Shown: positions 1 to 56,293, numbered from the stretch's first letter. The stretch is DNA of 56,293 nt from Bacillota bacterium (GCA_013314855.1 JABUEW010000009.1:1-56293), one strand, 5' to 3'. Notes: a model not told the origin generated them from the letters alone. Numbers and translations are program-made.

Positions 1-88
1 TCCCAGGCGACATAACGTTTTCGAGCAGTGTCCATCGTTTTTTATTTAGTTCATAAATTTTTTTCCGTACTTGTGATAATTGTTCCAT
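1..88 (-). CDS. N-terminus of an unidentified protein, cut by the window edge
   Basis: An open frame runs off the left edge. It starts at an ATG (88 down to 86) preceded by a good AGGAG site and encodes 29 visible residues beginning MEQLSQVRKKIYELNKKRW and ending in VMSPG. The charged helix followed by a Met-Ser-Pro-Gly turn resembles the start of small proteins that accompany transposases and later carry a GSL...CGK..C motif, but too little is visible to assign it. It is transcribed away from everything else in this window. Confidence 0.4.
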   Translation of the reverse strand, partial: MEQLSQVRKKIYELNKKRWTLLENVMSPG

Positions 89-393
89 AACATTTCTCCT
101 TTCTAGTACGTTTAATTATTATTATATTACGTAATATTTTACCATAAAAAAGAACGAAATGCAACTATTTTTTTAGTTTTTTTTCGTCCTTTCTATAACT
201 ATTGATTTTACTGTGTTTCAAGACTTATTTTCTTATAGCAACTTTTAAGATAAAATTAATATGGAATATAGTAGTAGAACTGTTATTCTATATTAAATAT
301 GCATGTATAAGTAAATGGTTACATTAGTTAACATAATTCATAAGCTGTAGATAAACACAAATAAAAAACAATTGTGAAGGAGGGTTTATTTTA
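89..393. other. AT-rich intergenic stretch, no gene seen
   Basis: About 300 bases of strongly AT-rich sequence lie between the divergent left-edge gene and the secreted-protein locus. No open frame with a ribosome site, no tRNA-like fold and no convincing terminator was seen. It must carry the promoters of both flanking units, but no -35/-10 pair stands out against the AT background. Confidence 0.4.
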
Positions 394-663
394 ATAAAAA
401 GAAGGTTCAAAATATTTATAATTACTCTAATGTTTTTATTAATATTCCCTGTTTTTAGAAACATAGCTTTTGGAAATAATATTAAAGTAAATAATCAAAA
501 TGTAACTGACAGTGATATTATTTCCTGTATAAGGTTGTTTATTGAATTAGACGACAATTTTTTTGGGATTGGAAAAGAGAATATAATTGTGTCGGGGAAA
601 AGACGCCTGATTTTGACTCTGATAATATATAATAGATTATTGCGTGGAACTCTACAGCAATGA
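394..663 (+). pseudogene. Small secreted protein whose start codon reads ATA
   Basis: A strong GGAGGG site (about 380-384) is followed nine bases later by ATA AAA AGA AGG, which continues into a textbook signal peptide (KRRF, then a hydrophobic stretch, then IAFGNN). The first in-frame ATG is at 430, inside the signal peptide, which would remove its positive end. The original start was therefore probably an ATG at 394 that mutated to ATA, or ATA is used inefficiently. The mature part is about 65 residues with no recognised domain. It is the first gene of a three-gene unit with the lipoprotein and protease genes that follow, all of which look damaged. Confidence 0.45.
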
Positions 664-709
664 TGGCATAGTTTTAGATATAAAAAAATTTTAAAAGGAT
701 GTGGGATAG

Positions 710-1349
710 GTGAAAAAGAATAGTTTGTATTATTTATCAATTATTTTAATAATATGTTTTGCTTTCTTTAATGGTTGCTTGTACTAAAACGAAAAAGGAA
801 ATAAATGCCTCAATAGAATACTATAATTTTGAGGAATCTGTAGAAATGTCCGATTTGATAGCTGAAGTTGAAATATTAAAGAAGATTGATGAAATCGATG
901 AACCATACTGTAAAACCCTTTTTAGTGCCAGTGTTATTAAAATCTTCAAAGGTGAAATTGATGATAATAAAAATAAAGAAATAATCATAATGCAGGAGGG
1001 TAATAGTGAATGGATATACAATAATATGAGACTGTTTGAAGCAGGCGAAAAGTATATTCTTATCTTGAAAAAAGCTAAAGGGTACGAAAACACATATTGG
1101 ATAATAGCTGGAGATGCGAATATATACACAATTGAAACTTTAGATAATAAAGAATATGCAATAAAAAATTCTATTAAAGATGAGAAATTAAAGAAGATAC
1201 AAATTGAAGAAATGGAAAGTATAGTAAAGAGAAAGTGGGAAAAAAAATTGAGTAAACAGGAAAGGATTAAAAATATACAAGTAATGGAAAAAGAATCATT
1301 TGAAAATGAACTTATTGCTACAATTAAGGAAAAGAGTGATGAAAAATGA
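710..1349 (+). pseudogene. Putative lipoprotein, frameshifted within its signal peptide
   Basis: A GTG at 710 behind an AGGAT site starts VKKNSLYYLSIILIICFAFF, a normal lipoprotein signal, but that frame stops near 787. The body (about 190 residues) continues in the next frame from about 759 with SLMVACTKTKKEIN, where the cysteine is the expected lipidation site. One extra base around 758-770 explains both halves. The body is rich in Lys and Glu, ends in a charged helix and has no family I recognise. It overlaps the following protease gene by four bases (ATGA), so the two were translated together; a chaperone or immunity role for the protease is possible but not shown. Confidence 0.5.
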
Positions 1350-2468
1350 AAAGAAAGTTGATTAAAAAAGTAATATTGATATTGCTGAGTGGCTTAATTG
1401 TGTTAGTTAGTTTTTCAGAAACATTTGCACATCCCAGTAGTCAGAGTGGAATTATATCATGGGGAGAAGACATCGGTTGGAGTATTGATGAAAACAATCA
1501 TACAAATGGCACTACTATAACATATGATTTTCGTTCCGGAGTTGAAAGCCAATATCAAACAATTACAATTAATGGTGCGGCGAAATGGAGCATAATAAAT
1601 ATCGTGAGAACATCATCTCCTGTTGGAGAGGTATATACGTATTCAGATGAAAATAGTTATACAGTCGCTGCTTTCTGTGAATACTCTTCAGATTCCAACG
1701 GTCATCTAACAAATTGGAAAATAAAAATAAATACTGCCAAGAATCCTACTGAAGTTACAATGGCTCATGAATTTGGCCATGCTGCTGGTTTAAATGATTT
1801 AATACGATGAAGAAAATAATAAGGATAAGCTTATGTATGGTATAGAAGACAGGACAGCTTCTAGTCCCACCTCATCGGATAATAAAGGTGTGATGGTTAT
1901 TACAGGGCAGCATATGGACCACAATTTTTCTTCTTGGACATTCTATGATAGTAATACTCACAGGAAATCATGCAGTGTTTGCGATGGCTACGTTTCTAGT
2001 AATCATGATTATGAATGGATAATAGTATATGATACAAGTGGTAATGATATAGGACATGTAAAGGATTGTGTACAATGTCATGACAGGAAAGATTCCGGAT
2101 TTCATGTTTGGTCAGACTGGTATAATGCAGGTGCTATAGGTGAACAACGTCATTGTACGGTTTGTCAGCTTTCAACTGAAACTCGGCCACATGATTTTGA
2201 TGTATATTGGTTATATGGGCAACCACCTACTTGCTTATATGAGGGGATTAAAGTATACGACTGTAAAAACTGCTTATACGAATATCAGGAAATTGTTCCT
2301 GCACTGGGACATGATTGGCAGTGGATAACATACAATAGCTACAAAAACTCATCTACCTGCCCATATCGGCGATATTGGGAAGATGAAAGATGTACAAGAT
2401 GTGGAATATGGCACTGGGTAGATAGATATTATAAGGTTTCAGAGAACCATTCTTGCGCTTGGTTTTAA
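1346..2468 (+). pseudogene. Secreted matrixin-like zinc metalloprotease with Cys-rich C-terminus, frameshifted
   Basis: The first frame gives a signal peptide (cut near ETFA-HP) and a protease domain ending in HEFGHAAGLNDL, the HExxHxxGxxD zinc site of matrixin-type metalloproteases. It hits a stop at 1808-1810, just after that motif. Dropping one base at about 1802 continues cleanly as YDEENNKDKLMYG, which supplies the Met-turn expected after the zinc site, and then runs to 2468. The C-terminal half has several Cys-x-x-Cys pairs and HDW/HDF motifs, as in secreted repeat modules that bind metal or carbohydrate. An IS3-type transposase scrap overlaps the extreme 3' end, so the native C-terminus may also be lost. 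Confidence 0.65.
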
Positions 2469-2586
2469 TCCAGGCATATATAGTATTTTCGGATATTTGG
2501 TGGCGTCTAGCTACCAGGGATACGTTACCAACCTCCTGGCACTCAGCCAAAATTTGCTCTTTAAATTCTTCGATGTACTGCCTCAT
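2434..2586 (-). pseudogene. IS3-family transposase OrfA N-terminal fragment
   Basis: On the minus strand a GGGGGTGAGG site precedes ATG 2586 and a peptide starting MRQYIEEFKEQILAECQEVG, then SLVARRHQISENTIYAWIK. This is the helix-turn-helix DNA-binding start of IS3/IS911-type OrfA. After about 50 residues the frame runs antisense through the protease gene and is no longer transposase-like, so only the first half of OrfA survives. Neither the orfB part nor an end repeat was found nearby. The fragment lies between the protease tail and the broken CAAX protease and probably marks a recombination scar. Confidence 0.7.
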
Positions 2587-2655
2587 TAACCTCACCCCCT
2601 AAAGTTATTATAGTTCTTACACGGAAATTTTCCAAATCCTTTAGGAGCCAACTAG

Positions 2656-3031
2656 GCTACATCTCAATTTTCAGGACAAGAGTTATCTGCATTAATTCCT
2701 GCTTTGATTTATGCTTTTTTACAAACTGGCTTTTCGGAAGAGTTGTTTTTCAGAGTTTTTTTAACCAAAAGGCTGATACACAAGTTTGGCTTTCAGGTGG
2801 GAAATATAGTACAAGGTTTACTGTTTGGACTTATGCATGGTATAATGTTTATATCAAAAGCGGGAGTATCTGGTGAGTTTATTATTATTTATTTTACTGA
2901 CTGGTATGGTGGGTTGGTTAATGGGTTGGATAAATGAAAAACAATCAAACAGGTCTATTATTTCAAGTTGGTTACTTCATGGTTGTGCTAACACTTTAGC
3001 ATCCGTTATAGCGATGTTTAATATTCTTTAG
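2656..3031 (+). pseudogene. CPBP/CAAX-type intramembrane protease, truncated and frameshifted
   Basis: The surviving segment contains the diagnostic SEELFFR (EExxxR) and FGLMHG motifs of CPBP glutamic proteases. The frame is then lost around 2885-2900. In the neighbouring frame it resumes as MVGWLMGWINEKQSNRS and SSWLLHGCANTL, the last conserved motif, ending at 3031. The N-terminal membrane helices are missing and an in-frame stop sits just upstream at 2653. The family processes or protects against peptides at the membrane; this copy cannot make a full protein. The left break coincides with the transposase scrap. Confidence 0.7.
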
Positions 3032-3140
3032 ATATACCTTATAAAGAGTATATCTTTCAGTTGTTAAACCGTATTTTACAATGTGTCGTAAAAGTAGAAT
3101 AATGCAAAGTAAGGATAATTTGCATTAGCTTCGATAAAGC

Positions 3141-3171
3141 TTGACTAGCACCTTGGGGGATAGCTTATTAT
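3141..3171 (+). promoter_or_regulatory. MerR-type promoter with 19-bp spacer and internal dyad
   Basis: TTGACT (3141-3146) and TATTAT (3166-3171) are separated by 19 bases instead of the usual 17. An imperfect inverted repeat, CTAGCACC and GGGGATAG (six of eight positions matching), is centred in the spacer at about 3145-3163. A long spacer with the dyad inside it is the established layout of promoters activated by MerR-family regulators through DNA untwisting. It lies 20 bases before the merR-type gene, so autoregulation is likely. Confidence 0.65.
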
Positions 3172-3191
3172 GAAGGTGGAGGTGTTTAGAA

Positions 3192-4073
3192 ATGTTAATT
3201 AAAGAAGTGTGCAAAATAACAGGACTTACCAGAAAAGCGATAGAATATTATGAAGAAAAGGGGTTAATTGCTCCTAGAATTGAAGACAACGGATATCGTA
3301 ATTTTAGCAAAGAAGATGTTAAAAGGCTTAAAGAGATATCTCTATTGAGAAAACTAGGTTTAAACATAGCAGAGATACGTAGTGTTTTGGATGGAGAAAA
3401 TAAAAGGGCAAATCTAGCTAAAATCAAATACCAAAAAGATTTAGAATTACAAAAGGACAAGAGAAAACAAGAGTTATTGAATCAGTTGATTGAAGGGAAA
3501 AATCTTGATGAAATTATCCATCAAATTGAGCATCTTGATAAGCAGCAAACAATCATGGAAAAATTATTAAACGCTTTTCCTGGGTATTATGGGCGGTTCC
3601 TTGCTCTTCATTTTGGCAGATTCATGAATAGCAGAATTTTGACTAAAGAGCAAGAGATTGCATATAATACCGTTGTTGAATTCTTGGATAGTGTTGAAAA
3701 TTTCAGAATTCCCCCTGAATTGGAGAAGTTTTTTGAAGACGCGACTTCTTATATAGATACTGAATTAATGGAGAGTATAACTACAAATATGATTAAAGCT
3801 GTGGAGGATATAGATGACTATATAGAACAAAACAAGGACATTTTAGAGCAATATATTGTCTATAAAAATTCAGAAGAATATAAGCAATCACCCCTTTATA
3901 AGATACAAAGTCTTTTATTGGAATTTCAAAGAACCAATAGGTATTATGACGTATTTATTTCAAACATGAGGAAGTTAAGTCCTTCATATGATGAATACTA
4001 TAAAAAACTTGAAAGGGCTAATGAAAAATTTGTAGAGCAGTATCCTGAAGTATCTACATGGTATAGCAAATAA
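3192..4073 (+). CDS. MerR-family transcriptional regulator with large effector domain
   Basis: This 293-residue protein has a MerR winged helix-turn-helix at residues 1-70 (EVCKITGLTRKAIEYYEEKG, then GYRNFSKEDVKRLKEI), a Lys-rich dimerisation coiled coil at about 75-125, and a helical C-terminal domain of about 165 residues. The C-terminal domain lacks the Cys cluster of metal-sensing MerRs and the GyrI/BmrR fold signature, so the inducer is probably an organic compound. GGTGGAGG lies before ATG 3192. The promoter just upstream has the MerR-type 19-bp spacer. The broken CAAX protease ahead is on the same strand, but no intact target gene is adjacent. Confidence 0.85.
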   Translation: MLIKEVCKITGLTRKAIEYYEEKGLIAPRIEDNGYRNFSKEDVKRLKEISLLRKLGLNIAEIRSVLDGENKRANLAKIKYQKDLELQKDKRKQELLNQLIEGKNLDEIIHQIEHLDKQQTIMEKLLNAFPGYYGRFLALHFGRFMNSRILTKEQEIAYNTVVEFLDSVENFRIPPELEKFFEDATSYIDTELMESITTNMIKAVEDIDDYIEQNKDILEQYIVYKNSEEYKQSPLYKIQSLLLEFQRTNRYYDVFISNMRKLSPSYDEYYKKLERANEKFVEQYPEVSTWYSK

Positions 4074-4202
4074 AGCTATTGAGCATTATCCTTGGTAAAT
4101 TAATTATAAAGTTACCTGCATTTCGCAAACAAAAAGACGTAAAATGTAATGAAATAACATAAATGGATGCAATCTACCTGGACAGCCCAAAAGAAATATA
4201 TG

Positions 4203-4219
4203 ATAATTCTCAGAATTAT
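4203..4219. repeat. 17-bp perfect palindrome in an intergenic region
   Basis: ATAATTCT-C-AGAATTAT is a perfect inverted repeat with a single central base. It sits between the MerR gene and a degenerate transposase. It could be a repressor operator left from a lost gene or part of a transposon end. It loosely recalls Fur-family boxes but does not match them. Confidence 0.35.
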
Positions 4220-4297
4220 GTCCAATTAAAAAGGAGGCGTGGCTATGAGAATAATAAAAATTAGTCAATTTGTTGGTTGTAAAGGTAGGTGTATATT

Positions 4298-5023
4298 ATG
4301 GAGGGGTTAGGTGCAGTATATGAATCCATCATGACACTACTTCCTGTAGAAGCACAAAAGGAACTATTGTCAAAGCTAAAATTATCTGAAGAAATAGAAG
4401 CATCCCCCGCAGGTGCAATACTAATAGGGATGTATTATTCAACATGATTATGGATGCAGGGAAAAAAGCAGGTATACCGCTTAGCAAGTTTATAATTGAC
4501 ACAACGTTATTGGAACTTGATGGCACATTCAAGGATGCAGCTAAAGTTACAACTGGGAGGGGAAGCAACTCCTTATCACAGTTGATAGTAAGCCTTGTTA
4601 TTGCATCGGGTTCAAGGCTGCCGGTTGGATTTGGCGTATTAGCGGGAAATACAAATGATTCAACTACTCTGCCCGAGGTTTATAAAACAGTGAAAGGAAT
4701 TGCTGATGACGGAGCCGTAGAATTTATTATGGACAGGATTTATTCAACAACGAGCAATATTCTGTTTTTAAAAGAACACCAGGATGAACGAATGGTATAT
4801 TGGATATCCCCAAGGAAAAAGAAAAGTTGAAAACATAATCTTGCCTTTAGGAGTGAAGACTTACGCTATCGCTCGGGACACAGAGTTGAATCAATTGTTC
4901 AGGAAGATATTTTCATTACCTGAACCATTGAAATTGATAAAAGTCTTAAGCGAAGCAGAAATGGCCCAAGTAGACGATTATGTACGAAAATGGTACGAAG
5001 CATGGTTGAAAACAAAATCCTAA
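4298..5023 (+). pseudogene. Degenerate IS1634/IS4-like transposase
   Basis: Three overlapping frames form one broken gene. A 49-codon frame (4298-4447, starting MEGLGAVYESIMTLLPVEAQ) may be an unrelated remnant or the original N-terminus. The 4444-4830 frame contains the transposase core: FIIDTTLLELDG with an early catalytic-type Asp, LPVGFGVLAGNTNDSTTLPE (the hallmark of IS1634-like DDE transposases) and a second Asp in FIMDRIYS. It is followed in the +1 frame (about 4820-5023) by a C-terminal part ending in VRKWYEAWLKTKS. The usual protein is over 500 residues, so large internal parts are deleted. No terminal repeats were recognised. Confidence 0.6.
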
Positions 5024-5257
5024 AACCCGGTAAAATTCAATGATCCTGAAAGAAGGTGAAAACGAAGGTTAAATAATTTTTCATAAAAGCCATAGGATTA
5101 ATATAGGCCTGATAAACTCATTTTATACCAGGCATAAGGTTGTGTTACGCAAAAATACAGAGCCCAATTGAATTCCTAAGATATATTTGGTATGATTTAT
5201 TTGTAAAATGATAGCAGACATAGTACCAGAGGTTTTTCAAAAAACGAAAATTGCCTC
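5024..5257. other. Non-coding stretch between transposase and primase remnants
   Basis: This stretch shows stops in every frame and no signal I recognise. It probably contains decayed mobile-element sequence. Confidence 0.3.
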
Positions 5258-5770
5258 ATGATAGATAACGAGGACGAGTACGGTTTTATGCGTACCGTAT
5301 TCCAACGCTATCAGCGTAAAAGCTTCGGCATATTTTTTGTGGTGAACAGTGGTGGACAGCGTAAAGAAAGCATATCTTCAATGACGGGCCAATTTGGCGA
5401 CGCAGACTGGCCGAGGGGAATACAAATATTTTTATAACTCACCTAATTGTGAATATCATAGTGAAAAAGGGTTAGATATTATTGATCTTGTTTACAGGCT
5501 TAAATCTCTTACTTTTTATGGTGCTGTAAGATATTTATGTGGGCTGTATAATATTTGCATAAAAGATACGGATATGAAATGGGTGCATGAACAAGAAGCA
5601 AAATATATTAGTAACATGGAGCTATTGTCTTACCGAACATTTGCGGAGCGATACAAAAACCTGAATAGAGTTATCAGATCGGGGACAAAGATTCTGCTGG
5701 AAATTAACCAAATTGGACTTGAAAATATTACCTATGAATACTTTAGTTTTGAAGGGCAGAGCGTTTTCTT
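5258..5770 (+). pseudogene. Fragments of a mobile-element primase/replication protein
   Basis: A first frame (5258-5437) carries RKSFGIFFVVNSGGQRKESI, resembling the VNxGG segment at the start of plasmid and phage primase-helicases. From about 5405, in another frame, NCEYHSEKGLDIIDLVYRLK and then LTFYGAVRYLCGL resemble the CHC2-type zinc-finger region (helix after the last zinc ligand, DxIDLVxRL, FxxAVxxL). The primase-like part ends near 5770, where the frame begins to run antisense through an AraC fragment. No helicase domain remains. I infer a deleted replication gene of an integrated element. Confidence 0.45.
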
Positions 5771-5775
5771 TTTCT

Positions 5776-6167
5776 CTAACCGTTATTTGGCTCATCTGTA
5801 TAATTTTTATCTAAGAAATCTATTATTTTTTCCTTCATACGTATACAGCTGCCGTTTCGCTTATACATCATTGAATTGCATATACGCATGTAAACATCAT
5901 ATACAAATGTTCGCATTTCATTGAAAGTCAAGAGCCTCATAAACTGATGCTCGTTTACAAGTGTGGATATATCCATGTCGGTTTTAGAGATGATCGAAAG
6001 GGTAATGGATAATAAATTATAAAAGAAACACTGCATGGCCATATACTGAGTCTTTTGTTTTTAAAATTATCATCGATAAGGGTATCCAGTATCTCCTGTA
6101 CTCTGTCAAAATTTCCCATACTGAGACTGTTTGTGAGATCACTCTCTTTATGGATATTTAATGTCAT
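5776..6167 (-). pseudogene. Central fragment of a YesN-like AraC regulator, frameshifted
   Basis: On the minus strand one frame (from 6167) gives SLSMGNFDRVQEILDTLIDD followed by NFKNKRLS. The next frame (6042 to 5776) continues with CFFYNLLSITLSIISKTDMD and ends in RMKEKIIDFLDKNYTDEP, the helix that normally leads into the AraC DNA-binding domain. This matches the region between the sensor and HTH parts of Cache-AraC proteins such as the intact one at 47943-50393. The DNA-binding domain and sensor are both missing, and the 3' end abuts the primase fragment, so this is a recombination scar. Confidence 0.55.
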
Positions 6168-6247
6168 ATATTAAATTTTAGATAATATACTAATTATAAG
6201 GAAAAGTTATAAATTTTCGTTAGGAAAACGTATAATAACGTATAATT

Positions 6248-7102
6248 ATGAAAAAAATTCACCTGATTATAATAAAAAAACCAATTTTCCAATTTATTAT
6301 ATTGCCCTTTCTTTTCTTTACCCTTATTTGTATAAGCATATTTTATATCCAGGGCATTGAAACTGCTATTAAAGTTTCATCTTCTTCCAATAACGATGAC
6401 TTTAGTTTATCTACACCTTCGAGTAAGGGAGGAAAACTTGCAATTATCATAGATGATTTTGGCTCAAACAGGGATGGGGTAAAGGAAATGATGTCCATCG
6501 GCAAGCATTTGACCTTTGCTGTTATGCCTTTTCTCGCTTATTCGAAATCAGATGCCCAGGAGGCACATGAAAAGGGTTATGAGGTTATTGTCCACCTGCC
6601 CATGGAGTCTAATTATGGTAAAGTGAGCTGGCTGGGCCCAATGCCTATATTAGTGGGGATGAGTAGTGATAATGTGAAACGGATTGTAAGGGATTCATTT
6701 GAAAGTGTGCCTTATGCTGTTGGAGCAAACATTCACATGGGATCTAAAGCAAGCAGTAATGAAAGTATAATGTCCAGTGTTTTGGATGTTATTAAAGAAA
6801 AAGGGTTATACTTTGTAGATAGTCGTACTGCAGACCGCCCTATCGGTAAAAAAATAGCGGATGCAAAAGGAGTACCATGTTATGATAGAGACATATTCCT
6901 AGACGGGCAAAAGCCCAAGAGTTTTGTTAAAAAGCGACTGGAAGAAGCAGGTAAGATTACACTAAAAAAGGGTAAAGCGATAGCGATAGGTCATGTAGGA
7001 ATCGAAGGAGGTAAAGTGACAGCAGAGGCTATTTCTGAAATGCTGCCTGAATTTGATAGAAAAAATATACAGTTGGTTTTTGTATCTGAATTAGGGGAAT
7101 AA
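6248..7102 (+). CDS. Divergent polysaccharide deacetylase (YibQ/DUF610 family)
   Basis: This 284-residue protein has an N-terminal membrane anchor (about residues 12-33), a short Ser-rich linker and a divergent NodB-like fold. The fold includes LAIIIDDFGSNRDGV (paired Asp), VIVHLPMESNYG, the HMGSKASSNE segment, FVDSRTADRP and a final AIGHVGIEGG. These are the conserved blocks of the YibQ family, thought to act on extracytoplasmic polysaccharide or peptidoglycan; the substrate is not established. No proper ribosome site precedes ATG 6248. Instead two copies of ACGTATAAT lie directly upstream, so a very short leader is possible. The peptidoglycan amidase gene follows 59 bases later on the same strand. 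Confidence 0.85.
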   Translation: MKKIHLIIIKKPIFQFIILPFLFFTLICISIFYIQGIETAIKVSSSSNNDDFSLSTPSSKGGKLAIIIDDFGSNRDGVKEMMSIGKHLTFAVMPFLAYSKSDAQEAHEKGYEVIVHLPMESNYGKVSWLGPMPILVGMSSDNVKRIVRDSFESVPYAVGANIHMGSKASSNESIMSSVLDVIKEKGLYFVDSRTADRPIGKKIADAKGVPCYDRDIFLDGQKPKSFVKKRLEEAGKITLKKGKAIAIGHVGIEGGKVTAEAISEMLPEFDRKNIQLVFVSELGE

Positions 7103-7161
7103 TCTTTTGAAGCTAAACAGTGAATAAAAATAATATGGAAAACCTGATAAGGTAGTGCTTT

Positions 7162-7968
7162 ATGAGAAAGGTAAAAATAGTAGTGCTTAATAAAAAAATT
7201 GTATGTTTAACTGCTTTAATAACGTTTGTTATACTTTTTATGTCGGTGTTGTTATTTATTTATTTAGCAAATCTGCCGTCAAATATTTTTGTTGACCCCA
7301 AAAGTGGAATAATTGTCATTGACCCCGGACACGGAGGTATTGATGGAGGAGCAAATAAAGACGGGATATTGGAAAAAGAGATTAATCTTTCTATATCAAA
7401 AAAGCTTAGAATTTTATTGGAACAAAAAGGTTATAAAGTAATTATGACAAGAGAAGAAGATGTTTCATTGGACAGCCTGGATAATTCAAGCAGAAGCAGA
7501 CATCAAAGGGATTTGAATGCAAGGGTAAACATTATAAACAGTAGTAATGCACAATTATTTTTAAGTATCCATGTAAATTGTAATTTAAAAAAGCCTACAA
7601 CTGACGGGTCTATTGTGTTTTACAGCGACAAGTTCTGGCAAAATAAAGTGTTGGCTTACTGTATTCAAAGGTCGCTAAACGGAATGATAGTAAACGGTAA
7701 AAAGCGGACAATACACGACCCACAACAAGCCAACTTTTTTATATTAAGTTACTCTAACGTACCGGGTGTTATAGTTGAAACTGCCTTCATTTCCAATACA
7801 GAAGAGAGAAAACTATTGACAAAGGAGGAATTCAGAGAGGAAATTGCAAAAGCAATATCTAATGGGGTGGAACGCTACTTAAATGAACCAGGCTTTGTTT
7901 TTGCTCCAAATGAATTAAATAAACAAAATGATTTTTCATCTAAGTTTTATTCTCCTATCTTGCCCTGA
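7162..7968 (+). CDS. N-acetylmuramoyl-L-alanine amidase (Amidase_3, CwlD-like)
   Basis: This zinc amidase cuts the bond between MurNAc and the stem peptide. The 268 residues comprise a membrane anchor (about 13-34) and an Amidase_3 domain with all zinc ligands and the catalytic Glu: [12 protein letters not shown] (His), LEKEINLS (Glu), SIHVNC (His) and [11 protein letters not shown] (Glu). It is close in size and layout to CwlD, which makes muramic-lactam in spore cortex, but a vegetative role is equally possible. The last 14 bases overlap, in antisense, the methionyl-tRNA-synthetase scrap. The upstream deacetylase suggests a shared cell-wall role. Confidence 0.88.
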
Positions 7969-8121
7969 TTGTAACAGGGGTGCCATGGCAATCATTGCCA
8001 GAGACAAAAAAGACATTGTCACCTTTGGCTCTGAAGTATCTTGCCAGCACATCTTCCGGCAATAATGCGGCAATATGGCCAATATGCAATGTAAAGTTTC
8101 TGAAAACATTTTTGTAAGCAA
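7955..8121 (-). pseudogene. Methionyl-tRNA synthetase fragment carrying the HIGH motif
   Basis: Read on the minus strand, this short stretch encodes [20 protein letters not shown] followed by [20 protein letters not shown] and a stop at 7957-7955. It contains the class I synthetase HIGH motif and the GxDxHGTP block that is diagnostic of MetRS. Only about 50 of over 500 residues survive. There is no KMSKS half and no start, so it is non-functional. It sits between the amidase and the FetB gene, overlapping the amidase 3' end. Confidence 0.7.
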
Positions 8122-8126
8122 ACAAA

Positions 8127-8897
8127 CTATTTAATATATATTAGCTGCTTCCTGCTGTTAAAAAAGCCCCTATAAGACAAGTAACAGGCAATAAATGAAG
8201 ATATGGAAGTTGTTGAAAGCAGCATAAACGTAACCATTATCTGATACTTTATTGCTTCCAACGGCGATGTCCCAGCAAGGATTAACCCCGTCATCATACC
8301 AGGGAGTGATACAATACCTAATGTTTTCGCAGAGTCAATCGTCGGCAACATACCCGTTTTTATCGAGTCCCGGATAATTTCGATTGAAGAAGGCAGTATA
8401 TCTGCTCCCAACGATAGTTTTGTTTCCACTTCATCCCGTTTGTTTTTAAAATCAGACGCTATCTGCTTATAACATAGTCCCAACGCAACCATCGAATTGC
8501 TGATAATCATACCGCTGACAGGTATAATTTGGTATGGCTCATATTGTATTGTTTTCGAAAAAATAAGGATTGCTAAAGTTACTAAAGTTCCTGCTGCTAT
8601 AGACAAGAAAGATATGGTAAGCCCATTTTTAATAGCCTTTCCTCTTTTTGCGGCGTTATATGCAGCGTTAAAGGTCATAAAAAGAAGCAACAATGTTGTA
8701 AAAATAGGATTTTTTAAGCCGAAAATATATTCCAGAACGTATCCGACGGCAACAAGCTGAATTACAGCCCTAATTACACTAATAATGGTTTCCTTTTCAA
8801 GTTTGAGTTTTTGCGAATAGGAAAAGAAAAGTGTTACCAATACGAGAGAAGAAGCGATAAGTAACGATGTTATATTGATTGTATTTGAGCTATTCAT
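8127..8897 (-). CDS. fetB: FetB-like ABC permease (UPF0014, iron export family)
   Basis: This 256-residue protein has about seven membrane helices. It shows the conserved FetB cytoplasmic segment [20 protein letters not shown] with [20 protein letters not shown] and [15 protein letters not shown]. In E. coli FetAB the permease pairs with the FetA ATPase and is linked to iron export and oxidative-stress resistance. Here its start overlaps the end of the ATPase gene by four bases, so both are translated as a pair. The operon is headed by a MarR-type regulator, which suggests control by a small effector or redox signal (inference). Confidence 0.87.
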
Positions 8898-9550
8898 TTT
8901 AATACCTCCAATGATTTAATTTCGCCGGCTTCTATTGTCAAAAGTTTGTTTGCGTATTTCCTGCTTTGTTCAGGGCTATGTGTTATCCATAAAACAGTAA
9001 TGCCTTCCTTATTCAGTGAAACTATGACGTTTTCAACGATTTTAGTATTGTCTACATCAAGGGCAGAGGTGATTTCATCTAAAAGCAGGACTTCTGGCTT
9101 GAATAGTAAGCTTCTAATCAGTGCTATCCTTTGCTTTTCGCCCCCTGAAAGGTTTTTTACGTCTTTATTCAGAAAATCGGTTGTCATATTGAACAAGGAA
9201 AATAGCTCATTAATTCTATTTTGGTCGAGCTTAACGTTCCTAATGGAAAACGGGAACCTAATGTTATCCATCACTGTATCACCGAAAAGATAAGGCATCT
9301 GGAAGCAATACGCTATACTTTTCCTCAATTCCGTAGGATTGTACTCGGTAACATTTTTACCTTTGTATGTAATATTTCCGTTGGTGGGACTGATTAAGTG
9401 GCTGCAAAGTTTAAGGAACGTACTTTTACCGCTGCCCGACGAGCCAACAATTGAAATAAAATCTCTTGGCTCGATGCTTACCGATATATTTTTAAGAATA
9501 GTTTTACCGTCACTATCAAAAGATACATTTTGAAATTCAAGCAATGACAA
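8894..9550 (-). CDS. fetA: FetA-like ABC transporter ATPase
   Basis: This ABC ATPase of about 218 residues contains Walker A GSSGSGKST, signature LSGGEKQR, Walker B VLLLDEITSALD and the switch His in LWITHSPEQSRK. An upstream ATG at 9565 overlaps the GGAGGT ribosome site. The TTG at 9550 (LSLLEFQNVSF), six bases after GGAGGT, is the more likely start. It energises the FetB permease encoded next, with which it overlaps by four bases. The MarR gene ends about 20 bases upstream, so the three genes form one operon. Confidence 0.87.
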   Translation of the reverse strand: MSLLEFQNVSFDSDGKTILKNISVSIEPRDFISIVGSSGSGKSTFLKLCSHLISPTNGNITYKGKNVTEYNPTELRKSIAYCFQMPYLFGDTVMDNIRFPFSIRNVKLDQNRINELFSLFNMTTDFLNKDVKNLSGGEKQRIALIRSLLFKPEVLLLDEITSALDVDNTKIVENVIVSLNKEGITVLWITHSPEQSRKYANKLLTIEAGEIKSLEVLK

Positions 9551-9568
9551 AACAAGCACCTCCATATT

Positions 9569-10006
9569 TTATTCGTTATCATGAGAGAATAAGGCGTCTT
9601 TGTTGACGTTACTTAATAGTTCCCCAAGCAGTTCCTTTAGTTTCTCTTTTTTATCCTGGTCAAGAGTATTAAAAAAATTCTTTGAAAATAGCTTATCCTC
9701 TTTTATATGTTTCTCTACAGCTTTTTTCCCCTCAAGCGTGGTTACGAGTTCTATGGCTCTCCTGTCTTTATTTGTCCTTAACCTTTCAATCAATTTTTTA
9801 TTTTCCAGCCTGTCGATAATCCCCGTGAGGGTAGACGGTGGGATGTTGTACTGCTTTGAAAGGTCTTTGACTACCATTTTTCCGTTAAAATATATCCTTT
9901 CTAAAACATACATATCTTGGGGCTGAATGTTTGAGGTTTGAAGCTGATATTCATTCTTGTATTCGAAAACTTCCAGGAGTTTATGGATTAAAGTATTTTC
10001 GTCCAA
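9569..10006 (-). CDS. MarR-family transcriptional regulator
   Basis: This 145-residue winged-helix protein has the MarR core: VKDLSKQYNIPPSTLTGIID (recognition helix), then RLENKKLIERLRTNKDRRAI for the wing with the conserved DxR. It starts at TTG 10006, six bases after a perfect AAGGAGGT. It heads the marR-fetA-fetB operon. A promoter and a 25-bp palindrome directly upstream make repression of its own operon very likely. The ligand cannot be read from sequence. Confidence 0.88.
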   Translation of the reverse strand: MDENTLIHKLLEVFEYKNEYQLQTSNIQPQDMYVLERIYFNGKMVVKDLSKQYNIPPSTLTGIIDRLENKKLIERLRTNKDRRAIELVTTLEGKKAVEKHIKEDKLFSKNFFNTLDQDKKEKLKELLGELLSNVNKDALFSHDNE

Positions 10007-10032
10007 AATGTGACCTCCTTATTACATATTTA

Positions 10033-10096
10033 CGAGTATCATAAATTACGATACTCGAACTATAATAATCATACCACTTTTTAATATTATCATCAA
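10033..10096 (-). promoter_or_regulatory. Promoter and 25-bp palindromic operator of marR-fetA-fetB
   Basis: On the minus strand TTGATG (10096-10091) and TATGAT (10073-10068) are spaced by 17 bases. Just downstream lies a 25-bp palindrome at 10033-10057, with arms CGAGTATC and GATACTCG and an inner TAA/TTA, mismatched at one pair only. Its position over the transcription start fits MarR repression by blocking polymerase. Confidence 0.7.
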
Positions 10097-10204
10097 TAAA
10101 CTTTTATTATTTTTTTCCGAGTTATTATTTAACTTTCAAATCAGTTATAGTATTATAATTTATATTTGCGAAATATCGAAAATAAGAAAAGAGTAAAGTA
10201 ATAA

Positions 10205-10625
10205 ATGGTCGGTCATAAAGAGCTGTACAAACTCCATGCAGATTTCTGTAAATTCATGGCCAATCCCAAAAGGATTGAAAAACTGAAGAAGGTAAATGAC
10301 CTTTGCATCGTGGGATGTGGATTTATTGGAGTGGAAATTGCTGAAGAATGCCGCAGAAGACGTCCAGACCTTAACATAAGCATTGTTGAAATGTTAAGCC
10401 ACTGTCTTCAGCTTGTCTATGATGGGCATAGGTGCAGCGGCAAATATTAAGCTGGTAGAAAAGGCAGATCTTGAAATTGGTCCTACAAAAGGAATTCAGG
10501 TCAATCGGTATATGCAGACAAGTGATGATGATATATTTGCGTATGGAGACTGTGCTGAAAAAGTTTCATTTTTTGATGGAAAGCCGTCTAATTTAAAACT
10601 AGCTTCAATGATTTTTATAGTGTGA
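10205..10625 (+). pseudogene. NADH oxidase / CoA-disulfide reductase-like remnant
   Basis: Two pieces of a pyridine nucleotide-disulfide oxidoreductase lie in different frames. The first has LCIVGCGFIGVEIAEECRRR, the NAD-binding GxGxxG fold. The second has IGAAANIKLVEKADLEIG and DDDIFAYGDCAEKVSFFDGK, the second FAD-binding motif with its Asp. The N-terminal FAD domain, the middle of the protein and the dimerisation domain are missing. The sharp end near 10610 suggests deletion next to the IS605-like remnant. Confidence 0.65.
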
Positions 10626-10828
10626 AACTTTAGCGCTATTAAGATTGCTAATTACAGATGCTGGTAAGTTGTGGTACATATTACTCCGGATAGACAACCG
10701 GAACAACATCCTTCATAAAACTCGTAAATGAATATTTTTTGTATTTTTCGGATGAGCAAGGATAACTAAAACTATAAATTGCTACAGGTTGGGGTATCTC
10801 AGCAGATACTTAAAGTTGTTGACCGTTT

Positions 10829-11527
10829 ACTTTTGAAAATGACTATGCTTTAGGTATTGATTTTGGGCTTGACAACCTTGCAACATGTGTTTCTTCCAAA
10901 GATGGGCGTCATTCATAATTGACGGCAAAAGAATCAAAAGCATTAACCATCATTGGAATAAAGAAAAAGCAAGGCTTCAATCTATAGCCGACAAGCAAAA
11001 TATTAAAGGTGTAACTAAAAAAATAGCCAGAATTACTGTTAAACGAAACAATCAAGTAATGGATGCAATTCGTAAAACTGCAAGGTATATAATCGACTAA
11101 CTGCGTAGAAAACGGTATCGGCAAAATAATTGTTGGCTACAATCCCGATTTTAAAAGAAATATTAATATTGGGAAAGTTAACAGCCAAAACTTTGTCCAA
11201 ATACCAACCGGCAAGATCCGTGAACAATTAGCCAACCTTGCGGAAAGATACGGTATTGAATGCCTGGAGCAGGAAGAATCCTATACCAGCAAAGCGAGCT
11301 TTTTAGACGCTGACGAAATACCGTTGTATAATACGGATAAGCCACAAGAATACGAGTTCAGTGGCAAAAGGATTAAGCGGGGACTGTATTAATCATCAAA
11401 CGGCTTAACTATAAATGCCGATGTTAACGGAGCTTGGAATATAGTGCGTAAAAGTAAGCACAGACTGGATTACCAGCGAGTGTGTAAAGGGCTTTTGGCA
11501 AACTCTTTGAGAATAAGGCTTACTTAG
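10829..11527 (+). pseudogene. TnpB (IS605/IS1341-type RNA-guided nuclease), C-terminal half, decayed
   Basis: The RuvC-like catalytic blocks of TnpB are readable across frames: YALGIDFGLDNLATCVSS (first Asp), EQEESYTSKASFLDADEI (Glu) and LTINADVNGAWNI (last Asp). The frame is lost near 10915 and again near 11095, and a TAA interrupts the codons after RIKRGLY (about 11390). The N-terminal wedge/REC half is absent or unrecognisable between 10626 and 10828. The zinc-finger Cys residues are lacking, as in the subfamily with the KASFLDxD motif. A right-end hairpin follows at 11546-11561. No tnpA was seen, so this was a TnpB-only element. Confidence 0.75.
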
Positions 11528-11545
11528 CAAACTTCTCAAGAATCC

Positions 11546-11561
11546 CACGGCTTTAGCCGTG
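11546..11561 (+). repeat. IS605/IS200-type right-end hairpin
   Basis: CACGGC-TTTA-GCCGTG is a six-bp stem with a four-base loop, 19 bases after the broken tnpB. Such subterminal hairpins are where TnpA cuts and also form the 3' part of the TnpB guide RNA. The sequence GCGAAGTGTC right after it probably ends the element. The matching left end was not found. Confidence 0.65.
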
Positions 11562-11570
11562 CGAAGTGTC

Positions 11571-12008
11571 AAAAAAGTTTATAAGTACCTCAAGGAAGCT
11601 ATTGAAACTGGGAATTGCAGTGTTGTCAGAAGGAAGTAGAATATAAGCTCGTCAACTGGAATATGAAAATAAGAGAAACTATGAGAAAATTTAAGCTATA
11701 GGGCAAATTCTAAGAATAAAAGGGGTTAATTCGACTGAAATATTTTAAAAAATAAGACATTATGAGAAAAAACAATGCCGAACACTCAATAATTGATGGG
11801 TGTACGGCTATTTTGTTTTAGATTCATAATTCAAAAAAATCTGGAAATACTATTCTTGAACAAATAAGTTCCATCTTCAAAGCAACAAAATAGATATTTT
11901 GTTACATCATAAAAAACAAAAAAGAATAAGAATTTACGTTATATTATAGTAAGGCTGAGACAGCGGCTGTTAATATTAAGGGGATTAGTACATGAAGGGG
12001 ATGGGACA
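11571..12008. other. Intergenic region before the chemosensory operon
   Basis: About 440 bases hold no supported gene. A short open stretch (KVYKYLKEAIETG) near 11575 may be a remnant interrupted by the IS605-like element. A strong hairpin terminator lies at 11777-11819. The last 100 bases should carry the chemosensory operon promoter, but no clear -35/-10 or sigma-28 site could be singled out. Confidence 0.4.
11777..11819. terminator. Hairpin terminator, probably bidirectional
   Basis: The arms GCCG-A-ACACTC and GGGTGT-A-CGGC pair over ten positions with one A-A mismatch and enclose an AT-rich loop. A TATTTTGTTTT tail follows, and an A-rich tract precedes it. It separates the mobile-element debris from the chemosensory operon. 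Confidence 0.7.
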
Positions 12009-12242
12009 ATGCTTCAAATTATTGACGAGGAATTATTGAGGTACATAAAAAGCAGTGAGTCCGAATTCAATACTTTGGCTGAAATTCATAAGCTGCTTCT
12101 TCAAAACAATATTAAGTGTAGCATAGAAGAAATCCGCCAAAGGGTTGGCATGCTGTACCGGGATGGCTATCTAGGAAATGAACCTACAGGTGATGGTGTA
12201 AATATATACTATATCATTTTCCATCCGGAGTACCAGGAGTAA
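12009..12242 (+). CDS. Small predicted winged-helix protein heading the chemosensory genes
   Basis: The 77-residue product is an all-helical start followed by a wing-like end: LLRYIKSSESEFNTLAEIHK, CSIEEIRQRVGMLYRDGYLG, then a polar turn and VNIYYIIF. This resembles small winged-helix DNA-binding proteins, though I do not recognise a named family. The start ATG 12009 follows AAGGGGATGGG. It is in the same direction as the chemosensory operon, 180 bases before the receptor gene, and could regulate it (inference from position only). Confidence 0.5.
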   Translation: MLQIIDEELLRYIKSSESEFNTLAEIHKLLLQNNIKCSIEEIRQRVGMLYRDGYLGNEPTGDGVNIYYIIFHPEYQE

Positions 12243-12306
12243 ATTAACTAAAAACACCTTTTTTTCACAATAAAATTCTAGATTTATTTGTTGGACAGAT
12301 AATTGT

Positions 12307-12394
12307 GTTCGATAAATTGGACAAAACGGTTAAGTCTATATAAGTCTATAATCGAACGCTTTATCGGATAAACTTGTTCCTGTAAAAAAACAGG
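12307..12394 (+). promoter_or_regulatory. Leader/promoter region of the tandem MCP gene with nested repeats
   Basis: GTTCGATAAA (12307-12316) is partly complementary to ATCGAAC (12351-12357) and to TTTATCG just after it. A direct repeat AAGTCTATA occurs twice at 12332-12350. The TATAAT inside the second copy is a possible -10, without a clean -35. A small hairpin, CCTGT-(A)n-ACAGG, lies at 12379-12394 directly before the AAGGAGG site. These could be operator half-sites. No known riboswitch fold was recognised. Confidence 0.35.
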
Positions 12395-12422
12395 CTTATA
12401 ACATAAGGAGGTAGAATTGTTT

Positions 12423-14369
12423 ATGGAAAAAAAACTTGCAAAACCGTCAAACATTAAAGATGAAAAGGGAACAGCACATGTATCTGTTCAAACCGCTGAT
12501 GAAATGGAAAGGAAAAGAGAACTTGCCAGGAAGCAGGCACAAGATAAGGTAAAGGCCAGAACGCTGGCTAAGCAGCAGCAGTTGGCGGAAAGAATTGCAG
12601 CAGCTACAGAACAGCTTGCTTCTGGTATTGAGGAAGCCAGCAGTGCTGCGGAAGAACTTGGCGCTACAATGGCGCAGATAGCCAAGGGGGCTAGTGAGGC
12701 TTCTTCAGCGGCAGAAGAGTCAAGAGCCGCCATTAACCAGATAGACAAGGCTTCGGTAGTAGCTGACAAGAATGCAAAGGCATCCCTAGAAAGGGTGGAT
12801 GCTGCAAAGGAACTCACCGAGAATACCTCAAAGGACATAGAATTGTTGATAAAGGGGATAAAGGAATCCGCTGATAAAAACCTGGAATCGGTGAAACTGG
12901 TAGCGGAATTGGAGAGGCAGTCCAACGAGATAGGGGAAATCGTACAGGCAGTAGTCAGGATTGCTGACCAGACCAACCTGCTTGCGTTAAATGCCGCTAT
13001 AGAAGCTGCTAGGGCAGGTGAACACGGAAAAGGATTTGCGGTGGTAGCGGATGAAGTTAGGAATCTTGCCGAAACCTCAGAAAAGTCGGCAAGAAATATC
13101 AGGGAGCTTGTAAATGAAATACAAAATAATGTAAAAGTTGTTGTGGCCGATATAGAAAATTCAGGCAAAGTTGCCAATGAAGAAGTTGAAAAGGCAAAGA
13201 AAATTACTGAAGCCCTTGTGAAAATAAATGAGGAAATCGTTTTGGTACAAAAGGGCGTTGCTGAGATAGCTCAGAACGCGGCGGATGCAAATAAAGGAGC
13301 GGGTGAATTCCTTTCAATGGCTGAGCAAGTTGCGGCGGCTGCAGAGCAACAAAGCAGTGCTGCAGAGGAAGTGGAGAAGTCACTTCAGATGCAGAACAAA
13401 GCTTTTATTGAATTGAATGCAGCTGCGGCAGACCTGGCCCAGATGGCTGAAGACCTCAAGGTGTCTACAGATGCACAGAAATCCTCAGAGTCTCTTGCGG
13501 CCGCTGCCGAAGAACTGTCAGCAAATGTGGAGGAAGCAAATTCAACTGCGCAAGAGATATCAAAAGCTATGGAACAGATAGCTTCCGGTGCCAAGGCTCA
13601 GAGCGAGCTTACCGAGAAAGCTGCTACGTTGGCTGAAAAACTTGCCGTGGCTGCAAAACAAATGAACGAGAGGGCTAAATATTCAGAGGAAAAAGTAGCA
13701 GAACTTCAAAAATTGTTGGCGGACAATAAAATTGCAGTTGATAATATGATTGCCGGTATATCGTCCTCAGCAGATGCTAGTGTTGTGTCGGCTAAAAATA
13801 TAAAGAACCTAGAAGAAACCACCAGAAAAATTGATAAAATCGTTGATGCCATAGTCAATGTAACTATACAGACCAATATGCTGGCTGTAAACGGTTCTAT
13901 TGAAGCGGCAAGGGCAGGGGAATTTGGTAGGGGGTTCTCTGTAGTTGCCGGAGATATTAGGACTCTTGCCAATGAGTCTGCAGAAAATGCAGACAGGATT
14001 AAGGATCTTGTAAGAGGTATTCAAAACCAGATTCAAAGAGTTGCAGCCGATGTTGAACTTTCAAGTAAAACCTTATTCGCAGAGGTAGAAAAAGCAAAGA
14101 AGACAACTCACAATTTGAATGTGATTGAGGAAAGCATGGTGAAGATACTAGCAGGGTCAAGGGAAGTCCTAAAGGGTTCAGAGGAGTCACTGGTGGCTCT
14201 GGAGCAAGCAAGAAAGGGTGTAGAACAGATTGCTGCGGCTGCCCAGGAAGCCAGCAAGGGAGCCCAAGAGGCAGCTAATGCTGCAGCCGAACAGGCAAAA
14301 GGCTTGCAGGAATTGGCTGAAGCTATTGAAGAGATTTCCGGATTGGCCGACGAACTTCAAAATATGTAA
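12423..14369 (+). CDS. Soluble double-MCP chemoreceptor (DosM-like tandem signalling domains)
   Basis: The roughly 648-residue protein has no membrane segment and no recognisable ligand domain. After a charged, helical N-terminus of about 55 residues come two full MCP signalling hairpins back to back. Counting from the TTG at 12417, tip 1 lies at 171-220 ([18 protein letters not shown], then [13 protein letters not shown]) and tip 2 at 471-520 ([18 protein letters not shown], then [13 protein letters not shown]), exactly 300 residues apart. The second tip is altered where CheA and CheW bind. The TTG at 12417 is closer to AAGGAGG; ATG 12423 is an equally good start. In Vibrio cholerae a double-signalling-domain receptor (DosM) stabilises cytoplasmic arrays. 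By analogy this protein could scaffold such an array. Confidence 0.88.
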
Positions 14370-14387
14370 AGAACGGAGGGAATAGTT

Positions 14388-15875
14388 ATGGCTTCTGATA
14401 TAAACAGTGCCAGTTTTACCGAGCGTCAGCTGGTTACCTTCCTCCTCGGAGAAGATGAGTTCGGGGCCGATATCATGGATGTAAAGGAGATTATCAGGGT
14501 TCCTGAAATTACAAAAGTGCCAAATTCCCCCAGCTATATTGAGGGTGTATGCAACCTAAGGGGAAACATTCTACCTATCATAGATGGAAGAATGAGATTC
14601 GGTCTGGAAAAAAAGAAAAAGGATGAGAACAGCAGGGTGCTGGTCATTGATGTAGACGGTAAGGCAACAGGAATGATTGTAGATAGGGTTTCCGAGGTGA
14701 TGAGGGTAAATACGGCGGATATAGAGGAGACGCCGCAGATTGTAAAAAATGTGGATTCAGACTACCTGAACGGAGTTGTAAAGCTGGATAATGGAAACAG
14801 GCTTGTAATGCTTTTGGATGTTGTCAAGGCTGTAAATAAAGACAGCATAAGAATTAGTCATATGGGAGGGAAAAAAGAGGATATAGAAAAAAGTGGGATA
14901 AGGGAGGACAAAACAACTATTGAATCTTCTGAGGAAGAACAACTGGTTTCATTCCTGCTTGATAAAGAGGAGTTTGCCATTGGAATCATGCAGGTCAAGG
15001 AAATAATCCGCGTGCCTGAAATTGTAAAAGTTCCAAACTGTGAGGCTTATGTGGAGGGTGTAGTATCTATACGCAACAATTTACTTCCTATTCTAAACTT
15101 AAGAGTTTACTTTGGTATGGTACATAAAGAAATTACAGATCATACAAGGGTTCTTGTGGTGGATATGGGTAACTTTACAGCCGGAATCATGGTGGACAAG
15201 GTTTCGGAGGTTTTAAGGGTACCGGCAAGCATTATCCAGCCTCCCCCCAAATTTTCTAAACAAAGTAGAGAACAACTCAAGGGAGTGGCAAAACTGAATA
15301 ACGGCAAACGGATGATACTTATGCTTGAACCATCACAACTAATCTCTGTTGATGAGTACAGCTCAATCAGCAGTACAGCCGGAGTACAAGAACAGGCTGA
15401 ACAGGAAAAAAGCACTGAAAGGCAGTTAATTGACGAAGAACAGTTGGTCACTTTCAAAATTGATATGGAAGAGTACGGCATAAAGATAACTAATGTGCAG
15501 GAAATCAACAGGATGACGGAAGTTACCAGAATACCTCGGGCACCGTACTATATTGAGGGTATTGTAAACCTAAGAGGGAATATCATTCCAGCACTGGATT
15601 TAAGGAAGCTTTTCGGGCTTTCTGAAAAGCAAAAAACAGATGCAACAAGAATCATTATTGTTGATTTAAATGGTAAGAAAACCGGAATTGTAGTAGATTC
15701 GGTTTCAGAAGTTCTCCGGTTTGAAAAAACGCTGATTGAGCCCCCGCCGGACATATTAAGCAGCGGTATAGACAGTGACTATGTAGAAGGTGTCGGTAAA
15801 CTCAACGATGGCAAAAGAATGGTTCTAATACTGAATCTGGATAAGGTTTTGAGCTTTAATAAAGTTGCAGTTTAA
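14388..15875 (+). CDS. Triple-CheW coupling protein 1
   Basis: The 495 residues consist of three CheW domains joined by short acidic linkers, at about 10-150, 180-325 and 345-490. Each has the CheW pattern: QLVTFLLGEDEFGADIMDVK then EIIRVPEITKVPN in domain 1, SIRNNLLPILNLR in domain 2, and VQEINRMTEVTRIP with NLRGNIIPALDLR in domain 3. CheW bridges receptor tips to CheA. Three fused domains could link three sites in one lattice. It starts at ATG 14388 after CGGAGGG, 19 bases behind the receptor gene. A homologue with the same domain order closes the operon at 26167-27780. Confidence 0.9.
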   Translation: MASDINSASFTERQLVTFLLGEDEFGADIMDVKEIIRVPEITKVPNSPSYIEGVCNLRGNILPIIDGRMRFGLEKKKKDENSRVLVIDVDGKATGMIVDRVSEVMRVNTADIEETPQIVKNVDSDYLNGVVKLDNGNRLVMLLDVVKAVNKDSIRISHMGGKKEDIEKSGIREDKTTIESSEEEQLVSFLLDKEEFAIGIMQVKEIIRVPEIVKVPNCEAYVEGVVSIRNNLLPILNLRVYFGMVHKEITDHTRVLVVDMGNFTAGIMVDKVSEVLRVPASIIQPPPKFSKQSREQLKGVAKLNNGKRMILMLEPSQLISVDEYSSISSTAGVQEQAEQEKSTERQLIDEEQLVTFKIDMEEYGIKITNVQEINRMTEVTRIPRAPYYIEGIVNLRGNIIPALDLRKLFGLSEKQKTDATRIIIVDLNGKKTGIVVDSVSEVLRFEKTLIEPPPDILSSGIDSDYVEGVGKLNDGKRMVLILNLDKVLSFNKVAV

Positions 15876-15883
15876 CCGAATTT

Positions 15884-15922
15884 TACCCTCACGAGTGGGC
15901 AGATAATGCCTACTCGTGGGTA
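15884..15922 (+). repeat. Strong intercistronic hairpin between triple-CheW 1 and cheB
   Basis: TACCC(TC)ACGAGTGGGCA pairs with TGCCTACTCGTGGGTA around a five-base GATAA loop: an inner stem of about 12 pairs, then a small bulge and five more. No T-run follows, so it is not a normal intrinsic terminator. It may stabilise the upstream receptor-CheW mRNA or mark a processing site, allowing structural proteins to be made in excess of the enzymes downstream (inference). Confidence 0.55.
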
Positions 15923-15958
15923 GACCTGATTAATTAAGTATTTGCAGCAGGTGATGGA

Positions 15959-17035
15959 ATGAACGATAAAATAAAAGTACTGCTTGTAGATGACTCGGCC
16001 TTGATGAGAAAAGCGCTTAAGGAAATTATCGTGACAGACGGAAGCCTTGAAGTGGTGGGTACGGCAAGAGACGGACAGGATGCCATTGAAAAGGTGCATA
16101 AATTAAAGCCAGATGTAATTACCATGGATATCAACATGCCAATTATGGATGGTTTGACTTCCATGCAGTATATTTTGAACGATTATCCGGAAATACCTGT
16201 TCTAATAATAAGTTCCTTAACTACAGAAGGTGCATTGACTACCTTTGAAGCTTTGGAGCTTGGTGCTTTTGACTATGTTGCCAAACCTGCGGGGACTGTA
16301 TCCTCGAATATATATATTGTAGGAAGGGAAATTATACAAAAAATAAAAGTGGCATATAAGAGCGCCAATAAAAAAAGCATTAGAGAAAGGATTAAAAGGC
16401 GGAATGCTTCAGTTCAACCAAATAAGGTTGCACCTGTAAGAAAAGCGGATATATCGCAAAGTACGGGCCTTTCAAAAATTGTTGTCATTGGTATTTCTAC
16501 AGGTGGTCCGGGTACTTTGATGGAAGTCTTACCAATGCTTCCTCCCAACCTAAAAGCAGCAGTGATTGTAATACAGCATATGCCGCCATCATTTACATCT
16601 TCATTTGCAAAAAGGCTCGCTGATGCTTGTCAAATTCCGTTTAAGGAAGCAGAAGCGGGAGATATTCTTAGGGATGGCAGAGGATTCCTTGCCGCGGGAG
16701 GTTACCAACTGCTAGTGAGGCGTGAAAGAAATATGCTGCGCCTTTCAAACAATCCCAAGACTGTTTTTATGCCATCGGTTAATGTAACCATGGAATCTGT
16801 TTTAGATACATATGGAGGTAAAAATGTTATAGGTGTACTTATGACCGGCATGGGAGACGATGGGGCGGATGCAATGGTGAAAATAAGAGAAGCCGGGGGT
16901 ATTACAATTGCAGAAGACGAGTCTACAGCTGTGGTTTTCGGCATGCCTAGGGAGGCAATTGAAAGAGGTGGAGCAGAGATTGTAGTGCCGTCTTACAAGA
17001 TGGCCGATGAGATTGTAAAATCTGTTAATAGATAA
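15959..17035 (+). CDS. cheB: Chemotaxis protein-glutamate methylesterase CheB
   Basis: The 358-residue, two-domain protein removes methyl groups from receptor glutamates when phosphorylated. The receiver domain (1-125) has DD11-12, phospho-acceptor Asp57 in TMDINMPIMDG and Lys109 in VAKPAG. After a basic linker the methylesterase domain (about 172-358) shows the catalytic triad: Ser180 in GISTGGPGT, His207 in IQHMPPSFT and Asp301 in MTGMGDDGADA. GGTGATGG precedes the ATG. Together with cheR downstream it implies adaptation of the cytoplasmic tandem receptor. Confidence 0.94.
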   Translation: MNDKIKVLLVDDSALMRKALKEIIVTDGSLEVVGTARDGQDAIEKVHKLKPDVITMDINMPIMDGLTSMQYILNDYPEIPVLIISSLTTEGALTTFEALELGAFDYVAKPAGTVSSNIYIVGREIIQKIKVAYKSANKKSIRERIKRRNASVQPNKVAPVRKADISQSTGLSKIVVIGISTGGPGTLMEVLPMLPPNLKAAVIVIQHMPPSFTSSFAKRLADACQIPFKEAEAGDILRDGRGFLAAGGYQLLVRRERNMLRLSNNPKTVFMPSVNVTMESVLDTYGGKNVIGVLMTGMGDDGADAMVKIREAGGITIAEDESTAVVFGMPREAIERGGAEIVVPSYKMADEIVKSVNR

Positions 17036-17040
17036 CAGTT

Positions 17041-17157
17041 CGAAAATGGGGATGCTGTATCAACGGGCATAACAGTAAAATTATAGGTACAAATGAGGAA
17101 AATGCAGGCATGGTATTTGCAATAACGTTACCATTGATGGATAGGCGGTGGTTTTAG
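17041..17157 (+). pseudogene. Possible histidine-kinase C-terminal remnant
   Basis: One frame reads GHNSKIIGTNEENAGMVFAI then TLPLMDRR before TAG 17155-17157. This resembles the last block of a sensor kinase ATPase domain (GGKIxxxSxxxxGxxFxxTLPL). An adjacent frame carries FENGDAVSTG. The piece is only about 35 residues, so the call is tentative. Its stop overlaps the likely GTG start of the next gene (TAGTG), as if the two had once been translationally coupled. Confidence 0.35.
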
Positions 17158-18563
17158 TGAATTCAATGCTCCTGGCATATTTGGAGGAGACGGAAGACAT
17201 GTTTCAGAAGGCTGAAGAATGTCTTATAAGGCTTGAGAAAGGTTATTCAACTGAAGATGTCAATGAACTTTTCAGAATTGCACATACCATTAAGAGTTCC
17301 TCCTATATGGTAGGATATGAGGATATAGGTAATTTGATGCATAAAGTGGAGGATATGCTGGATTGTGTCAGAACAGGAAAAATTAAGTTTGACCCGAACT
17401 TAGTTTCTCTTTGCTTTGAAGGTTTTGATACTGTTAAAATGATGTTGCAGTGCAAGAAGAATCTTGATGGTGAATCAGACAGAGCAAATCTTGCTAACGC
17501 TGTCTTAAAAGTTAGTAAAATGATAGATTCTTCCTTAAAATTATCTACAAAAAAGGAAGAAAAAATTCTTGCAAAGCAAAAGGAAGGTGGAATTGTTACT
17601 TCACTTCTAAACAAAAAACGGTTTGGCAAGAATATGTTCTACATATATTTTATTATAGAAAAAGATGCTCCTATGGTTTCTCCTGTTTTTATGATGATTC
17701 TCAAAAGCGTTGAAAGTGTCGGGTCTCTTGTTTACACAAGCATCTCTGATGAATATCTGTCCGGCTCTTATTTATGCGAGGATATCAGAATATGTGATGT
17801 TATTCTAAGCACAGACCTTGATGAAGCTGAACTTTACGCCTATTTTAACCTGTCCTACGTTGAAAAAATAAATGTGGTAAATATATCAAGAAGGAAAATG
17901 GACGAAAATGACATTCCGCTCACTCAGACAAACCAAACCATATTTGAAATATTTTTCGATGGTTATATAAAACTCTATCATTTGCTTTTTAAACAGCCTA
18001 TGGAATTTGGTTCCCGTGAGGGGGAAACGGCACGGCTTCAGCAGTGGTATACATATATAAATAATTTTATCGGTAAGATGGAGCCAAATAAAGCGATCAT
18101 GAGTTTTGCTGAAGAAATCAATGCATTGTATAATCTTATAATATACTTCATAGCAGAACATGTTAAGGAAAGTGAAATGCTTGAATCATTTATACGGGAT
18201 CAGTACACCAAATTGCTGGAAAAAGCTTACAAATATGTACGGGGTAAATTTATATATGGACTGTTCAGACCCAGAAATAAAGAATTTATCTCAAGATTCA
18301 AAGAGTATATTGGACTGGTGAATAAGTCATTCATCAGGAAAATATTCCTTGATATGAGGGAGATTTCAGTTGTAGAAGTACATGAACTAAAAGAATTGAT
18401 CGATGAAAAAAGACAATTAGAACGGCAAGGAATTGAAATAAATATTATTGCAAATGGACCGTATGCAAGGAGAATTATAAATATATTTGATTCAATTAAA
18501 TCAATAGAGGAATTCAAGATGTTCAGTACCGAGTTGGATGCGGTTATAGGTAGAGGTATATAG
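17157..18563 (+). CDS. Hpt / CheA-P2-like protein without kinase domain
   Basis: This protein of about 468 residues begins with an Hpt domain carrying the phosphorylatable His in FRIAHTIKSSSYMVG (residue 43 from GTG 17157). After a Lys-rich linker comes a segment like the CheA P2 response-regulator-binding domain (MFYIYFIIEKDAPMVSP, then a helix LKSVESVGSLVYTS). The last 230 residues are helical and unrecognised. The dimerisation, ATPase and CheW-like parts of CheA are absent. It therefore cannot phosphorylate itself and more likely relays or drains phosphate between CheA and the receivers. A GTG at 17148 is possible, but 17157 is better placed after GGCGGTGG. Confidence 0.75.
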   Translation: MNSMLLAYLEETEDMFQKAEECLIRLEKGYSTEDVNELFRIAHTIKSSSYMVGYEDIGNLMHKVEDMLDCVRTGKIKFDPNLVSLCFEGFDTVKMMLQCKKNLDGESDRANLANAVLKVSKMIDSSLKLSTKKEEKILAKQKEGGIVTSLLNKKRFGKNMFYIYFIIEKDAPMVSPVFMMILKSVESVGSLVYTSISDEYLSGSYLCEDIRICDVILSTDLDEAELYAYFNLSYVEKINVVNISRRKMDENDIPLTQTNQTIFEIFFDGYIKLYHLLFKQPMEFGSREGETARLQQWYTYINNFIGKMEPNKAIMSFAEEINALYNLIIYFIAEHVKESEMLESFIRDQYTKLLEKAYKYVRGKFIYGLFRPRNKEFISRFKEYIGLVNKSFIRKIFLDMREISVVEVHELKELIDEKRQLERQGIEINIIANGPYARRIINIFDSIKSIEEFKMFSTELDAVIGRGI

Positions 18564-18629
18564 GTATTAAGTATACAAATTTGAAGTACAGGAGTAATAT
18601 AATTTCCCAAAACAAGGAGGGGTAGACGG

Positions 18630-19049
18630 ATGAGCGATTACAGTATCATGATTGTTGACGATGAGGAAGGCATACTGGAGAATTTAAAAAAGAGTCTTGT
18701 CCTTGCGGGCTATAAAAAGGTGGAAACTTACTCAAGTCCTATTAAGGCAATGGAGATATTTAAGGAAAAGAAGTACCATATTGTTTTGGCGGATATTGTA
18801 ATGCCCGAAATGGATGGTATTGAATTTCTAAAGGAGGTAAGAGGGTATGATCCTATGACACAGGTAATTATGATGAGTGGTTTTTCTACCATCGACAAGA
18901 TTCTGTCGTGCCTGGAATATGGTGCGAATGACTGTATCTTAAAACCCTTCAAGAACGACAATTGTGTATTGGAAGTTGTAGAGTATTCTGTGAAAAAGCT
19001 TGATAGATGGAAGGAAGCTATTAAAGGTGTCGTAAAGATAGCCTTGTGA
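18630..19049 (+). CDS. Single-domain response regulator (CheY-like), copy 1
   Basis: The 139-residue receiver has DD10-11, phospho-acceptor Asp55 in VLADIVMPEMDG, Ser83 in MMSGFST and Lys105 in LKPF. It has no output domain. The short C-terminal extension is basic (KKLDRWKEAIKGV). It starts after AAGGAGGGG and its stop lies just before the HEAT-repeat gene start, so the two are made together. Compared with the CheY at 21758 it has a tail that could contact the HEAT protein or the Hpt protein (inference). Confidence 0.9.
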   Translation: MSDYSIMIVDDEEGILENLKKSLVLAGYKKVETYSSPIKAMEIFKEKKYHIVLADIVMPEMDGIEFLKEVRGYDPMTQVIMMSGFSTIDKILSCLEYGANDCILKPFKNDNCVLEVVEYSVKKLDRWKEAIKGVVKIAL

Positions 19050-19063
19050 AGAGGATGTGTATC

Positions 19064-20923
19064 ATGAGCAAGAATAAAACAGGGTTCGATCAAAAAGAAC
19101 TGGCAGCCCTTATTGAAAGGCTGGTAAGAGAAAAAGAAAGGCATCAACAGGAAAAGATTGCACGAAAAATCGGAGAGATGAAACATGAGCAGACTGCAGA
19201 ATGTGTTGCTGAACTGCTTTATTCAGATGATGCTTACGTACGCAATATAGCCATTGAGATACTGATATATCTTGGGGAAAAGGCACTGCCTGTTCTGGAA
19301 AGGAAACTGTATGACAAGAATAGAAATATAAGGAAATTTTCACTGGATGCATTAAGGAATATAAGAACAATTCAAAGCTGTGAAATGGCATTAAAGGCTC
19401 TTGATGACCCTGATGAAAATGTAGTGGAGGCGGCTATCGAGGTTATTATGGAACAGCAATATGCCGATGCATCAGGAAGGCTTGTAGAGATGTTGAAGAG
19501 GACAGACAGCGTATGGGTTCTTGATGCATTGATCAGGGCATTTGGCAGACTTGGGGCAAAAGGTATCGCAGATGAAATTGAAGAAAAGATATTAAGTCTC
19601 AATGCAACTACTATTGAAAAAAACATTCTGATAAATACATTGGTTAAAAGCCTTGGAACTATTGGTTCATCTCAGGATATAGAAAAGATTTTGAATACTT
19701 ATTCAGTACAATACATGGTGAATGATTCGAATCTGATTTTTGGATTAAGTGGTCTTATAGTAAACAATAATGTAAGCATACTTCCAAATGAAGTTATTTT
19801 AAAAATTGAAAATATTTTCAAGAAGTACCGGGATTACAGCGATGCGGAACTAACACTACTTTTAATAGCTGCTTCAGTTAAACTTAAGCTTGTATTTTTC
19901 CTGGACGATGTTAAAGAAATAGTTTCCTTGCATAAAAGAGAGGAATTTTTTATTGAAAATCTTCTTGACCTTATTTGCAATTTAAATAATATTCCCCATG
20001 ATTTTGTAAGTAAAATGCTATATAGTGAGGAACGTGAATTAATACTAATTGGGCTTAATCTGATATATAAAAAGCATATATGCGGATTTAATAGCATAGT
20101 TGAAGAACTGTGCTATTCTGAAGACAATGAGATATCGAAATTGGCAATAAATATTATTTCAGACCTGGATTGCTACAAGAATATCTGCTTACTTGAGAAC
20201 TTTACGGATTTTAACGAAGAAGCGGCAAAAATTGCTGTTGAAGGCGTAAACGTACTAGATGCTAATACGATTGATTTTCTTTTTTCAAAACTTGAACACA
20301 AAAGTCAGAAAGTCAGGAAGGCTGCATCTGCGAAGCTTATTTCTCTTGCAAGTGAAATATGTATAGAAAGGCTTGAGGGAATTGTAAAGCGTAACCATGG
20401 TGAAGAAGGGCTTGAAGCACTGGAGGTTATGTTTAGGTTTGACAGAAATCTCGCATGGAAATATATAGCTGCCAGAATGGATAGCTGGGACGATAAGGTT
20501 AGAGCAGGACTGGTTGATATTATTGAAGATTCGGATGACAGCACTTTCTACAATTTTATGGAAACAATGGTGAATGATCCCTCTTATATGGTGAGAAAAA
20601 AGGCAATAAAGGCTTTATGTAAGAGGATAGAAGATAGAAGTTTGCAATTGCTTGAAAAATTATTGCAGTACGAATCTAACGTCGCAAACAGGAAAGATAT
20701 TATCTCAAATCTATACAAATTTAACAATGACAAAGCGTTAAAAATAGCAATGGATGCGGCAGGAAGCAGCAACCCATTAATTCGGATTGCGGCAGTAAAG
20801 TCACTGGAATTGTTTAATGATGAACGGGCAAATAGTGTACTTAGAGAAATGTTGAAGGACCAGGTCGAGGAAGTGAGAAAATTGGCAGAAAGAGCATTAC
20901 ACAGGGGAGAGATGATTGAGTGA
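19064..20923 (+). CDS. HEAT/PBS-lyase-type repeat protein inside the chemosensory operon
   Basis: The roughly 619 residues are almost wholly alpha-helical repeats of 30-35 residues, such as DDAYVRNIAIEILIYLGEKA, LYDKNRNIRKFSLDALRNIR, DPSYMVRKKAIKALCKRI and SSNPLIRIAAVKSLELFNDE. The VRxxAxxAL signature marks HEAT-like repeats, which form a curved protein-binding solenoid. N- and C-terminal repeat blocks flank a more diverged middle (about 200-380). ATG 19064 follows AGAGGATG; a GTG at 19046 would overlap the previous stop. It ends in a GTGA overlap with cheR. A scaffold or adaptor role within the array is likely; its partner is unknown. Confidence 0.8.
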   Translation: MSKNKTGFDQKELAALIERLVREKERHQQEKIARKIGEMKHEQTAECVAELLYSDDAYVRNIAIEILIYLGEKALPVLERKLYDKNRNIRKFSLDALRNIRTIQSCEMALKALDDPDENVVEAAIEVIMEQQYADASGRLVEMLKRTDSVWVLDALIRAFGRLGAKGIADEIEEKILSLNATTIEKNILINTLVKSLGTIGSSQDIEKILNTYSVQYMVNDSNLIFGLSGLIVNNNVSILPNEVILKIENIFKKYRDYSDAELTLLLIAASVKLKLVFFLDDVKEIVSLHKREEFFIENLLDLICNLNNIPHDFVSKMLYSEERELILIGLNLIYKKHICGFNSIVEELCYSEDNEISKLAINIISDLDCYKNICLLENFTDFNEEAAKIAVEGVNVLDANTIDFLFSKLEHKSQKVRKAASAKLISLASEICIERLEGIVKRNHGEEGLEALEVMFRFDRNLAWKYIAARMDSWDDKVRAGLVDIIEDSDDSTFYNFMETMVNDPSYMVRKKAIKALCKRIEDRSLQLLEKLLQYESNVANRKDIISNLYKFNNDKALKIAMDAAGSSNPLIRIAAVKSLELFNDERANSVLREMLKDQVEEVRKLAERALHRGEMIE

Positions 20924-21744
20924 TTTTAGACGATCAATTGTTTGACAAATTTGTAAAGTTGATTTATAAGAAAACAGGAATATATTATGATTGCAATAAA
21001 AAGTATTATGTTCAAAAAAGGCTTGAAAAACGTGCTGAAGCCTTGGAGATGGAAACATTGGACGACTATTACCAGATGCTTAAATTTACTGATGACCCAT
21101 TAGAGTTTGAAAAACTGATTAATGAACTTACGGTAAATGAAACATATTTTTTTCGTGATTTTCCGCAGCTTAGGAACTTTGCTGAAGACGTCCTGCCTTT
21201 GGTTGTAAGAGAAAAAAGGAATAGTAGAAGGCTCAAGGTGTGGAGTGCAGCGTGTTCCACTGGAGAAGAACCCTATACTTTATCCATTATTCTTCAAGAA
21301 ATGTTTGACAATCCTGATGAGTGGGAATTGCAGATTCTTGCTTCCGACATAAATACAGAAGTACTGCATTTTGCCAAGATCGGATTGTATGAGAACAGGG
21401 CAATCAAGGATGTGCCGCCTGAATATTTGGAAAAATATTTTACAAAGCGTCATGACAAGTACCTTGTTAATCTTAATGTTCGAAGGCTTGTTACATTCAA
21501 GCGGATAAATCTGGTGGACGAATATGAAATGAGCGGTGTAAGAGGGTGTGATTTTATATTCTGCAGAAATTGTCTTATATATTTTGATGATGAATCAAGA
21601 AGAAGTGTTTTATCAAGTTTTTATGAGAGCTTGAATCCTGGAGGTTTTATATTTCTCGGGTACTCGGAGTCAGTAGGAAGGATATCGTCAGCTTTTAAAG
21701 TTCAAAGAATAGGGGATTCAATAGTTTATTCAAAACCAAAATGA
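20920..21744 (+). CDS. cheR: Chemotaxis protein methyltransferase CheR
   Basis: The 274-residue enzyme methylates receptor glutamates using S-adenosylmethionine. It has the N-terminal helical CheR domain, NETYFFRD (73-80), the SAM-binding block WSAACSTGEEPYTLSI (108-123) and FIFCRNCLIYFDD. It starts at GTG 20920, overlapping the HEAT-repeat stop. There are no C-terminal TPR repeats or pentapeptide-binding extension. The substrate is presumably the soluble tandem MCP. Confidence 0.94.
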   Translation: MILDDQLFDKFVKLIYKKTGIYYDCNKKYYVQKRLEKRAEALEMETLDDYYQMLKFTDDPLEFEKLINELTVNETYFFRDFPQLRNFAEDVLPLVVREKRNSRRLKVWSAACSTGEEPYTLSIILQEMFDNPDEWELQILASDINTEVLHFAKIGLYENRAIKDVPPEYLEKYFTKRHDKYLVNLNVRRLVTFKRINLVDEYEMSGVRGCDFIFCRNCLIYFDDESRRSVLSSFYESLNPGGFIFLGYSESVGRISSAFKVQRIGDSIVYSKPK

Positions 21745-21757
21745 GGGGAGAGGTAAT

Positions 21758-22126
21758 ATGAGGCAGGATACTAAAAAAAGAATTCTGATTGTTGACGATT
21801 CTGAAATGGTCAGGAATTTCCATAGCTATATTATTAGAATGTTTGGTTATCAGACCGGAACTGCCGAAAATGGAGCTGTTGCTTTGGAAAAGTTGCTTAC
21901 TGAAGAGTACCAGTTACTTGTAACGGATATAAATATGCCGAAAATGGACGGTTATGAATTGATAAAAAACGTACGAGAAAATGGTATTTCTATTCCTGTT
22001 ATTGTAGTTTCTACCGAAGAAGAATACAAGTTAAGATTCAGCGGAGAAGAGCTTGGACCCAATTTGCACATTGTAAAGCCGACAGACCCTGAAAAGTTGA
22101 TAATGGCAATTAAAATGCTTCTTTAG
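21758..22126 (+). CDS. cheY: Single-domain response regulator CheY, copy 2
   Basis: The 122-residue receiver has DD13-14, phospho-acceptor Asp57 in VTDINMPKMDG, the Ser/Thr switch VVSTEEE (85-86) and Lys107 in IVKPTD. GAGGGGAGAGG lies before ATG 21758 and cheA follows 18 bases after its stop. Gene order makes it the direct partner of CheA. No motor or pilus target is encoded in this window, so its output is unknown. Confidence 0.93.
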   Translation: MRQDTKKRILIVDDSEMVRNFHSYIIRMFGYQTGTAENGAVALEKLLTEEYQLLVTDINMPKMDGYELIKNVRENGISIPVIVVSTEEEYKLRFSGEELGPNLHIVKPTDPEKLIMAIKMLL

Positions 22127-22144
22127 TGCTAAGGAGTGTGGATT

Positions 22145-24382
22145 ATGAGCAACAGTTTTTATCTTGAAGATGTTGATTTGATTAAAATGTTTATTGATGA
22201 GTGGACTGAATGCCTGGAAGGACTTGAAAAGGAAATACTAAAGCTTGAAGTTCATTGGGATGACGGCGAACTGTTAAATGATATTTTAAGAAGGGTTCAC
22301 AATATAAAAGGAGGGTCTTCCTTTGTGGGACTATCCTGTATAACAAAGCTCAGCCATGAGATAGAATTTACGCTGAATGCAATACGAAAGGGAAATACAT
22401 CTGTTAATTTGGAACTTATAGATAGTTTGCTGCAGGCTGTAGACCTTTTAAACGGTTACATCGTCCAGCTTTACGAGAAATTGAAAGAATATGATTTGTC
22501 CGGTGAAAAGGGAGCAATTCATATAGAGTTTGTAAATAGTGAGAAAGAAAAGTCGGTTCTGGAAGGCTTAAAGCAGGCACTGGAAAAGAGTGAAAAAAAT
22601 GAGAAGGAAGACGATGGGAAACCCGGGGGGAAAGAGGAGCAAGAAGAAGTCGGACTGGAGATACTGCAGACGGAGGAGTTTAAAAGCAGGCTGGCAGAGG
22701 GAATGAAGGAGCAGTTTCTCCTTGAAGGCACTGAACATGTTGAGCGGATTGAGAACCAATTGTTAATACAGCTGGATATTAATGGAGATGACAGGGATGT
22801 TATTCATGAAATGTTCAGGGCTATTCACAGCATTAAAGGCGGGATAGGAATTTACCTGGCAACGATAACTCATCAAAGTCCATATTATTCGGCATTAAAA
22901 CAATTTTCCGAAGTGGTGCATACTTTTGAAAGCTTGCTAGCGCTGATAAGGGACAAGGAACTTACATTTGAAAAAAAACTCATCGATTTGAGTTATGAAG
23001 TGATAGATTATTTAAAGACTTCCATGAGTGCTGTTGCTTCTGAGGAATGCCATAACATTCCTGCAAGCGGTATTCTTGATAGAATTGACAGATATATATC
23101 GTACCTTCAATCCGTACCGGACAACAATACAAAGACTCCTGCAAAACCGCTCAGAGATGACCAAGGAGAGATTACTGATCTACAGCGAAAAGGCAATATA
23201 ATACAGAGCATCCGCGTAAGTCAGGAAAAACTGGATAAAATGATGGACATGATATCAGAGTTAATAATTGCTAAAAATGCATTTATGCACATTTCATCAA
23301 GGTTAAATCTTGAATATGACCTTCCTGAAATGTCAAAAGAAGTAAAAGAGGTAGGGCTTTATATAAATAGAATCTCTGATGAACTTCAAAATACCATTAT
23401 GTCTATAAGGATGGTAGAAATTAAAACAATATTTCAAAGAATGCCAAGAGTTGTAAGGGATATATCCCAGAGCACGGGAAAGAAGATGAAATTGATTATG
23501 GAGGGTGAGGATACAGAGATTGACAAGACAATAATTGAACAGATCAGTGACCCTTTAGTCCATTTAATACGCAATGCTGCAGACCATGGTATTGAGATTC
23601 CGCAAGAGCGATTGGCGAAAGGGAAACCTGAGACGGGAAGAATTGTGCTGAGAGCTTACAATAAGAACAAGTATGTGTATATTGAAATAGAAGATGATGG
23701 TAAAGGAATCGATGCGGAGAAGTTGAAGGAAAGAGCGGTTGAAAAAGGCTTCATCACTGAAACAGAAGCCGAAAAGATGAACCGAAGCCAGTTGATAAAT
23801 CTTATATTCCTTCCCGGCTTCAGTACAGCAAAACAGGTTACTGAGGTGTCAGGGCGGGGAGTAGGGATGGATATTGTAAAAAGCAATATAGAAAAGATCA
23901 ATGGAAATATTGCTATTGAAAGTGAAGTAGATAAGGGAACAAAAATGATAATTCAACTGCCTCTCACTCTTGCAGTTTCACGCGGTTTGATTGTTGAGGT
24001 ATCCGGTGAAACATATATTTTCCCCTTGGAGTATATTGTTGAAACTGTAAAAATTAACCAAAAAAATATCCACACATTTAACGGAAAGTGCTTTGTACAT
24101 CTCAGAAAAGATATTATTGGGGTTGAATGGCTTTGCAAGATTTTCCTAACAGGAGACAGAGATATGGAAAAGGAAGAATTGAATGCGGTTATTATATCAA
24201 ACGGCGTAGAAAAATACGCAATTATTGTAGACAAATTTAAAAGCGAACAGGAATTCGTTGTAAAAACATTAGACGGGCAACTTGCGGCTATTCCGGGTAT
24301 ATCCGGCTCAACTCTGCTGGGTAATGGACAGGTTGTTCTGATTGTGAATCCGGTAGATATTATACAGCTTGCACAGAAATAA
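22145..24382 (+). CDS. cheA: Chemotaxis histidine kinase CheA with two Hpt domains
   Basis: The roughly 745-residue protein has these parts (numbered from the in-frame GTG 22136): Hpt 1 with His55 in RRVHNIKGGSSFVG; a charged linker 130-180; Hpt 2 with His231 in RAIHSIKGGIGIY; dimerisation helices about 355-430; HATPase with N box HLIRNAADHGIEIP, G1 DDGKGID and G2 GRGVGMDIV; and a CheW-like P5 domain to the C-terminus. No clear P2 domain is present, unlike the Hpt protein at 17157, which has a P2-like part. ATG 22145 follows AAGGAG and is the likely start. Confidence 0.94.
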   Translation: MSNSFYLEDVDLIKMFIDEWTECLEGLEKEILKLEVHWDDGELLNDILRRVHNIKGGSSFVGLSCITKLSHEIEFTLNAIRKGNTSVNLELIDSLLQAVDLLNGYIVQLYEKLKEYDLSGEKGAIHIEFVNSEKEKSVLEGLKQALEKSEKNEKEDDGKPGGKEEQEEVGLEILQTEEFKSRLAEGMKEQFLLEGTEHVERIENQLLIQLDINGDDRDVIHEMFRAIHSIKGGIGIYLATITHQSPYYSALKQFSEVVHTFESLLALIRDKELTFEKKLIDLSYEVIDYLKTSMSAVASEECHNIPASGILDRIDRYISYLQSVPDNNTKTPAKPLRDDQGEITDLQRKGNIIQSIRVSQEKLDKMMDMISELIIAKNAFMHISSRLNLEYDLPEMSKEVKEVGLYINRISDELQNTIMSIRMVEIKTIFQRMPRVVRDISQSTGKKMKLIMEGEDTEIDKTIIEQISDPLVHLIRNAADHGIEIPQERLAKGKPETGRIVLRAYNKNKYVYIEIEDDGKGIDAEKLKERAVEKGFITETEAEKMNRSQLINLIFLPGFSTAKQVTEVSGRGVGMDIVKSNIEKINGNIAIESEVDKGTKMIIQLPLTLAVSRGLIVEVSGETYIFPLEYIVETVKINQKNIHTFNGKCFVHLRKDIIGVEWLCKIFLTGDRDMEKEELNAVIISNGVEKYAIIVDKFKSEQEFVVKTLDGQLAAIPGISGSTLLGNGQVVLIVNPVDIIQLAQK

Positions 24383-24416
24383 TTAATTATAAATTTAAAA
24401 ATAAAAGGATAATAAA

Positions 24417-24917
24417 ATGACTAGGAGGGTAATAGAGATAATAACTATGAGGGTAATAGAGAGGGATTATATTGAGTTTTTTAAAGATTCTATAAGGAAA
24501 TCTTTTGAGGATATGTTTGAAGAGGAAATAATATTGGAAAGCGAGACTTCAGCCCCAAGATGGATATCATCGAAGGGGGCCGCCGTTATTATCGGGATAT
24601 CAGGCGTAAAAAAAGGAAGGGTTCTTCTTGACATGTGCCTTGACACTGCATTGGAGCTTGCCCAAAAACTTGATTCCGATTTTAACGATGAGGATCTTGC
24701 TCTTTTCACCATTGCCGAATTTTGCAATATTGCTTCAGGAGGGGCTATAACCATGATAAACGACAAATTTAGTGGAAGAGGTTTAAGACTGGCGTCTCCG
24801 AGTATTTTTGCCGGAACGAATGCTAGGCTTTTCTCTCCAAAACTGGATTCTGTATTATTGTCTTATTATACACGGTTCGGGAATATTGATTTTTATATCG
24901 GCTTTGGAGGAGAATGA
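24417..24917 (+). CDS. CheX-like CheY-P phosphatase, copy 1
   Basis: The 166-residue protein has the CheX fold and the phosphatase-type ExxN motif (Glu101-Asn104 in IAEFCNIASGGAITM). The family removes phosphate from CheY. The 5' end contains a short direct repeat (GAGGGTAATAGAGA occurs twice), so a later ATG at 24447 (MRVIERDY) is also possible. Its stop overlaps the start of a second CheX-like gene by four bases. The motif context AEFCN differs from the GELTN of copy 2, so one copy may be less active. Confidence 0.82.
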   Translation: MTRRVIEIITMRVIERDYIEFFKDSIRKSFEDMFEEEIILESETSAPRWISSKGAAVIIGISGVKKGRVLLDMCLDTALELAQKLDSDFNDEDLALFTIAEFCNIASGGAITMINDKFSGRGLRLASPSIFAGTNARLFSPKLDSVLLSYYTRFGNIDFYIGFGGE

Positions 24918-25381
24918 AGGTGGACAAAAAATATATATGTCCTTTTGTAAATTCTATTTCGAAAGTATTTGCCAGTTTTGGGCTTGGAAAAATTGTAAGT
25001 GGAAGTGTTTACAAGAAAGATTCATTTATCTGTAAGTACAACCTTACAGTTATTATTGGTATATCCGGAAAAATGAAGGGAAATATTGCATTAAGTATGC
25101 CGTATGATACAGCCAAAAGAATTGCTTCAGTCATGATGATGGGGATGGAAATAACAGAGATAGATGAAATGTTGGTAAGTGCATTGGGAGAACTTACAAA
25201 CATAATTTGCGGACAGGCTGCCACTGAGTTTTCATTGCAAAATTTGGTTAAAGAAGTTACTCCGCCTACAATAGTTTATGGGGACATGATGAAGGCTGTT
25301 ATCAGCCAGGTTGAGACAACAGTAGTTGAGCTGAGTACTCAAATGGGAAATATTGAGCTAAATCTGGGTCTTAAAATATGA
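24914..25381 (+). CDS. CheX-like CheY-P phosphatase, copy 2
   Basis: The 155 residues carry the canonical CheX motif LGELTNIICGQA with Glu93 and Asn96, preceded by VIIGISGKMKGNIALSMP. It starts at ATG 24914 inside the end of copy 1. The two adjacent copies are diverged paralogues and could act as a heterodimer, since CheX works as a dimer in known cases. Two phosphatases match the two single-domain receivers of this operon. Confidence 0.88.
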   Translation: MKVDKKYICPFVNSISKVFASFGLGKIVSGSVYKKDSFICKYNLTVIIGISGKMKGNIALSMPYDTAKRIASVMMMGMEITEIDEMLVSALGELTNIICGQAATEFSLQNLVKEVTPPTIVYGDMMKAVISQVETTVVELSTQMGNIELNLGLKI

Positions 25382-25409
25382 CTTTTATTCTACCAGGGGG
25401 TTCATTCAT

Positions 25410-26186
25410 ATGACTAGCAAACTTAAGAAATATGCTGTATTTAACAATAAGGGAGGTGTCGGCAAGAGTACGATTGCAGTGCATGTTGCTCATGGACTAG
25501 CACTTAAAGGTAAGAAAGTATTATTGATAGATTTGGACGGACAAAATGATGCCGGTCTTTTTCTTGGATTTACGTCGGAAGATTATAAAAAGACTTTTTA
25601 TGATTTTTTTGATAGGTTTGGGAATACCAAGGTTTCAGAATGTATCATCCATGCAAGAGAAAACCTGGATTTGCTGCCTTCAAAAAATTTAGATAGAATT
25701 AATGCTGAGCTATACAGAGAGTCCAGAATAGATGTAGTTTTAAAGGAAAAATTAAAAGATTTGGAATATATGGGCTACAATTACGTGATCATCGACTGTG
25801 GACCTCAGCGAAGCAAAATCAATGATGCAGTTTTGTGCTTTGTGGACGGAATTATTGTACCTGTGCAGCTAGAAGCAGCTTCTGTAAGAGCTATTGGGAA
25901 TATTTACGAGTATCTTTCGGATTTGAAACTGGATTCAGACATGGTTTCTCTGATAGTGCCCAACATGTACGATCAAAGGACTATTGATGGAAAAGAAAAC
26001 TTGGGGTTTATTAAAGAGTTTTTTGCAGGTACTGATTTGCTGACTCACCCCGTCCACAGGAGGATTAAGATTACGGAAGCAGGCAAGCTGGGAAAAACTG
26101 TATATGAATTTGATGAAGAGTCTTCAAAGCAATTTAATCATATTGTTGAAAGGCTGGTGAACATTGATGCCAGGGCGGAACAGTAA
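25410..26186 (+). CDS. ParA/MinD-family ATPase in the chemosensory operon
   Basis: The 258-residue protein has the deviant Walker A KGGVGKST (Lys14, Lys19), IDLDGQND where ParA proteins usually have DPQ, and the Walker B-like VIIDCGPQ. ParA proteins dimerise with ATP, bind DNA or membrane and place cargo. In Rhodobacter sphaeroides the ParA-like PpfA segregates a cytoplasmic chemosensory cluster, and ParC does so for polar arrays in Vibrio. No parB or parS was seen. The end overlaps the triple-CheW 2 gene by 20 bases, so positioning of this array is the natural inference. Confidence 0.9.
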   Translation: MTSKLKKYAVFNNKGGVGKSTIAVHVAHGLALKGKKVLLIDLDGQNDAGLFLGFTSEDYKKTFYDFFDRFGNTKVSECIIHARENLDLLPSKNLDRINAELYRESRIDVVLKEKLKDLEYMGYNYVIIDCGPQRSKINDAVLCFVDGIIVPVQLEAASVRAIGNIYEYLSDLKLDSDMVSLIVPNMYDQRTIDGKENLGFIKEFFAGTDLLTHPVHRRIKITEAGKLGKTVYEFDEESSKQFNHIVERLVNIDARAEQ

Positions 26187-27780
26187 AAAAAGCCAGAATA
26201 ATTTTGAAAAGATAAAAAGGGAAATGAATAGAAAGAAGCAGAAAGCTGACGGCTTAAAAAATGATTTTGACTTAAAGGCTGAATTGGAAGAACGGAACAT
26301 GGTTGAAGGAGTGCCGAAGGATGAAGAAAGGGATTCGGCAAAGGATAAGAAAATTGAGATGGTGGTGTTCCGCGTCGGAGAAGAAGAATTTGCATTTATA
26401 TTAAGCAATGTGAAAGAAATTATCAGGGTGCCTGCCATGATGAAAGTTCCTAATACACCTCCTTATATTGCCGGTTTGTGTAGCTTGAGAGGAGAGCTGT
26501 TGCCTGTCATTGACAGCCATAAGTTGTTTGGTATACCTGACAAGGAATACAATGAGAGCAGCAGAATTATTGTTACCGATATGAATGGCAAGAAGGTTGG
26601 AATGATATCGGATAAGGTTTCGGAGGTATTAAGTACGGAGGAAATATACATAAAAGAGACGCCAGAGAGCATTAGGGAGATTAATGGAGGAGTTATCAGC
26701 GGTATACTTGTGCTTGACAATGGAAAAAGAATAATCATGATTCTTGATGCTGAAAAAATTGTAAAAGCCGGAGAGCTCGACAGCCATGCAAATTATCAGA
26801 ACGGACTACTAAAAATGGAACTGGAGGGTTCAAACACAAAAATTGAGGAAGAACAAATAATTATTTTTGCCGTAGGAAATGAAGAGTATGCTGTCAATAT
26901 AAATGATGTAAAAGAAATCATAAGGCTTCCTAGTATAATGAAGGTTCCAAATACCGCAAATTATATTGAAGGGGTTCTTTCTATCAGAAACCATCTTCTT
27001 GCAGCAATCAATCTGGGAAAACTTTTGAATGTAAATTGCAAAGAGCCGGATGAATACAGCCGTGTTATAATCATTGATACAGGAAGCTTCACATACGGTG
27101 TTATTGTTGACAGGGTGTTAGAGGTTGCTCATATAAAAAAGGATTCATTCAAGAAGCATTTTCAGATTGCAATCAGTAAGGGTACAGAGTTCATCAAAGG
27201 GTTTGTTAATCTGAATAATGGCAGAAGACTTGTAATGGTGCTGGAAACCAATAAGATAGTAAATTTTAATGATTTAACCGGTATTTGCGATGGCGGACGG
27301 AAAGAAGACGTTAAGGATAACTCAGTGGAGCTAGATTTAAATGATTATAGTATTGAGCATATTGTAATATTTAAAATTGCAAATGAAGAATATGGAATCA
27401 GGATCAATTATGTTCAAGAAATTAACAGAATGAGCGAACTTGTGCGCTTCCCAGGTGCTCCTGCTTTTATTGAGGGAATGGTTGATTTGAGGGGAGAAGT
27501 AATTCCTATACTCAATCTTAGAACACTGTTTGCGATAACAGATATACATTCTCTTGACTCTTCCAAATTTTTAGTTATAGAGTATCAAAAAAAGAAGATA
27601 GGTATTTTGATAGATTCGGTTTCTGAAATTTTGAGGTTTTCAAACGAGCTTCTTGAAGAAGCTCCGGAGGTGATTTCCGTAAGTGATAAAAATAGATATA
27701 TTGATTCTATTGCCAAACTTAGTGATGGCAAAAGAGTTATTCTAATACTTAACCTTGCTGTAGTACTCAATTTTATGTAA
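26167..27780 (+). CDS. Triple-CheW coupling protein 2
   Basis: The roughly 537 residues start with a very basic and acidic tail (about 1-58) absent from copy 1. Three CheW domains follow at about 60-200, 225-365 and 390-537. Domain signatures match copy 1 one-to-one: EIIRVPAMMKVPN, then SIRNHLLAAINLG, then VQEINRMSELVRFP with DLRGEVIPILNLR. It starts at ATG 26167, inside the parA gene, after GGTGA. The charged tail is a candidate for binding the DNA-associated ParA or the receptor (inference). Confidence 0.9.
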   Translation: MPGRNSKKSQNNFEKIKREMNRKKQKADGLKNDFDLKAELEERNMVEGVPKDEERDSAKDKKIEMVVFRVGEEEFAFILSNVKEIIRVPAMMKVPNTPPYIAGLCSLRGELLPVIDSHKLFGIPDKEYNESSRIIVTDMNGKKVGMISDKVSEVLSTEEIYIKETPESIREINGGVISGILVLDNGKRIIMILDAEKIVKAGELDSHANYQNGLLKMELEGSNTKIEEEQIIIFAVGNEEYAVNINDVKEIIRLPSIMKVPNTANYIEGVLSIRNHLLAAINLGKLLNVNCKEPDEYSRVIIIDTGSFTYGVIVDRVLEVAHIKKDSFKKHFQIAISKGTEFIKGFVNLNNGRRLVMVLETNKIVNFNDLTGICDGGRKEDVKDNSVELDLNDYSIEHIVIFKIANEEYGIRINYVQEINRMSELVRFPGAPAFIEGMVDLRGEVIPILNLRTLFAITDIHSLDSSKFLVIEYQKKKIGILIDSVSEILRFSNELLEEAPEVISVSDKNRYIDSIAKLSDGKRVILILNLAVVLNFM

Positions 27781-27875
27781 TTTATAATGAAAAGGACATG
27801 AGGTATTTTTATGCTTAACATATATGCCGAAAATAACTAGTTAGGCTGCTTGAATTATTACATCCATGGAGGAAT

Positions 27876-28132
27876 ATGAAACAGGTAATGCTTAGAATTG
27901 ATGAAATTTTCAACATTGGTATAAGGATTTGCTACTTAAAATCAAGCATATTGCTGTAGACAGACAAACTTCGGTGTCGAGACTTCTGGCAAAAACCCTG
28001 GAGGAGATAGTTGAAAAGGAGGATTCCTATATAAAAGCCAGGCAGCACCATTTAGAAATCCTGGAAAAGGGCATAGACATGAATACCAAAGGTGAAATTA
28101 ACTGGAAGAGGGATGACATTCATGAACGATAA
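27876..28132 (+). pseudogene. VapB-like antitoxin with a frameshifting insertion
   Basis: ATG 27876 behind GGAGGA starts MKQVMLRIDE, and another frame continues DLLLKIKHIAVDRQTSVSRL then LAKTLEEIVEKED, ending INWKRDDIHER. This is a ribbon-helix-helix antitoxin. The two parts fit if about 20 bases (27906-27925) were inserted, since GATGAA then joins GATTTG. It overlaps the PIN toxin gene by 11 bases, the usual antitoxin-toxin layout. It cannot make full-length protein as read. Confidence 0.65.
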
Positions 28133-28292
28133 AAGCAATCGGCAGTTTATTGACACTAATATCTTGGTCTATGCCCATGATATTTCAGTCGGTATTAAAA
28201 ACCGGAAAGCCAGGGCGCTTCTTGTTGATTTATGGAATTCAAGAAAAGGCTGTTTAAGCATACAGGTACTTCAGGAGTTTGAGGTCACTTAG
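28122..28292 (+). pseudogene. VapC-like PIN-domain toxin, C-terminally truncated
   Basis: The frame starts at ATG 28122 and reads RQFIDTNILVYAHDISVGIK and then CLSIQVLQEF, the first acidic PIN motif and the following helices. It stops after 56 residues; PIN toxins have about 130-140. The remaining catalytic Asp residues are lost, so this RNase is dead. The break lies about 20 bases before the end of the convergent pabC gene. Confidence 0.7.
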
Positions 28293-28311
28293 CGTTGTTA
28301 GCCTTTCTTTT

Positions 28312-29115
28312 TCACAGGAAACCATATTGATCTTTCAACATTTTTGTAATAAAGTTTTTCTCTAAATCCAGTTTTTTATCTTCTATTTGTGATACCGGCA
28401 TAATTTCTAATAAGGAATTAGTCAAAAAAATTTCATCTGCTTCCAGTAGTTCTTCCTTTGTATATTCTCCTATTTGAAATTTCAAATTTAATTTATCTAT
28501 GATATCTATTACTTTATTTCTTATAATACCCGGTAAAAGCCCGCAATCTATGGAAGGTGTATGAATTGTACCGTCTTTTACAAAAAATATATTAGTCATG
28601 GAACCTTCACAAATTTTTTCATAGATATTCAAAAATATAACTTCATCGTATCCTCTTTCCGTTGCTCCTTGTCTTGCTATTAAATTTTCCACATAGTTAT
28701 TGGACTTTATATAGGTTAACGGAGTATAAGGATTTCTTTTTATATCAGTAAAACAAAGCTTAAACCCCTTTTTATAATCTTCATCTTTATATTTGTTTTC
28801 CCTTACTGAAATAATCAAATCATTTCTGTTCTTGTTTTTTGCATATAAAATTCTCAAAACCCCAGACTTAAGGTTATTAGCAGCAATTAATTTATTACAA
28901 TGATCCTGAATAAACAATGTATCATAATCTAGGGAAAGCTTCAATGTATAGCAACCATCTTTAAGTCTTTCAAGGTGTTCTTTTAAAAAAAAGATTTTTT
29001 TATTATCGAATTTTATTGTTTCAAATACACCATAACCGTAAAGAAAACCTTCACTACTTACTGACACCAAAGCTTTTTCTTCCTGTATGAATTCACAGTT
29101 TATTGAAATGTACAT
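28312..29115 (-). CDS. pabC: Aminodeoxychorismate lyase (class IV PLP enzyme)
   Basis: The roughly 267-residue class IV aminotransferase fold has the PLP Lys in LTYIKSNNYVENL, EGSMTNIFFVKDG and LLPGIIRNKVID. It converts 4-amino-4-deoxychorismate to p-aminobenzoate plus pyruvate for folate. It shares this fold with branched-chain and D-amino-acid aminotransferases. The assignment rests mainly on the pabB gene 32 bases upstream in the same operon. ATG 29115 after AAAGGTGG is preferred over GTG 29124. Confidence 0.85.
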   Translation of the reverse strand: MYISINCEFIQEEKALVSVSSEGFLYGYGVFETIKFDNKKIFFLKEHLERLKDGCYTLKLSLDYDTLFIQDHCNKLIAANNLKSGVLRILYAKNKNRNDLIISVRENKYKDEDYKKGFKLCFTDIKRNPYTPLTYIKSNNYVENLIARQGATERGYDEVIFLNIYEKICEGSMTNIFFVKDGTIHTPSIDCGLLPGIIRNKVIDIIDKLNLKFQIGEYTKEELLEADEIFLTNSLLEIMPVSQIEDKKLDLEKNFITKMLKDQYGFL

Positions 29116-29156
29116 TTTTACCACCTTTTCTTAATTTATCTGGAATTGATAGCTAA

Positions 29157-30548
29157 CTAACTGTTTAGTGCCTCAATCAACGCTTTTGCCTTATGAAGAG
29201 TCTCTTCATATTCCAGTTCCGGATCTGAATCCCATACAATACCGCCACCCACTTGAAAATAGGATTTATTGTCTTTACATATTATTGTTCTAATAACAAT
29301 ATTTAAATCTATATCGCCATTAAGGCCTATATACCCTATTGAACCTGTATAAACATTTCTTTGAGTAGGCTCCAGTTCATCGATAATTTCCATAGCCCTA
29401 ATTTTAGGTGCTCCTGTTATTGAGCCTCCCGGAAAAGCAGCCATAATACAATCAATGACATCACAGTCTTCCCTCATCTCTCCCTGTATTGTGGAAACTA
29501 AATGATATACAGTTGCATATTCTTCTAAATGAAATAGCTCCGTTACTTTTACCGTGCCGATTTTTGAGACTTTGCCCAGATCATTTCTCTCTAGGTCTGT
29601 AATCATCAACAATTCTGCCCTATCTTTCTCGCTGGATAACAAATCATTTCTGTTTTTTGAATCTTCTTCCGGCGTTTTTCCTCTTGGTCTCGTACCTTTA
29701 ATAGGTCGGGTTTCAATAACTCTATTTTTAATCTGTATAAATCTCTCCGGTGAACTGCTGACAATATATCCTTCCCCAAAGTCAATAAAACTTGCAAAAG
29801 GAGCGGGGTTAATATTTCTAAGCTTCGCATATAATTCATAGGGACTTCCCTCCATATTACATTCAAAACGTTGGGTAAGATTTACCTGATAGATATCTCC
29901 ATTCTTAATATAATCCTTAACTTTCTTTATTGCCTTGATGTATTCATCTTTAGTGAAATTAGCCTTTAATTTCACTGGATTATTCTTTTTGTTTATATTA
30001 CTTATATTATTACTTATATTTCTTTTAATACTTTTTTCTTCTGCCCGGTATATTTTGTTTGATATTTCGGTAACGATATTTTCCGCTCTATCTTTAATAC
30101 CTAAAGCTGCAATATAGACCTTATTTTTTACATGGTCAATAATAATAATTCCATCATACATACCTAGAAAGCAATCTGGAATATTTACATCATCAATAGC
30201 TGTTCTGGGCAGTTTCTCTATATGATGGCATAGGTCGTAGGATAAGTATCCAACTAGACCGCCCATGAAGGGAAATTCACTCCTATAGTCTATCTTGTAT
30301 TTTGAAAGAATTTCTTTAAGCTTTTGAAAAGGATTACCATAAAAAGTCCGATATACACCTTTTTCTATGATATTTATTTTATTATTTTTGCTTTTAAAAA
30401 CTAATTGAGGGTCAAACCCAATAAAAGAATATTTCCCTAATTTTTCATGATCCACACCACTGTCCAGAAAAAAACTAAAGGAATTATCTTTAAAAATGGT
30501 ATATAACTCAAAACTATCCAGTGAAGTCTTTATTTCCTTTATAAGCAT
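29157..30548 (-). CDS. pabB: Aminodeoxychorismate synthase component I
   Basis: The roughly 463-residue chorismate-binding enzyme contains VNLTQRFEC, ETRPIKGTRPRGKTPEED, LMITDLERNDLG and AAFPGGSITGAPKIRAMEII. It aminates chorismate using ammonia from a PabA glutamine amidotransferase. No pabA lies in this window, so a trpG/pabA elsewhere must supply it. Anthranilate synthase TrpE is the alternative, but the DLERNDLG context and the following pabC favour PabB. The start is ATG 30548, with GTG 30557 possible. Confidence 0.9.
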   Translation of the reverse strand: MLIKEIKTSLDSFELYTIFKDNSFSFFLDSGVDHEKLGKYSFIGFDPQLVFKSKNNKINIIEKGVYRTFYGNPFQKLKEILSKYKIDYRSEFPFMGGLVGYLSYDLCHHIEKLPRTAIDDVNIPDCFLGMYDGIIIIDHVKNKVYIAALGIKDRAENIVTEISNKIYRAEEKSIKRNISNNISNINKKNNPVKLKANFTKDEYIKAIKKVKDYIKNGDIYQVNLTQRFECNMEGSPYELYAKLRNINPAPFASFIDFGEGYIVSSSPERFIQIKNRVIETRPIKGTRPRGKTPEEDSKNRNDLLSSEKDRAELLMITDLERNDLGKVSKIGTVKVTELFHLEEYATVYHLVSTIQGEMREDCDVIDCIMAAFPGGSITGAPKIRAMEIIDELEPTQRNVYTGSIGYIGLNGDIDLNIVIRTIICKDNKSYFQVGGGIVWDSDPELEYEETLHKAKALIEALNS

Positions 30549-30608
30549 TTTTTTCACCCGTTTTTCTTGTATAAAATAATTAAAGAGAACAGTATCACTT
30601 TATACAAC

Positions 30609-30649
30609 ATTATAACTTATTTACTTACCGATATTCAATTACAATATCG
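30609..30649 (-). promoter_or_regulatory. pabB-pabC promoter with overlapping inverted repeat
   Basis: On the minus strand TTGAAT (30638-30633) and TATAAT (30614-30609) are spaced by 18 bases. A seven-bp inverted repeat, CGATATT and AATATCG with a seven-base gap (30629-30649), covers the -35 and would suit a repressor. Confidence 0.6.
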
Positions 30650-30716
30650 TGTTTTTCCTAACTTTTAAGGCAAGTATTTTGGCTACACATTATGCATGTT
30701 TTTTCCCTGCCTCAAG

Positions 30717-30893
30717 CTAAAGCTTATTCTGTATCCTATATTTTGATGGAGGAATGCCGGTATGTTTTTTAAAAAAGCGGGAGAAGTAGAATTCATCTGA
30801 AAATTTAAGCTTATAGGCAATTTCCTTAATGCTTGAGTTTGACGTAAGAAGTTCTTCTTTTGCTTTATGTATAATCATTTTATCTATGTCATA
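30717..30893 (-). pseudogene. AraC-type DNA-binding C-terminal fragment
   Basis: The minus strand encodes about 58 residues, including AKEELLTSNSSIKEIAYKLK and FSDEFYFSRFFKKHTGIPPS, then KYR and a TAG at 30719-30717. This is the second helix-turn-helix of an AraC regulator. Everything upstream is missing. The break at about 30893 coincides with the start of the URO-D family gene on the other strand, marking a deletion or inversion joint. Confidence 0.75.
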
Positions 30894-31944
30894 TTATGAT
30901 GGAATGGCAGCTATAAACCTGGAAATGCCTTCGAGGGTACCTCGTACTGAATATTCCGCTGAATCCCATTGGGAACTTTTAAGCATTGTAACAGGTATAC
31001 ATGTTGACAATAAAAGTCCATGGGATTTAAAGAAGAAGGCCCAGAGAGCTTTCAGGAAAGCCTGGAATTATGATTTTATCTGGAGCACTCTTATAAGTGG
31101 TCACATATTTGGCGATATAAGGACAAGTATGGGGCATGCCGTATATGCTGCAGAAGGTGTTGATTATAATAATCAAATTTATTGTCCTTTCAAAGAGCCT
31201 GAAGATGTATTAAACTTCGACCCATGGAAGGTTTATGGAGAAAAGGATATAAGAAAATTAAAAACCGAATTTGAAGAACATTATAAAAAGGCATGTATGG
31301 AATATCCTGATGCCGTTAATATGACAGGAATATATGTCACATGCATATCCGGACTAATTGATATATTTGGATGGGAGATGCTACTTATCAGTGCTGGTGC
31401 CGACCCTGAAAAGTTCGGTGAAGTTACAAACCGTTATGTATCCTGGATACAGCAGTATTTTGATGCTTTGGCAGAAGCTGATGTGCCTGTGGTTATGGTT
31501 CACGATGATATTGTATGGACCCAGGGGCCTTTTCTGCATCCTGATTGGTATAGAAAGTATGTTTTTCCCAACTATAAAAAATTACTGGCTCCCTTAATTG
31601 AAAGCAAGAAAAAGATAATGTTTACTTCAGACGGAAATTACACTGTATTTATAGACGATATTGCTGCTTGCGGAGTTCACGGTTTCGTGCTGGAGCCGGT
31701 TACCGATATGGAGTATGTGGCAGAAAAATACGGTAAAACCCATGTATTTATTGGTAATGCAGACACGAGGGTTTTATTGGATGGAACAAAAGAAGAAATA
31801 TACTTAGAGGTTAAACGCTGTATGGATATAGGTAAAAAATATCCGGGATACTTTATGGCAGTAGGCAACCACATACCCCCCAATACACCTGTGGAAAATG
31901 CACTTTATTATAATGAAGTGTATGAAAAGTTAAGCAGGAGGTAA
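30886..31944 (+). CDS. URO-D/MtaA-family protein, N-terminus truncated at a junction
   Basis: About 347-353 residues of a uroporphyrinogen-decarboxylase-fold protein: AAINLEMPSRVPRTEYSAES near the start, then VMVHDDIVWTQGPFLHPDWY, KKIMFTSDGNYT, GVHGFVLEPVTD and IGNADTRVLLDGTKEEI. Members include methyltransferases for corrinoid proteins and many of unknown role. In-frame ATGs are at 30886 and 30904. Neither has a ribosome site, and 30886 lies inside the antisense AraC fragment. The usual first 8-10 residues before AALNLE seem replaced, so expression is doubtful although the rest is intact. Confidence 0.65.
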   Translation: MSYYDGMAAINLEMPSRVPRTEYSAESHWELLSIVTGIHVDNKSPWDLKKKAQRAFRKAWNYDFIWSTLISGHIFGDIRTSMGHAVYAAEGVDYNNQIYCPFKEPEDVLNFDPWKVYGEKDIRKLKTEFEEHYKKACMEYPDAVNMTGIYVTCISGLIDIFGWEMLLISAGADPEKFGEVTNRYVSWIQQYFDALAEADVPVVMVHDDIVWTQGPFLHPDWYRKYVFPNYKKLLAPLIESKKKIMFTSDGNYTVFIDDIAACGVHGFVLEPVTDMEYVAEKYGKTHVFIGNADTRVLLDGTKEEIYLEVKRCMDIGKKYPGYFMAVGNHIPPNTPVENALYYNEVYEKLSRR

Positions 31945-32114
31945 AATAAATCACTATAAATATTTGGAAAATACCAATTGTTATATTTGGAATATGATAT
32001 AATTAGATTAGGTGCAATAAACATTTTTGATTTTTTAATGATAAAGCGTAACAATAGGGCTATAGAAGGAATTATTTGAAGCAAATAATGATAAATAGTC
32101 CGGAGGGAACAACA

Positions 32115-33308
32115 ATGTATGGTCTTGTATTAGAAGGAGGCGGAGCAAAGGGCGCCTACCATATAGGGGTAGCTAAAGCTCTGGTTGAAATGGGAATAGA
32201 AATAGGCGGGGTTGCAGGGACTTCGGTAGGTGCCCTCAATGGGGCAATGATAGTCCAGGGCGACCTGGATAAGGCTTATGAGGTTTGGTACAATATAAAT
32301 CCCTCCAAAATAATAAAGCTTACTGATCACGAAGAAAAAGAATTAAATGATATGGAAACTGCAGGGGAAAAACTAAGTAAAAAAATTGAAAGATTAAAGA
32401 AAATTGTAACAGAAAGGGGCCTGGATATAGGACCATTGGTTCAAATACTAAATGCACTGATAAACGAAACAAAAGTTCGGGAGTCTGCTGTGGATTTTGG
32501 AATAGTTACCTTTGATTTAACTAGCAGAAAACCCGTGGAAATATATAAAGAAGATATACCGAAAGGCAAATTAATAGATTACCTTATTGCAAGTGCAAAT
32601 CTTCCATTTTTCAAGATGAAAACAATAGATGGGAAAATATATATTGATGGAGGAGTTTATAATATCCTTCCCATTAACCTTGTCCAGGGAAAAGGATATA
32701 AGGATATAATTGTAGTGAGGACTTTTGGATTGGGACGTGTAAAGAAAATTGACACAACAGGATTGAATATAATTACTATAGCTCCAGGAGAAAACCTTGG
32801 CCCGATTCTGGACTTTAGTGCGGGAAGGGCACAGAAAAACTTGGCTATGGGTTATTTTGATACATTGAAAATTTTTAATAAGCTAAAGGGCAAAAGATAT
32901 TATATTAAACCTATAAACGATGATGATTTCTTTATTAAGTATTTAATAGGGCTGGAAAATCAAAAAATTGAAAAAGTATGCAGTTTATTCGGGTTGGAAA
33001 ATGTATATGGCAAGAGGGCACTTTTCGAGTATGTTATACCGAAGATAGCAGACATATTGGGAGTGCCTTCAAATGCTTCTTATGAAGACATAGCGGCTGT
33101 CCTGGTTGAAGAGGTTGCGCGAATTTACGGCGTAGAGAGGTTCAAGGTATATACTATAGAAGAATTAATTGTGGAAATTAAAAAGAAATATAAACCGGAA
33201 GAGGAAAACTTTATAAAAGAAATACCCGCTTTCTTGAGAGGTATGAATCTTGTTTCCAGGATTGTAAGGGACAAAATGGTGGGAAGCATAGCCATGGAGC
33301 TGTTTTAA
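32115..33308 (+). CDS. Patatin-like phospholipase
   Basis: The roughly 397-residue protein has a complete patatin catalytic site: oxyanion loop EGGGAKGAYHIG, nucleophile Ser37 in GTSVGALNG and Asp178 in IDGGVYNILP. It lacks a signal peptide, so a cytoplasmic or membrane-associated lipid hydrolase is expected. The C-terminal part is helical and unassigned. ATG 32115 follows CGGAGGG by seven bases; an upstream TTG at 32076 has no ribosome site. It stands alone, with a hairpin behind it. Confidence 0.87.
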   Translation: MYGLVLEGGGAKGAYHIGVAKALVEMGIEIGGVAGTSVGALNGAMIVQGDLDKAYEVWYNINPSKIIKLTDHEEKELNDMETAGEKLSKKIERLKKIVTERGLDIGPLVQILNALINETKVRESAVDFGIVTFDLTSRKPVEIYKEDIPKGKLIDYLIASANLPFFKMKTIDGKIYIDGGVYNILPINLVQGKGYKDIIVVRTFGLGRVKKIDTTGLNIITIAPGENLGPILDFSAGRAQKNLAMGYFDTLKIFNKLKGKRYYIKPINDDDFFIKYLIGLENQKIEKVCSLFGLENVYGKRALFEYVIPKIADILGVPSNASYEDIAAVLVEEVARIYGVERFKVYTIEELIVEIKKKYKPEEENFIKEIPAFLRGMNLVSRIVRDKMVGSIAMELF

Positions 33309-33331
33309 TAAGGCAAACATAATAGGTAAAC

Positions 33332-33372
33332 GGGCGCATTTTATTTTTATTTTTTATGAAGAAAATGCGCCC
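33332..33372. repeat. Perfect 11-bp inverted repeat after the patatin gene
   Basis: GGGCGCATTTT and AAAATGCGCCC are separated by a T-rich 19-base loop. No T-run follows the stem on either strand, so termination is uncertain. It could terminate weakly or protect the mRNA end. Confidence 0.5.
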
Positions 33373-33489
33373 ATTTGACCTTGAATAATTAATGAAAATA
33401 GAGTAAAATACAAAATGATGAAAAGAACAAAAGGGCCAAAATCCCCGATGAATTTATGGACTTTATGCTTCAAGGGAAAGGAGATTGAT

Positions 33490-34710
33490 ATGACAAAGAA
33501 AATTGTAATGAAGGTACCTCTTGTTGAAATTGACGGGGATGAAATGACAAGGATTATATGGAAAATGATAAAGGAGTTGTTATTGGAACCCTACATAGAG
33601 TTGAAAACCGAGTACTATGACCTAGGTCTGAAAAAAAGGGATGAAACTTGTGATAACATTACCATACAGGCTGCCTATGCAATCAAAAAATACGGTGTTG
33701 GCGTAAAATGCGCAACAATAACTCCTAATGCTGAAAGAGTAGAAGAGTATAATTTAAAGCAAATTTGGAAGAGCCCGAACGGTACTATAAGGGCTATACT
33801 GGACGGCACAGTCTTCCGTGCCCCCATTGTTGTAAGCAGTATAAAGCCTTCTGTAAGGACATGGAAAAAGCCCATTACAATTGCCAGGCATGCATATGGA
33901 GATGTGTATAAGGATGTGGAATACCGCATTGAGAAACCAGGCAAGGTGGAGCTTGTCTATACTTCTGTAGGGGGAGAAGAGGTACGGCAGCTTATCCATG
34001 AGTTTGACGGCCCAGGGGTTGTCCTTGGAATGCATAACCTTGACAAATCAATAGAGAGCTTTGCCAGGGCTTGTTTTAATTATGCTTTGGACCAGAAACA
34101 GGACCTTTGGTTTTCAACAAAAGATACTATTTCAAAAAAGTATGATCATACCTTCAAAGACATTTTCCAGGAGGTTTACAATAAAGAATACAAGAAAAGG
34201 TTTGAAGAAGCAAACATAGAATATTTCTATACTTTAATAGACGATGCAGTGGCTCGTGTAATAAGGTCGGAAGGGGGTTTTATATGGGCATGTAAGAATT
34301 ATGACGGAGATGTTATGTCCGATATGGTGGCAACGGCTTTCGGAAGCCTGGCAATGATGACTTCGGTACTTGTTTCCCCCGACGGCAGCTATGAGTACGA
34401 AGCAGCTCATGGCACAGTTCAGAGACACTATTACAGGTATCTCAAAGGTGAAGAGACTTCTACAAACTCTATGGCAACAATTTTTGCATGGACGGGAGCC
34501 TTAAGGAAAAGGGGAGAAAAGGACGGAATACCTGGACTTGTGGAATTTGCAGATAAATTGGAAGCATCTTCTATTAGAACAATTGAAGAAGGAGTAATGA
34601 CAAAAGACTTAGCCTTGTTGTCGGAAGCTGCCGACAAAAAAGTTGTGAATACAAGGGAGTTTTTATTGGAAATTAAAAAGAGATTGGACGATGAGTTTAC
34701 ACGGCTCTAG
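33490..34710 (+). CDS. icd: NADP-dependent isocitrate dehydrogenase (eukaryote-type subfamily)
   Basis: The 406-residue enzyme converts isocitrate to 2-oxoglutarate. It has [54 protein letters not shown], the metal site YDGDVMSD and [18 protein letters not shown]. It belongs to the subfamily shared with eukaryotes and some anaerobes rather than the E. coli type. ATG 33490 follows AAAGGAGA; an in-frame extension upstream to 33415 has no ribosome site. It should supply 2-oxoglutarate for glutamate in an incomplete TCA cycle (inference). Confidence 0.93.
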
Positions 34711-34766
34711 GGAGCTATGTTATAATTATAAATATCAAAAGAATATATTTTCAAGGAGGCATGGAT

Positions 34767-35795
34767 ATGGTTAAAGTAGGTTTAATAGGTTTAGGATTTA
34801 TGGGAAGGACACATTTAGATAACTACATACGTCTTGAATCAGAGGGCTATCCTGTAAAACTTACAGCAATCTGTGATATTGATTCCGAAAAGTTCAAGGG
34901 AAAGTTTGTAGAAGGCAATATAGGAGTAGGTAATGCCGACTATGACTTCAGCAAGTATAATCTTTATACTTGTATAGATGAAATGTTGGAAAAAGAAAAT
35001 GTGGATTATGTAGATATTACTCTTCCGACTTACCTGCATGCTGAAGTTACTATAAAAGCCTTGGAAAAAGGTTTTCATGTGTTATGTGAAAAACCTATGG
35101 CCCGTACTTCTAAAGAATGCAGGCAAATGATTGAGGCCGCCAAGAAAAACGGGGAAAAATTAATGATAGGACAGTGCCTTCGTTTCTGGCCTGAATATGA
35201 AATTCTTAAAGAATATGTTGATAGCGGAAAATTCGGCAAAGTAACAGGCGCATATTTTTATAGAGGAGGAGGTTCGCCTATATGGTCATATCAAAACTGG
35301 CTTTTGCAGAAGGATAAGAGCGGAGGTTGCTTGCTAGATCAGCATATTCATGATGTAGATATGATTAATTGGTTGTTTGGGAAACCTGAAAAAGTATCCA
35401 CAATAGCAAAAAATATTATACCGGGAAGTGGGTATGATATTGTTTCTACCAATTACATATATGAAGATGGAAAGGTAATAAACGCCCAGGATGACTGGAC
35501 ATTGAACGGCGACTATGGGTTTGAAATGCTTTACAGGGTAAACTTTGAAAAAGGGAATTTAATTTTTAAAGACGGCAAGCTTATAATAAACCCAAATGAT
35601 GGGAAAAGCTTTGTTCCGGAATACCCTAATGAAATGGGGTATTATAGGGAGATTAAGTATTTTATCGACTGTATTTTAAACGATAAACCCATAACGGTAG
35701 CTCCTCCTGAAAGTACCATGGAAACGATATCCATTGCGGAGGCTGAAGAAGCTTCTGCTGATAACGGAGGAGAGCTGACGCCGGTAATGTATTAA
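34767..35795 (+). CDS. Gfo/Idh/MocA-family oxidoreductase
   Basis: The roughly 342-residue NAD(P)-dependent sugar or inositol dehydrogenase-like protein has an N-terminal Rossmann fold (VGLIGLGFMGRTHLDNY), CEKPMARTSKECRQMIEAAK with the EKP motif, and a C-terminal domain with LLDQHIHDVDMINWLFG containing the catalytic-type His. The substrate is not predictable. ATG 34767 sits six bases after AAGGAGG; ATG 34761 is too close. It ends at a bidirectional terminator shared with groEL. Confidence 0.87.
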   Translation: MVKVGLIGLGFMGRTHLDNYIRLESEGYPVKLTAICDIDSEKFKGKFVEGNIGVGNADYDFSKYNLYTCIDEMLEKENVDYVDITLPTYLHAEVTIKALEKGFHVLCEKPMARTSKECRQMIEAAKKNGEKLMIGQCLRFWPEYEILKEYVDSGKFGKVTGAYFYRGGGSPIWSYQNWLLQKDKSGGCLLDQHIHDVDMINWLFGKPEKVSTIAKNIIPGSGYDIVSTNYIYEDGKVINAQDDWTLNGDYGFEMLYRVNFEKGNLIFKDGKLIINPNDGKSFVPEYPNEMGYYREIKYFIDCILNDKPITVAPPESTMETISIAEAEEASADNGGELTPVMY

Positions 35796-35859
35796 GATGT
35801 AGCAGTGAACCTAAAAATTAAGAATTAAAAATTAAGAATATATATAAGAATATATAAAC

Positions 35860-35907
35860 AAAAGGCTGCCGGGACTAAAATTCCTCGGCAACCTTTTGTT
35901 TTTATTT
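35860..35907. terminator. Bidirectional terminator between the oxidoreductase and groEL
   Basis: AAAAGG-c-TGCCGGG pairs with CCTCGGCA-a-CCTTTT, followed by GTTTTTATTTT on the plus strand. On the minus strand the stem is followed by TTTTGTTTATAT. It lies between two convergent genes and can serve both. Confidence 0.8.
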
Positions 35908-35939
35908 TCAGTTGATGGCTGACATGGTTAATTGAGCTG

Positions 35940-37565
<1,626 letters not shown>

Positions 37566-37605
37566 TCATCCCTCCTGAAACATTATTGTATTACTCATTA
37601 TTACG

Positions 37606-37893
37606 TTATTGCAAAATTGCAAGTATATCATCATATTTTACAATTAAATATTTTTCATCATCCAGCTTCACTTCAGTGCCGCTGTACTTACTGTAAAGTA
37701 CCTTATCGCCCTTTTTAACTTCGATTTTTACTTCTTTCCCATCTTCTAATGTTTCGCCGGGTCCTACTTCAATAACTTCAGCAATATAAGGCTTTTCCTT
37801 GGCATTTGAAGGAAGGACAATACCACTCTTGGTAGTTTCTTCGCTTTCAATTTCCTTCAGTAGCACCCTGCTTCCCAAAGGTTTAATTTTCAT
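37606..37893 (-). CDS. groS: Co-chaperonin GroES
   Basis: The 95-residue lid protein starts MKIKPLGSRVLLKEIESEET, with the mobile loop TKSGIVLPSNAKEKP and ending YLIVKYDDILAILQ. ATG 37893 is chosen because it gives the standard GroES N-terminus and follows GGGGAG; an upstream in-frame extension to 37917 is not needed. First gene of the groES-groEL operon. Confidence 0.96.
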   Translation of the reverse strand: MKIKPLGSRVLLKEIESEETTKSGIVLPSNAKEKPYIAEVIEVGPGETLEDGKEVKIEVKKGDKVLYSKYSGTEVKLDDEKYLIVKYDDILAILQ

Positions 37894-37955
37894 AAGCTCA
37901 TCAACTCCCCTTCTCATATTTTATTGTTTCCTATTTTATTTGATAATTTTACCTG

Positions 37956-37982
37956 TTAGCACTCTATTAAAGTGAGTGCTAA
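37956..37982. promoter_or_regulatory. CIRCE element (HrcA operator)
   Basis: TTAGCACTC and GAGTGCTAA form a perfect nine-bp inverted repeat with a nine-base spacer, identical to the CIRCE consensus bound by HrcA. It lies between the promoter and groES. hrcA itself is not in this window. Confidence 0.96.
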
Positions 37983-37990
37983 CAATAAAT

Positions 37991-38019
37991 ATTTTAGTAA
38001 TTGTACCTTGTTCTGTCAA
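37991..38019 (-). promoter_or_regulatory. groES-groEL promoter
   Basis: On the minus strand TTGACA (38019-38014) and TAAAAT (37996-37991) are spaced by 17 bases, a near-consensus sigma-A promoter. CIRCE begins nine bases downstream of the -10. Confidence 0.88.
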
Positions 38020-38086
38020 GAGGTTTTTATAAAAATTTTTTTATACAAATTTTTTATATTCCTCAATGAAGGTATAGTATTAGGAT

Positions 38087-39205
38087 TTACTCATTTGCTC
38101 TTTCCCATGCATCCAGCACCATATTTCTGTCTTCCTTTTTGCAGCTATACTGTAAAAGCAAGTGTTTTCTGCCATTCTTATGGGAGGCTTGTACATATTT
38201 TCTGAAATATACATCAAGGGGCTCATTCTCATCCTTTGGAATATATCCATAATATATTTTACCTTCTTCAGCACATCTGTTTAAGACAGTTTCCATATGG
38301 TGCATTTCAGGGTTTCCAAAATTTATACCATATGCCAAAGACTCTGACATAACCGCTTCGAAGAGGTGAGGGTTTTTGCCACAATAATGAATATAGCCAC
38401 CGCCGAAGTGTTTGAGTATTCTATGCATATAGGGGGATACAAACTCTTCAATATGCTCTTTTGACAAAAGGGTGGATGTATCTTCACTCAACTTTATACC
38501 GCCCTTGGATCTTGGCATTACTAGGCTATTATAATGGGCTACTTTTATGTTTGCGTCCGGTATTATTTTCAGGCATTCTTCCATACCAAGAATAATTGCA
38601 TGACAACTCAAATCCAACAAATGATGCACAAATTCCGGGTCGTCATACAAATCATAAAATATCTGATCTCCATATACAATATGGGCAGTATCAAAGACGC
38701 CTTGTAAATCCATAGGAAAAACAAGACATCCTGTATCTTCCAAGTGCTCTGCCATATAAGACATATGTGAGAGCCCTGCCTTGAATTCATCTCCCAGCTT
38801 TAAATCTTCCGGGCCCATTTTAATTAAAACATTTTTAGGAATGTGTTCCTGTACCCAGGGCATTTTATCCTCAAAAAGCTCCTGTTTAACTCCAAAAAGA
38901 CTTGGAAAAATGCCGCAACCCATATTTGCCCTTACTGAAGGAACAGCTTCGCGACCTCCATACAGGACTGTCAAAGTATCTCTCAAACCGTTTAAAAGCA
39001 TTTTATCTTTATCATAATGTATTTCTTTCAGGTTGAAATACGGCAGGGCATTACTTTCTTCATCATCAAGAAGACACTGCAGGAGTAATGGTTGTCTTTC
39101 AGTTTTTTCCCCGTTCCACAAAGCTAATTGAATTTCAGCTGCTTTGTCGAAGGTTTCCTTGTTCTGTTTTAATAAGCTAATAATATTAAGAATAATCTCT
39201 TTCAT
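38087..39205 (-). CDS. URO-D fold protein (methyltransferase-like), unknown substrate
   Basis: The 372-residue protein resembles the uroporphyrinogen decarboxylase/MtaA superfamily: helical N-terminus, VRANMGCGIFPSLFGVKQEL, CLVFPMDLQGVFDTAHIVYG, DDPEFVHHLLDLSCHAIILG, and HFGGGYIHYCGKNPHLFEAV near the end. The Cys/His residues could bind zinc as in corrinoid methyltransferases. ATG 39205 follows GGAGGGA. It is transcribed divergently from the LacI regulator, which probably controls it. Sugar-linked catabolism is possible from that context only. Confidence 0.65.
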   Translation of the reverse strand: MKEIILNIISLLKQNKETFDKAAEIQLALWNGEKTERQPLLLQCLLDDEESNALPYFNLKEIHYDKDKMLLNGLRDTLTVLYGGREAVPSVRANMGCGIFPSLFGVKQELFEDKMPWVQEHIPKNVLIKMGPEDLKLGDEFKAGLSHMSYMAEHLEDTGCLVFPMDLQGVFDTAHIVYGDQIFYDLYDDPEFVHHLLDLSCHAIILGMEECLKIIPDANIKVAHYNSLVMPRSKGGIKLSEDTSTLLSKEHIEEFVSPYMHRILKHFGGGYIHYCGKNPHLFEAVMSESLAYGINFGNPEMHHMETVLNRCAEEGKIYYGYIPKDENEPLDVYFRKYVQASHKNGRKHLLLQYSCKKEDRNMVLDAWERANE

Positions 39206-39319
39206 ATTTATTTGTCCCTCCTGGTATACTTTAATCAATTTCTATTCTACAAATAAAAATATACAAAATCTTTGCTAATATTGGCAAAAAGTTTGCACAA
39301 ATTGCTATATGCAAGTCTA

Positions 39320-39362
39320 TTGACAAAAATAGGTGTGTGCATTAAAATTTATACGTATAAAT
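39320..39362 (+). promoter_or_regulatory. LacI-gene promoter with 16-bp palindromic operator
   Basis: TTGACA (39320-39325) and TAAAAT (39343-39348) are 17 bases apart. A perfect palindrome, ATTTATACGTATAAAT (39347-39362), begins in the -10 and has the central CG typical of LacI/GalR operators. Autorepression is likely, and the divergent URO-D-like gene may share it. Confidence 0.75.
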
Positions 39363-39411
39363 GAATATAATGAATATAATAAAACTATACAATTAATGCA
39401 AGGGGTGTGCT

Positions 39412-40422
39412 ATGAAACGTAAAAGTTCGGTATCAAGCCGGGATGTAGCAAGGGAAGCTGGAGTGTCACAGGCTACAGTCTCATATATACTAAATAATGT
39501 AAGTGATGTTAAAATAAAGCCTGAAACCAGGCAGGCAGTACTTGATGCTGTAAAAAAACTGAATTACCATCCAAATCAAATTGCGCGGGGAATGAAACTT
39601 AAAAAATCGATGTCTGTAGGTGTTGTTACTGATAGAAATGTTACCAATTTTTATTTTATGAAAGCCCTGGAGGGTATTAGAGACGGTCTTCAGGAAGATA
39701 ATTATTCTATAACCCTTCTGTTTAACAAACATGAGGGCATAGAAGAGGCGGAATTTATCAAATACTATAGTTCAAATAGGATAGACGGTATAATATTTGC
39801 TTTTGCTTCTGTTGGGGATGGTGAGATTGAATATATGGACAATATAGGATTACCATATGTAATTGTAGATACTCATCCTTCAGGAAGGAATGTCCACGAG
39901 GTATGTACAGACCATCTTGCCTATATTCAAAATGTGATAGGTTACTTTAAATCCAAGGGAGTACAAAATGTGGCATATACGGGGCCTGTACCAAAATGCA
40001 GGGCTGACAGAAGGCTTGAAGCCTTTAAAAATGCTTTAGCTTTCCATGGTTATGAGTTAAAAGAAGATTTTATTATCCGGAGCACATTCGATGATAATGA
40101 GGTATGCAAAGCAATAAAAGGACTTTTTGAAGATAATTACTGCAAACCTGATGCTATACTTGCAGGTTCTCCCAGATTTGGCATGCTTACTGTGAAGTCC
40201 TGTCAGATGCTTGATATAAAAATACCTGAAGATGTTCGTATTATAGCCGTAGGTTCCTCAAATTTCTTTGACCTTATTCACCCACCCCTATCTTCAATCG
40301 AACTGCCTCTTTATGATATGGGGTTTAAAGCAGCGCAAATGCTTCTGGAAATAATTAATGGGGGTGATATGGAAATGACGTTAATACTGCCTTCTGAACT
40401 TATTCTAAGAGAGTCTTCATGA
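39412..40422 (+). CDS. LacI-family transcriptional regulator
   Basis: The 336 residues have the LacI helix-turn-helix (SSRDVAREAGVSQATVSYIL) and hinge (LNYHPNQIARGMKLKKS) at 5-65, then a periplasmic-binding-protein-like effector domain (VGVVTDRNVTNFYFMKALEG; AILAGSPRFGMLTVKSCQML; PPLSSIELPLYDMGFKAAQM). The effector is presumably a sugar. ATG 39412 follows AAGGGGTG. The palindrome upstream is a good operator candidate. Confidence 0.92.
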   Translation: MKRKSSVSSRDVAREAGVSQATVSYILNNVSDVKIKPETRQAVLDAVKKLNYHPNQIARGMKLKKSMSVGVVTDRNVTNFYFMKALEGIRDGLQEDNYSITLLFNKHEGIEEAEFIKYYSSNRIDGIIFAFASVGDGEIEYMDNIGLPYVIVDTHPSGRNVHEVCTDHLAYIQNVIGYFKSKGVQNVAYTGPVPKCRADRRLEAFKNALAFHGYELKEDFIIRSTFDDNEVCKAIKGLFEDNYCKPDAILAGSPRFGMLTVKSCQMLDIKIPEDVRIIAVGSSNFFDLIHPPLSSIELPLYDMGFKAAQMLLEIINGGDMEMTLILPSELILRESS

Positions 40423-40492
40423 TATTGCCGTATCGCAAACAAAACATCCTGATACCACATGAGAATAAGAATAGGAGTTGATATGATATAAT

Positions 40493-42334
40493 ATGGGAGC
40501 AAAACAGATTTTATGGGATTTTATTAAAGAACATAAATGGAGATATTTAGCAGGTATAGTATTTCTCTTTATTACATCGTTTATTACATCATTAATACCG
40601 AAAATAATTGGGTTAATAACAGATAGCCTTAATGATAGAATGCCAGTTTCAGTTATAAACAGGTACCTGGTTATTTTAATTGCTGCAGCGGTTGGAGCTT
40701 TTGTTTTTCGATTTATTTGGAGATATTTCCTTGTAGGTAATTGCAGGTACTTGGAGTGTTATCTTAGAGAAAAGTTGTTTAAACACTTGCAAACCCTACC
40801 GGCAAGTTTTTACGATAACAATAAGACAGGAGATCTTGTAGCCTATGCTATAAATGATATTCAGGCAATAAGGCGGACATTTGGTTTCGGTTTTACTGCA
40901 ATACTCGACGGGGTTGTGGTGAACGCTGTGTCAATTCTGATTATGGTAAAGACCATTAACCCTATATTGACTATAATGGCCCTTGCACCGGCGCCATTAA
41001 TCGTATTTATACTTTACAAATTAAGAAAAAAAATACGTGAAAGATTTGCTGCAGTGCAGAAAGCCTTTGCCGAAATATCTGAAAAAGTACAGGAGAATAT
41101 ATCAGGCATTAGGATAATAAAGGCTTTTGCCCAGGAAGAAGAGGAAGTTAAGGACTTTGTAAAATACAGCCAGGCCAGGGTTGACACCCACATGGAACTG
41201 ACAAGGATTTCTGCTGCCTTAGGGCCGGTAACCCAACTTTTCTTCGGTTTGAGCCTGGTGTTCTTTATTATTTATGGTAGCGGATTGGTCACAAGAGGCA
41301 TAATATCTTTGGGAGACTATGTAGCCTTCAATTCATACATAATGGTGATCATGGGTCCTATAGTAAGTATAAGCAGGATTGTTGAGGTTTGGCAGAGGGG
41401 CATAGCTTCAGTCGGCCGGTTGGATAAGATATTTTGTGAAAAGGGAGAAGAAAGTATAGAAAGTATAGAAAGTGTAGAAAGTGTAGAAGCAGTAACAACA
41501 ACGGAGGAAACAGCAGCGGAAACAGCAGCAACAACAGCAGGGAAAATAGGGAAAGAAAGAACTCGTTGCTCTCAGAAAAACAAGTTTACGGGAAGTATTA
41601 TAATAAGAAACTTGGATTTCACATATCCTGGCTCAGAAAATAAGGCTTTAAAGGGTATTAACCTGAAGGTCAGGGAGGGAGAAACACTGGGTATCCTGGG
41701 TAAAACAGGCAGCGGAAAGACTACATTGGCAAACTTGCTGTTAAGATTGTACAATGTTGAAGACGGGCACATATTTATAGGAGGAAGAGATATTAACCAT
41801 ATACCTGTGGAAGTCTTAAGGGAGAATATGGGTTATGTACCCCAGGATAATTTCCTGTTTTCGACGACAATAAGGAGCAATATTGAATTTTTCAGGCCTG
41901 TTTATGCGGAATATGAAATTGAACAGGCGGCGAAGATGGCGGGAATATACGGTGATATACTATCTTTCTCTGAAGGTTTTGAAACTGTTGTCGGGGAACG
42001 GGGAGTAACCCTTTCAGGGGGACAGAAGCAAAGAGTTTCCATTGCCAGGGCTCTTATTAAAAATCCAGCCATACTCATACTTGATGACAGCCTTTCAGCA
42101 GTAGATACAAAAACTGAAGAAGAAATTCTTAAGAATATAAAGAAAGTATTGGAAAACAGGACGGGAATAATTATTTCCCACAGGGTTTCTACGGTAAGAT
42201 ACGCCAACCAGATTGTTTTTATGGACGAAGGACAGATTGTCGAAAGAGGGACCCATGAAGAATTAATGGAAATGAAAGGAATGTACTATAACCTGTATAA
42301 ATCCCAGGTGGAACAAAATAACGATGTATTATAG
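40493..42334 (+). CDS. ABC exporter half 1 (degenerate ATP-site subunit)
   Basis: The 613 residues are a six-helix exporter membrane domain (about 1-310), an unusual linker (about 320-375) with repeated SIESIESVESVEAV and TTTEETAAETAATTA, and an ABC ATPase domain. The ATPase has Walker A GKTGSGKTT, signature LSGGQKQR, and Walker B ILILDDSLSAVD with Asp where the catalytic Glu is normal. That Glu-to-Asp change marks the degenerate half of heterodimeric exporters. The partner gene starts 22 bases after its stop. Drugs, peptides or lipids are possible substrates. Confidence 0.9.
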   Translation: MGAKQILWDFIKEHKWRYLAGIVFLFITSFITSLIPKIIGLITDSLNDRMPVSVINRYLVILIAAAVGAFVFRFIWRYFLVGNCRYLECYLREKLFKHLQTLPASFYDNNKTGDLVAYAINDIQAIRRTFGFGFTAILDGVVVNAVSILIMVKTINPILTIMALAPAPLIVFILYKLRKKIRERFAAVQKAFAEISEKVQENISGIRIIKAFAQEEEEVKDFVKYSQARVDTHMELTRISAALGPVTQLFFGLSLVFFIIYGSGLVTRGIISLGDYVAFNSYIMVIMGPIVSISRIVEVWQRGIASVGRLDKIFCEKGEESIESIESVESVEAVTTTEETAAETAATTAGKIGKERTRCSQKNKFTGSIIIRNLDFTYPGSENKALKGINLKVREGETLGILGKTGSGKTTLANLLLRLYNVEDGHIFIGGRDINHIPVEVLRENMGYVPQDNFLFSTTIRSNIEFFRPVYAEYEIEQAAKMAGIYGDILSFSEGFETVVGERGVTLSGGQKQRVSIARALIKNPAILILDDSLSAVDTKTEEEILKNIKKVLENRTGIIISHRVSTVRYANQIVFMDEGQIVERGTHEELMEMKGMYYNLYKSQVEQNNDVL

Positions 42335-42355
42335 AATCAGGGGGTATTAACAAAA

Positions 42356-44143
42356 ATGAAAGACAAATATGTACATGATGAATATTCACTAAGTAAAGGG
42401 AAGAGGACTCTATTTGCAAGGTTGTTGGGTTATTTCATACCGTATTTGCCGTTAATGCTTTTAAGCATTTTATTTGCGTTTTTAATTAATGGAGCAGTAT
42501 TGATAAAGCCGTATATAATCAAGTATGTAATAGATGATTACCTGGCTGTGGGAAAAAATGATCCCAATGTTTTTATGCTTATGGGTTTAATATACTTAGG
42601 AGTAGTATTACTCGGAGCAGGATTTGGTTATTCCCAAACCTACCTTTTGACTTATATTGGACAGAAAATTATGTACGATATCAGGAATCAACTTTTTACT
42701 CATATACAAAACATGTCCATGAAGTTCTTTGACAGGAATTCATCCGGAAGAATTCTTACAAGGGTTACAAATGATGTAGAGGCCCTCAATGAAATTTTTT
42801 CCGGTGTGTTGGTAAATTTCATAAGGGATTTTATAATGATTGTGGGAATAATAATTGCAATGTTTTCAATGAATAAAAACCTTGCTTTATTAAGTATATG
42901 CAGTGTGCCGCTGATAGCAATTATAACAGTAATATACCGTAAAGCTGCAAGAAAGAATTTCATAAAAATGAAGGGACTTATTGCAAGAATAAATGGATTT
43001 TTGGCGGAAAATATATCGGGCATGAAACTTGTCCGAATCTTTCATAGAGAAAAAGAAAAATTTGAAGAATTTGAAAAACTGGATAAAGAATATTTTGCCA
43101 CAAGTCTTAGGGAGGTAATTCTAAACAGTTTGTGCAGGCCAATTGTGGAAATTATCAATACTCTTACTGTGGCACTATTGATATGGTATTGTAGTGGGAG
43201 AGTTACAGAAGGCTACCTGGAAATAGGAGTTTTATATGCTTTTATCACCTATATTAGACAGTTTTTCGGCCCTATAAACGAAATTTCCGAGAACTATACT
43301 TCAATACAGTCAGCTCTGGTATCGTCGGAACGAATATTTGACATACTTGACAACCGGGAGTTGCTGGAGGATATTGAAGGAGAAAAGCATATAGATAAGC
43401 TTAGAGGTGAAATTGAATTTAAAAATGTATGGTTTGCATATAATGAAGGAGAATGGGTATTAAAAGATGTCAGTTTCAAGATCAGGCAGGGAGAAACAGT
43501 TGCTTTTGTAGGTGCTACAGGTTCCGGAAAGTCTACAATTATAAACCTTATGGCAAGGTTTTATAATATACAAAAGGGAGAAATTTTAATTGACGGGATT
43601 AATATAAAAGAATATAATTTAAAAGACTTAAGACGTCAAATAGCAGTTGTAATGCAGGATGTATTCCTGTTTTCAGGAGATATAAAATCCAATATACGCC
43701 TTAAAAACAGCGTAATAACTGACGACGATATTGTATATGCAGCAAAACTTGTATGTGCTGATAAATTTATCGAGTCTCTTCCAAATAAATACGATGAGGA
43801 AGTAAAAGAGAGAGGGTGTACTTTTTCTGCCGGCCAGAGGCAATTAATATCCTTCGCCAGGGCAGTCGCATTCAGACCTGCCGTATTTGTATTAGACGAG
43901 GCTACAGCAAATATTGATACAGAAACTGAAACTGCCATACAAAGTGCCATGGCTAACATATCGGGGGGCAGTACCACTATTATTATAGCTCATAGGCTTT
44001 CTACTATAAGAAATGCCGATAAGATTATTGTAATTAATAAAGGCAGAGTGGAAGAGATGGGTACTCATGAGGAACTGTTGAATAAGGGAGGTATATACAG
44101 CCAGCTTTATGAAAAGCAACAAAGCTACCAGCGTACTGCTTAA
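42356..44143 (+). CDS. ABC exporter half 2 (catalytically competent subunit)
   Basis: The 595 residues contain six membrane helices then an ATPase with Walker A GATGSGKST, Walker B FVLDEATANID with an intact Glu, and a diverged signature FSAGQRQL. The non-standard signature pairs with the Asp-bearing Walker B of half 1, so one composite ATP site is degenerate and the other canonical, as in TM287/288 and BmrCD. AGGGGG lies before ATG 42356. The two genes form a bicistron. Confidence 0.92.
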   Translation: MKDKYVHDEYSLSKGKRTLFARLLGYFIPYLPLMLLSILFAFLINGAVLIKPYIIKYVIDDYLAVGKNDPNVFMLMGLIYLGVVLLGAGFGYSQTYLLTYIGQKIMYDIRNQLFTHIQNMSMKFFDRNSSGRILTRVTNDVEALNEIFSGVLVNFIRDFIMIVGIIIAMFSMNKNLALLSICSVPLIAIITVIYRKAARKNFIKMKGLIARINGFLAENISGMKLVRIFHREKEKFEEFEKLDKEYFATSLREVILNSLCRPIVEIINTLTVALLIWYCSGRVTEGYLEIGVLYAFITYIRQFFGPINEISENYTSIQSALVSSERIFDILDNRELLEDIEGEKHIDKLRGEIEFKNVWFAYNEGEWVLKDVSFKIRQGETVAFVGATGSGKSTIINLMARFYNIQKGEILIDGINIKEYNLKDLRRQIAVVMQDVFLFSGDIKSNIRLKNSVITDDDIVYAAKLVCADKFIESLPNKYDEEVKERGCTFSAGQRQLISFARAVAFRPAVFVLDEATANIDTETETAIQSAMANISGGSTTIIIAHRLSTIRNADKIIVINKGRVEEMGTHEELLNKGGIYSQLYEKQQSYQRTA

Positions 44144-44369
44144 GTAACCTTACTTAAGTAATCTTAATAAATTGATGTTTAATATAAATAATCATAAAAA
44201 TTTTTTGAGTAATGTAGATAAAAAAGGATTTTATTAATTTATGCAGAATATATTTATATATATAATATTAAAAATATTATATAATAATATGAGTTATAAC
44301 CGACGTTAGGTAAGTTGGTAGGGGGGTGTATATTTCGTCTACTTGCGTTGGTTTGCCAGGAGGAATTTT

Positions 44370-46784
44370 GTGAAAGCTGAAAAAGCTTTATACAATAATA
44401 AAGTTGTATTTATATTTGTATGGGTGCTTGTATTTTTGTCAGTGGTCTTGCTTGTATTTGTGATATGTTTTTCCCCAAGCTATAGTTATACAAGACAAGT
44501 TCCTAGAGCAGAAAAAGGGATTCTAGACCTAACAAGCTGGAGTTTTGAGAAGGACGGAGCTGTCAAGCTAAATGGAGAATGGGAATTTTACTGGGGGCAA
44601 CTCCTAACACCTGAGGATTTTGCAAAAAAACAGAGTGAAGAAAAAGCTGAAATGAAAGATATATGGGCAATTGTTCCCAAATCATGGAATAAATATAAGT
44701 TAAACGGGAAAACACTAAGTGCAGATGGATGTGCTACATTCCGCCTGAAAGTAAAACTTAAAGATACTGATAATATAAATGTATTGGGTATAAAATTAGC
44801 GACAATTTGTACATCCTACAAACTATGGATTAACGGAAATATACGCAACAGCATCGGCAAGGTAGGCAAGAAAAAAGAAGAATTTTCTCCGGGGTATTTC
44901 CCGGATACTGTTTACTTTAACTGGCAGAATCAGAATGAAACAGGTGAAGCAGACGGAATAAATGAAATAGAAATAATAATTCAAGTTGCTAATTTTATTC
45001 ACAGAAGGGGCGGAATTTGGCAGCCTTTAATTTTGGGTACAGAGAACCAGATAAAAAGCTTAAATGAACGAAGACTGTTTTCAGATATATTTATTTTTTC
45101 ATGCCTTTTTATAATAGGCTTATATCAAATATTTATGTATTTTACATCTCCAAAAAGATTGTATATGTTTTATTTAGGGGTGTTTAGCCTTATTTTGTCA
45201 ATTCGGACGTTGCTTCTTGGGGAGATGTACCTGGTTAAATTATTTCCTGCTGTTCCCCAGGAAATATTCCTGAAAATAGAGTATATAACCTTATGCCTTG
45301 GCCTTATATATAGCACTTTATATCTTGAATCTATATTTCCAGGAAAATTAAGCAAAGAAATATGTTTAATTTTCAAACTTTCCGGAATAGCATACTCGGT
45401 TTTCGTAGTGTTTATTCCTACAAGAGTACTTACCAGGTTTGTAATTGTTATTCAATTAACAGTTATTATGGCCGGTTTGTACTTTATTAGTGCAATAAAA
45501 CCAGTGCTAAAGGAAAGAAAGGAGAAAGTCTTTATACTCGCCGGAACACTATTATCACTATTATTTTATGGAACAATAGTAAATGATATCCTGTATTTTA
45601 ATGAAATAATATCTACAGGAAGCTATTCTTCCTTTGGTTTCTTTATCTTTGTTCTTGCCCATTTCCTTATGATTTCCGTACGTCATACGATGGCATTCTC
45701 AAGAGCCGAAAGTGCATCGCAGCATTTAGCGGCAATTAACAGATTAAAGGATGATTTTGTAATACATGCTTCATACCAAGGTGATTTATATTCTTCAACC
45801 CTTGAATTAAATGAAGTTTTAGATAGACTTTTAATAAGGCTTAAGAGTTTTGTTTTGTTTGATTGTGGTGTGGTAATGCTTAAAGAAGATGGAGAAGAGA
45901 CCGATAGTCTGTGGGAAGTTGGGTTTAGAGTTGTTTTGCGTATGGGCTGTTTCAATGCGAATTGTTCTCATCGGGGAAAAGGCGGTAAAACTTTAATTAT
46001 TCCGAAAGATAACCCTCTTATCAAAACTGTACTGGAAAAGCAACGACCTGTAATAATCAGAGATGCTAATAACGTTTCATACTGTATTTGTGAAAATGTT
46101 GAATGTGATAAAAGGTCTTTTCTCGCGGTACCTATTGTAAACAGTGGGGAGGTTTTAGGAATTATAGTCTTGCAAAAAAAAGAGAAGAATGCTTTCACTG
46201 AATATGATGCAGAGATATTGTATAATTTTGCCGCCCACTCGGGAATAGCTATAAAGAATGCAAAATTATTTACTGAAGTAAAAAATCTTGCCAGAATTGA
46301 CGATTTAACAAAGCTTAGTAACCGTAGGTATTTCTTTGAACTTGCTGAAAGAGAATTTAAGTTGCATAAGAGATATAAGAACCTTCAAACCCTTTCGATG
46401 ATAATGATGGATATTGATGACTTTAAAAAGATCAATGATACTTATGGTCACTATTTGGGAGACAATGTTTTAAGGGCTGTGGCAGAAAAGTGCAAAAAAT
46501 CTTTAAGAGAAACTGATATAATAGGCCGTTATGGAGGGGAAGAGTATACAATACTTTTACCTCATACAGGCAGTGAAGAGGCAAAGAGCGTTGCAGAACG
46601 CTTACTGTCAAGTATAGCTGAATGCCCTATAATATTCGATGATAATGAGATTTCTGTGACAGTTAGTATAGGAGTGGCAGTTATGGATGATAGTATAAAC
46701 ACTATGCAAGAACTGTTGCAAAAAGCAGATACTGCTTTATATGCAGCTAAAAAGAAAGGGAAAAATTGTATTGTTCTGTTATAA
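44370..46784 (+). CDS. Membrane diguanylate cyclase: 7TMR-DISM, GAF, GGDEF
   Basis: The roughly 804 residues contain an N-terminal anchor, an extracytoplasmic 7TMR-DISMED-type jelly-roll (VKLNGEWEFYWGQLL, with SYKLWINGN), seven membrane helices (about 225-410), a GAF domain (about 450-625) and a C-terminal GGDEF domain. The GGDEF domain has GRYGGEEYTILLPHTG, an active-type GGEEY, and the inhibitory-site RETD five residues before it, so it should make cyclic di-GMP with product feedback. GTG 44370, six bases after AGGAGG, is preferred over TTG 44343. It stands alone between exporter and Na/Pi genes. The ligand is unknown. Confidence 0.9.
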   Translation: MKAEKALYNNKVVFIFVWVLVFLSVVLLVFVICFSPSYSYTRQVPRAEKGILDLTSWSFEKDGAVKLNGEWEFYWGQLLTPEDFAKKQSEEKAEMKDIWAIVPKSWNKYKLNGKTLSADGCATFRLKVKLKDTDNINVLGIKLATICTSYKLWINGNIRNSIGKVGKKKEEFSPGYFPDTVYFNWQNQNETGEADGINEIEIIIQVANFIHRRGGIWQPLILGTENQIKSLNERRLFSDIFIFSCLFIIGLYQIFMYFTSPKRLYMFYLGVFSLILSIRTLLLGEMYLVKLFPAVPQEIFLKIEYITLCLGLIYSTLYLESIFPGKLSKEICLIFKLSGIAYSVFVVFIPTRVLTRFVIVIQLTVIMAGLYFISAIKPVLKERKEKVFILAGTLLSLLFYGTIVNDILYFNEIISTGSYSSFGFFIFVLAHFLMISVRHTMAFSRAESASQHLAAINRLKDDFVIHASYQGDLYSSTLELNEVLDRLLIRLKSFVLFDCGVVMLKEDGEETDSLWEVGFRVVLRMGCFNANCSHRGKGGKTLIIPKDNPLIKTVLEKQRPVIIRDANNVSYCICENVECDKRSFLAVPIVNSGEVLGIIVLQKKEKNAFTEYDAEILYNFAAHSGIAIKNAKLFTEVKNLARIDDLTKLSNRRYFFELAEREFKLHKRYKNLQTLSMIMMDIDDFKKINDTYGHYLGDNVLRAVAEKCKKSLRETDIIGRYGGEEYTILLPHTGSEEAKSVAERLLSSIAECPIIFDDNEISVTVSIGVAVMDDSINTMQELLQKADTALYAAKKKGKNCIVLL

Positions 46785-46813
46785 GTAATAGTATGAGTTA
46801 TATTATGAGTATA

Positions 46814-47767
46814 TTATGAGCTATATGGGATGAGCCATTCAATGAACTTTACATAGTAGCGGGTGAAGGGTAGAAAGATTGCTGCACTAAGTAAATTGAA
46901 AACAGTGTGGGCATTGGCTACAAGTCGTGATTTGTCCTGCCCCAGCATGAATGTAAAGCTTTTTACACAGTGGGAAAATTGGCTAAGGAGGACAAGGGCA
47001 AGGAGGCTTCCTATTATGTTATACAAAGTGTGAGCCCATGCAGTGCGCCTGGCAGGAACAGTAGCCCCTATAGTGCTTATTTGGGCCATAAAGCAGGTGC
47101 CAATATTGTCACCCAAAATCAAGCCTAGAGCAGCGTCAAAACTAATCAGTCCTCCATTGAACAGAACAATGGTAAGCCCTACTGTCGCACTGCTGCTGTG
47201 TACCAACATTGTTGCAATCATGCCTATAATCAAACCCAGGTAAGGATTGTTACCATACTTAATGAATGTATTCTTAATAAAGTTGCTTTTTTCAATATAT
47301 GGAATGCTCCAACCCAATATATTTATCCCCATTAACATAATTCCGAAACCTACTGCCGCATTGCCTATATTCTTGACAGAATATTTTTTCCCCAAAATCT
47401 TTATAACCAGCCCGGCTATTATAAATAAAGGGGCAAAATCCGTAAGTTTAAAAGACATAAATTGAGCTGTAATTGTGGTACCTATATTTGCACCGTAAAT
47501 AATGCCTACCGCTTGAGTAAGACTGAGCATGCCGCTACTGACCATGCCTACTGTGATAAGTGTAACTGCAGTGCTGCTTTGTGTTAAAGCAGTAATAACA
47601 GTACCTGCTATAAGTGAAGTAAACACACTTGCCGTAAAGCGCGAAAGAACCCGCCTGATCCTGTGCATATTTATTTTTTCAAGGCTTCCACTCATAAGAT
47701 TTACACCAAATATCAGACTTGCACTACCTGCAGCAAGATTCAATAGAATAATTAAAATTACTGTCAC
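46814..47767 (-). CDS. Na+/phosphate cotransporter family protein (NptA-like)
   Basis: The roughly 317-residue membrane protein has the two inverted family repeats, each with a QSST/HSSS motif: ALTQSSTAVTLITVGMVSSG, and MLVHSSSATVGLTIVLFNGG followed by LGLILGDNIGTCF. There is no C-terminal PhoU-like domain. It imports phosphate or a related anion with sodium. GTG 47767 follows GGAGGT; the GTG at 47779 overlaps that site. It is convergent with the cyclase gene. Confidence 0.87.
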   Translation of the reverse strand: MTVILIILLNLAAGSASLIFGVNLMSGSLEKINMHRIRRVLSRFTASVFTSLIAGTVITALTQSSTAVTLITVGMVSSGMLSLTQAVGIIYGANIGTTITAQFMSFKLTDFAPLFIIAGLVIKILGKKYSVKNIGNAAVGFGIMLMGINILGWSIPYIEKSNFIKNTFIKYGNNPYLGLIIGMIATMLVHSSSATVGLTIVLFNGGLISFDAALGLILGDNIGTCFMAQISTIGATVPARRTAWAHTLYNIIGSLLALVLLSQFSHCVKSFTFMLGQDKSRLVANAHTVFNLLSAAIFLPFTRYYVKFIEWLIPYSS

Positions 47768-47942
47768 ACATACCTCCACAAATAATACTGAATGATACCC
47801 TATAAAATAATAGTTTTTTTGTGTGTAAATTAGAACTGGAAAACTTGTTCATAATTAATAATGGTTAATCATGAAAGAATTAGGAAAGGGAAGGATAGTT
47901 TTTCCCTTATGTGACAGTAGTTAAAAGGCAATGGTACCAGGC

Positions 47943-50393
47943 TCAAGTCTTGCTGTTGCGAACATCACGAAGGTATGATACCCTGTATTCACCAGGTGTT
48001 GTACCATATTTTAACTTAAATTTCCTTATAAAATATTGAGGACTTGAATATCCTACTGCAGCACAAACATCTTCTATCTTTATATTTTTATTTACTAAGA
48101 GCAACTCTTTGGCTGCATTAAGTTTTTCTTCCATCAAATATTCCACGAAGTTCATTCCCGTTTCCTGTTTGAACATTCTACTTAGGTAGGTAGGGCTTAT
48201 GTGCATAGCTTCAGCTACATAATTAAGAGATATTGATGGATTTAGGATGTTTTCTGATATAAAATCCTTGACCTCTTTTATAAAATCTGAGTTCTTTTCT
48301 GACCTCATTTCTTCAAAATATTCAAATATTTGAGTTATTATTACTTCAAACCACTTCTTAAGGTCTAGTATGTTGTCTATATTGTTGAAATCTGTATAAA
48401 TATCATTAGATGTAATATAATCGGGATTAATTTTAAGCTCTGCAACAGTATCTTCAATGCAGGTTACACATTGCAACAAAGTTCTTATAGAATAGTTGTA
48501 GCACATGTGTTCCTTGCGTATAGTACCAATTATGTTTTTTATACTTTCAAGAGAAGCTTTTTTGTCGCGCATTTTCATTGAATTATAAAATTCCTCATAA
48601 ATTGTACGTAATACTTCACCTGAATTCAATTCCCAGTTTATCCCTTCCTTGACGGTAAAGATGTTCTTTTCAGGATAAATGTAGCTGTAATTGACGTACA
48701 TTTCCGCTTCAGTAAAAGAAGTGCGTATGTTATCAAGACCTGAATAACTGTTTCCAATGCTTATATTTACCTGGAGATTCAGAGAATTATTTATATAATC
48801 AACCAGCTTCATAGCATAAGGTATAATATCGATATCCTTATTATTAAGATTTAAAATTATATTTATGGAATCTATGCCTTCAGTACAAATAGATTTTAAA
48901 TTATAATCCGATAGAATTTGCTCGGCTTTTTCCATAATATCAAGTTTTACCATCTCAAGAGTTTTTAAACCTATGGAGTTAGGGTATTTCCGTAATTTTA
49001 GGGTCATTGCAATAAAGTATTCAAATGGAAATGTTACACCTAAAAACTCCATTTTTTCGTATATATCTTCTTCATTTAAGGAATCGGACTTAAGAAGACT
49101 TTGAATAAAATGGTGCTTTATTATAGGAATACTCTTTTCTAATTTTTTTTCTTGTTCTTTAACTTTTGACGACAATAAACCGAGGGTTGAACTTATTATC
49201 CTGCATTCATCTTTTGGAATGTTAACAAAACGTGTTTGTATAATATTTTTACATAATTCGGATAAATATTTTAGGGGGGAATATATGCTTTTGGTTGATA
49301 TTAATGAGACAAACAGGCCGAATATGAGGGTTACAACAGTAATAAGAATTATAGTTTTCCCAAGAAAATTAAATTTTGTTTCAATTAGTTCTGCTATTGG
49401 CTGTACCGTAATATATTTCCATTTATTGTAATCCGATGATATATAGGAGATAATACAATCCTTTCCAGCAACTTTTGCTATGAAGTAACCATTATCATTA
49501 TTATTACAAGAATTCCATACTTTATTTCCGAACGATAAATCCCTTATATTGCTGAAGAGATATTTTTTGTCACTATGAGAAAGGATTTCACCGTCTTCAT
49601 TAATGACAAAAATCTGGCCGAAATTAACAGGTGCAGAACCTTTAATTAAACTGTGCAGGATACTTTCATCAACAGCTATGGCAATACTGCCCCCGGCTTT
49701 GGATTTTGCCGAAGGAGAAGATATTTTACGGACATAGGTTATAAACACTTTTTCTGTATCAGTTGAAGAATTCACGGAGGGTGCCAGGGTAGACCTTTCT
49801 TTTTTTAGTCCCCAGTATTCCTTAATATCCGAATCATATAACTCGTAAATATATAGTCTATCTGGCATTATAGAGTTATCATCAGGATTATATTTTATTC
49901 CATCTGTGGAGACCAGCAGTTCATTATTTTTATAATATATTGTTATAGAATTTATTAATGGGTTTGCTGCTTTAATATTCTTTAAAAAATCAGATACTTT
50001 AAGCAAACCTGTATAATTACCTTCTATAGAATTTAAAAAATAGTATGAAATGTCAGGGTTATTTATTGCATTTTGAAGTACAATTAAAGATATTTTATCC
50101 ACATTATCCAGTATAAAACTATCAATGGTGTGTTTAAAGTGATTAAGAAGGTCATTATTGGATTTTATTGCCCAATTTTTAATGTTATTGCTTTCAAGCC
50201 TGTAGGAAAATACAGCCATGAAACCAACACAGATAATTACGATAATTAGATAAGAAATAAATAGCTTATATAAATAACTTAGCTGTAAATATTTTGCATT
50301 TTTAATATTTTGCACATTTTTAATATCGAAAAATCTTTTTGATTTTTTTGAAAAATCTATTTCATGGTAATAATCCCAAAATTTGAGGTGCAT
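47943..50393 (-). CDS. Membrane-bound sensor-regulator: Cache domain fused to AraC HTH
   Basis: The 816 residues have a membrane helix at about 45-65, an extracytoplasmic Cache-like sensor (about 70-340), a second helix (TIILITVVTLIFGLFVSLIS), a HAMP-like and helical cytoplasmic part, and an AraC DNA-binding domain at the C-terminus (SLNYVAEAMHISPTYLSRMF; IKIEDVCAAVGYSSPQYFIR). Such one-component regulators sense an external sugar and activate adjacent uptake genes. It is divergent from the LplA-type binding protein. ATG 50393 follows AAGGAGGG. A weak hairpin (47886-47908) lies behind its stop. Confidence 0.9.
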   Translation of the reverse strand: MHLKFWDYYHEIDFSKKSKRFFDIKNVQNIKNAKYLQLSYLYKLFISYLIIVIICVGFMAVFSYRLESNNIKNWAIKSNNDLLNHFKHTIDSFILDNVDKISLIVLQNAINNPDISYYFLNSIEGNYTGLLKVSDFLKNIKAANPLINSITIYYKNNELLVSTDGIKYNPDDNSIMPDRLYIYELYDSDIKEYWGLKKERSTLAPSVNSSTDTEKVFITYVRKISSPSAKSKAGGSIAIAVDESILHSLIKGSAPVNFGQIFVINEDGEILSHSDKKYLFSNIRDLSFGNKVWNSCNNNDNGYFIAKVAGKDCIISYISSDYNKWKYITVQPIAELIETKFNFLGKTIILITVVTLIFGLFVSLISTKSIYSPLKYLSELCKNIIQTRFVNIPKDECRIISSTLGLLSSKVKEQEKKLEKSIPIIKHHFIQSLLKSDSLNEEDIYEKMEFLGVTFPFEYFIAMTLKLRKYPNSIGLKTLEMVKLDIMEKAEQILSDYNLKSICTEGIDSINIILNLNNKDIDIIPYAMKLVDYINNSLNLQVNISIGNSYSGLDNIRTSFTEAEMYVNYSYIYPEKNIFTVKEGINWELNSGEVLRTIYEEFYNSMKMRDKKASLESIKNIIGTIRKEHMCYNYSIRTLLQCVTCIEDTVAELKINPDYITSNDIYTDFNNIDNILDLKKWFEVIITQIFEYFEEMRSEKNSDFIKEVKDFISENILNPSISLNYVAEAMHISPTYLSRMFKQETGMNFVEYLMEEKLNAAKELLLVNKNIKIEDVCAAVGYSSPQYFIRKFKLKYGTTPGEYRVSYLRDVRNSKT

Positions 50394-50411
50394 TAAATAA
50401 CCCTCCTTCAA

Positions 50412-50721
50412 AATACATTATAACTCATTGTTATTCTTTTTTAAAGGTCTTACTATAAGGTTTTCAAATTATTTACCATAAGTGCAAGAAAATTATCATT
50501 AGAAAATCAAATAAATTATTATGGTTGAAAGTTATTTATATTGAATTTCTCTCTCAAAGGTACTAACATAAAATCATAGTAGCCAGTTACTTATGATGTT
50601 TGTATTAATTTTCGTTATTTTCTATTAATTATATTATTGAACTAATATTGAACTAATTTCCGGTTTATGCCGGGATTAGTAAATAAAAAATCAAATATAA
50701 AAATCAAGGAGGTATTATCTT
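50412..50721. other. Divergent regulatory region between the AraC sensor and lplA-type gene
   Basis: About 310 AT-rich bases hold no gene. A tandem direct repeat and a hairpin lie at 50636-50679, annotated separately. An AAGGAGG ribosome site for the binding-protein gene lies at about 50706-50712. No near-consensus -35/-10 pair was identified, which fits a promoter that needs an activator. Confidence 0.5.
50636..50679 (+). promoter_or_regulatory. Tandem 11-bp direct repeat and hairpin upstream of the sugar importer
   Basis: ATTGAACTAAT occurs twice head-to-tail (50636-50657). The second copy's ACTAAT also pairs with ATTAGT downstream, with CCGG-tttatg-CCGG inside, forming an 11-pair hairpin with one bulge. 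AraC-family activators commonly bind tandem direct repeats next to the -35, so this is the best candidate site for the divergent regulator. The hairpin may instead act in the mRNA leader. Confidence 0.45.
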
Positions 50722-52374
50722 ATGCAAAAAGCTAGAAAAAGACTTTCATTAGTACTAGTTATAGTACTATCTATACTAGTGCTTACAACTGGGTGTGTAG
50801 TGAGGGATACTGATACAGGACAAAAGACGGGGCCGGATAAGACTACAGAACAGACAAAAACGTCTGCGGATGAGCCAAAAGTTGAGCCCCCTGTAAAATT
50901 GAAAATGTTTTTTGGGGATGCGGGTATAGCTTTTCCAAATGATGTGGACAAAAGCAACAATCCATTCTTGAATGTTATTGAGAAAGCTGCTAATGTAGAT
51001 TTGGAAATGATTCAGCCAGCATATGCGGATTTCCAGACAAAATTCAACTTAATGATGGCTTCCGGTGATATACCTGATATTGTACACTGTTGGTTCCACG
51101 CAGATATTGACAAGTATGGTGCTGATGGTGCATTTTTAGACTGGGAACCTCTAGTACAAAAGTCGCCTGTATTATCAAAACTTTATAATAAAGAAATGCT
51201 TGATATGATGAGGACAAATGATGGAAATATTTATAAATTATATACATTAAGCAATGATAACCCGCAGGGGACATATGCAAGAATAGACCTTATAAGAGAG
51301 GTAAACGGAGACAAGATGCCTATTACTCCGGATGACTGGTATGAAGTAATGAAAAAAGTTAAGGAGAAATACACGGATTCTGTTCCCCTTTCAAGCAGAG
51401 GCGGCTTCATGATGATGGATATGTTCTTTAAAGCTTTTGGTGCACAAGTTGACGGTAACGGCGTAAAAATGCAAGTAACACCTGACAATAAATATATCTG
51501 GGCTTTTGAATATCCTAAAATGAGAGACGCAATCGCATATCACAGGAAATTGTATGAAGAAGGATTACTTGACAAGACTTTTGTAACAAATACTGGAGTT
51601 GAATTTGCCAATAGAATCACCGAAAAGAACATGATGGTATGGCGCGGTGATTCTGCAGCAGTATTAGGGCAACAACAGCAGTTTGTTCAATTAGGAAAGA
51701 AGAATGTAATAATTGGCTTTGTTAATAATCCTATAGCGCCTGGAGTAGATCCTGAATTAGCATACTGGTCATATTCTCCTTTAGGGTGGCATATAGTTTC
51801 CATTTCTTCAAAGTGTACTAATGTTGATGCTGCTGTGAGAGTAATAGAGACATTTCTGGATTACGAAATTTGCAAACAGATGTCATGGGGACGCGAAGGC
51901 ATAGAATATTATGTACGTCCTGACGGTACAAGACTTGTGGATGTTGAAGCAAGTGCCAAGACATATTATAGAAATGCTTATACATTCATGAGACAATACT
52001 GGTATCAGGAAGGTATGAATGTAAGAATGGCTACTGTACTTCCTACCATGGATGCTACACAGGCTTCAGAGTTTAGAAAGGCATGGGACTCTGGTATTGA
52101 AATTAGAAACAAGGAATCAGCAAAGGTGCCAATAATAACGCCTGCAAGTTTTGTTTCAACAATTGCTGACCTTGCTCCGAAGTCTAGTCAAGCGCGTGAG
52201 GAATCCAAAGCAATAATGTATAAGGCTGTTATAGGTGAGATATCAATGGAAGAGTATGACAGACAAGTTGCAGCCTGGCTGCAAAAATACAAATATATTA
52301 CTGACGAATATACTAAGTCATTGCAAAAAGTAATCCAAGAAAGAGGAGATAAAAAAGTTTATCGGTCAAACTAA
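50722..52374 (+). CDS. Extracellular solute-binding lipoprotein (LplA-like)
   Basis: The 550-residue family 1-type binding protein of an ABC importer has a lipoprotein signal with lipobox LTTGC (Cys25), a Thr/Glu-rich linker, and a binding domain (NVDLEMIQPAYADFQTKFNL; MASGDIPDIVHCW; YWSYSPLGWHIVSIS). LplA/YtcQ-type proteins bind oligosaccharides such as pectin or xylan fragments. AAGGAGG precedes ATG 50722. The two permease genes follow after a strong hairpin. No ATPase gene is here, so a shared MsmX-type ATPase elsewhere is expected. Confidence 0.9.
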   Translation: MQKARKRLSLVLVIVLSILVLTTGCVVRDTDTGQKTGPDKTTEQTKTSADEPKVEPPVKLKMFFGDAGIAFPNDVDKSNNPFLNVIEKAANVDLEMIQPAYADFQTKFNLMMASGDIPDIVHCWFHADIDKYGADGAFLDWEPLVQKSPVLSKLYNKEMLDMMRTNDGNIYKLYTLSNDNPQGTYARIDLIREVNGDKMPITPDDWYEVMKKVKEKYTDSVPLSSRGGFMMMDMFFKAFGAQVDGNGVKMQVTPDNKYIWAFEYPKMRDAIAYHRKLYEEGLLDKTFVTNTGVEFANRITEKNMMVWRGDSAAVLGQQQQFVQLGKKNVIIGFVNNPIAPGVDPELAYWSYSPLGWHIVSISSKCTNVDAAVRVIETFLDYEICKQMSWGREGIEYYVRPDGTRLVDVEASAKTYYRNAYTFMRQYWYQEGMNVRMATVLPTMDATQASEFRKAWDSGIEIRNKESAKVPIITPASFVSTIADLAPKSSQAREESKAIMYKAVIGEISMEEYDRQVAAWLQKYKYITDEYTKSLQKVIQERGDKKVYRSN

Positions 52375-52465
52375 ATAACTTTTATGTAGTGGCTTATATA
52401 GAAAAAGTGCACGTATTTAAGTTTTAGATATTATACTAATTTATTTTAATAATTTTTAGCAGTCA

Positions 52466-52515
52466 CCGGGGATATGACTTGGTAAAAAGTCATACCCCCG
52501 GGAGTATATATATTT
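52466..52515 (+). terminator. Intercistronic hairpin between binding protein and permease genes
   Basis: CCGGGGATATGACTT pairs with AAGTCATACCCCCGG over 15 positions with one mismatch around a six-base loop. TATATATATTTTTT begins a few bases later. It probably stops most transcripts or stabilises the upstream mRNA, so that binding protein is made in excess of the permeases. Confidence 0.7.
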
Positions 52516-52544
52516 TTTGCAGCAGGGTTACGGAGGTGGTGTGA

Positions 52545-53522
52545 ATGGCAGAAGCAGGTCAGATGAAAGCTGTACAGGTGACCAAGACAACAAAAAAAAT
52601 AAAGTATAATAAAAATGGCAGACTGAGTTTTTTACCGGGCAGAGATATACCGATATATATGCTTCTTGCGCCTGCAGTAATATTGTTATTTGTCTTTCAT
52701 TATATACCGATTTATGGTATTGTTATGGGTTTTCAGAATTACAGTCCTTTTAAAGGAGTATTTCGAAGTGAATGGGTTGGGTTATATCATTTTAAAAAAT
52801 TCTTAACAGATGCAAGCTATTGGAGAGTAATGAAAAATACCGTAATAATAAATATATACTCCCTCATTTTTTCTTTTCCTGCACCAATTATATTTGCTTT
52901 GTTATTAAACGAAATAACTAATATGAAATTCAAAAGAACTGTACAGACAATAAGCTATCTTCCGTATTTTATATCATGGGTTGTTACGGCAGGACTTGTA
53001 ATATCAGTACTTTCACCTACAACTGGAATAGTAAATATTATTCTTAACAAAGCCTTCGGTATGGAACCTATTTATTTTATGGTAAAAAAGGAATACTTTC
53101 GGACTATACTTATTAGCTCGGGTATATGGAAAGGTGTGGGAATGTCATCAGTATATTATCTTGCAGCAATAAGTTCTATTGATCCAAACCTATACGAAGC
53201 GTCAATAATAGATGGGGCTAATAGATGGAAACAAACGTGGTATATTACTCTTCCGGGGTTATCTTCCATTATTACTGTTCTTTTGTTACTACAAATTGGA
53301 AGTCTTTTAAGCATAGGATTTGAACAAGTATTTTTACTTTATAATCCGATGGTATATGAAGTCGCAGATGTTATCAGTACTTATACTTACAGGTTAGGTA
53401 TTGAAGAGACGCAATTCAGTGCAACAACTGCTATAGGATTCACCCAATCAGTGGTAAATTTCGTTTTATTGTTTATTGCAAACAGAACTGCAAGAAAGGT
53501 TGCAGGATGGTCTGTATGGTAA
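52545..53522 (+). CDS. Sugar ABC transporter permease (LplB/YteP-like)
   Basis: The 325-residue inner-membrane protein has about six helices and the ATPase-docking EAA loop YEASIIDGANRWKQTWYITL. The N-terminal PIYMLLAPAVILLFVFHYIP and VGLYHFKKFLTD segments are typical of the LplB family. The start ATG 52545 follows CGGAGGTGG. It pairs with the permease that follows 32 bases later to form the channel for the lipoprotein-bound sugar. Confidence 0.92.
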   Translation: MAEAGQMKAVQVTKTTKKIKYNKNGRLSFLPGRDIPIYMLLAPAVILLFVFHYIPIYGIVMGFQNYSPFKGVFRSEWVGLYHFKKFLTDASYWRVMKNTVIINIYSLIFSFPAPIIFALLLNEITNMKFKRTVQTISYLPYFISWVVTAGLVISVLSPTTGIVNIILNKAFGMEPIYFMVKKEYFRTILISSGIWKGVGMSSVYYLAAISSIDPNLYEASIIDGANRWKQTWYITLPGLSSIITVLLLLQIGSLLSIGFEQVFLLYNPMVYEVADVISTYTYRLGIEETQFSATTAIGFTQSVVNFVLLFIANRTARKVAGWSVW

Positions 53523-53554
53523 TATGAAAATTAGTAACTAGAAAGGGAAGAGTT

Positions 53555-54442
53555 ATGATTAAATCAACGGGAAAAAAATTATTTGATGCATTTAATTATA
53601 CATTTATGATTGTGTTTTGTATGTTAATTGTATTACCCTTCATGCATATTATAAGTATTTCATTAAGCAGCAAGGAAGCACTGATAAAAATGAGTGTCAG
53701 CTTCTGGCCAAAAGGGTGGGAATTTTCAGCGTATAAAGCTATACTAAGTGATAATGTATTTTTATGGTCAGTAGTAAATACCATTTATATCACAATAGTT
53801 GTAACAATATTAAACTTAATAATCGATGTAATGGCTGCATATGCCTTTTCAAAAAAATTTTATGGAAAAGCTTTTTTTAATTATTATTTTGTTTTGACAA
53901 TGTATTTTTCAGGAGGATTAATTCCTTTTTATATATTAATGACAAATTACTTGCACTTGCAGAACACATACCTGTCACTTATACTTCCGGCACTGGTAAA
54001 TGTTTTTTACATTATTGTAATACGCACCCAGATAGAATCAATTCCGACAAGCCTGGTGGAAGCAGCTATTATTGACGGAGCAACACAATCACAAGTACTT
54101 TTCAGAATAGTTGTTCCCTCCATTGTACCTACAATTGCGGCTATAGGGATGTTTATTGCTCTTGGTTCTTGGAACAGTTGGTTTAACGTGATGCTTTTTA
54201 TAAATAATAACAAAATGTGGACACTTCAGTATTATTTAAGGAAATTAGTTATGGAGAAAATGATTACTGCAAGTCTAAGCGAAGCGGGTCAAAGAATAAT
54301 GGAATTGGGAACAGTAGAAATAACACCGGAAAACTACCAGATGGCTGCTATTATCCTTGTAGCACTGCCAATTGTTTGCATATATCCGTTTGTTCAAAAA
54401 TATTTTGTTAAGGGAATACTTGTAGGTTCGGTAAAGGAGTGA
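53555..54442 (+). CDS. Sugar ABC transporter permease (LplC/YtcP-like)
   Basis: The 295 residues have six helices and the EAA loop VEAAIIDGATQSQVLFRIVV. The start is typical of LplC (a helix, then SISLSSKEALI and WPKGWEFSAYKAIL). It ends with YPFVQKYFVKGILVGSVKE, the conserved C-terminus of these carbohydrate permeases. ATG 53555 follows AAAGGGAAGAG. Last gene of the importer operon. Confidence 0.93.
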   Translation: MIKSTGKKLFDAFNYTFMIVFCMLIVLPFMHIISISLSSKEALIKMSVSFWPKGWEFSAYKAILSDNVFLWSVVNTIYITIVVTILNLIIDVMAAYAFSKKFYGKAFFNYYFVLTMYFSGGLIPFYILMTNYLHLQNTYLSLILPALVNVFYIIVIRTQIESIPTSLVEAAIIDGATQSQVLFRIVVPSIVPTIAAIGMFIALGSWNSWFNVMLFINNNKMWTLQYYLRKLVMEKMITASLSEAGQRIMELGTVEITPENYQMAAIILVALPIVCIYPFVQKYFVKGILVGSVKE

Positions 54443-54493
54443 TAAAAAGAAGCAGATATTGACATTATACCCACGTTTAAACATACACAAAAT

Positions 54494-54505
54494 CACAAAT
54501 TTGTG
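54494..54505. promoter_or_regulatory. 12-bp palindrome upstream of the aminotransferase gene
   Basis: CACAAATTTGTG is a perfect palindrome directly followed by TGC-TATTAT, an extended -10-like sequence (54504-54512). It could be an operator for a transcript starting near 54520, with a leader of about 215 bases before the next gene. No matching regulator is identified. Confidence 0.4.
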
Positions 54506-54736
54506 CTATTATAAAACAATAATGTTAATGAAAAACTCTTTTTGTACAAGTATAATTAATATAGAAGTACAATTAAAAAAAATTAATATGAATTGTTAAG
54601 GAAAAGTTCTTTAATTGGCCTGAAAATACTGTACAAAATATTGATTCAAACATTGGGTCGAAAAGGAACTGATTCCTGTGATGTGACTTCTATGATTTAT
54701 GCTAGAATGAAATTAAAATGAAAGGGTGGATAATAC

Positions 54737-55951
54737 ATGTCTAACCTAGCAATTAATGGGGGGAACCCTCTTAGGACAGAAGGCTTTCCTAAATGGCCTC
54801 AATATGGAGAAAAGGAAAAAAAGGCATTGGAAAGGGTTTTAAATAGTGGAGTCTGGGGAACTCTGGGAAACGAGGTAAAGCAGTTTGCCAAAAAGTTTGC
54901 TGAATACCAGCAGGCAAATTATGGGATAGCAGTAACAAACGGTACCGTTTCAATAGAAATTATTTTAAGAGCATTAGGGATAGGATATAGTGACGAAGTT
55001 ATAATCCCACCATATACATTTAACGCTACAGCATCTGCCGTACTTTTCTTGGGAGCTACACCCGTGTTTGTTGATATAGAAGCTGATAGTTATAATATTG
55101 ATCCTAATAAAATTGAAGAATCAATTACCCCAAAAACAAAAGCAATTATACCGGTGCATGTAGGCGGAAGAGCCTGTGATATGGATAGAATAATGGACAT
55201 AGCATCTAAGCATAACCTCTATGTAATAGAAGACTGTGCACATGCCCATGGTTCCGAATGGAAAGTGAGAAGAGTGGGTTCAATTGGCCATGCCGGTTCA
55301 TTCAGTTTTCAGGCCAGTAAGAATTTAACCGCAGGGGAAGGTGGATTTATTACAGTAAACGATACTGCCATTTATGAAAAATGCTGGTCAATACATCATT
55401 GCGGGAGGGCTTACCGAGGGACAGTATGGTATGAACATGTAAACATTGGGACCAACGCCAGGATGACTGAATGGCAGGCAGCTATACTGGATGCTCAGAT
55501 GGAATCCCTGGATGAACAGATACAAAGGAGAATGGAAAACGCAGAGTATTTGAATTCACGTTTAGAGGAGATACCATGTGTTGAGCCATTAAAGCATGAT
55601 GAACGGATAACTAGGAATTCATACCACTTGTTTATTTTCAAGTATAAAAGTGAAAATTGCAAAGATTTACCCAGGGAAAGGTTTATAAAAGCATTAAATG
55701 CTGAAGGAATACCCTGTTCTTCCGGATATGTATGTCTTTATAAGCAGCCTCTTTTCCATGGCGAAGATATTAGAAGGGTAACAGATTCTAAAATAGATTA
55801 TAAGAATATGTATCTTGAAAATGCAGAAAAGGCCGGAGAAAAAGAAGGGATATGGCTTACTCAGAATATGCTGCTTGGGACTAAAAAAGATATGGACGAC
55901 ATTATAGATGCTATAATTAAAGTATATGAGAACGTGGATGAATTGCTGTAG
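54737..55951 (+). CDS. DegT/DnrJ/EryC1/StrS-family PLP aminotransferase
   Basis: The 404-residue sugar-aminotransferase-fold enzyme has the PLP Lys195 in FSFQASKNLTAGEGG, the ring-contacting Asp166 in YVIEDCAHAHGS, and PPYTFNATASAVLFLGATPV. Family members aminate keto-sugars or, in some operons, act with oxidoreductases on inositols. ATG 54737 follows AAAGGGTGG. It lies behind the sugar-importer operon, with a 294-base gap that may hold its own promoter. The substrate cannot be deduced. Confidence 0.9.
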   Translation: MSNLAINGGNPLRTEGFPKWPQYGEKEKKALERVLNSGVWGTLGNEVKQFAKKFAEYQQANYGIAVTNGTVSIEIILRALGIGYSDEVIIPPYTFNATASAVLFLGATPVFVDIEADSYNIDPNKIEESITPKTKAIIPVHVGGRACDMDRIMDIASKHNLYVIEDCAHAHGSEWKVRRVGSIGHAGSFSFQASKNLTAGEGGFITVNDTAIYEKCWSIHHCGRAYRGTVWYEHVNIGTNARMTEWQAAILDAQMESLDEQIQRRMENAEYLNSRLEEIPCVEPLKHDERITRNSYHLFIFKYKSENCKDLPRERFIKALNAEGIPCSSGYVCLYKQPLFHGEDIRRVTDSKIDYKNMYLENAEKAGEKEGIWLTQNMLLGTKKDMDDIIDAIIKVYENVDELL

Positions 55952-55967
55952 ATGGGGTGATTATTAA

Positions 55968-56015
55968 ATGAAAATATTGGACGCTGTATACGAATTAGGA
56001 AAAACTGGGAAATGA
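55968..56015 (+). pseudogene. Very short open frame behind the aminotransferase
   Basis: ATG 55968 after GGGGTGA encodes only MKILDAVYELGKTGK and a stop. With a ribosome site and a terminator behind it, it looks like the first codons of a gene whose body was deleted. It may also be non-functional. Confidence 0.3.
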
Positions 56016-56038
56016 TTAAGCTTAAGTGAGTGTAGAAA

Positions 56039-56066
56039 AAAAGGGGTGGCCTCGGCCACCCCTTTT
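56039..56066 (+). terminator. Strong intrinsic terminator
   Basis: AAAAGGGGTGGCC and GGCCACCCCTTTT form a perfect 13-bp inverted repeat around TC, giving a stem ending in TTTT. It closes the importer/aminotransferase unit and could work in both directions. Confidence 0.85.
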
Positions 56067-56162
56067 AAAATTTCTCCGATGTTGGTATAATATACAAAAT
56101 ACTATATTTTATAAATAATATAAGTATAAATTTTAGGATAAATTGTCAAGGGGGATTAATTT

Positions 56163-56293
56163 ATGACAGAGCTGAAGCATGAAAATTTTATTCTTATCCA
56201 TTAATAGTGGCTGCGTTAGTAATTTTATCCAATTATATAATAATATTACATAAATTTAACCATACGTTTAAGTCATCGGATAACACTATAACC
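56163..56293 (+). pseudogene. Start of a membrane protein at the window edge, apparently frameshifted
   Basis: ATG 56163 after AGGGGGATT gives MTELKHENFILIH and a stop at 56202-56204. In another frame, from about 56195, YPLIVAALVILSNYIIILHK reads as a membrane anchor and stays open to the edge. One lost or gained base near 56187-56195 would join them into a normal N-terminus with a membrane helix. The family cannot be told. Confidence 0.35.

Follow-up and report, generated by a model that had tools for sequence, protein, structure and literature searches.

We describe here a chemosensory gene cluster in a 56,293-nucleotide contig of a Bacillota bacterium (GCA_013314855.1 JABUEW010000009.1:1-56293; this whole stretch is referred to as the window) that belongs to a 4.4-Mb genome in 252 contigs. 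The cluster comprises 14 genes, all on the + strand, spanning positions 12009–27780 (Table 1). The domains of the operon are matched with strong scores in Pfam and NCBIfam, the set from DosM to CheR comprising a tandem MCPsignal (E 1e-65), three CheW domains twice over, CheB, Hpt, Response_reg twice, HEAT and CheR, followed by a CheA that has two Hpt domains, two CheX domains and a ParA-like AAA_31. Read by eye, the translations of CheB, CheA, CheX, the receivers and ParA contain the expected catalytic residues. All genes named in a preliminary description of this DNA were found where it had placed them, on the + strand and with agreeing Pfam and NCBIfam domains, but its inventory had overlooked the gene encoding the Hpt-P2-STAS protein (17148–18563).

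Table 1. Genes of the cluster, with positions in the window and the basis of each assignment.
Feature	Position	Strand	Basis
77-aa conserved small protein, possibly winged-helix	12009–12242	+	Conservation in relatives; AF2, weak matches
DosM: two MCP signalling domains, tip 1 canonical, tip 2 variant, no TM or ligand domain	12423–14369	+	Pfam, TM scan
CheW3a: three CheW domains, without N-terminal tail	14388–15875	+	Pfam
CheB: receiver and methylesterase, S-H-D catalytic residues	15959–17035	+	Pfam; residues by reading
Hpt, CheA-P2-like, helical bundle, STAS-like; 471 aa	17148–18563 (start possibly GTG 17157)	+	Pfam, model, Foldseek
REC-a: stand-alone receiver, putative Hpt-STAS partner	18630–19049	+	Pfam; fusions in relatives
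HEAT-repeat solenoid, 625 aa	19046–20923	+	Pfam; co-occurrence with REC-b
CheR methyltransferase	20920–21744	+	Pfam
REC-b: CheY-like receiver	21758–22126	+	Pfam
CheA: two Hpt domains (His in both), dimerisation, kinase and CheW domains	22136–24382	+	Pfam
CheX-a phosphatase, ExxN motif	24417–24917	+	Pfam; motif by reading
CheX-b phosphatase, ExxN motif	24914–25381	+	Pfam; motif by reading
ParA-type ATPase, deviant Walker A KGGVGKST	25410–26186	+	Pfam AAA_31; motif by reading
CheW3b: basic N-terminal tail (MPGRNSKKSQNNFEKIKREMNRKKQKA), then three CheW domains; overlaps parA	26164–27780	+	Pfam, alignment

The first open reading frame of the operon is 59–78% identical in relatives, a conservation that marks it as a genuine gene, and in clusters of Clostridia and Paenibacillaceae it often immediately precedes DosM. 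The AF2 model of its product has a mean pLDDT of 74 and matches winged-helix folds no more than weakly, so we do not adopt its identification as a transcription factor. The DosM frame can be read from TTG 12417, although ATG 12423, which sits behind AAGGAGGT, is most likely the start. Genes for aminotransferase and chorismate-binding enzymes lie 3' of the operon on the opposite strand (28312–30557). No known RNA or riboswitch was found upstream of the operon in Rfam, and promoter and terminator scans gave a result near chance.

The components identify the cluster as a member of the F9 chemosensory class, for which Mo et al. (2022) give two signature components, the sensorless double-signalling-domain receptor DosM and the triple CheW protein CheW3 (PMC9321776). 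The window has both, a two-MCP receptor with neither sensor nor membrane part and a CheW with three concatenated CheW domains, and its gene order matches that of F9-type clusters in other phyla. The class is present in 64 of 2,781 genomes and has been transferred many times (PMC9321776). In Vibrio cholerae the F9 array consists of two opposed layers held by DosM and has no known function, and deletion of its cheA gave no detected phenotype (Ortega et al. 2020; PMC7534058). By the published description, V. cholerae cluster I (DosM VC1403, triple CheW VC1402, CheA VC1397) resembles the operon in its soluble, sensorless double-signalling receptor, its triple CheW, CheA, CheB, CheR and CheY, and its sporadic occurrence across phyla; unlike it, the operon adds an Hpt-P2-STAS protein with a receiver, two CheX proteins and a further triple CheW that bears a ParA-type tail, and carries no partner receptor. 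The gene content thus confirms a complete F9-class operon of Firmicutes type, a kind that is already known and whose array form is here read from the genes alone. What is new is the set of cassettes added to it and the roles that we propose for them.

A cluster of much the same order occurs in about 30 other genomes, and because the order recurs in this way the cluster is not due to chance. The homologues are strongly co-conserved, and the scattering that the preliminary description had named as refuting its reading is not seen. That reading, in which a DosM-like receptor forms a soluble array that ParA positions, stays the best one. DosM orthologues that are 77–87% identical are found in several families of the same order, the closest named orthologue is 89% identical (L023), and none was found in the listed genome of the same genus or family. 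A receptor scan of 84,980 species returned matches in named Clostridia, Paenibacillaceae, Heliobacterium, Desulfosporosinus and Acetobacterium, together with Desulfobacterota matches at 45–52% identity over the C-terminal half. The order DosM-CheW3-CheB-...-CheR-(CheY)-CheA is kept almost everywhere among the clusters compared, including those on large replicons or plasmids of Proteobacteria, where DosM-CheW3-CheB-HEAT-CheR-CheY-CheA has the order seen in the window. Among five proteobacterial clusters (Methylosinus, Sphaerotilus, Methylobacterium, Azospirillum and Eleftheria), HEAT is present in all five, ParA lies downstream in two, and three have an adjacent single-domain MCP that is not seen in the window operon. 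The proteobacterial HEAT proteins are only 178–214 aa long, compared with 625 aa in the window. The earlier suggestion that this combination was undescribed does not hold, therefore, both because DosM with a triple CheW is the published signature and because HEAT and ParA keep the same positions in Proteobacteria. Nor is the combination tied to a Clostridia-like genome, as it is found in Paenibacillaceae, Heliobacterium, Desulfosporosinus, Desulfobacterota and Proteobacteria.

A different reading is that the cluster represents a new chemosensory class, unrelated to F9 and built in Clostridia by domain fusion. The Firmicutes CheAs of these clusters form one clade (100/98), but a tree that leaves out the Vibrio CheA and the host's own flagellar CheA gives no supported junction with the proteobacterial F9 CheAs, its deep forks being unsupported and its branches long. 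The CheW-domain tree likewise gives no support for a triplication shared across phyla, and Hpt-STAS, the CheX pair and CheW3b, all present in the window, are missing from the proteobacterial clusters compared. However, the spacing of the DosM tips, the tip-2 signature, the triple CheW and the gene order are common to several phyla, which mostly refutes a separate origin, and we regard it as very improbable.

The receptor supports the F9 assignment in detail. DosM is 650 aa long and lacks any hydrophobic or transmembrane segment, and in each of the 40 sequences compared (about 37 distinct loci in at least three phyla) a distance of exactly 300 residues separates its two receptor tips. This distance stays constant even where identity falls to 46%, although the N-terminus is free to vary. 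Tip 1 is canonical across Firmicutes, Desulfobacterota and Proteobacteria, and tip 2 in the same three groups has a shared signature that runs from QT(N/G)MLAV(N/S) to (F/Y). A constant 300-residue spacing is what would be expected of a rigid spacer joining two base plates, and such a rod predicts a constant layer spacing that should be visible to tomography. We note that 300 helical residues would extend about 45 nm, as against the 35 nm array height reported in V. cholerae (PMC7534058), which counts against the array reading.

The ParA-type ATPase and the tailed CheW appear to constitute one unit. The ATPase scores above the cut-off for Pfam AAA_31 and below that for NCBIfam ParA_partition, and wherever this ParA occurs, in 13 distinct genomes, it is followed by a gene for a tailed CheW, which overlaps it by 8–23 bp with the single exception of a broken copy. 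The N-terminal extension is 56–131 aa long and opens with a motif like MPGRxSKKxxxNFEK(I/M)KxEMxxKKQKA; its first 32 columns average 55% identity and the remainder, a linker, 16%. In G006 and Pseudobacteroides the tailed protein has one CheW domain rather than three and yet retains the tail, which is absent from CheW3a, the protein that does not adjoin ParA. A tail profile, built from these same loci, finds the tail in 10 of 10 genomes with this ParA and in none of 16 without it (comparable scores), a count that takes no account of common descent. In the CheW-domain tree, domain 3 of CheW3b nests inside domain 3 of the Firmicutes CheW3a (97/96), which favours a duplication in this lineage, and CheW3b therefore looks like a duplicate that acquired its tail.

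Cargo adaptors engage ParA-type ATPases through N-termini that are charged and disordered (PMC10241942), 37% of 206 species carry PpfA homologues in their che operons (PMC2829493), and Vibrio ParP, in which a CheW-like domain is joined to an N-terminal ParC-binding region, is the adaptor of a ParA-type ATPase (PMC5706961). As in PpfA/TlpT of Rhodobacter and ParC/ParP of Vibrio, a ParA-type ATPase of a che operon goes with a partner embedded in the array. The partners differ: TlpT belongs to the receptors and ParP contains a single CheW-like AIF domain, whereas the partner here is a CheW protein, triple (in relatives rarely single), whose tail is short and basic. Judged by charge and position, CheW3b has the features of an adaptor, being adjacent to ParA, charged at its N-terminus and joined to the cargo, and we infer that it is an array-embedded ParA cargo adaptor. 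It could be argued instead that the two proteins are no positioning pair, ParA being left over from a mobile element or serving the chromosome while the tail binds DNA directly and tethers the array to the nucleoid. Such a tail can bind DNA by itself, and FrzCD is reported to bind the nucleoid by its positively charged N-terminus (PMC5716589). A tail acting alone should nevertheless persist in genomes without this ParA, where it is consistently missing, and the overlap of the two genes at nearly all loci also counts against this alternative, which we consider unlikely.

HEAT and the CheA-adjacent CheY (REC-b) form a second unit. In the 30 clusters with the CheB–CheA interval in view, both are present in 19, neither in 10, and CheY alone in one (Fisher p 4e-7, common descent ignored), and Acetobacterium tundrae carries two clusters, one of each sort (L032 and L027). 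The HEAT protein may be a partner of CheY or an output adaptor, by analogy with the HEAT_PBS protein OE2401F of Halobacterium salinarum, which associates with CheY, with CheD and with Fla proteins and whose deletion abolishes switching (PMC2666748). Both are HEAT proteins of a che region that are tied to CheY, although OE2401F is archaeal and works with DUF439 proteins, and we do not claim orthology.

The presence of a CheY raises the question of whether the array simply provides input to the flagellum, with REC-b acting on FliM beside a flagellum-linked chemotaxis system, and HEAT, STAS and ParA as mere accessories. The host genome encodes FliM and a second CheA on another contig (C16) and therefore has a flagellar system of its own, and flagellar genes are present in 97% of F9 species (PMC9321776). 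On the other hand, the 10 clusters without the CheA-adjacent CheY still keep REC-a and Hpt-STAS, and no phenotype has been detected for the V. cholerae F9 CheA (PMC7534058). We view this explanation as possible but rather doubtful.

The gene missed at first provides the main clue to a possible output, which the preliminary description left open. The AF2 model of the 471-aa protein (mean pLDDT 82, 18-row alignment) is matched by Foldseek to CheA P1 and to the P1-CheY/P2 complex over its N-terminal part, in its middle to the P2 domain of Thermotoga maritima CheA (TM 0.85 on the target), and at its C-terminus to STAS domains with a probability near 1 and E of about 0.05–0.1, the STAS sequence match being below the Pfam cut-off. 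Its Hpt histidine is invariant among relatives. A receiver is fused at the C-terminus of the Hpt-P2-STAS protein in Aneurinibacillus and ahead of the STAS half in a Clostridiaceae MAG (loci L022 and L044), and the occurrence of fusions in both orders in these two relatives suggests that REC-a and Hpt-P2-STAS form a pair. A protein of 78–87 aa encoded after CheA in proteobacterial clusters was considered as a mini-STAS counterpart of the C-terminus and rejected (hhalign probability 0.1%).

In several relatives stressosome genes lie within the F9 cluster itself. Between CheB and the REC-a/Hpt-STAS pair, Petroclostridium (L051), Pseudobacteroides (L017/L038) and G006 (L016) have RsbR, RsbS, RsbT, an RsbX-like HATPase-SpoIIE protein and a histidine kinase; the F9 cluster of Heliobacterium (L034) has the same RsbR-S-T-X and kinase set, and L014/L020 have RsbS, RsbT and a kinase. 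These assignments are from Pfam for L051 and part of L014 and L034, and by reading for the remaining loci. RsbR, RsbS and RsbT are absent from the window's cluster and RsbRD_N from the host genome, so the stressosome link rests on the relatives. The STAS-like domain and the Rsb sets of the relatives recall the RsbRST stressosome, although the STAS domain in the window has no evident phospho-serine motif and the host has no RsbR. With moderate confidence, then, REC-a and Hpt-P2-STAS may constitute a phosphorelay arm ending in partner switching. In the main texts of open-access papers we found none that links F9 with HEAT, Hpt-STAS or a stressosome.

The explanation that best accommodates these observations, and which we think probable, is a two-layer cytoplasmic F9 array positioned by ParA, with CheY/HEAT and STAS as its presumed outputs. 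DosM would be a rod that ends in a receptor tip on both sides and holds two opposed CheA/CheW base plates apart, free in the cytoplasm, a form shown in V. cholerae and proposed by extension for the window organism. CheW3a would be an ordinary base-plate scaffold, and CheW3b would place its CheW domains in the base plate while its basic tail engages ParA, which would place or partition arrays over the nucleoid. Adaptation would be carried out by CheR and CheB. CheA would phosphorylate both receivers, REC-b working with the HEAT protein, much as the halobacterial HEAT protein is needed downstream of CheY, and REC-a with the Hpt-P2-STAS phosphorelay arm, the likely end being partner switching rather than the motor alone; the two CheX phosphatases would then reset the receivers. 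A more specific and only tentative proposal is that F9 output is a partner-switching stress pathway and not a motor, with phosphoryl groups passing via REC-a and Hpt-P2-STAS to a STAS/anti-sigma-type switch (the stressosome where present), and with ParA and the CheW tail sharing arrays between daughter cells.

F9 arrays can be seen in cells by tomography and yet have no known function (PMC7534058), and the genes that Firmicutes clusters bear beyond those of the proteobacterial clusters examined offer testable candidates for output (Hpt-STAS/stressosome and HEAT with CheY) and, in ParA and the CheW-borne tail, for array inheritance. The three add-on kits (HEAT/CheY, REC/Hpt-STAS and ParA/tailed CheW) come and go as units, which hints at how the array is positioned and where its signal may go, and several carriers are named, cultured strains; Petroclostridium sp. 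X23, Lutispora thermophila and Heliobacterium are culturable carriers. As DosM lacks a sensor domain, the input has to be provided by other soluble receptors, which would join the array. The host genome encodes two soluble receptors that are candidate sensory partners of DosM: L066, with a C-terminal zinc-binding CZB domain, and L060, with a C-terminal Cache-like domain and an uncertain N-terminus.

Across all loci, the 300 helical residues of the tandem receptor DosM would span about 45 nm, against the 35 nm reported as the height of the V. cholerae F9 array. The tandem receptor of L019, a locus in another genome, is an 807-aa open reading frame with several membrane segments at its start, and it is possible that this is a membrane-tethered DosM or a chimera. 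At two further loci, L031 and L044, DosM is made up of two open reading frames with the break near the middle, between both signalling domains, which may be an error or a true split. The F9 cluster of L018, in a genome represented by a single contig (G005), is without CheX and contains one frameshift break each in DosM, the Hpt-STAS gene and CheA; the cluster seems to be decaying, unless these are sequencing errors.

The Desulfobacterota-type clusters L048 and L049 encode a CheW protein with four CheW matches, and differ from the Firmicutes systems in having a second, shorter complete CheA at the position of the Hpt-STAS protein. In the proteobacterial F9 clusters (L072-L076), a conserved protein of 78-87 aa is encoded directly 3' of cheA, overlapping its stop codon.

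Coordinates of the features discussed
Feature	Sequence	Position
Tandem receptor	L019	8522-10945
Frameshifted F9 cluster	L018	5743-17174
Desulfobacterota-type cluster	L048	2329-7282
TnpB-type transposon gene remnant	window	10885-11570
Flavin-disulfide reductase or NADH-oxidase-like fragment	window	10205-10625

Directly 5' of the chemosensory operon in the window lies the transposon gene remnant, with a hairpin-bearing end (gaatcccacggctttagccgtgcgaag). The reductase or oxidase-like fragment is split between two frames and is apparently a pseudogene.
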